Notes under the pieces: model-generated | The model's input: only the letters and a program-made list of their open reading frames with translations | Told to the model about the DNA's origin: nothing | Databases searched by the model: none | Virus record (IMG/VR): IMGVR_UViG_3300030107_006051 | Span: 1 to 20,402 of that record | Length of the DNA: 20,402 nucleotides | Reading direction: 5' to 3' (one strand) | Origin: a virus | Program-made: the position numbers and the translations under genes | Shown here: positions 1 through 20,402 of the stretch, one piece after another | Layout: each line of letters opens with the position of its first letter | How positions within the stretch are numbered: the stretch's first letter is position 1

Positions 1-1194
1 GAGAAGAGTCAGCTTTCCTATACATCATTGTTGGAAGTATTTTTAAGAGGATTAGCAGCCAGCCCAATCTATGGAGACAAGACGGCACACCAATATGCGT
101 TTGATCGTGTCAACTCATATGTTGCGGGCGGTCATTCAAGAAAAACTTTAGATGCTGATATATGGGAATCAAGTCAGCAAAAGAATACAGGGAGAAATTC
201 AATGAAGCGACTACGAGACGTTAAGCCGCCAGAATGGGGCACAAAAGAAATGGCAGATCGGTATAGTAAGGTTATTCCGGGTCAGCCAGATGATATTGGT
301 GAGTCTGCACCTCCCGGCGCAGAAGCTGAAGCGTTTATTAAAGATAATAAGAGCAAGTTCAAGAAGCGATATGGTGATAAGTGGGAACAGGTTCTCTATG
401 CGACTGCGTGGAAAGTCTATGGCAAGAACGAGTCTGTTAACGAGGTTACTGTTAAATCTATGGACCAAGGTAAAGCTCTCAAAGTATATGAAAAGCTGAA
501 GAAGGGTAGTAAGGTTACTGCTGAGTTTGGGAATGCAATGTCCGTTAACAACAAGCCAGTTGAACTCGTCGTATCAAATCCACATCGGGTTGTTGGTAAA
601 ACAAAGGTTGGGAGAATCATTCTCAAGAACCCAGATGGGAAAGGTGCGAAGTATACACTCTTTAATAGAGACGGTAAGATTTCTCTTGCACAGGGTGATA
701 TGGGAACCATTCTGAAAGACCTTAAAATTATGAAGGAAGAGGTTGAGATTGACGAAGCCAAGATGGGAGCAATCGCTCGCAAGATAAAGGCTGGGCCTAG
801 TCCATATACTGTTGTTGCAATGGTAGGTAAGAAGGTTGTTGATCAGGATCATGCAAAGGTTGCAGATCAGGTTCCTGCTATTGTTCGCGAACTCAAGAAG
901 GACAATCCAAAAGCCAAGATTGGTGTAGAGGATCGTTCTGGCAAGATGCTACATACTGAGTCTACTATTAGAGATTTTAAAGAATTTTCTGAAGCTAGTT
1001 TCATGGTAAATATTGATGGTATTGGTAGGGTTGTAATTGATGGGAAAAGTGCAGGAGAGATTAAGGCATCTTTGCGAAAGAAATTGAGAAGTAAAGATGA
1101 TCTTGGTTCTGTCGAACGTATAGGCGTTTCTTCTAAAAAGAAGCATTTTATGGCAAAAGCAACGGGTAAAGAAGAGCCGGAGAGTGAAGAGTAG
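1..1194 (+). CDS. Partial phage protein, modular, probably virion-associated; unknown function
   Basis: The frame is open from the first base of the window, so the true start probably lies upstream. The first in-frame start-like codon is TTG at 28. An internal ATG at 202 has a GGGAG Shine-Dalgarno at 190-194, but the 200 bases before it also look coding. The product reads as several short modules. A lysine-rich piece with KKRYGDKWEQVLYATAWK lies around bases 355-415, a type I recall from structural-region proteins of marine phages. It is followed by a beta-rich block (about 445-725), a second small block (about 780-960) and a third (about 1000-1150). The tail is acidic (EEPESEE). No catalytic motif, signal peptide or membrane segment is visible. 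A virion or head-assembly role is inferred only from resemblance and from the possible late promoter just downstream. It is certainly coding; its function is unknown. Confidence 0.75.
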   Translation, partial: EKSQLSYTSLLEVFLRGLAASPIYGDKTAHQYAFDRVNSYVAGGHSRKTLDADIWESSQQKNTGRNSMKRLRDVKPPEWGTKEMADRYSKVIPGQPDDIGESAPPGAEAEAFIKDNKSKFKKRYGDKWEQVLYATAWKVYGKNESVNEVTVKSMDQGKALKVYEKLKKGSKVTAEFGNAMSVNNKPVELVVSNPHRVVGKTKVGRIILKNPDGKGAKYTLFNRDGKISLAQGDMGTILKDLKIMKEEVEIDEAKMGAIARKIKAGPSPYTVVAMVGKKVVDQDHAKVADQVPAIVRELKKDNPKAKIGVEDRSGKMLHTESTIRDFKEFSEASFMVNIDGIGRVVIDGKSAGEIKASLRKKLRSKDDLGSVERIGVSSKKKHFMAKATGKEEPESEE

Positions 1195-1201
1195 CTAAAT
1201 A
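1195..1201 (+). promoter_or_regulatory. Candidate T4-like late promoter (CTAAATA)
   Basis: CTAAATA lies directly after the stop codon of the preceding gene and 33 bases before the ATG at 1235. T4-type late promoters have only a -10-like TATAAATA box, and CTAAATA variants are described for T4-like cyanophages. The position and spacing fit. A 7-base A+T-rich match is weak evidence alone. A related CTATATA followed by AGTAC occurs 36 bases before the ATG at 8639. Confidence 0.35.
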
Positions 1202-1234
1202 ATAGTACCTCTCGGTTTAAAAAGGAGTAAGAAA

Positions 1235-2050
1235 ATGTCCACTTGGCACAAAAAAGTAACTCAAAGTCTTGCTGATTCAGTTTCCGCTGTTCTTAGGGAT
1301 ATGAAGGAAGATCAGAAGGCTTCACAGAACAGTATGATGAAGAAGGGTAAAGGCGAACCTGCGGGTCAGATTAAGCCTAAGCAAGCTCTTCCCGAAGAAG
1401 ATGACGAAAACGGTAACGGAAATGGCAACGGAAATGGCAACGGAAAGAAGCTAGATCCCGTTAACAAGAAAGCTGTAAAGAAAAAGTTTGCAGATCGTCA
1501 AGATAAGGACATCGACAATGATGGCGATACCGATGCTTCTGATAAGTTTCTTCACAAGAAGCGAAAGGCTATTACGAAGGCTATTCGTAACACTTCTCGT
1601 AACGGCAAGAAGGTAAAACTTTCTGGTAAAAAGGAAAAGATTGATGTCAATCCTGCCGATGTTAAAGAAGAAGTTAATGATTTTTCTGATGATCGAGCCA
1701 AGCTCCGAGAAGCTCTAGAGGCATCTTTTGATTCTGTGTTTCAGTATAGCAACAAAGAAGAAGAAACCTATCGCGATCAGTGGATGAGTCAGTTTGATTC
1801 TCTTGTCTCGGCAAAAGAGCCAAGTGCGTATCTAGATCCAATGCAGCGTAGAGTTTATTATATTGAAGGCATCACGCCTGAGCAGGCAGCAAATCGCTAT
1901 CTTTCACATTGTGTGTCAAATGCTGCATTGTCTGGTGGTGAGTATGTAAAATATGGAACTCGCGGCGGTGATGCGAATATGAGTTCACAGCATCAGGGTC
2001 AAGGAGCAGATCGGGTACATCAGCCGAGGCATCAAGTGAAGCATAAGTAA
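1235..2050 (+). CDS. Phage protein with dockerin/EF-hand-like calcium loop and Asn-Gly repeat
   Basis: This 271-aa protein starts at an ATG with a good AAGGAG Shine-Dalgarno (1222-1227). Residues 1-50 are helical and basic. Residues 59-70 are six Asn-Gly pairs behind an acidic stretch. Residues 92-103 (DIDNDGDTDASD) match the D-x-D-x-D-G spacing of a dockerin or EF-hand calcium loop, followed by a lysine-rich helix. The C-terminal half (about 150-271) is more ordinary, with the segment YIEGITPEQAANRYLSHC and a polar end. The Asn-Gly run looks like a flexible linker between the N-terminal region and the Ca loop. Similar Ca-loop plus basic-helix segments are, as I recall, common in marine phage structural-region proteins. 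The role is unknown; calcium binding is inferred from the motif only. A candidate late promoter precedes it. Confidence 0.8.
   Translation: MSTWHKKVTQSLADSVSAVLRDMKEDQKASQNSMMKKGKGEPAGQIKPKQALPEEDDENGNGNGNGNGNGKKLDPVNKKAVKKKFADRQDKDIDNDGDTDASDKFLHKKRKAITKAIRNTSRNGKKVKLSGKKEKIDVNPADVKEEVNDFSDDRAKLREALEASFDSVFQYSNKEEETYRDQWMSQFDSLVSAKEPSAYLDPMQRRVYYIEGITPEQAANRYLSHCVSNAALSGGEYVKYGTRGGDANMSSQHQGQGADRVHQPRHQVKHK
1409..1444 (+). repeat. Short tandem repeat coding (Asn-Gly)6
   Basis: The unit AACGGAAATGGC occurs twice in tandem (1415-1426 and 1427-1438). It is flanked by the partial or variant units AACGGT and AACGGA, so the tract codes six Asn-Gly pairs. The repeat is in frame, so gain or loss of a unit would change linker length without breaking the gene. 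Confidence 0.85.
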
Positions 2051-2067
2051 GACACCTATATATTATT

Positions 2068-2457
2068 ATGATTGAGAATTTGACTGATAAAAATATTAGT
2101 GCATATATGATACACTCTTATGATAACCCTCAGTGTGTGGATATTGAGGAATTTGAAGATGATGTAAAGATACCTAAGTATATCAAGAGATTGATAAATC
2201 GGTATTCAAGTGTAGGCGAACTAAAGGAGAGGTTGATACTCAATCATATTATTTTATTTTACAATGTGTTTGAACGAGAGGCGGCAACTAGAATATTGTT
2301 CTTTAGGTTGGATTCTCAAGATTATTCAATCTTAAAAACTTTTTTGACGTATTTGAATTATATGCCGGATGTTGTTGAGTTGATAAATGGTAGGAACTTA
2401 CTAAACTCGGATATTCCGGTTTGCCAAGAGGTCGCAGAAAGGTTAAGGGATTTATAG
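2068..2457 (+). CDS. Conserved phage hypothetical protein, helical, about 130 aa
   Basis: This 129-aa, mostly alpha-helical protein has the segments HSYDNPQCVDIEEFEDD (17-33), KYIKRLINRY and ILNHIILFYNVFEREAATRI, then a short end. From memory it resembles a small protein family of T4-like marine phages (possibly the DUF7207 group); I could not check this. Function is unknown and no catalytic residues stand out. The start is unusual because there is no recognisable Shine-Dalgarno before the ATG; the 17-base gap reads CTATATATTATT just ahead of it. The gene ends at TAG, immediately followed by the ATG of the next gene, so the two are probably co-translated. Confidence 0.78.
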   Translation: MIENLTDKNISAYMIHSYDNPQCVDIEEFEDDVKIPKYIKRLINRYSSVGELKERLILNHIILFYNVFEREAATRILFFRLDSQDYSILKTFLTYLNYMPDVVELINGRNLLNSDIPVCQEVAERLRDL

Positions 2458-2826
2458 ATGGCAAAGACATATACACAACTTGTTGAATCTCTAAAAGATG
2501 TAGAGGAGTCTGAAGGTCCAATTTCAACTGTTGGTTCTGTTGGGGGAGGAATGATTGGCGAGCCCCCCGGTCCTAGAATTTTAGGTAAGAAGAAAAAAAA
2601 GAAGTGTGAAGTTTTTGCTGGCACAAATGTCTATGAAGTTTCTTCTGAAGTTTTTATGAAGTGTAAAGGCGAGAAGCCAAAGTATGCTCGTTATGCTAAA
2701 CATGTTGGCGAAGACGAAAATGGTCATGACATTAGAGAATATGGCTTGAAATATCCCAAGAAAGGGATTATAATTAAAGACTCAAAATATGGTACGATGA
2801 TGTATCTAAGAAGAAGGAAAAAGTAA
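2458..2826 (+). CDS. Small phage protein of unknown function (Gly-rich N-part, basic C-part)
   Basis: This 122-aa protein starts directly after the stop of the previous gene, with AAGG sequences about 10-15 bases upstream. Residues 1-45 hold a glycine/proline-rich segment and a run of six lysines (44-49). Residues 50-122 form a compact basic domain with Cys at 50 and 69 and the end YGTMMYLRRRKK. The C-terminal domain resembles, from memory, small proteins found in many marine phages, so it is likely a real conserved gene. No known enzyme motif is visible. The charge would suit nucleic-acid binding or a virion-interior role, but that is a guess. Its TAA overlaps the next ATG by one base. Confidence 0.75.
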   Translation: MAKTYTQLVESLKDVEESEGPISTVGSVGGGMIGEPPGPRILGKKKKKKCEVFAGTNVYEVSSEVFMKCKGEKPKYARYAKHVGEDENGHDIREYGLKYPKKGIIIKDSKYGTMMYLRRRKK

Positions 2827-3080
2827 TGATATCATTTATGGGAGTAGCAGCCAAGTTCGCTGCTGATTTTTTAAGTGGAATTGTTAATGGTGTTGTGAAT
2901 AAGTGGATGCAAATGAGAGAGTCCCGAAAGCGCGGAGAAGCGGAGGCAAAGAATGCAGCACATGAAGAAAACGCAAAGCGAAAAGCAAAGTCAGATAAGG
3001 TCTTGGAGAAGCCTGTCAAGAAAGGCAAGAGCCTTACCGATAGTATGCGTAAGCGCACTAAGTCTAAGTCTGCTGAGTAG
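2826..3080 (+). CDS. Small protein with hydrophobic N-terminus and charged helix; possible lysis-cassette partner
   Basis: This 84-aa protein has AAGGA at 2814-2818, 7 bases before the ATG. Residues 1-25 are hydrophobic to amphipathic (FMGVAAKFAADFLSGIVNGVV). The rest is a long, very charged helix rich in Lys, Glu and Ala. An N-terminal membrane anchor followed by a charged helix is the layout of an inner-membrane spanin (Rz-like), and the lipoprotein gene that begins inside it supports that reading. Against this, the hydrophobic segment contains Lys and Asp and is a poor transmembrane helix, and the C-terminus is strongly basic. It could equally be a small virion or DNA-binding protein. Confidence 0.6.
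   Translation: MISFMGVAAKFAADFLSGIVNGVVNKWMQMRESRKRGEAEAKNAAHEENAKRKAKSDKVLEKPVKKGKSLTDSMRKRTKSKSAE
2942..2946 (+). promoter_or_regulatory. Internal ribosome binding site for the overlapping lipoprotein gene
   Basis: GGAGG lies 6 bases before the ATG at 2953 and inside the preceding gene. It is the best available start signal for the overlapping frame and argues that the +1-shifted lipoprotein frame is deliberately translated. Confidence 0.6.
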
Positions 3081-3273
3081 TTGTGCGACGACTGGAGCCC
3101 CTGTACTAAAACCACCGGCATGTCCGTTATGGTCAGATGAAGCGATTGACGATTTAGAAATGATATTGACATTGCAAGAAGATGGTCAAATTGATATTGT
3201 TTCGTTAGAATATCAATTAGGAGAAAACCAAAGACATTGCGAGGCACTGGATGCATTTCTAGAAGAAGAGTAG
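2953..3273 (+). CDS. Putative outer-membrane lipoprotein, o-spanin (Rz1)-like, embedded out of frame
   Basis: This 106-aa protein starts inside the preceding gene in another frame and overlaps it by 128 bases. A long basic n-region (residues 1-27) is followed by a hydrophobic stretch and a lipobox L41-S42-S43-C44, which predicts lipidation at Cys44 and a mature protein of 63 residues. The mature part begins with a short Pro-containing stretch (ATTGAPVLKPPACPLW) and carries Cys57 and Cys96. Short lipoproteins that overlap or nest in an upstream gene are typical of phage o-spanins, which disrupt the outer membrane at lysis. The 27-residue n-region is longer than usual, so the in vivo start could be the ATG at 2962 or later. 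The o-spanin identity is inferred from architecture, not from sequence identity. No endolysin or clear holin is in the window. Confidence 0.65.
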   Translation: MQHMKKTQSEKQSQIRSWRSLSRKARALPIVCVSALSLSLLSSCATTGAPVLKPPACPLWSDEAIDDLEMILTLQEDGQIDIVSLEYQLGENQRHCEALDAFLEEE

Positions 3274-3289
3274 AACGGAGCATGGTACG

Positions 3290-3556
3290 ATGGAAGACAT
3301 TTTCAAGCAGGTATTGGTTGGTGTAGTGATTGCTGCAATTGCTGGTGTATGGGCATTCGCATCTACTCGCGCATCTATGGCATCCGTGGATGCCGTAAAG
3401 TTAGAAGTAAAAGAATTAGAAGTTGAGCTTGAAGACGATATAGATAAGATTGGCACAAATATTGATGCGATTAATGAAAATTTTCATCGTGCCATGATTG
3501 AGCAGACTGAGTTCCGCGCACAGGTCAGAGAGAAGTTACAGATTACAAACGATTAG
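3290..3556 (+). CDS. One-TM coiled-coil membrane protein; i-spanin or holin candidate
   Basis: This 88-aa protein has GGAG at 3277-3280, 9 bases before its ATG. One clear transmembrane helix spans residues 7-25 (QVLVGVVIAAIAGVWAFAS). A heptad-like, acidic coiled coil covers about 30-83 (VDAVKLEVKELEVELEDD and onwards). It follows the putative o-spanin by 16 bases. An N-terminal anchor plus a periplasmic coiled coil is the layout of an inner-membrane spanin, and this protein fits that better than the 84-aa protein at 2826. Small one-TM proteins are also annotated as holins or as membrane-anchored structural proteins, so the function stays open. Confidence 0.65.
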   Translation: MEDIFKQVLVGVVIAAIAGVWAFASTRASMASVDAVKLEVKELEVELEDDIDKIGTNIDAINENFHRAMIEQTEFRAQVREKLQITND

Positions 3557-3579
3557 TTATTTGCCAGTGAGAATATATT

Positions 3580-4605
3580 ATGAATTATGTGGACGTAAAG
3601 TACGTCGGGTTACTTTCATCCCGGCTTCAAAACTTTAAGAAAAAAACAAATACACTTTACAATTTTCGGTGCCCCATTTGTGGCGACTCTGAGAAGAATC
3701 GTTATAAAGCAAGAGGGTACTTGTATCCAAGCAAAGATGGTACTAGCTTTATCTTCAAGTGTCATAACTGTGGTGAGGCTAAATCACTTGCTGGTCTAAT
3801 TAAAATGTTGGACCACACGTTATACCAGAAATATTTACTTGAAGGCTATGGCAAGAAAGATAAAAGATTTCAGCCAAAGGTAAATAAAAAGAAGACTCCT
3901 AAAATTGATGTCTCCTATTTGGAGAGGCTTGGCGTAGAACGAGTTGATCGTATCCCCAAGAACCATGCCATTCATCAATTCATTAATGATCGTAGGATAC
4001 CGGATTCTTCTTTAGATCGTCTTTATTATATCCATGACGATAAGGATCTGGAGCAGGTTGATCCCATTTATAAGGATAGAATTAGAGGCAATCAGCCGCG
4101 ACTAATTCTTCCCTTTATAAACAGGGATGGTGCCTTGGTGGGTATTGCTGCCCGTGCGATCAACAGCGCAACATCGCTGCGGTATCTGGCATTCCGCCTA
4201 GATAAGTATGCTCCGATGATCTTTGGGATGGATCACATTAAACGGAACTCAAGAGATTCTGTGTATGTTGTGGAGGGTCCGATTGATTCTCTGTTCCTAC
4301 CCAATGCGATTGCTGTGGGTGGGGCTGACTTTAAAAAGTTGGAGTCGGAGATTCGTAAGGATAAGTGTATTATTATTTTTGATAATGAACCAAGAAATAT
4401 TGAAATAATTAAGAGGATGAAATCGCTGATAAATGATGGCTATAACGTCTGTGTATGGCCCCAGAATATAAAAGAAAAAGACATCAATGATATGGTGCTT
4501 TCGGGAACCCCCGCGAGCAAAATCCAAGAGATAATAAATAAAAACACATATTCTGGATTGAAGGCAATGACAGCATTTAATGCGTGGAAGAAGGTGAGTA
4601 TATAA
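3580..4605 (+). CDS. DNA primase, T4 gp61-like (zinc ribbon + TOPRIM)
   Basis: This 341-aa protein matches the length of T4 gp61 (342 aa), the primase subunit that makes RNA primers with the replicative helicase. The N-terminal zinc ribbon uses C31, C34, C61 and C64 (CPIC and CHNC). The central and C-terminal TOPRIM fold shows the EGPID motif (E232, D236) after a hydrophobic strand, then IIIFDNE (D268, E270) and KDINDMV near 300-306. The second acidic motif reads D-N-E, which keeps the D-x-E/D spacing. The start is ATG with only a weak GTGAG upstream. Its TAA overlaps the thyX ATG by one base, which places priming and dTMP supply in one operon. Family assignment is firm. Confidence 0.93.
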   Translation: MNYVDVKYVGLLSSRLQNFKKKTNTLYNFRCPICGDSEKNRYKARGYLYPSKDGTSFIFKCHNCGEAKSLAGLIKMLDHTLYQKYLLEGYGKKDKRFQPKVNKKKTPKIDVSYLERLGVERVDRIPKNHAIHQFINDRRIPDSSLDRLYYIHDDKDLEQVDPIYKDRIRGNQPRLILPFINRDGALVGIAARAINSATSLRYLAFRLDKYAPMIFGMDHIKRNSRDSVYVVEGPIDSLFLPNAIAVGGADFKKLESEIRKDKCIIIFDNEPRNIEIIKRMKSLINDGYNVCVWPQNIKEKDINDMVLSGTPASKIQEIINKNTYSGLKAMTAFNAWKKVSI

Positions 4606-5273
4606 TGGAACGATTGACTCTTAGTAATGTAGACTTGATAGAATGTATGGGCAGTGATTTAACTGTTGCTAATGCAGCCAGAGTGAGTTTTAATAAACAT
4701 GTTGAGCAATTCTCAGCGGGTGACGAAAGACTGATTAAGTTTCTTGCAGAACATAATCATTGGACTCCGTTTGGGCATTGCTCTTTGCAGTTTAGGATTA
4801 AGGCTCCAATCTTTGTTGCGCGACAGTTGGTCAAGCATCAGGTGGGGTTAGTTTGGAACGAGGTATCAAGGAGATATGTACAATCAGAACCGGAGCTTTT
4901 TCGCCCAGAGAGTTGGCGTGCCAACCCTGAGAATAAAAAGCAAGGGTCTTCAGAAACCGAAGAGGTCGTATGGCTTTTGGTTAATGAGTTATCTGTAGAC
5001 GATGCGGTTGATAGGTTAGGTGAGAAGGCAGTAGACCTATATAATGAACTTATTGATGCGGGTGTCTGTGCAGAACAGGCACGCATGGTTCTACCACAGA
5101 GTCTCATGACCGAGTGGTATTGGACAGGATCTTTATTCGCATTTGCCCGAGTATGTAATCTTAGGTGTGCAAAAGATACTCAAAGAGAGACAAGAGAAAT
5201 TGCTGATCTGATCAGCTTAAATTTAAAAGATAAATTCCCGGTATCATGGAAATACCTAGTAGGAGACGAATAA
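4605..5273 (+). CDS. thyX: Flavin-dependent thymidylate synthase ThyX
   Basis: This 222-aa enzyme converts dUMP to dTMP using methylene-tetrahydrofolate, FAD and NADPH. The open frame extends to a GTG at 4584, but I chose the ATG at 4605. It overlaps the primase stop (TAATG), has AAGGTGAG just upstream, and gives the expected N-terminus. Family segments are NAARVSF (about 23-29), ERLIKFLAEHNHWTPFGH (41-58) and KHQVGLVWNEVSRRY (77-91). The last aligns with the ThyX signature RHR-x7-S but reads K77-H78-Q79 with one extra residue before the NE-x-S core. I recall the KHQVG form from other phage ThyX proteins. The C-terminal MVLPQSLMTEWYWTG and later residues are also typical. The gene sits one base before nrdJ. 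Confidence 0.93.
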   Translation: MERLTLSNVDLIECMGSDLTVANAARVSFNKHVEQFSAGDERLIKFLAEHNHWTPFGHCSLQFRIKAPIFVARQLVKHQVGLVWNEVSRRYVQSEPELFRPESWRANPENKKQGSSETEEVVWLLVNELSVDDAVDRLGEKAVDLYNELIDAGVCAEQARMVLPQSLMTEWYWTGSLFAFARVCNLRCAKDTQRETREIADLISLNLKDKFPVSWKYLVGDE

Positions 5274-5274
5274 G

Positions 5275-7185
5275 ATGACAACCCCTCAGATGACAGTTTT
5301 GCAGCAATACATCCACTCTTCCCGATACGCACGTTGGTTGCCGGAAAAGGGGAGACGGGAGACTTGGGATGAGACTGTAGATCGTTATGTAGATTTTTTT
5401 GAAAAGCACATTGAAGAGAACACCAAGGGATCAATTAAGGATATTAAGAACGACCTTCGCGATGCTATTTTTGGTATGGAAGTAATGCCTTCCATGCGCG
5501 CCATGATGACAGCCGGTCCTGCCTTGGAGCGTGAAAATGTTGCAGGATATAATTGTTCGTTTGTGGCTGTGGATTCTCCACGCGCATTTGACGAAGCACT
5601 TTATATTCTTATGAACGGCACGGGTGTTGGATTCTCTGTAGAGACTCAACATGTTAATAAGCTCCCATTGGTGGCGGAAGAGTTTCATCAGACCGACACG
5701 ACTATCATCGTTGCCGACAGCAAGCTGGGTTGGGCAAAGGCACTCAAGGAATTGGTGGCAATGCTTTACACTGGTCAGATTCCAAATATTGATACTTCCA
5801 ATGTACGCCCTGCTGGCGCACCCCTGAAGGTATTCGGTGGTCGTGCTTCTGGTCCTGAGCCGTTGATTGAGACGTTTGGTGCGTTTATTGGTACATTCCA
5901 GCAAGCATCCGGTAGAAAGTTAACTTCGCTTGAATGTCATGATCTTATGTGTCATGTGGCATCCTGTGTTGTGGTTGGCGGCGTCCGTCGTGCTGCTTTG
6001 ATTTCCTTGTCCGATCTTACAGATGAACGAATGCGCCATGCCAAGACAGGTCAATGGTACACAACAGAACAGCATCGGTCATTCTCAAATAACTCTGCTG
6101 TCTATAATGAAAAACCTGATATTGGTGTTTTCATGGCAGAATGGTTGTCACTATACAACTCAAAGAGTGGTGAGCGTGGGATCGTTAATCGTGTTGCACT
6201 TCAGAAAAAGGCAGCAGAAAACGAGAGAAGAGATCCTGATTATGCCTTTGGTGTAAATCCATGCAGCGAGATTATTCTTCGCCCAAATGGATTCTGTAAT
6301 CTGTCTGAGGTAGTAGTTCGCGAAAGTGATACTATGGCAGACCTTGAGCGTAAGGTTGAGATGGCAACGATTATTGGAACTCTACAAGCCACACTTACAA
6401 AGTTTCGTTACCTTCGTAACGACTGGAAAAAGAATGCAGAAGAGGAGAGATTGCTTGGTGTCAGCCTGACGGGTATCATGGATAATAAGATTACCAGTGG
6501 AAAGAAGAGTGGGTTGAAGGACGCGCTACAAATTTTGAAAGATATTGCAATTGAAACAAACAAACATTGGTCAACTGCTCTTGGCATTCCGCAATCCACG
6601 GCAGTGACGACAGTCAAGCCTTCTGGTACAGTTTCTGTTCTGGTGGATTCGGCGAGTGGTATTCATTCACGATTCTCTCCATTCTATATCCGCACTGTTC
6701 GGGCTGACAAGAAAGATCCAGCCAGTCGCTTTATGATTGATCGTGGTGTTCCGGTAGAGGATGATGTTATTGCTCCTGAGCATAATCATGTATTCTCGTT
6801 TCCGGTAGCGGCACCAAAGGATGCCGTTGTCACGACTGACCTCTCTGCCATTGAGCAGCTTGAGCGATGGCTGGCATATAAGCAGTATTGGTGCGAACAC
6901 AATCCATCCTGTACTGTTACTGTGAAGGAGCATGAATGGATTGAGGTGGGCGCATGGGTATATGAACACTTTGATGATCTGACAGGTGTTTCTTTCCTCC
7001 CTCACACGGATCATATATATAAGCAAGCACCCTTTATGGAGATTGATAAAAAGAAATATGCAGAACTAAACAAGACCATGCCAAAGGAATTAGACTGGAC
7101 CGAGTTGGGTCAGTATGAGGATACTGATCAAACAGTAGGATCTCAGACGATGGCATGTACAAGTGGAAGTTGTGAGATAATTTAA
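5275..7185 (+). CDS. nrdJ: Adenosylcobalamin-dependent (class II, monomeric-type) ribonucleotide reductase
   Basis: This 636-aa enzyme should reduce ribonucleotides to deoxyribonucleotides using a thiyl radical generated with coenzyme B12. Key positions can be read by alignment to the Lactobacillus leichmannii enzyme. C94 (GYNCSF) and C341 (GFCNLSE) form the redox pair. C330 and E332 (NPCSEI) are the radical Cys and catalytic Glu. The C-terminal relay pair is C628/C633 (ACTSGSCE), with the C-x4-C spacing of that enzyme. TVKPSGTVSVLVDSASGIHS is the phosphate-binding segment. It is about 100 residues shorter than the 739-aa bacterial protein. No small subunit or activase is adjacent, as expected for class II. 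The host or medium must supply cobalamin. It follows thyX by one base, and its TAA overlaps the next ATG. Confidence 0.95.
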   Translation: MTTPQMTVLQQYIHSSRYARWLPEKGRRETWDETVDRYVDFFEKHIEENTKGSIKDIKNDLRDAIFGMEVMPSMRAMMTAGPALERENVAGYNCSFVAVDSPRAFDEALYILMNGTGVGFSVETQHVNKLPLVAEEFHQTDTTIIVADSKLGWAKALKELVAMLYTGQIPNIDTSNVRPAGAPLKVFGGRASGPEPLIETFGAFIGTFQQASGRKLTSLECHDLMCHVASCVVVGGVRRAALISLSDLTDERMRHAKTGQWYTTEQHRSFSNNSAVYNEKPDIGVFMAEWLSLYNSKSGERGIVNRVALQKKAAENERRDPDYAFGVNPCSEIILRPNGFCNLSEVVVRESDTMADLERKVEMATIIGTLQATLTKFRYLRNDWKKNAEEERLLGVSLTGIMDNKITSGKKSGLKDALQILKDIAIETNKHWSTALGIPQSTAVTTVKPSGTVSVLVDSASGIHSRFSPFYIRTVRADKKDPASRFMIDRGVPVEDDVIAPEHNHVFSFPVAAPKDAVVTTDLSAIEQLERWLAYKQYWCEHNPSCTVTVKEHEWIEVGAWVYEHFDDLTGVSFLPHTDHIYKQAPFMEIDKKKYAELNKTMPKELDWTELGQYEDTDQTVGSQTMACTSGSCEII

Positions 7186-7355
7186 TGCCGACAGACGAAG
7201 AGTACGAGAAGGATATTATAGAGCTTAATCTAGTATGCCCATGTGAGCAGAAGATAGAATATTCTGTATACACAAGTTTAGATGGATTTCTAGAAGAAGC
7301 TCGGCATTGCCCCTTTTGCGGAACGTATAACCTAGATTACGACCGAGAAGAATAA
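7185..7355 (+). CDS. Small zinc-ribbon protein (56 aa)
   Basis: This 56-aa gene fills the space between nrdJ and the RuvC-like gene and overlaps both by one base (TAATG at each end). That strongly supports it as a translated gene despite its size. It has four cysteines in two knuckles, C18-P-C20 and C42-P-F-C45-G, separated by 21 residues. The layout suggests one structural zinc site. The rest is acidic (N-terminus MPTDEEYEKD, C-terminus DYDREE). Its function is unknown. Position suggests a link to nucleotide metabolism or recombination, for example as an accessory or nucleic-acid or protein adaptor, but nothing in the sequence settles this. Confidence 0.8.
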   Translation: MPTDEEYEKDIIELNLVCPCEQKIEYSVYTSLDGFLEEARHCPFCGTYNLDYDREE

Positions 7356-7912
7356 TGCCTATTTTAGCAGGAATTGACTATTCGCTATCTTGCCCCGCAA
7401 TCTGTGTCTATGACACAGAAAAGGGCAATTTCTGTTACAATAATGTAAAAGCGTACTTTCGTTCTAATTTGGCACGGTTTGATATGTTTCAGGAGGGTAA
7501 TCTTAACGGTTGTAATCATGGTCCGTGGAAAGATGAAATGGATCGCTATGACGACATCAGTTCATGGGCAACAGATATACTGAATGATAACGAGGTAGAT
7601 CAGGTCTATTTGGAAGGATACTCATTCGGGTCTACTGGGCGGGTTTTTAATATAGCCGAGAACACTGCTATATTGAAATACAACTTATGGGAAGAGATGA
7701 TTCATGTTGATGTTATTCCGCCGACGACTGTCAAGAAATATGCAACCGGAAAAGGCAACGCATCTAAAGAAGATATGTTCAATAAATTTAATGAAGAGAA
7801 TCCAAATATAGATTTAAGAGGAATTCTGACTCCAAGATCAACCGGAGTGATAAGTCCATTAAATGATATTGTAGATGCTTATTATATTTTAAAGTACGGT
7901 ATATTCAACTAA
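7355..7912 (+). CDS. RuvC-like Holliday-junction resolvase / RNase H-fold nuclease
   Basis: This 185-aa protein has the RuvC-type RNase H fold. GIDYSLSCPAICVYD carries D8 at the end of the first strand, VYLEGYSFG carries E87, and PLNDIVDAYYILKYG carries D171 and D174, giving the four acidic metal ligands. PPTTVKKYATGKGNASKEDM (122-141) matches the RuvC segment with Lys, the T-G-x-G-x-A turn and a downstream Lys. The expected role is to cut branched DNA during late phage recombination and packaging. T4 uses the unrelated gp49 for that job, so this may be its functional replacement. It overlaps the zinc-ribbon gene by one base and is the last gene before a 73-base gap that holds a promoter. Confidence 0.88.
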   Translation: MPILAGIDYSLSCPAICVYDTEKGNFCYNNVKAYFRSNLARFDMFQEGNLNGCNHGPWKDEMDRYDDISSWATDILNDNEVDQVYLEGYSFGSTGRVFNIAENTAILKYNLWEEMIHVDVIPPTTVKKYATGKGNASKEDMFNKFNEENPNIDLRGILTPRSTGVISPLNDIVDAYYILKYGIFN

Positions 7913-7934
7913 CAAAAAAAATGCATTTTGGGCC

Positions 7935-7962
7935 TTGACAAATGGTTTCATTGTGTTATACT
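7935..7962 (+). promoter_or_regulatory. Strong sigma-70 promoter with extended -10
   Basis: TTGACA (7935-7940) is a perfect -35 box. It is followed by a 16-base spacer and TATACT (7957-7962), one mismatch from TATAAT, preceded by TGT, an extended -10 (TGn). The start of transcription should fall near 7969, only about 17 bases before the ATG at 7986. This is the best promoter in the window and should be read by unmodified host RNA polymerase, so an early phage promoter is likely. Confidence 0.85.
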
Positions 7963-7985
7963 ATTACAACATTGGAGGGGACTTT

Positions 7986-8168
7986 ATGAGCGGTGTGAAA
8001 ACAAGACGACAAGGTGCATCAAATCACCGATACTGGTATGAGAAGGACACGGACACGCGATTGGTAAGAGTCCTTCGTATTACTGGTGGGAAAAAGTCTT
8101 GGTTTTGGGCTGTTCGTACTGGTGAAGAATATCGTGAGGTTCCCTCCGATAAATGTGAATTAAGATAG
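7986..8168 (+). CDS. Small basic protein (60 aa), first gene of early unit
   Basis: The ATG is preceded by GGAGGGG (7974-7980) at a spacing of 5. A TTG further upstream (7935) is part of the promoter -35 box and cannot be the start. The 60-aa product is basic and aromatic-rich, with TRRQGASNHRYWYEKDTDTR and RITGGKKSWFWAVRTGEEYR. It has no cysteine pair or membrane segment. It could bind nucleic acid or a host protein. It is the first gene behind the strong promoter, a common place for small host-takeover proteins, but I do not recognise a family. The real-gene call rests on promoter, RBS and position. Confidence 0.72.
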   Translation: MSGVKTRRQGASNHRYWYEKDTDTRLVRVLRITGGKKSWFWAVRTGEEYREVPSDKCELR

Positions 8169-8182
8169 ATTTTTAACAGGTG

Positions 8183-8228
8183 CATAGATTGGGTCGGCGT
8201 GTCTATGTTACCTTTTTTTGAAGCCGAC
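8183..8228 (+). promoter_or_regulatory. Possible H-type RNA pseudoknot ahead of the HTH gene
   Basis: Two interleaved perfect inverted repeats are present. Stem 1 pairs CATAGA (8183-8188) with TCTATG (8202-8207). Stem 2 pairs GTCGGC (8193-8198), which lies in the loop of stem 1, with GCCGAC (8223-8228). Loops of 4, 3 and 15 bases suit an H-type pseudoknot. A T7 run (8213-8219) sits between the last two arms. The element ends 5 bases before GAGGA (8234-8238), the apparent ribosome binding site of the next gene. It does not match a riboswitch class I know. Confidence 0.5.
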
Positions 8229-8247
8229 AATATGAGGAAATAAAAAT

Positions 8248-8469
8248 ATGGCATTTTCAGCTAACTCTAAGACTCGTAAGGTTGTTGACTATCTCTGTGA
8301 GGGTCGTACCCTGACAGCGGCACAGGCTCGCGCTCGCTTCGGCATCGCGAACTTCAGTGCCACGATGTCAAGCATTCGGAACACCGTTGAGGCATACGGT
8401 AACTGGGAAGTTACCACGGATGTCGCGAAGAATGGTGCTACCAAGTATGGTATCATCCGACTTTCGTAG
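8248..8469 (+). CDS. Small HTH-like DNA-binding protein (73 aa)
   Basis: This 73-aa protein has GAGGA about 9 bases upstream of its ATG. TLTAAQARARFGIANFSATMSSIRNTV (about residues 21-47) reads as a helix-turn-helix: a first helix ending at the RFGI turn and a recognition helix from about 36. YGNWEVTTDV...TKYGIIRL would then be a two-strand wing. I recall similar short winged-HTH proteins in T4-like marine phages. Its base composition stands out: hand counts give 36/60 G+C at 8281-8340 and 33/60 at 8341-8400, against 27/60 in nrdJ at 5761-5820 and 15/60 at 14281-14340. Such codon use suggests high expression. With a promoter upstream and a terminator behind, it may be an abundant early DNA-binding regulator or nucleoid-like protein. 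No target site is proven. Confidence 0.78.
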   Translation: MAFSANSKTRKVVDYLCEGRTLTAAQARARFGIANFSATMSSIRNTVEAYGNWEVTTDVAKNGATKYGIIRLS

Positions 8470-8478
8470 TCTTACATA

Positions 8479-8511
8479 AATTCAGCCTATGACGCACGCA
8501 TAGGTTGAATT
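8479..8511 (+). other. Perfect-arm hairpin downstream of the HTH gene
   Basis: The arms 8479-8491 and 8499-8511 pair over 13 bases (one G-U) around the 7-base loop ACGCACG. There is no T-run behind it, so it is not itself an intrinsic terminator. It may stabilise the 3' end of the mRNA, act as a protein-binding palindrome, or belong to a small RNA with the terminator that begins 5 bases later. Its CCTATG/CATAGG arms recall the CATAGA/TCTATG stem upstream of the gene. Confidence 0.75.
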
Positions 8512-8516
8512 AAATC

Positions 8517-8573
8517 GGGGGGTAGAACGATTAAGTAAGTCCAGAGAGGCTCATCGTTCTGCCCCCCTTTTTT
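8517..8573 (+). terminator. Strong intrinsic terminator
   Basis: A 15-bp stem is formed by six G plus TAGAACGAT (8517-8531) and ATCGTTCTG plus six C (8553-8567), with one U-G pair and a 21-base loop. Six T follow, then A and five more T. This ends the unit that begins at the promoter at 7935 and separates it from the glycan cassette. Confidence 0.93.
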
Positions 8574-8595
8574 ATTTTTGGCGCATTTTTTCTGC

Positions 8596-8602
8596 CTATA
8601 TA
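8596..8602 (+). promoter_or_regulatory. Candidate late-type promoter before the glycan cassette
   Basis: CTATATA, followed by GTACT, lies 23 bases after the terminator T-run and 36 bases before the ATG at 8639. The only other strong candidate, CTAAATA at 1195, has similar spacing to its gene and is also followed by TAGTAC. Some promoter is needed here because the terminator should stop upstream transcription. There is no convincing -35 box. The assignment is tentative. Confidence 0.35.
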
Positions 8603-8638
8603 GTACTCAATCATGATGAATTGATGAGGAGGAATATC

Positions 8639-9622
8639 ATGTCAACAGTAGTTCCAGATAATTTTGAGTTTCAAATAAATCAAGAAGAATCCAAACCGCT
8701 GGGCGGAACGGAATTGATTTACAATCGTGTTATGGATTGTATTGATGATGAGTTAAAGGACGAGTTTATTATTGTCCCACAGCGTGTTCGTGAAGAACAT
8801 GTAAAAGATTCTCGCAAGAAGATTTTGTGGCTCCATGACCTTGCAGAAGACCCGGAGTCTGAGCACTTAAAGTATGAAGATAATCGGCAGATGTTTGAGA
8901 AGTTTGTTTTCCCGAGCAACTGGGCGCTTTGGGAGTTTCATCAAAAACTTGGAGTTCCTTTGGAGAACTCTATCGTTATTCCGAATTGTATTGAGCAGAT
9001 TCCCGTTCACGAAAAGCCCAAGGATCAAAAGAAGAAGATTATTTATTTTTCAACACCACACCGTGGTTTGAATATCCTTGAGTCTGTGATTCGCGTAATG
9101 GAAGATGCCCGTAACGATTTTGAGGTTGATGTATATTCCAGCTTCAAGTTATATGGTCGTGATCAACAAGATGAGCTTCCTGAGTTTAAGGAACTATATG
9201 AAAGGCTTGGCGAATTAAAGACTGTTAATTATCTCGGAACAGTTTCTAATGATGAAATTCGCAAAGCTCTGACGGAGACTCATATTCTTGCATACCCAAG
9301 CACTTATCTAGAAACGTCTTGTCTTGTTGCAATTGAAGCAATGGCAGCAGGATGTATGGCAGTTGTTCCCAATTGGGGCGCTCTCCCTGAAACTTGTGCG
9401 CGATTTGCTACGATGTATGATTACCATCCAAATCCATCACAACATGCCGCAGTTCATTATCATTATCTTTGTGGTGCTTTGAATAATTTTTGGAATGACA
9501 CTTCTCAAAGTATTTTAGAGATGCAGACATCATACTACAATTATTTTTACAGCATGGATATGTGTAAGTTTAAGTGGAACTCTTTATTGAGGGGATTACT
9601 TAATCGTGATACTGGTCAATGA
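8639..9622 (+). CDS. GT-B glycosyltransferase (GT4-like)
   Basis: This 327-aa protein starts at ATG 8639 behind a strong GAGGAGG (8626-8632). An in-frame TTG at 8621 precedes that RBS and is rejected. The N-terminal half holds LGGTE (21-25), the glycine-rich acceptor-side loop. KKIIYFSTPHRGL (132-144) opens the donor-binding domain. AYPSTYLETSCLVAIEAMAAG (218-238) is the E-x7-E signature (E225, E233) that holds the sugar-nucleotide in GT4 enzymes, followed by VVPNWGALPE. The donor sugar and acceptor cannot be read. It opens the glycan cassette right after a terminator and a possible promoter, and the next gene begins within its end. Confidence 0.88.
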   Translation: MSTVVPDNFEFQINQEESKPLGGTELIYNRVMDCIDDELKDEFIIVPQRVREEHVKDSRKKILWLHDLAEDPESEHLKYEDNRQMFEKFVFPSNWALWEFHQKLGVPLENSIVIPNCIEQIPVHEKPKDQKKKIIYFSTPHRGLNILESVIRVMEDARNDFEVDVYSSFKLYGRDQQDELPEFKELYERLGELKTVNYLGTVSNDEIRKALTETHILAYPSTYLETSCLVAIEAMAAGCMAVVPNWGALPETCARFATMYDYHPNPSQHAAVHYHYLCGALNNFWNDTSQSILEMQTSYYNYFYSMDMCKFKWNSLLRGLLNRDTGQ

Positions 9623-10127
9623 TGTTTTAGGTAAAGTTGAGCTTGAGAACTTATACAGTAGGTTAATTAATGACGAGTCTTGGTATCTTTCTAGAGGTAG
9701 TAAACCAACAGATTTAACCGAGGGTACATTTCTCGGGCTTGACGTTTATGATGAAAACACCATAAAAGAATTTTGGGCTGGGTATTTTGAATCTGTTCTT
9801 TTTAGGATTATAGATAAGTGTAGAGAACAGAATGGTGTGGAGTTGCCTGATAGAATTGAAAGGATTCATCTGGTAGCAAAGCAAGAGAATGCAAATGTAA
9901 GTTTCCATACGGATCATAATGATCCACGGGCAATATCCTTAATTGGGTTGCTGACACCGACATGGGAAACTGCATGGGGTGGAGAGTTTGTTTGTGGAGA
10001 CGAGGTTGTAAATCATACACCGGGTAGCTTTGTTTGTATTAGAAGCAATCAGTCTCACAATGGGTTTGGTCCGAACCAGAAGACTCCTTATTGGAGAATT
10101 GTGGTAAATTATATATTGATGGAGTAA
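9606..10127 (+). CDS. 2OG-Fe(II) oxygenase (prolyl-hydroxylase-like)
   Basis: This 173-aa protein probably starts at GTG 9606, with GAGGGG about 9 bases upstream inside the preceding gene, giving a 17-base overlap. The iron triad is H101-x-D103 (SFHTDHND) and H151 (QSHNGFGP). R164 (YWRIVVNYI) is the likely 2-oxoglutarate anchor. WGGEF (124-128) lies in the core beta strand. Length fits the minimal catalytic domain of the family. Substrates could be a proline or other residue on a virion protein, or a sugar or lipid intermediate. The neighbours make a glycan-linked job plausible, for example making a hydroxyl that is then glycosylated, but this is inference. Confidence 0.85.
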   Translation: MILVNDVLGKVELENLYSRLINDESWYLSRGSKPTDLTEGTFLGLDVYDENTIKEFWAGYFESVLFRIIDKCREQNGVELPDRIERIHLVAKQENANVSFHTDHNDPRAISLIGLLTPTWETAWGGEFVCGDEVVNHTPGSFVCIRSNQSHNGFGPNQKTPYWRIVVNYILME

Positions 10128-10129
10128 TA

Positions 10130-11053
10130 ATGAAAGCGTTAGTAACAGGTGGTGCTGGTTTTATTGGAAGCAATCTCGTAGATCAGTTGATTGATGATGG
10201 GCATGATGTGTTTATTTTCGATGATTTGTCCACAGGAAAAGTTGAGAATGTTAATTCAAAGGCTTGGTTTGATGTGCCTATTGACATTTCTTCCGATACG
10301 ATGCGTTGGTATATGAGTGAGTTTATGCGAGCCAATAAGATTGATACTATATTTCATCTGGCAGCAGCGGCACGGGTTCAGCCTTCTATCGAAGATCCTC
10401 TATCTTTTAATGAAACAAATGTAACAGGAACTTTGGCTCTTTTGAAGGCTGCTGTAGATAATAAGGTAAATAGGTTTATCTTTAGCTCGTCCTCTTCTGT
10501 ATATGGCGATGGTGCATATACACCAACAGATGAGAATCACCCACTTAATCCGATGAGCCCTTATGGTGCCCAGAAATTAATTGGTGAGATTTATTGTAAG
10601 CAATTTTATAGGACGTATGGATTGCGATCAACGTGCCTTCGCTACTTTAATGTATATGGTGAGCGACAGTTGCTTGAGGGTGCATACACTCTTGTAATGG
10701 GAAAGTTTGCACAACAAATTCTAGATGGTAAACGTATGACAATTCGTGGTGATGGAGAACAGCGACGAGATTTTACATATGTTGGTGATGCAGTCAAGGC
10801 AAATATCTTGGCAGCAACAACCGAAACTTCGGCAGCAACGCGAGGAAAGCCTATTAATATAGGTAGTGGGGACAATCGTTCGGTGAATGATATTGCTGAT
10901 ATGCTTGGGGGAAAGCGTGTTTATGTTGATCCTGTACTTGAACCCAAAGAAACTTTGGCTGATAACGGAGTCGCAAAATACTTACTAGGATGGGAACCAA
11001 CCGGAAATATTGAAAACTGGATTGAGGGTTATAAAAAGGAATTAGGAATATGA
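10130..11053 (+). CDS. NAD-dependent sugar epimerase/dehydratase (GalE-like SDR)
   Basis: This 307-aa protein starts at ATG 10130 behind GGAG (10121-10124). The open frame extends upstream, but only into the oxygenase gene. The Rossmann motif is TGGAGFIGS (6-14). SSSSVYG (120-126) holds the catalytic Ser/Thr region, and the SDR pair is Y145-x3-K149 (SPYGAQK). HLAAAARV and RYFNVYGERQ are typical of extended SDR sugar enzymes of the UDP-glucose/GlcNAc 4-epimerase type. It probably interconverts a nucleotide sugar at C4, supplying a donor to the transferases around it. It lacks extra dehydratase residues that I could identify, so 4-epimerase is favoured, and exact substrate is unknown. It ends in an ATGA overlap with the next gene. 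Confidence 0.9.
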   Translation: MKALVTGGAGFIGSNLVDQLIDDGHDVFIFDDLSTGKVENVNSKAWFDVPIDISSDTMRWYMSEFMRANKIDTIFHLAAAARVQPSIEDPLSFNETNVTGTLALLKAAVDNKVNRFIFSSSSSVYGDGAYTPTDENHPLNPMSPYGAQKLIGEIYCKQFYRTYGLRSTCLRYFNVYGERQLLEGAYTLVMGKFAQQILDGKRMTIRGDGEQRRDFTYVGDAVKANILAATTETSAATRGKPINIGSGDNRSVNDIADMLGGKRVYVDPVLEPKETLADNGVAKYLLGWEPTGNIENWIEGYKKELGI

Positions 11054-11973
11054 TTGATAAACTTGCAGTATATGTATTAACATATCATGAACATACGGCA
11101 GATCAACTAGAGCGATGCTTTTGGTCGATTGATAATCAACCAACCGAATTGGAATATAATGTAATTGTAAATTACAATTCAACCAAGCCTGAGCATTTTG
11201 AAACGCTTAAAAAGAATGTGCCTGAAGAGTATACACTCATCAAAACCAAGAGTGATGGATTTACTGGAAAGGGTACAAACTCTTGTCTTGATCATTATCT
11301 AGAAAATTATGAGGATAATGGTTGGACTCATATGTGTATCATTGACGGTGATGATTATTACTATCCAATGGCATTTGATATTTTAAATGAGCTTGAGCAG
11401 AAGTCTGATTTTGATTATCTTAGCGGAATGGCGCATCATGTAGATTCTTTGCGACCACTTCCACCACACCGCGATGACCCTAGAAAGGTTTATCCATATC
11501 AACCCAAGCGTTGGTTGTGGTCTTTTGTGGACAATCGCCTCCCAGTGTTTCCTTATATTTTTTGGAGTGGTGAACAAATTCCCGGCGGTGAAGTCACTCT
11601 TTGCATGTCTACGAAGGCAGTTAAGTCAGACATTCGCGCACTGGAGGGTCCGAATAGAGTGGATGACTACTTCTTTATGTTGAAGGCAATTATTGCACAC
11701 ATCAATAAGGAAATTAAATTCGTCAGCACAGATTGTAATGATATTTACGTTTACGACTGTACACAGGACAGTATCACTCGCGGAAATGATGACTTTGATG
11801 AAGAAAAGGGATGGCCCTTTGATAAGAATGGTCTTGTCTATGCAGAGAATAATAAGGAAGAGTACAAGATATTGGAAGGAGTTACTCGACAACATCTTCC
11901 TTATGTGACAATGCCTCAGATTTGGACGCATGAATTAAAATGTCAATATGCTGCCATGAACGAGCTTGAGTAA
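11050..11973 (+). CDS. GT-A glycosyltransferase (GT2-like)
   Basis: This 307-aa protein overlaps the epimerase by 4 bases (ATGA). The N-terminal strand is VYVLTYHEHTADQLERCFWSI, typical of GT-A nucleotide binding. The DxD-like metal site is IDGDDYYYP (D99, D101, D102). The later part has WSGEQIPGGEVTLCMS and an acidic ALEGPNRVDDYFF, where an ED-type catalytic base might sit (D217/D218). The length is normal for a single GT-A domain. No membrane segment is present, so it works in the cytoplasm. The donor and acceptor are not determined. It forms a stop-start pair (TAATG) with the next transferase. Confidence 0.82.
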   Translation: MIDKLAVYVLTYHEHTADQLERCFWSIDNQPTELEYNVIVNYNSTKPEHFETLKKNVPEEYTLIKTKSDGFTGKGTNSCLDHYLENYEDNGWTHMCIIDGDDYYYPMAFDILNELEQKSDFDYLSGMAHHVDSLRPLPPHRDDPRKVYPYQPKRWLWSFVDNRLPVFPYIFWSGEQIPGGEVTLCMSTKAVKSDIRALEGPNRVDDYFFMLKAIIAHINKEIKFVSTDCNDIYVYDCTQDSITRGNDDFDEEKGWPFDKNGLVYAENNKEEYKILEGVTRQHLPYVTMPQIWTHELKCQYAAMNELE

Positions 11974-12728
11974 TGACTACACATTTCAAGATAATCATAC
12001 CTGTATACAATGCGGAGTCATATATCCAGAACGCATTGATCAGTGTAATGAATCAGGATTACGATAACTTTGAGTGTATCATTACCGATGATTATTCCAC
12101 AGATAATACTGTAGACGTTGTTGATGACTTCATTTATGAGCATAAACTTGAAGATTATTTTCATCTTCGTAGGAATCCGAAAAGAATGTTTGCGCTGTAT
12201 AATCTACACTCTATGATTCTTGATTCGGAAGCAGATGTCGAAGACGTTTATATTACATTGGATGGCGATGATTGGCTAGAGGGTAGTGATGTCTTATCTA
12301 AGTTGGATCAGATTTATACAGATGAGCATTGTTGGTTAACTTATGGAAGTTATGTTATGTACCCAAGCGGTCAAGATTCGTCTTTTCATGTGAGCGAGTA
12401 TCCCCAAGAAATTATTGAATCTGGTGATTTCCGAAAAGATCCTAAATGGAGAGCAAGTCATCTTCGCACATTCAAACATAAACTTGCGAGGAGAATAAAG
12501 GAAGAGGATCTTCTGGATGAGTATGGGAACTATTATCGGTATGCTTATGATCAGGCACTTATGTTTCCGATGATGGAGATGGCGCGGGAACGTATACGAT
12601 TTATTCCTGATATTCTTTGTGTATATAATGATGAGAATCCAATGAACGTCCACAAGGTTGATCCAGAGGTTCAGATTCAGATGGCAAAGAAGATTCGTGA
12701 AAATCATGAGAAGAAGGAACGGTTATGA
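11973..12728 (+). CDS. Glycosyltransferase family 2 protein
   Basis: This 251-aa protein has a classic GT2 pattern. KIIIPVYNAESYIQNALISV (6-25) is the first beta-alpha unit. D39/D40 (IITDDYSTDNT) contact the nucleotide, and LDGDDWL (D97, D99, D100) is the metal DxD site. A C-terminal helical tail is highly charged (KKIRENHEKKERL). It begins at TAATG on the stop of the previous gene and ends in ATGA with the next, so three transferases are translated in tandem. No membrane helices are present. It may add one sugar of the same glycan. Confidence 0.92.
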   Translation: MTTHFKIIIPVYNAESYIQNALISVMNQDYDNFECIITDDYSTDNTVDVVDDFIYEHKLEDYFHLRRNPKRMFALYNLHSMILDSEADVEDVYITLDGDDWLEGSDVLSKLDQIYTDEHCWLTYGSYVMYPSGQDSSFHVSEYPQEIIESGDFRKDPKWRASHLRTFKHKLARRIKEEDLLDEYGNYYRYAYDQALMFPMMEMARERIRFIPDILCVYNDENPMNVHKVDPEVQIQMAKKIRENHEKKERL

Positions 12729-13645
12729 ATATCATATTTGATAATGTCAATTTCAATTCGACGGCAGGACCATATTGGTTTGCCAATAAGTTAAAATCTG
12801 CATTTGAGAAGAAGGGGCATGTAATCAATGAGGATGTGGATAAAATTCCTGATGCTCAGTTAAGTTTTGTGTCTGCTTCTTCTAGAATTACAGGAGTTCC
12901 TTTATTCCAAAGGCTTGATGGTATCTGGTATGATACTGACACAAATTATCAAAAGATGAATGAGCCAATTAAGAATACTTATGACGTTGCTGATGGTGTA
13001 ATCTTTCAATCTAAATTTGATCGTGATTTTATTGGTCATCATTTTGGGAATCATTCCAATTATACAATCATACACAATGGGTCTGATTTAGATTATGTAA
13101 AAGGCATTCCTCCGGCTACAGGTTTAGATGATGTTCCAACTGTATGGGTGTGTGCTTCTTCGTGGGTAAATGCTTCTGGCAATTTACGGCACAATAAAAG
13201 ATTGAATGAAAATATTCGATACTTTCAAGAGCATTCTTCTTCGTCTGATATTCTTTGTGTTGCTGGGGATGTTGGGTCTTACAAAAATCCAGATCCGGCA
13301 AGAATAATGTTTTTAGGTGATTTGGAAATTTTCTCTTTGATTTCTCTGTATAAGCGCGCTGACTGGTTTATTCACTTGGCTTCACAAGACCATTGCCCAA
13401 ATGTTGTGGTGGATGCCAAAGCGGCTGGGTGTCGAATTGTATGTGCGTCCTCTGGTGGGACAGCCGAGATCGCTGGGAAAGATGCTGTTGTAGTGACAGA
13501 TCCAAATGAGCATGGGTTTGCAGCATATAACTATAACGTACCAACTACTTTAGATTTCAGTAAGAAGTTGGATAATTGGAATGATGATGTGGATTTGTCT
13601 ATTGATTCTGTGGCAGATCAATATTTGACTTTTATGGAGAAGTGA
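12725..13645 (+). CDS. GT-B glycosyltransferase (GT4-like, variant signature)
   Basis: This 306-aa protein starts in the ATGA overlap. STAGPYWFANKL (12-23) is a loop like the GT4 acceptor-side glycine loop. VIFQSKFDRDFI and IIHNGSDLDYV (115-125) are linker and hinge pieces common in GT4 proteins. The C-terminal donor site reads HCPNVVVDAKAAGCRIVCASSGG (223-245), where the usual first Glu of E-x7-E is absent (Cys or Pro) and the second is D230. This weakens the classic signature, and many phage GT-B members carry such changes. Donor and acceptor are unknown. It is probably functional, as the Rossmann-like segments are intact. Confidence 0.8.
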   Translation: MNIIFDNVNFNSTAGPYWFANKLKSAFEKKGHVINEDVDKIPDAQLSFVSASSRITGVPLFQRLDGIWYDTDTNYQKMNEPIKNTYDVADGVIFQSKFDRDFIGHHFGNHSNYTIIHNGSDLDYVKGIPPATGLDDVPTVWVCASSWVNASGNLRHNKRLNENIRYFQEHSSSSDILCVAGDVGSYKNPDPARIMFLGDLEIFSLISLYKRADWFIHLASQDHCPNVVVDAKAAGCRIVCASSGGTAEIAGKDAVVVTDPNEHGFAAYNYNVPTTLDFSKKLDNWNDDVDLSIDSVADQYLTFMEK

Positions 13646-13646
13646 T

Positions 13647-14264
13647 ATGAAACGGGTAGATATACTAAATCATCTTATAAAAAGTAGAAATTATTCTTCT
13701 TATTTAGAGATTGGGATCTGGGGCGGGCGTTCCAATCCTAAGCACAACAATGTTGTTTGTGAGAAAAAAGTTGGCATTGATCCAGATACTAATTTTAAGG
13801 GAGATTCGATTCTTGGTTGGACCTCCGATCAATATTTTGATTTTTTGTATAATTATACGAATGGTGTGGAGTTTGATATTATTTTTATTGACGGTTTGCA
13901 TCTAGAAGAACAGGTGGATAAGGATATTGAAAATTCTCTAAATTTTTTGTCATCTGATGGTCTAATTGTAATGCACGATTGCTCCCCTCCAACAGAATGG
14001 CACGCAAGAGAAAATTATGATGGCGGTCAGTGGAATGGTACTGTATATAAATCGTTGGTTAAGTTGAGGTGTGAAAATCCAAATTTGTATATTGAGACTG
14101 TAGATACGGATTGGGGATGTGGGATCATTGACCCTTCTCGTACTCAAAATGTTTTTTCTCAATTTTCTAAGGAAGAGATTAATAATAATTTTGAGTTATT
14201 TGATGATCATAGAACAGAAATTTTAAATTTAATTTCTGTAGATGTTTTTTTGGAGAGATATTGA
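13647..14264 (+). CDS. SAM-dependent methyltransferase-like protein (class I, Methyltransf_24 type)
   Basis: This 205-aa protein starts at ATG 13647, with GGAG about 7-10 bases upstream, one base after the previous stop. Class I fold pieces are SYLEIGIWGGRS (18-29, motif I), VGIDPD (42-47, motif II acidic residue) and FDIIFIDGLHLEEQV (76-90, motif IV with D82 and H85), followed by LIVMHDC (106-112). Motif I has G-x-W-G-G rather than G-x-G-x-G. These features match small O-methyltransferases of glycan clusters. The gene is A+T-rich (many TTT, ATT and AAT codons). Sugar hydroxyl methylation is the likely job from context. The exact substrate cannot be read. Confidence 0.72.
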   Translation: MKRVDILNHLIKSRNYSSYLEIGIWGGRSNPKHNNVVCEKKVGIDPDTNFKGDSILGWTSDQYFDFLYNYTNGVEFDIIFIDGLHLEEQVDKDIENSLNFLSSDGLIVMHDCSPPTEWHARENYDGGQWNGTVYKSLVKLRCENPNLYIETVDTDWGCGIIDPSRTQNVFSQFSKEEINNNFELFDDHRTEILNLISVDVFLERY

Positions 14265-14265
14265 T

Positions 14266-14943
14266 ATGAAATTTATAGACGCGGCAGAAAATAAAAAAAT
14301 GGGAAGTAGTCATAAGTTTTTAAGTTATTTTAAAGATTATGATTTTCATTTTGGTCAGTTAGATAGAAATAAGCCATATAATATATTAGAAATTGGTGTA
14401 CAGCAAGGTGGTGGTTTGTGGACACTAAAAGAATATTTTCCAAATTCATCTATTACAGGATTGGATATTGATAATAATTGCAAGCAATATGAAAGTGAAG
14501 AGAATGATATTGTGGTTTTTATAGGATCACAAACGGATGAGGGTTTGTTGGAAAAAATATCTAAAGAGAGGGGTTCTTTTGATATTATAATAGATGATGG
14601 TGGTCATACCATGAAACAGCAGAAGATCAGTTTTTTTAAATTGTTTCCTTTGTTGAATGATGATGGTATATACATTATTGAAGATTTGCATACATCATAT
14701 TGGCCTTCATTTGGTGGTGGTATAAACAATGAAGAAACAATGATGAGTACGTTAAAGCAACTATCTGATAAAAGCACTTCAAGTTGGGCATCTAGGAATG
14801 ATAGGGCTGATAATAATAAAAATAGTTTAAAGTTTGATTATTTTGATGGACATATAGATTCAGTTCATTTTCATGCTTCTATTTGCTTTATATACAAGAA
14901 AGAATATAACGACAAAACTGGAAGATCCACAGTAAGGATATGA
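14266..14943 (+). CDS. Class I SAM O-methyltransferase, sugar/macrolide-sugar type
   Basis: This 225-aa protein starts at ATG 14266, with TTGGAGAG about 8 bases upstream; the longer frame to 14242 runs into the previous gene. Motif I is LEIGVQQGGGLWTL (41-54), motif II is LDIDNNC (66-72), and the metal/catalytic motif is FDIIIDDGGHTMKQQ (105-119, D110, D111, H114). YIIEDLHTSYWPSFGGG (136-152) is the other conserved run. These motifs are those of sugar O-methyltransferases such as the tetracenomycin rhamnose 2'-O-methyltransferase and MycE. It probably methylates a sugar hydroxyl, with Mg helped by the DDGGH motif. This gene is among the most A+T-rich in the window (15/60 G+C at 14281-14340), a possible sign of recent acquisition. 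Confidence 0.88.
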   Translation: MKFIDAAENKKMGSSHKFLSYFKDYDFHFGQLDRNKPYNILEIGVQQGGGLWTLKEYFPNSSITGLDIDNNCKQYESEENDIVVFIGSQTDEGLLEKISKERGSFDIIIDDGGHTMKQQKISFFKLFPLLNDDGIYIIEDLHTSYWPSFGGGINNEETMMSTLKQLSDKSTSSWASRNDRADNNKNSLKFDYFDGHIDSVHFHASICFIYKKEYNDKTGRSTVRI

Positions 14944-14947
14944 CAAA

Positions 14948-15814
14948 ATGATGACAGAAAATATTGATATTATACTTCCGACCGCTGGGAAAAAATCTCG
15001 CTCAATTACAATGCTTGCTGTTCGTTCTTTTTTAGAGTTTAGTGAGGGTTTTAATTTTAGAATTTTTGTTGTCGAAAATTCTAATGATAATTCTTATCGG
15101 GATGATGTTTTGGGATTGTCTGAAAATGTTTTTTGGATTCAAAATCCAATACAATCTCAAGATGAATATGCTGGGTCACTTGCCAACGCAAAAGGGTTAG
15201 AGCGGGGATTAGAAGAGGTTGATTCGGAATATGTTTTTTTATGTCATAATGATGTAATTGCGTGCCATCAAAACTGGATGAGGTATTTATTTAACAAAGT
15301 AAAAAAAGAAGGATATAGCCTGTGCGGCTTTCAGCATGATGAACACCCAGATCGGATATTTGCTGCTCATATTTCTGGAATACTCACTAAAACAGAAATC
15401 GCGAAGACGGTATCCTTGCGTCCTTCTTCTGGATCAATTCCTATGGATGTTGGAGATTCTTTGACAAAATATTGTCGTGACAATGATTTGAAATATTTTA
15501 TTTGCGAGAATACAAAAATTGATCATCTAGCAAATCCAAAAATTAACAAGTGGTTTGATGGGACATATATAGAAAATCACAGAAACGGTAGTGACTGGTA
15601 TGAAAAAAATGTTCCGTCGCCGTTTAAATCTTCATCGTCTGTAAAATCTTTTGATGATGATCTTAATGTTGTTTGGATGCACTTGGGTAGAGGAACACCA
15701 AAGGCTCGCGGAAATTACTCAAAGGCAAATAATAAAAATAAAACATCAGCAGATCAATGGACTATTTTTGCAGATGAATATATATTTAATGGAGGGCAAA
15801 CCTGTGAGAAGTGA
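14948..15814 (+). CDS. GT-A-like glycosyltransferase
   Basis: This 288-aa protein has the GT-A beginning IDIILPTAGKKSRSITMLAVRSFLEF (6-31) and a nucleotide-binding strand FRIFVVENSND (37-47). The metal-site position reads FLCHNDVIACHQNW (97-110), an HND variant of DxD. Residues after 130 include CGFQHDEHPDRIFAAHISG and a tail with WMHLGRGTPKARG (244-256). Either ATG 14948 or ATG 14951 can start it; AAGGAT lies about 10 bases upstream. Its end overlaps the next gene by 11 bases. Family assignment is moderate because only the N-terminal half shows clear GT-A features. It shows the same X-N-D site as the transferase at the right edge. Confidence 0.7.
   Translation: MMTENIDIILPTAGKKSRSITMLAVRSFLEFSEGFNFRIFVVENSNDNSYRDDVLGLSENVFWIQNPIQSQDEYAGSLANAKGLERGLEEVDSEYVFLCHNDVIACHQNWMRYLFNKVKKEGYSLCGFQHDEHPDRIFAAHISGILTKTEIAKTVSLRPSSGSIPMDVGDSLTKYCRDNDLKYFICENTKIDHLANPKINKWFDGTYIENHRNGSDWYEKNVPSPFKSSSSVKSFDDDLNVVWMHLGRGTPKARGNYSKANNKNKTSADQWTIFADEYIFNGGQTCEK
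15791..15796 (+). promoter_or_regulatory. Ribosome binding site fixing a GTG start
   Basis: GGAGGG lies 7 bases before the GTG at 15804, inside the end of the preceding gene. The longer open frame (to 15651) has no comparable signal and would overlap the previous gene by 164 bases. The GTG therefore decides the start. Confidence 0.75.
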
Positions 15815-16457
15815 ACTTGTTGAAGACATTGATGATTTGGTAGTTCCTGAAGAATATCAGAAAATTTGGGATGATATTAATTTGCCAATCCAAACCCAAA
15901 AAGGCATGGATCACAATCTATCAGAAGAGGCTCTACTTACTTGCCTAGATCAACTTTCTAGGCGGGGGTATTATTTGGTATCCATCGCGGAACAATTTGG
16001 TGCGAAGAATATTGCAGAGGTTGGCACCGCACAGGGTTGGCAATTCTATACGTTTGCTCATTATGCCAAAAAGGTTGGCGGTTATGTTTGGAGTTGCGAT
16101 CCACGCGATGTTCGGGACAGAAACTATGTTAAAGAATATGCGGACGTAACAGATTTCGTTTCTGGGACAAGTGAAGAGATGGCAGAGACAATTAAGTTTT
16201 CTGGTGAAAAGATTGACATGTTTTATATTGATGGTTGGCATGAACAGGGTTGGGTATTACAGGACGTAGAGCGTCTTAAAGAATTTCAGTCGGATAGTCC
16301 TATTTGGATTTTTGACGATTATGATGAGCGGTTTGGTTGCTCTTTGGATATAGATGAAATCTGCGAGAGGATGCCGGATCATTATGTATACCATGTGGGA
16401 AATGCTGCGAGTGGTCAACCAAACCATCAGGTTGCAGTTTTTGGGAGAATTGAATGA
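15804..16457 (+). CDS. SAM-dependent methyltransferase-like protein (Methyltransf_24 type)
   Basis: This 217-aa protein starts at GTG 15804. The N-terminal third (to about 65) is helical. Class I fold pieces follow: NIAEVGTAQGWQFYTF (69-84, motif I), VWSCDPRDV (95-103, motif II with D99), and IDMFYIDGWHEQGWVLQDVE (137-156, motif IV with D143 and H146), then IWIFDDYDERFGC (167-179). The D-G-W-H with a following Asp-rich strand matches the small O-methyltransferases in this cassette at 13647 and 14266, so they may share an ancestor. Its composition is clearly less A+T-rich than 14266, so it may have a different origin. The target is likely a glycan hydroxyl; it ends in an ATGA overlap with the next gene. 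Confidence 0.78.
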   Translation: MRSELVEDIDDLVVPEEYQKIWDDINLPIQTQKGMDHNLSEEALLTCLDQLSRRGYYLVSIAEQFGAKNIAEVGTAQGWQFYTFAHYAKKVGGYVWSCDPRDVRDRNYVKEYADVTDFVSGTSEEMAETIKFSGEKIDMFYIDGWHEQGWVLQDVERLKEFQSDSPIWIFDDYDERFGCSLDIDEICERMPDHYVYHVGNAASGQPNHQVAVFGRIE

Positions 16458-17422
16458 ATATTCTATTCTATTCTAGTCATGATAATTTGTCTGTTGGCTC
16501 TTATAGAATTTGGGTTAGGGATTTGAATAGATATTTTAATCATGTGGGTATATCTTCTCAGATTTCAATTGGCAAACTTCCCGACATTAATGGGTTTGAT
16601 GTAGTTATATTTGGTAAGGGGGATCATGTCAAAGCGCAGGAAGTTAAAAAAGCCAACCCAAATAAAAAGGTTGGTGTCATTAATCTAGCAAGTGATGTGA
16701 AGGATCTTGATGTAGATTTTATAATTGTCGGCTCGATTGAAGAGCAGGCAAGTCATTCTTCATACGATAATGTATTCTTATTTCCTTTGATTGAGGATAT
16801 GTATCAAAATAATATTATGTATAAGGAGCATATCTCTTCTGATAAGCTGACAGTTGGGTTTCATGGTAATGTTACTCATACCGCAAATTTTTTAAAAGGT
16901 TTAAATGGAGCATTGCAAAGATTTTCAGAACACTATCCAGTAGAATTTGTGGTTATAACATCTGCACCAGTGAATCAATCTTTACTTCCAAAAGGAGTTA
17001 GTGTTTCTGTAGAACCTTGGATTTATGAAAATATGCCCAATCGCATTTTATCATTTGATCTTGGTGTTGTTCCAAATGCAGTAATCGGAGGGGTTCATTC
17101 TGAGTCTGTGACTGAGGGATTATTTTCTACGGACTATGAGATGAGATTTAAGAACAAATCAAATGCGGGGCGAGCATTTGTGTTCCATCAGTTGGGGATT
17201 CCTGTTGTGGCTGATATTACTCCCAGTAATTTTCATGTTATGGGAAATCCAGATTGTGGATATTTGGTTGCAAATGAAGAAGGCTGGTATAAATCATTAT
17301 TGAAATTGTCTGACTTTAGGGAGAGGCAGAGAATAGCTGATAATGCCAAGGTAGAATTTGACCGGCTATATAATCCATATGATTGGGCGAAGCGCCTTTA
17401 TCACAACATAAAGGAAATATAA
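16454..17422 (+). CDS. GT-B-like glycosyltransferase
   Basis: This 322-aa protein starts in ATGA with the previous gene. It opens with a GT-B-type strand MNILFYSSHDNLSVGSYR, followed by INGFDVVIFGKGDHVKAQEV. TVGFHGNVTHT (133-143) marks the start of the donor domain, as in GT4 enzymes. GRAFVFHQLGIPVVADITPS (239-258) is the C-terminal strand-loop that usually holds the donor, though the E-x7-E signature itself is missing. The N-terminal domain is short. I call it GT-B from fold cues rather than from catalytic residues. It could also be a non-catalytic relative. Its TAA overlaps the next ATG by one base. Confidence 0.7.
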   Translation: MNILFYSSHDNLSVGSYRIWVRDLNRYFNHVGISSQISIGKLPDINGFDVVIFGKGDHVKAQEVKKANPNKKVGVINLASDVKDLDVDFIIVGSIEEQASHSSYDNVFLFPLIEDMYQNNIMYKEHISSDKLTVGFHGNVTHTANFLKGLNGALQRFSEHYPVEFVVITSAPVNQSLLPKGVSVSVEPWIYENMPNRILSFDLGVVPNAVIGGVHSESVTEGLFSTDYEMRFKNKSNAGRAFVFHQLGIPVVADITPSNFHVMGNPDCGYLVANEEGWYKSLLKLSDFRERQRIADNAKVEFDRLYNPYDWAKRLYHNIKEI

Positions 17423-18168
17423 TGGAAAAGGGTATATTGTACATTGCATTTGGTGATAATTTTTTAAAGGAGCTTACGCTGTCTGCCGAGTCGGTTAAGA
17501 AGTTTTGTCCTGATCTTCACATCACAGTGTTTTGTGATAAGCCAATTGAGTCTGAGTTTATAGATGATTGTAGAATGATTGAAGCCAGACATCTAAGACC
17601 AAAGATTGACTATATTATGCACTCTCCTTACGAGAGAACTTTGTTCTTAGACACCGACACTATCATCGACTATGACATTAGTGACATGTTTGACATCCTT
17701 GATAACTTTGATATTGCGTTAGCCCATGATCTTGCGAGAAAACGAAAGAAATATTCTGATTCAATACCAGAGTATGGCGCAATTCCATATTCTTTCTCTG
17801 AATTGAATACGGGTGTAATTGCGTTTAAGAAGAACGAAAAAACACATCTTCTATGGAATCGTTGGCAGGAAAATTTTTATAAGTGGTATGAGCATTCTCC
17901 TTGGGATCAGCCTTCTTTTCGGGTTTCCTTATGGCAGACCACTCTAGAAGATGATCTGAAGTTGTATGTGTTTCCTGTTGAATATAATATCCGAAGTAAA
18001 GCAAATCGTGAGAAGAATAGAAGAATGCATGATGAATTTGGTGATGAACATCTAACTCCTCGCATTTATCATATGCACGCAGATACCAGAATTAATCAGG
18101 GTGTCTATGAGATTAATAGTGTGGATGAGGCTTTGGATATTTGTAAAAAGAATTTTTTGGAGTATTAA
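17422..18168 (+). CDS. GT8-like nucleotide-sugar transferase
   Basis: This 248-aa protein starts at TAATG with AAGGAA about 6 bases upstream; the longer frame to 17383 lies inside the previous gene. ILYIAFGDNFLKELTLSAES (5-24) is the GT-A first strand and helix. ERTLFLDTDTIIDYDISDMF (71-90) carries the D77-x-D79 metal motif in the position seen in GT8 (glycogenin/galactosyltransferase-type) enzymes. ELNTGVIAF (127-135) is the conserved Asn-Thr-Gly loop, and PWDQPSF is another typical motif. These are retaining transferases that use UDP-Glc or UDP-Gal donors. An epimerase upstream could supply UDP-Gal. The closeness to a true GT8 assignment is moderate. Confidence 0.8.
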   Translation: MEKGILYIAFGDNFLKELTLSAESVKKFCPDLHITVFCDKPIESEFIDDCRMIEARHLRPKIDYIMHSPYERTLFLDTDTIIDYDISDMFDILDNFDIALAHDLARKRKKYSDSIPEYGAIPYSFSELNTGVIAFKKNEKTHLLWNRWQENFYKWYEHSPWDQPSFRVSLWQTTLEDDLKLYVFPVEYNIRSKANREKNRRMHDEFGDEHLTPRIYHMHADTRINQGVYEINSVDEALDICKKNFLEY

Positions 18169-18169
18169 A

Positions 18170-18760
18170 ATGACCGTTCCGATGATGCACAAAAAAGAAT
18201 ATGGATTTATTGAGTCGCATTTAAAAAATGATATGACTATGTTGGAATGGGGCTCCGGTGGCAGCACGTTATATTTTCCGAAATTTGTCAAATCATATTA
18301 CAGTATAGAACATGATCAGGACTGGTATGACAAGATAAAGCCTCAGATTTCAGATAATGTTAATTATTACCATATTCCCAGTAGCGTTCCGTGGGAGCGA
18401 CCTTCGGACTGGAGGGATAATCCAGCGCATCATAATACGCCAGTTGAATTGTTTTATGATTATATAGATTATGTAGATGAGTTGGACGTTGAATTTGATT
18501 GTATTTTAGTCGATGGTCGATGTCGTGTTCATTGTGCAATTAAAGCCCTGTCATACCTAAAAGATGATGGTGTTTTATTTTTTCATGATTTTTATCCAAG
18601 GAAAAAATATGGATACTATGATGTTCTATACTACTATGATCCGATTGGGGGAGTGTCTGATACTACCCAGACGGTTATTGGGTTAAAAAAGAAGGATATA
18701 TCTTTATACAGAAGTGTCGATTCGATTACCGAAGAATTGGAAATGTTTCATGACTTATGA
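18170..18760 (+). CDS. Methyltransferase-like Rossmann protein
   Basis: This 196-aa protein starts at ATG 18170 with TTGGAG about 7 bases upstream; the open frame extends only into the previous gene. TMLEWGSGGSTLYF (23-36) is a class I motif I (G28-S-G-G), SIEHDQDWY (45-53) holds the motif II acidic residue E47, and FDCILVDGRCRVHCA (109-123) gives motif IV with D115, then VLFFHDFYP. The VDGR piece with a following Arg resembles small methyltransferases found beside glycosyltransferases. SAM binding is probable but unproven, since no residues specific to a substrate class are visible. It overlaps the next gene by 11 bases. Confidence 0.68.
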   Translation: MTVPMMHKKEYGFIESHLKNDMTMLEWGSGGSTLYFPKFVKSYYSIEHDQDWYDKIKPQISDNVNYYHIPSSVPWERPSDWRDNPAHHNTPVELFYDYIDYVDELDVEFDCILVDGRCRVHCAIKALSYLKDDGVLFFHDFYPRKKYGYYDVLYYYDPIGGVSDTTQTVIGLKKKDISLYRSVDSITEELEMFHDL

Positions 18761-19484
18761 GAATCTTATAAAAGATAAAACCGTTGCCATCGTGGGTCCA
18801 GCTAAGTATATGGAAAATCTTCCTTTGGGAGAAGAGATAGATAATCATGATTTGGTTGTTCGTGTTAACAGAAGCATAGAAACCATAGACGACTATTGTG
18901 ATAACATAGGATCTATGGCTGATATATTATACACATGCCTTATAGAAACAGCACAAAATGCCGGAAGGTTGGATGTTGATGAATTGATGAATACATATAA
19001 AGTAAAGTATGTGTGCGCTCCTCCGGTATCTGATATGAAGGGGCTATCCACAAAAACAAAAATACATCATATGGCAAATCCTAAAACAGTTGAGAGAATA
19101 AAAAAGAATATACCGTTCAGGGTCGTTGACCACGAATTCCATACAAGTCTTGCAGAGAGCGTTGATTGCCGACCGAATACAGGATTTTTGGCTATCTACG
19201 ACCTTTTGCGGTTTAAGCCAAAGTGTCTTTCAATCTATGGTTTCAGTTTTTATCTTGATGGATTTATATCTGGATGTAAAGATGGCATAGAACAGGAAAA
19301 GGGTGTCACTGCTGAAGAGTTTGGTCATATGGCTTTTGTGTCAAAACGTCATGTTCAAAAAAACATGTGGGGATACGCCAAGAAAACTCTTATAGATAAT
19401 CCTAGAGTTCAATTGGATAGTGTGTTGAGTAAGATATTGAGACTTGATGAATTGAGTAAGGATGAATTTTGTGAAAAAACTTAA
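18750..19484 (+). CDS. GT29 sialyltransferase-like protein
   Basis: This 244-aa protein starts at ATG 18750, 11 bases inside the previous gene; the longer frame to 18714 lacks an RBS. Residues 12-41 (VAIVGPAKYMENLPLGEEID, then HDLVVRVNRS) follow the pattern of the GT29 L-sialylmotif: a hydrophobic strand, G, a Gly before ID, then HD-x-V-x-R-x-N. Residues 138-169 (VDCRPNTGFLAIYDLLRF, then LSIYGFSFYL) follow the S-motif: P-x-T-G-x-x-A and a later Y/I-G-F. A conserved-looking HM at 193-194 lies in the region of the later family motifs. If active, it would transfer a CMP-linked sugar such as sialic acid. No CMP-sialate synthetase is in the window, so the donor must come from elsewhere or differ. 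Matches are to the motif pattern, not to a search. Confidence 0.72.
   Translation: MTYENLIKDKTVAIVGPAKYMENLPLGEEIDNHDLVVRVNRSIETIDDYCDNIGSMADILYTCLIETAQNAGRLDVDELMNTYKVKYVCAPPVSDMKGLSTKTKIHHMANPKTVERIKKNIPFRVVDHEFHTSLAESVDCRPNTGFLAIYDLLRFKPKCLSIYGFSFYLDGFISGCKDGIEQEKGVTAEEFGHMAFVSKRHVQKNMWGYAKKTLIDNPRVQLDSVLSKILRLDELSKDEFCEKT
19457..19461 (+). promoter_or_regulatory. Ribosome binding site favouring a GTG start
   Basis: AAGGA ends 9 bases before GTG 19471 but directly abuts the alternative ATG at 19462, which is therefore a poor start. The GTG also gives a standard GT-A beginning (KKLKIFIVTYKRSD). Confidence 0.55.
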
Positions 19485-20402
19485 AATTTTTATTGTTACC
19501 TATAAGCGTTCTGATGTGTTGAATGAGTTGATTGATAATATTTTTGAATCTGATTTTAAAGATGTTCCTAATACAGAAGTTAATATCATCAATAACCATT
19601 CAAATTTTAATCTTACAAGTGAGCATCAAAACAAAATTGGTAATGTATATCATAACATGTGTCGTCCTGATTGGTCAGGAGCAAATTTAGGAGAAAATTG
19701 GAATCAGGCTCTAATGTTAGGATTTAAATCGCTTATAAATCCAGATTCCGAATATGTAGTTACTCTACAAAATGATTGTGTTTTGCATCATGATTGGTAT
19801 TCTCATCTGATGACCATGCATCAAAAGTATAATTTTATTGCGGGTGAATTTGGTGATAATGTAGTGTCGTATACACCAGAGGCAGTTAGACGAATTGGTC
19901 TTTGGGATGAACAATTCTCAGGCGGGGGACATAGAGAAGCTGATTATTATTTAAGGGCATTAAGATTTAATAAGCAACATTCTTTGATTAACGATACAAT
20001 GCATGGTCGTGTTTGGAATCCCAATGATGATTATTTGACTCTAGATATTACTGAAAATAGAAACATTAAAAGTGTTGATGGAAAGATGAAACGTCGCCCT
20101 GATAACAAAGAACAAGAAAGAATATGGACAGGTATTCGTGGTGGTGTTATGAATGAATACAACACACAATATTTTTATTGGAAGTGGGCAAACACACATC
20201 ATGTGGAATTGACAAAGAGTAAGTGGATTAAGAACTGGCCTATTGATCTTGTGGAAGATCCGCCTTTGATAAGAAAAAAAATTGTGTTTATGAAATATCC
20301 ATATTTTGAAAAAGATATATACAGACTTACAGAGAAGGGATATTGGATTCCTTCTGGTTTTGGTCAACAACATTGGAATGAATGGGAAGATAGGGTTAGA
20401 AC
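19471..20402 (+). CDS. GT-A-like glycosyltransferase, cut by the window edge
   Basis: The frame from GTG 19471 stays open to the last base, so the 3' end lies outside the window (310 codons seen). It overlaps the previous gene by 14 bases. The N-terminal strand-helix is KKLKIFIVTYKRSDVLNEL (2-20), a GT2/GT-A beginning. The metal-site position reads VVTLQNDCVLHHDW (96-109), an N-D variant of DxD, much like HND in the transferase at 14948. GGGHREADYYLRALRF (151-166) holds an acidic motif where GT2 enzymes have the catalytic ED, reading E156, D158. Beyond about residue 200 it is a basic, aromatic-rich domain (TGIRGGVMNEY, FYWKWANTHHV) that I do not recognise. Confidence 0.8.
   Translation, partial: MKKLKIFIVTYKRSDVLNELIDNIFESDFKDVPNTEVNIINNHSNFNLTSEHQNKIGNVYHNMCRPDWSGANLGENWNQALMLGFKSLINPDSEYVVTLQNDCVLHHDWYSHLMTMHQKYNFIAGEFGDNVVSYTPEAVRRIGLWDEQFSGGGHREADYYLRALRFNKQHSLINDTMHGRVWNPNDDYLTLDITENRNIKSVDGKMKRRPDNKEQERIWTGIRGGVMNEYNTQYFYWKWANTHHVELTKSKWIKNWPIDLVEDPPLIRKKIVFMKYPYFEKDIYRLTEKGYWIPSGFGQQHWNEWEDRVR

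Follow-up and report, generated by a model that had tools for sequence, protein, structure and literature searches.

A leader element upstream of a small winged-helix gene

The window, namely the whole stretch of DNA analyzed (20,402 bases of an IMG/VR virus record), contains a gene for a small winged-helix (HTH) protein, which is preceded by a short ORF and followed by an intrinsic terminator (Table 1). Similar ORF ends were seen before the HTH gene in L001, L002, L007, and L016. The HTH gene is followed (8639-19484) by an extended series of ORFs resembling glycosyltransferases, nucleotide-sugar epimerases, and methyltransferases, which are partly annotated. A preliminary description of this DNA had placed two interleaved 6-bp stems (P1 and P2), with loops of 4, 3, and 15 nt (L1, L2, and L3), immediately upstream of the HTH gene, together with a T7 run and a 3' end 5 nt before GAGGAA; reading the element directly from the window letters confirmed all of these, except that one arm begins one base before the position given by a naive count; the T7 run is located at 8213-8219.

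Table 1. Positions of the leader element and neighboring features in the window
Feature	Position	Strand	Remarks
Sigma70-like promoter, best upstream	7935..7962	+	TTGACA-16-TATACT, extended TG; consensus match only
ORF, 60 aa (MSGVKTRRQGASNHRYWYEK...)	7986..8168	+	Directly upstream of the pseudoknot; no Pfam or PHROG match
P1 5' arm (AGGTGCATAGA)	8178..8188	+	Inner CATAGA, 8183-8188; partner 8202-8213; drawn in geometry searches
L1 (TTGG, 4 nt)	8189..8192	+	Read from the sequence
P2 5' arm (GTCGGC)	8193..8198	+	Partner 8223-8228
L2/junction (GTG, 3 nt)	8199..8201	+	Read from the sequence
P1 3' arm	8202..8213	+	TCTATG (8202-8207) plus outer part TTACCT, T8209 bulged
L3, unpaired remainder (TTTTTTGAA)	8214..8222	+	A/T-rich; after outer P1 pairing
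P2 3' arm (GCCGAC)	8223..8228	+	3' end 19 nt before ATG
Ribosome-binding sequence GAGGAA	8234..8239	+	Seen in the sequence; pseudoknot ends 5 nt upstream
Winged-helix (HTH) gene, 73 aa, phrog_4973	8248..8469	+	ORF list and profile matches; ATG at 8248
Intrinsic terminator after the HTH gene	8517..8573	+	GGGGGG...CCCCCC TTTTTT; read from the sequence and folding

P1 was longer than 6 bp because of the outer pairs A8178-T8213, G8179-C8212, G8180-C8211, T8181-A8210, and G8182-T8208, and therefore only approximately 9 nt of L3 stay unpaired; L3 comprises 15 nt (8208-8222) if P1 is restricted to its inner 6 bp. U8189 of L1 is also able to pair with G8201. The two stems are interleaved and the loop lengths are able to span the grooves, as in an H-type pseudoknot. 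None of 1000 dinucleotide shuffles reached the pseudoknot score of the window (1 of 1000 equaled it in an earlier, looser search), and the knotted form was estimated, with a standard pseudoknot penalty, at -20.7 kcal/mol and the best nested alternative for this segment at -12.2 kcal/mol, both being rough energies. On the other hand, folding without pseudoknots gave an ordinary value for the window leader (z = -0.15), which is expected because nested folding is blind to a pseudoknot.

All 51 members of the protein alignment matched phrog_4973, the function of which is not annotated, and PF14090 (HTH_39) at E-values of up to 0.1 (best, 3.1e-06); the score of the window member against HTH_39 (17.4) was below the Pfam cut-off (21.3). 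The AlphaFold model (mean pLDDT of 85.7) was a winged helix with three helices and a beta wing (H-H-H-strand-strand). No sequence relatives of the protein were found in the PDB, the nearest solved structures by fold were generic winged-helix regulators with E-values that were not significant, and neither the defence library nor NCBIfam gave a match. Large contigs with the gene encode T4-type gp46-like and terminase genes, the gp46 being nearest to those of Kyanoviridae-like cyanophages, and the class II ribonucleotide reductase of the window was nearest to those of Roseobacter and Lentibacter phages; the carriers are uncultivated and mostly T4-like tailed phages.

Conservation and covariation of the pseudoknot

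Four scans of viral contigs yielded 177 HTH homologues, including repeats of one place, and the collapse of similar leaders left 77 non-redundant leaders. These were searched for a fixed geometry only (10-32 nt between the end of P2 and the start codon; L1 of up to 7 nt, L2 of up to 6 nt, and L3 of 6-20 nt), and a pseudoknot at -18 kcal/mol or better was taken as a match. The minimum length of L3 was imposed because the duplex search otherwise eats into this loop, with P1 and P2 being misassigned (L011, L014, L061, and L074). A pseudoknot was found in 76 of the 77 distinct leaders (98.7%), in which the letters were almost entirely different, while the background rate was 4.0% in dinucleotide shuffles and 7.9% in 509 leaders of other genes on the same contigs; a chance origin was therefore rejected. 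The start codon was misassigned in the sole failing leader (L156) and in the odd L155, and a P1 hairpin was visible further upstream in each. Two weak P1 stems scored poorly (the L035/L036 group and L144). Alignment by eye also revealed the same two interleaved stems with other letters in nearly all leaders, for example, GCTGGG/CCCAGC (L018), GAGACTT/AAGTCTC (L037), GACATCG/CGATGTC (L046), and GACTC/GAGTC (L064). The link between an H-type RNA pseudoknot and the HTH gene, initially proposed for the window, thus holds across the homologous leaders. At the level of sequence comparison, this evidence is decisive, with the same architecture being kept under changed sequence in all but one of the distinct leaders, and in our judgement, which is not a computed value, the element is almost certainly a genuine conserved RNA pseudoknot.

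P1 ranged between 6 and 13 bp and P2 between 5 and 8 bp across the family. With pairing maximized by the program, L1 was 1-3 nt long in 67 of 75 homologues. L2 had mostly 0-1 nt, and L3 6-12 nt in 71 of 75; short L1 and L2 with such an L3 correspond to the dimensions of a pseudoknot with coaxial stacking. L3 was A+T-rich (77%), its last two positions favored A (0.63 and 0.71), and a purine directly followed the 5' arm of P2 (the first L2 position) in 86% of homologues. An A-rich 3' end of L3 and a purine after the P2 5' arm are common in coaxially stacked pseudoknots. A purine-rich motif comparable to GAGGAA follows P2 in the homologues, and the distance from the end of P2 to the ATG was 13-25 nt.

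The preliminary description had also allowed for attenuation by the T7 run. P1 has 11 bp in the window's clade and T6-T7 comes directly after it, as in a transcription attenuator, but the loop of P1 is 13 nt, and a terminator-like U tract after P1 was absent in the other clades that keep both stems, L3 being A-rich or mixed in these (TCAAAACAA and ATTGATTTGA). Attenuation by P1 and the T run is, therefore, very improbable.

Compensatory changes in both stems, which the preliminary description had named as supporting evidence, were assessed in a MAFFT alignment of 17 leaders from the window's clade and its neighbors (set 1), using the two stems described there plus one outer pair. Paired bases occupied 92.3% of the cells versus 30-45% for slid partners, both sides had changed in 11 of the 13 counted pairs of P1 and P2, and none of 500 shuffles reached the covariation score. 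All six core pairs of P1 had changed on both sides; in P2, 96.7% of the cells were paired and four of the six pairs had changed on both sides. Kinship alone may lift related sequences above shuffles, and this is addressed by the slid controls and by an independent second clade (clade B; 11 leaders), in which 7 of the 8 pairs of P1 had changed on both sides. P2 of clade B (GACUC/GAGUC) was almost invariant, and the first half of L3 was constant; since register shifts blur the identity per element, we relied on the aligned clade B result alone in this respect. Within the clade comparison, P1 seemingly diverged faster than third codon positions, both of which may be saturated. Between clades, the stem sequences were wholly different, whereas the putative recognition helix of the protein was nearly constant.

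Since the product is a winged-helix protein, normally a DNA binder, the interleaved inverted repeats might instead be bound by it as a DNA operator. A DNA palindrome would not favor G-T over A-C; in set 1, however, there were 29 G-U/U-G cells against 3 A-C/C-A cells, indicating selection on the sense RNA. The fixed distance to the SD sequence and two interleaved repeats with the loop lengths of an RNA pseudoknot also argue against an operator at the DNA level, which is hardly credible.

The element appeared to be restricted to one gene family. When every SD-preceded start was scored in three large contigs (142, 109, and 74 kb), the HTH leader ranked 2nd, 5th, and 1st, respectively, and, by inspection, the other high scorers were within coding DNA or terminator hairpins. 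Exactly one HTH gene was present in each of 10 large contigs (10/10). The element was not found before other gene families, either beyond background among the 509 other leaders or in the three large contigs. No close relative of the HTH gene was detected in isolated phages searched with three family proteins, and no relatives in GTDB genomes. A distant winged-helix subfamily (pelagiphages, Melnitz phages, and DLP6) was reached with a made-up HTH query, and the leaders of these distant relatives in isolated phages (HTVC008M, Melnitz, and DLP6) were without such a pseudoknot.

Relation to known RNA elements

Searches of Rfam 15 at the gathering score gave no match in the window and only tRNA and manA elsewhere in 20 related loci, and a permissive scan of the window leader (E-values of up to 10) returned matches at the level of chance only (drz-agam, caiA, and RybB), in agreement with the initial view that no known class is matched. 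No description of the element was found in the open-access literature searched; many motifs of a 2017 catalogue of 224 candidate RNAs are expected to be in Rfam. A regulatory leader pseudoknot is a known kind of element, while the family, its winged-helix partner, and the pattern of conservation appear to be new. Since the letters change almost completely, sequence searches and predictors of nested folds miss the element.

The preQ1-I and SAM-II riboswitches are minimal H-type pseudoknots before the SD sequence, similar to the element here. A small-molecule riboswitch of this type would be consistent with the compact size, the position, and the mild conservation of the A-rich L3 3' end and the junction purine. 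However, in preQ1-I and SAM-II the loop bases that bind the ligand are invariant and the target genes are diverse, and neither feature was seen here: no loop position was near invariant across clades (the best being A at 0.71 and A at 0.76 beside P2), and a single gene family lies downstream. Together with the lack of an Rfam match at the gathering score in the window and the 20 related loci, this makes a riboswitch quite improbable. The earlier proposal of a cis-regulator, therefore, stands as the natural reading of a leader element, but not in its riboswitch form, and we infer that an autoregulated leader is the best of the options offered there.

In the mRNA of E. coli rpsO, the pseudoknot is located beside the SD sequence. 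It controls its own gene (S15) in an autogenous manner (PMC3014915), as proposed here; the ligand is, however, a ribosomal protein, and the gene and sequence differ. T4 gp32 represses its own mRNA via a leader pseudoknot, and T4-type gene 32 was regarded in a 2010 review as possibly the only viral pseudoknot in translational autoregulation (PMC3014915). In gene 32 of T4, T2, and RB69, as in the present family, a coaxial H-type pseudoknot is found in a phage leader before the gene for a small (here predicted) nucleic-acid-binding protein. On the other hand, the gene 32 pseudoknot is located approximately 67 nt upstream and nucleates the cooperative binding of gp32 over an A+U-rich stretch, whereas the one here adjoins the SD sequence close to the ATG; the gene 32 product is an OB-fold SSB, whereas the product here is a winged helix and not an SSB of the gp32 type; and, unlike the gene 32 operator, the pseudoknot here is kept in nearly every homologue. 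The likeness would be functional only, the two being unrelated.

The manA and wcaG RNAs, which occur in marine metagenomes and T4-like cyanophages, are cis-regulatory candidates (PMC2864571), and the element matched neither family. manA (RF01745) is a multi-stem RNA of approximately 190 nt before metabolic genes, in contrast to the pseudoknot of approximately 50 nt before one HTH gene. Copies of manA RNA were located shortly downstream of the HTH gene (within 0.5 kb) in L024 (1095-1304), L051 (1460-1669), and L080 (3427-3636).

Possible control of the HTH gene

These results suggest that the element very probably serves the HTH gene as an RNA control element, one that is outside Rfam, and it probably acts on the translation of this gene. 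Our specific proposal, to which we give about an even chance, is that translation of the winged-helix gene is controlled by the pseudoknot, which adjoins the 30S site in the leader and is most likely bound by the gene's own product. Located at the upstream edge of this site, the pseudoknot would limit initiation when folded or when bound by its ligand, and the product, a small predicted nucleic-acid-binding protein, would close a negative feedback loop. Self-binding is the simplest hypothesis for the ligand because of the one-to-one link with a gene of this type and the precedent of T4 gene 32; taken by itself, we rate it at even or slightly below. Within a clade, P2 and L3 are constant whereas P1 drifts freely, and this contrast suggests the binding site: a ligand may read the P2/L3 region, P1 serving as a structural clamp of free sequence. 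A broader and more tentative reading, which we hold somewhat less likely than that, is a new family of autogenous translational operators, in which the winged-helix protein recognizes the pseudoknot of its own leader, P2/L3 and the protein co-diverge between clades, and P1 drifts under the pairing constraint only.

Several points weigh against self-binding. RNA binding by the product is something that we infer, and winged-helix proteins are usually DNA binders. The stems differ by clade while the recognition helix is near constant, which needs either recognition of the shape or contacts specific to each clade. Because the SD sequence lies outside the pseudoknot, folding alone need not block it. 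The two poorly scoring P1 stems and the distant winged-helix relatives without a pseudoknot also count against the proposal.

The main rival, in itself rather unlikely, is a constitutive 5' structure that needs no specific ligand and either stabilizes the 5' end of the mRNA or holds the ribosome-binding site open. A sigma70-like promoter was recognizable in 41 of the 77 leaders, its -10 box ending a median of 13 nt before P1; therefore, the predicted transcript begins almost at the pseudoknot in these leaders, nearly the whole of which consists of the pseudoknot and the ribosome-binding sequence. In the leaders of L047, L064, L066-L068, L070, and L076, a tRNA-like 3' end was seen by eye a few bases upstream of the pseudoknot, and therefore tRNA processing could create the 5' end of the mRNA. 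This proximity to a predicted transcript start, the several copies directly after a tRNA gene, the strong terminator at the end of the unit, and the keeping of structure with a free P1 sequence are consistent with a constitutive role. However, a generic stabilizer should recur before other genes on the contigs, whereas the element belongs to one gene family only; a hairpin would suffice, and a predicted 5' tail of approximately 6 nt remains; within a clade, the sequence of P2 and L3 is kept beyond structural need; and the pseudoknot of the window is intercistronic, the stop codon of the upstream ORF (8166-8168), which has a promoter-like site of its own at 7935-7962, being 9 nt before P1.

Less likely still is cis-regulation without self-binding, in which the pseudoknot is an operator for another factor, such as host ribosomal protein S1, another RNA-binding protein, or another phage regulator. 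The structural evidence (covariation and the 76 of 77 leaders) applies equally to this reading, and the position beside the SD sequence suits S1 or the 30S entrapment known for rpsO (named in PMC3014915), but the element is tied strictly one-to-one to a single gene family, which points to the gene's own product.

If the protein does bind its own leader, this would add a second phage case of autoregulation through a pseudoknot, widespread in uncultivated phages and absent from all of the isolated ones searched, and the protein would be a winged-helix RNA binder, the specificity of which is traceable across many natural variants. The element also offers a small and clean system (approximately 50 nt), with its structure, position, and partner gene being known from comparison alone.

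The whole region 3' of the HTH gene folds with a z of -7.6. Past the HTH stop codon, a second strong hairpin at 8479-8511 (AATTCAGCCTATG...CATAGGTTGAATT) precedes the terminator. The apex of the terminator (8533-8553) contains a conserved AAGTAAGYCCAGAGAGRCTCA, comprising a 4-bp stem (AGYC/GRCU) and the hexaloop CAGAGA, while the outer stem varies; the exact apex pattern was found in 5 viral contigs only, and the names of all five (5/5) were among the carriers of the HTH gene of the window's clade.

Follow-up and report, generated by a model that had tools for sequence, protein, structure and literature searches.

A predicted methylated-glycan gene cassette at a fixed genomic site in marine T4-like phages

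The window, which is the whole 20,402-nucleotide stretch of viral DNA that was analysed, belongs to a T4-like myovirus that infects marine bacteria and is known from environmental DNA alone. A gp61-type primase and, as judged by eye, T4-like baseplate genes are found in a relative having the same genomic site.

Gene content of the cassette

Positions 8639 to 20402 hold 15 packed open reading frames (ORFs) on the + strand, the last of which is cut by the contig end (Table 1). Nine are glycosyltransferase (GT)-like, four are methyltransferases (MTs), one is an epimerase and one a 2OG oxygenase. Along the 15 genes the junctions measure, in order, -17, 2, -4, -1, -4, 1, 1, 4, -11, -4, -1, 1, -11 and -23 bases. 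An earlier note on this DNA had described tightly joined glycan-type genes that fill the DNA from 8639 to its edge, as the single strand and the junctions of -23 to 4 bases bear out. Its counts of 14 genes and eight glycosyltransferase-like genes fall one short in each case, and its four methyltransferase-like genes, one epimerase and one 2OG-Fe(II) oxygenase agree with the present counts. Eight of the 15 pass the Pfam curated cut-off: the glycosyltransferases starting at 8639, 11973, 12725, 17422 and 18750, the methyltransferases at 13647 and 15804, and the epimerase at 10130. The other seven (9606, 11050, 14266, 14948, 16454, 18170 and 19462) lie below it or match no family.

Table 1. Features of the cassette and its leader.
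Feature	Coordinates	Strand	Evidence
Conserved intrinsic-terminator hairpin before cassette, then T run	8517..8567	+	fold -28.7 kcal/mol
Candidate extended -10 box (TGCCTATATA)	8593..8602	+	by eye; TATATA in 10/13 leaders
GT4a, GT4-type glycosyltransferase, anchor gene of the site	8639..9622	+	PF00534 1.3e-11; phrog_2170 6e-38
2OG-Fe(II) oxygenase-like	9606..10127	+	PF13640 (2OG-FeII_Oxy_3) 5.6e-4, below cut-off; phrog_274 1.8e-13
NAD-dependent UDP-glucose 4-epimerase-like	10130..11053	+	PF01370 2.4e-61; PDB 6dnt 1e-55; 4zrm (UDP-glucose 4-epimerase) 9e-55
GT2a, divergent GT2-like	11050..11973	+	PF00535 E=0.074; profile from family of 7: single weak PDB glycosyltransferase match, E=0.014
GT2b, glycosyltransferase family 2	11973..12728	+	PF00535 8e-18
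GT4b, GT4-type glycosyltransferase	12725..13645	+	PF00534 3e-8
MT1, Methyltransf_24, IDGLH	13647..14264	+	PF13578 4e-9; homologue in L047, 49% identity
MT2, predicted MycE/TylE-type sugar O-methyltransferase	14266..14943	+	PDB 3ssm 2.9e-26, 8ia9 6e-17; D111, H114, E139-D140
GT2c, GT-A-like, least secure assignment of the cassette	14948..15814	+	NTP_transf_3 E=0.005; phrog glycosyltransferase E=0.026; PDB: 0 matches
MT3, Methyltransf_24 O-methyltransferase, IDGWH	15804..16457	+	PF13578 6e-13
GTx, GT-B/GT4-fold glycosyltransferase	16454..17422	+	predicted structure; no Pfam or PHROG family
GT8-like nucleotide-diphospho-sugar transferase	17422..18168	+	PF03407 4.9e-7, above cut-off
MT4, methyltransferase, DGRC replaces DGxH	18170..18760	+	PF13578 (Methyltransf_24) 6.7e-4; PDB 3cvo 'methyltransferase-like' 3.4e-5
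GT29 (sialyltransferase family)-like transferase	18750..19484	+	PF00777 5e-8, 33.1 vs 23 bits cut-off
GT2d, GT2-like, cut by contig end	19462..20402	+	PF00535 1.9e-4, 21.8 vs 23.3 bits, slightly under cut-off

The phrog_274 label of the second gene product, "endonuclease V", was judged not to fit. A hydroxyproline-type acceptor for this 2OG enzyme was set aside, the gene being absent from several relatives. Homologues of GT2d, at 39-54% identity, lie near or directly 3' of GT29 in relatives.

Methyltransferases

The D-G-x-H-type motif that the earlier note had reported for the genes at 13647, 14266 and 15804 is present in all three sequences (IDGLH in MT1, DDGGH in MT2 and IDGWH in MT3); MT4 has DGRC at this position and lacks the MycE/TylE-type catalytic histidine. 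The motif was rejected as the mark of one methyltransferase family, the window's methyltransferases being only 20-30% alike, and MT1 has 20-49% pairwise identity to seven other aligned proteins that include the three other methyltransferases of the window.

By homology and catalytic residues, MT2 is a predicted MycE/TylE-type sugar O-methyltransferase. Its Methyltransf_24 match is under the cut-off, and the match to MycE (3ssm) spans residues 17-219. D111, H114 and D140 of MT2 align, with the same spacing, with MycE D275, H278 and D304, of which the two aspartates are described as the metal pair and H278 as the catalytic histidine (PMC10117803). The nearest characterised relatives of MT2 methylate macrolide sugars. 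MT3 is the methyltransferase retained in most relatives having the core gene order described below, and its nearest solved relative in a profile search is a tRNA 5-hydroxyuridine methyltransferase (1.8e-4), so its substrate need not be a sugar. A PDB match of MT4 to a TonB receptor looked like chance and was discarded.

GTx and the GT29-like transferase

GTx matched no family in Pfam or PHROG. Its AlphaFold2 model (pLDDT 89.7) is GT-B/GT4-like, with Foldseek and VIA matches to GT4 enzymes, the best structural match being BshA (Z 25.5). The earlier note had proposed structure searches of all products; for GTx, the result points to a transferase. A single PDB sequence match of GTx to Trimerelysin looks like chance, as does a match of the GT29 gene to MSS116.

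A profile built from the GT29 gene and a homologue from one relative (L040) matches ST6Gal1 (6.8e-4). GT29 homologues occur in 8 of 20 related records, and in all eight a CTP_transf_3 gene lies within 1 kb; such a gene is present in two of the 12 records without GT29 (Fisher p=7e-4, with records that are not all independent). The window stops at GT2d, before any CTP_transf_3 gene could appear.

The leader

The terminator hairpin before the cassette has pairing-preserving changes on both sides at 9 of 19 pairs in an alignment of eight relatives, two of which are identical and two nearly so. It is omitted by a simple terminator scan, whose loop limit is 8. A sigma-70 promoter scan performed at chance level (51 found, 52.5 expected), and TATAAATA was uninformative on expression timing. 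In phage Aeh1 the late box is reported to be CTAAATA (PMC1524935), and in an 80 kb relative 10 of the 24 occurrences of this sequence fall within the 80 bases that precede an ORF start. The box is found neither in the leader nor on the + strand of the cassette; as chance would place about one on that strand, this is at most a hint. In these features the leader looks like that of a non-late transcription unit.

Genomic site and relatives

In near relatives the block is bordered on one side by primase-thyX-nrdJ-ruvC and on the other by a 377-aa gene close to rnh, and its place, which the earlier note had suggested checking, is fixed among them. Complete marine relatives have about 10-23 kb at the site. 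In Rhizobium phage RHph_I1_18 and Sinorhizobium phage phiM12 it is empty, with nothing between GT4a and the 377-aa gene, and in Caulobacter phage Cr30 it holds three genes, two of them heptose-type. These three phages have the same two flank genes followed by rnh; their GT4a is 33-36% identical, and a profile search verified their 377-aa gene (E 5e-35 to 8e-51). The model of the 377-aa protein is of low confidence (mean pLDDT 64.6, C-terminal third below 50) and gave no indication of function. Among 17 loci surveyed at this flank, two (L116 and L123) have no upstream sequence; 13 of the remaining 15 have a sugar-type block upstream and two (L124 and L125) do not, the 13 representing about nine distinct phages, with several calls resting on genes before a familyless flank neighbour.

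A near-identity search of the whole window against a phage collection gave no match; MT3, GTx and GT8 had no relative in a 50,697-record phage collection, and a GXM-type protein had no match in phages. GT4a as a single query retrieved one locus. GT29 as a single query against viral contigs retrieved nothing, and a GT29 alignment retrieved 16 loci. An MT3 alignment searched against bacterial and archaeal genome contigs gave 124 pattern matches and no relative in this pattern-limited search.

Conserved order, variable content and selection

A core order of GT2-GT4-[MT]-MT3-GTx-GT8-GT29-GT2 is found repeatedly in divergent phage contigs. It is colinear in 18 of the 19 loci that have at least two of its seven genes, at 28-66% identity; 22 loci were examined, the other three holding one core gene, and all had been retrieved through MT3, GTx or GT29, which means that the presence of those genes reflects selection of the loci. 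The 19 GTx sequences form 14 clusters at 80% identity. Across relatives, different methyltransferase families occupy the same slots. The earlier note had reasoned that breakage or absence of most of these genes in related phages would speak against its reading. Taken as a whole, the relatives do not show this: in one (G009) 10 of the 15 genes are kept, in order. Few are kept in G002/G003, however, and the Rhizobium and Sinorhizobium phages have only the first, GT4a, so that cassette content is highly variable. One ORF is truncated in G003 and not in its near-identical partner contig.

The eight cassette genes tested are under purifying selection, with dN/dS of 0.03-0.25 over nine comparisons and 0.07-0.09 for the backbone. 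Since homologues occur in the same order in relatives and dN/dS is this low, the gene run is beyond chance. The swapping of methyltransferases within a kept glycosyltransferase order suggests a sugar coat built to vary, perhaps on the virus particle.

Searches for export, initiation and base-modification genes

Bac_transf (PF02397), Wzx (PF01943) and GtrA (PF04138) were found in none of 20 related records (1.58 Mb), and Wzy_C (PF04932) in none above the cut-off, with one sub-cut-off antisense match; control genomes were positive for the four families in 9, 13, 7 and 9 of 14. Because the records are fragments, these absences carry limited weight. Among 110 cassette ORFs scored, none has two or more hydrophobic segments and eight have one marginal segment. 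Of the GtrABC seroconversion set, GtrA is thus absent from the 20 records and from the window ORFs, and a polytopic ORF from the 110; of the Wzx/Wzy O-antigen pathway, the initiating transferase, flippase and polymerase/ligase were not found above cut-off in the 20 fragmentary records. ThyA/dCMP-hydroxymethylase (PF00303) was likewise found in none of the 20 records (control, 9 of 14). The relatives do carry LPS-type enzymes (KdsA-like, WbqC, PIG-L and FdtA).

Two suggestions of the earlier note are supported at this point: that this is a glycan-building cassette with several sugar-type methyltransferases, and that it exceeds the usual superinfection-exclusion modifier, being far bigger than the GtrABC type, whose GtrA is missing from the related records.

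Models for the function of the cassette

The model that we favour, and to which we give about an even chance, is that a cytosolic line makes a methylated glycan that probably ends in an ulosonic acid, added from its CMP-activated form, and is most likely carried on a virion protein. The gene families, their order, the site, the selection and the missing membrane parts are observed; the sugar identities, the acceptor and the benefit are what we infer here. The cassette would be a functional operon whose products assemble one complex methylated glycan in the infected-cell cytosol. Soluble glycosyltransferases would extend the chain in a set order, and several class-I O-methyltransferases would methylate defined positions, the MycE-like one presumably using a bound metal and a histidine in its active site to modify a sugar hydroxyl. 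The GT29-like enzyme may then add a CMP-activated residue, probably an ulosonic acid (sialic/KDO-like); the genes for making this residue, which lie beside GT29 in relatives (in one, a CMP-sugar synthetase and an aldolase), would here fall past the contig end. Since the cassette is not accompanied by an enzyme that starts chains on a lipid carrier, nor by a flippase, polymerase or ligase, the acceptor would most likely be a phage protein in the cytosol and the product a virion glycan, like those of chlorovirus PBCV-1, mimivirus and some mycobacteriophages. Counted against a virion glycan were the LPS-type enzymes of relatives, the heptose-type genes of Cr30, the tRNA-methyltransferase relative of MT3 and the leader lacking a CTAAATA late box. 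The site could also be a "serotype locus", a counterpart of bacterial O-antigen loci in which a fixed site holds a conserved backbone line, unrelated methyltransferases in slots switch the antigenic type and the phage makes a sialic-acid-like cap for its virion glycan; we regard this proposal as rather unlikely.

Remodelling of the host surface is a serious possibility, although we doubt it. LPS core, O-antigen or capsule would be extended or methylated in the cytosol and exported by the host, with the effect that superinfection is blocked or the infected cell is changed. The glycosyltransferases of the LPS core are soluble too and could rely on export by the host, so the missing membrane genes are compatible with a host LPS target. 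The sugar-precursor enzymes of the relatives are of LPS/O-antigen types, the leader resembles a non-late transcription unit, and host remodelling is the view published for LPS-type genes in pelagimyophages and cyanophages (PMC7029224, PMC7824862). Against it, Wzx, Wzy/WaaL, an initiating transferase and GtrA were all missing above cut-off from the 20 records, and a whole 10-23 kb pathway with its own nucleotide-sugar synthesis exceeds the needs of a host-chain modifier.

T4-like phages are known for DNA hypermodification, and T4 beta-glucosyltransferase belongs to the fold class of GTx (Foldseek rank 44). That the transferases glycosylate modified bases as a protection from host restriction is nevertheless very improbable, given the lack of ThyA/dCMP-hydroxymethylase in the 20 related records; base glycans are also not known to need anything near a set of nine transferases together with an epimerase and a sialyltransferase-like enzyme. 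We judge it just as improbable that the product is a small glycosylated, methylated secondary metabolite, an idea put forward for a second cluster in cyanophages. Iyer et al. suggest this for some of the cyanophage clusters that contain 2OG and methylase genes (PMC7824862), and macrolide-sugar methylases are the nearest characterised relatives of MT2, but a Pfam scan found no aglycone-making genes in the window or in complete relative blocks, and chain-building transferases predominate. That the block is filler without a function, serving only headful packaging, has been considered for the LPS clusters of cyanophages (PMC3037559) and would accord with the widely varying content and the truncated ORF in G003; purifying selection, the colinear core at 28-66% identity and the tight operon packing make it extremely improbable.

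Relation to known systems

Large sugar-gene clusters have been known for years in marine T4-like phages, where the cited papers leave it open whether they are working pathways, filler or tools for host LPS (PMC7029224, PMC7824862, PMC3037559). Like the present phage, cyanophages P-SSM2, S-SM2 and S-SSM7 and the pelagimyophages are marine and T4-like and have large, variable glycosyltransferase and sugar-modifying clusters (same sources), some of which contain O-methyltransferases according to Iyer et al. (PMC7824862). The window holds a multi-gene sugar cluster of a T4-like phage, at another place than the pelagimyophage host-recognition cluster, which lies between VrlC and gp14 with tail-fibre genes. 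The sites given in those papers are VrlC-gp14 in pelagimyophages and near hli03/phoH in cyanophages, whereas here the block runs from nrdJ/ruvC to the 377-aa gene beside rnh. Literature searches brought up no report that phage clusters of this sort contain FkbM or glucuronoxylan-type methyltransferases. Clusters of the general kind are known, but no description of this site, of its core or of its methylation slots was found. Because the site is defined and is empty in some phages, the enzyme order is conserved, the genes are under selection and the slots vary in methylation alone, cluster function can be tested in any relative that is in culture. Should virions bear the glycan, some ocean phages would carry self-made variable sugar coats, with possible effects on adsorption, on grazing and on recognition of the antibody type.

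There are parallels with PBCV-1 and the mimivirus R132 cluster, which also encode mainly soluble transferases together with sugar O-methyltransferases. Most PBCV-1 glycosyltransferases are described as soluble and as early products, and the capsid glycan of this virus as having two O-methyls (PMC9614988). Mimivirus R132, for which a role in methylating the glycan of the virion fibrils has been proposed, is MycE-type with the same catalytic residues as MT2 (PMC10117803). These systems differ in belonging to eukaryotic giant viruses and in having known acceptors. Among phages, mycobacteriophage glycosyltransferases are reported to act on capsid and tail proteins (Freeman et al. 2023); those systems have few genes, compared with at least 15 here, and the methyltransferase is the sole sequence link. 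In prophage McProf, a glycosyltransferase gene is followed directly by a MycE-like methyltransferase gene, close to the terminase genes.

Gene content and conserved order

The sugar-type block extends from position 8639 to the contig edge and contains 15 ORFs, one more than the 14 counted in the earlier note; its four methyltransferases, single epimerase and single 2OG oxygenase stand as first read, and the glycosyltransferase-like genes number nine instead of eight. The Pfam cut-off was passed by 8 of the 15 ORFs, the remaining seven having weaker assignments, and the least certain assignment is that of GT2c (gene start 14948). Neither Pfam nor PHROGs assigns GTx (16454) to a family. Its structure, predicted from 19 sequences (pLDDT 89.7), matched BshA, HepE and TarM with Z of about 25 in a structure search; the predicted fold is thus GT-B of the GT4 type. 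The oxygenase-like ORF belongs to PHROG family 274, labelled "DNA endonuclease V", yet matches 2OG-Fe(II) oxygenase models, so the label may be wrong.

Scans with MT3 (a methyltransferase gene), GTx and GT29 (a transferase gene) retrieved overlapping sets of 8, 22 and 16 loci from viral contigs, and seven core genes (GT2b, GT4b, MT3, GTx, GT8, GT29 and GT2d) were scored in 22 loci. At least two were present in 19 loci, 18 of which keep the window order (L111 is the exception); the other three have one core gene only. Because the loci were fetched by core genes, presence of these genes is biased but their order is not. Core identities are 28-66%, the close relatives L040 and L108 aside, and the 19 GTx sequences form 14 clusters at 80%.

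Exchange of methyltransferases

While the backbone order is constant, unrelated methyltransferases come and go within it, as seen from slot contents that differ by locus around GT4b/MT3 and GT8. Ten loci, including the window, have both GT4b and MT3, and in eight a methyltransferase lies between them: a stand-alone Methyltransf_11 type in L040 and L108, a Methyltransf_11 type fused to MT3 in four lineages, an FkbM type in L096, and MT1 and MT2 with GT2c in the window. L095 and L110 have no methyltransferase in this slot. The counterparts of the fused pair are the separate genes of L040 and L108. Near GT8, the window carries MT4, and L096 and L100 carry a protein of the IRX15/GXM type, the plant xylan 4-O-methyltransferase family; in L040, L080 and L107, GT8 directly adjoins GT29 with nothing between. 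The IRX15/GXM family was found in 4 of 20 related records versus 0 of 14 control genomes, with no match among annotated phages.

Coordinates of features in the window and in related loci
Feature	Locus	Position	Detail
Hairpin and T run	Window	8517-8567	Between preceding gene and GT4a; -28.7 kcal/mol
PHROG 274 member	Window	9606-10127	
Small overlapping gene pair	Window	2826-3273	Different frames
Fused methyltransferase (413-422 aa)	L080	2953-4221	
Fused methyltransferase (413-422 aa)	L097	4756-5997	
Fused methyltransferase (413-422 aa)	L112	3659-4909	
Fused methyltransferase (413-422 aa)	L045	9389-10636	
IRX15/GXM match	L096	7721-8308	5.8e-31
IRX15/GXM match	L100	6944-7576	2e-32
377-aa flank gene	L046	18439-19569	phrog_11903, 2.7e-66
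Reductase insert	L030	4030-4594	565 bases
Reductase insert	L031, L033	3691-4912	1,222 bases

MT2 (14266) matched PDB entries 3ssm (E=2.9e-26) and 8ia9 (E=6e-17), and its sequence points to a MycE/TylE-type sugar O-methyltransferase. Its D111, H114 and D140 align to MycE and are spaced like D275, H278 and D304, described there as metal ligands and base (PMC10117803). On this alignment, the D-G-x-H motif picked out earlier is the catalytic motif in MT2. The motif is also present in MT1 and MT3; among solved structures, a profile search places a tRNA 5-hydroxyuridine methyltransferase closest to MT3, and MT4 lacks the His.

Selection was estimated by the Nei-Gojobori method for 8 of the 15 cassette genes, with dS saturated in some comparisons. 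dN/dS was 0.03-0.13 against the relative G004 (GT4a, GT2a, GT2b, GT4b and MT3) and, against G009, 0.05 for MT3, 0.04 for GT8, 0.18 for GT29 and 0.25 for GTx, versus 0.07-0.09 for three backbone genes. One ORF is truncated in G003 and intact in G002. Recombination is favoured because adjoining genes differ sharply in identity to G004 (GT2a 95%, MT3 93%, GTx 41%).

A genomic site with occupied and empty states

A scan with the reductase yielded 36 loci, 18 of them at ≥82% identity. Four of these 18 stop short of the next region, and all 14 that reach it have GT4a there (L008, L009 and L015 being one phage in these counts), so the block does keep its place in near relatives, as the earlier note had asked. 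GT4a was found in one of the other 18 loci. The following gene varies (epimerase, GT2a or 2OG), and the right border is a 377-aa gene of a conserved phage family, then rnh. Complete blocks measure 19.5 kb with 25 ORFs (G001; L007 and L046), 10.9 kb with 13 (G002/G003; L047) and 22.8 kb with 29 (G009; L040 and L056); an almost complete one in L067 has 9.6 kb and 11 ORFs.

The site is empty in Rhizobium phage RHph_I1_18 and Sinorhizobium phage phiM12: the flank gene and rnh come immediately after GT4a, so the flank gene accompanies GT4a even without other sugar genes. A five-protein marine flank profile finds both flank genes (5e-35 and 8e-51, respectively) among 180 ORFs. Three genes separate GT4a from the flank gene in Cr30, two of them heptose-type, and three small genes do so in phage OC. 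The viral loci L124 and L125 have the flank gene and lack the upstream sugar genes.

Donor, acceptor and function

A GT29 homologue occurs in 8 of 20 related records, and in all eight a match to cytidylyltransferase (PF02348) lies no more than 1 kb from it, versus such a match in 2 of the 12 records without GT29 (Fisher p=7e-4; records partly related). An aldolase lies downstream, of the HpcH/HpaI type in G009, L096 and L100 and HMGL-type in L080 and L107. Since these genes accompany GT29 in relatives, its donor could well be a CMP-activated ulosonic acid synthesised via an aldolase; the window stops before the corresponding region.

No cassette ORF of 110 has two or more membrane-like segments by hydropathy, and eight have one marginal segment (scoring was incomplete for one G009 ORF and for the G001 epimerase). 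Across 20 related records (1.58 Mb, fragments), family searches gave no match to an initiating transferase (controls 9/14), Wzx (13/14), GtrA (7/14) or ThyA/dCMP-hydroxymethylase (9/14), and a single antisense match under the cut-off to Wzy_C (9/14). Taken together, the data support a functional, self-sufficient cytosolic route to a methylated glycan. Because lipid-carrier machinery is missing, a phage protein would be the simplest acceptor, and we put glycosylation of the virion at about an even chance. Remodelling of the host surface is the published view for similar clusters (PMC7029224, PMC7824862), and here seems possible but less likely.

Virion glycosylation would have parallels. PBCV-1 transferases are mostly soluble and early-expressed, and its capsid glycan has two O-methyl groups (PMC9614988). 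An analogous role is proposed for mimivirus R132 (PMC10117803). In the mycobacterial prophage McProf, a MycE-like methyltransferase comes after a transferase gene, in the vicinity of the terminase genes. Such sugar clusters are already in print for T4-like marine phages (PMC7029224, PMC7824862, PMC3037559); within the literature searched, the site and its empty state, the colinear core, the exchange of methyltransferases and the pairing of GT29 with a cytidylyltransferase appear new.

Expression signals and phage type

The leader hairpin is conserved, with two-sided changes that keep pairing at 9 of 19 pairs (eight relatives, partly non-independent). Downstream, ahead of GT4a, come a box reading TGnCTATATA and a strong ribosome site, and the cassette probably forms a separate transcription unit. 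In the G003 contig (L049, L053, L054), 10 of 24 CTAAATA occurrences lie ≤80 bases upstream of ORF starts, making this a candidate late promoter of the phage group.

The 20,402-base IMG/VR record is a fragment of a virus genome, with no near-identical phage in a 50,697-record collection. Left of the cassette are a T4 gp61-type primase, ThyX, a class II ribonucleotide reductase and a RuvC-like gene. The reductase is closest to those of Roseobacter-group phages (~60%), and the primase has its closest counterparts in cyanophage, Pelagibacter and Methylophilales T4-like phages (~40-42%); an 84 kb contig of a relative carries baseplate-type T4-like genes (ORFs read by eye). Because this virus has gene order in common with Rhizobium, Sinorhizobium and Caulobacter phages, an alphaproteobacterial host is likely. 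In three related contigs the reductase gene is interrupted at one place, after residue 330, possibly by an intron. The two small overlapping window genes, the second carrying a signal of lipoprotein type (LSSC), look on reading like a nested spanin (Rz/Rz1) pair.
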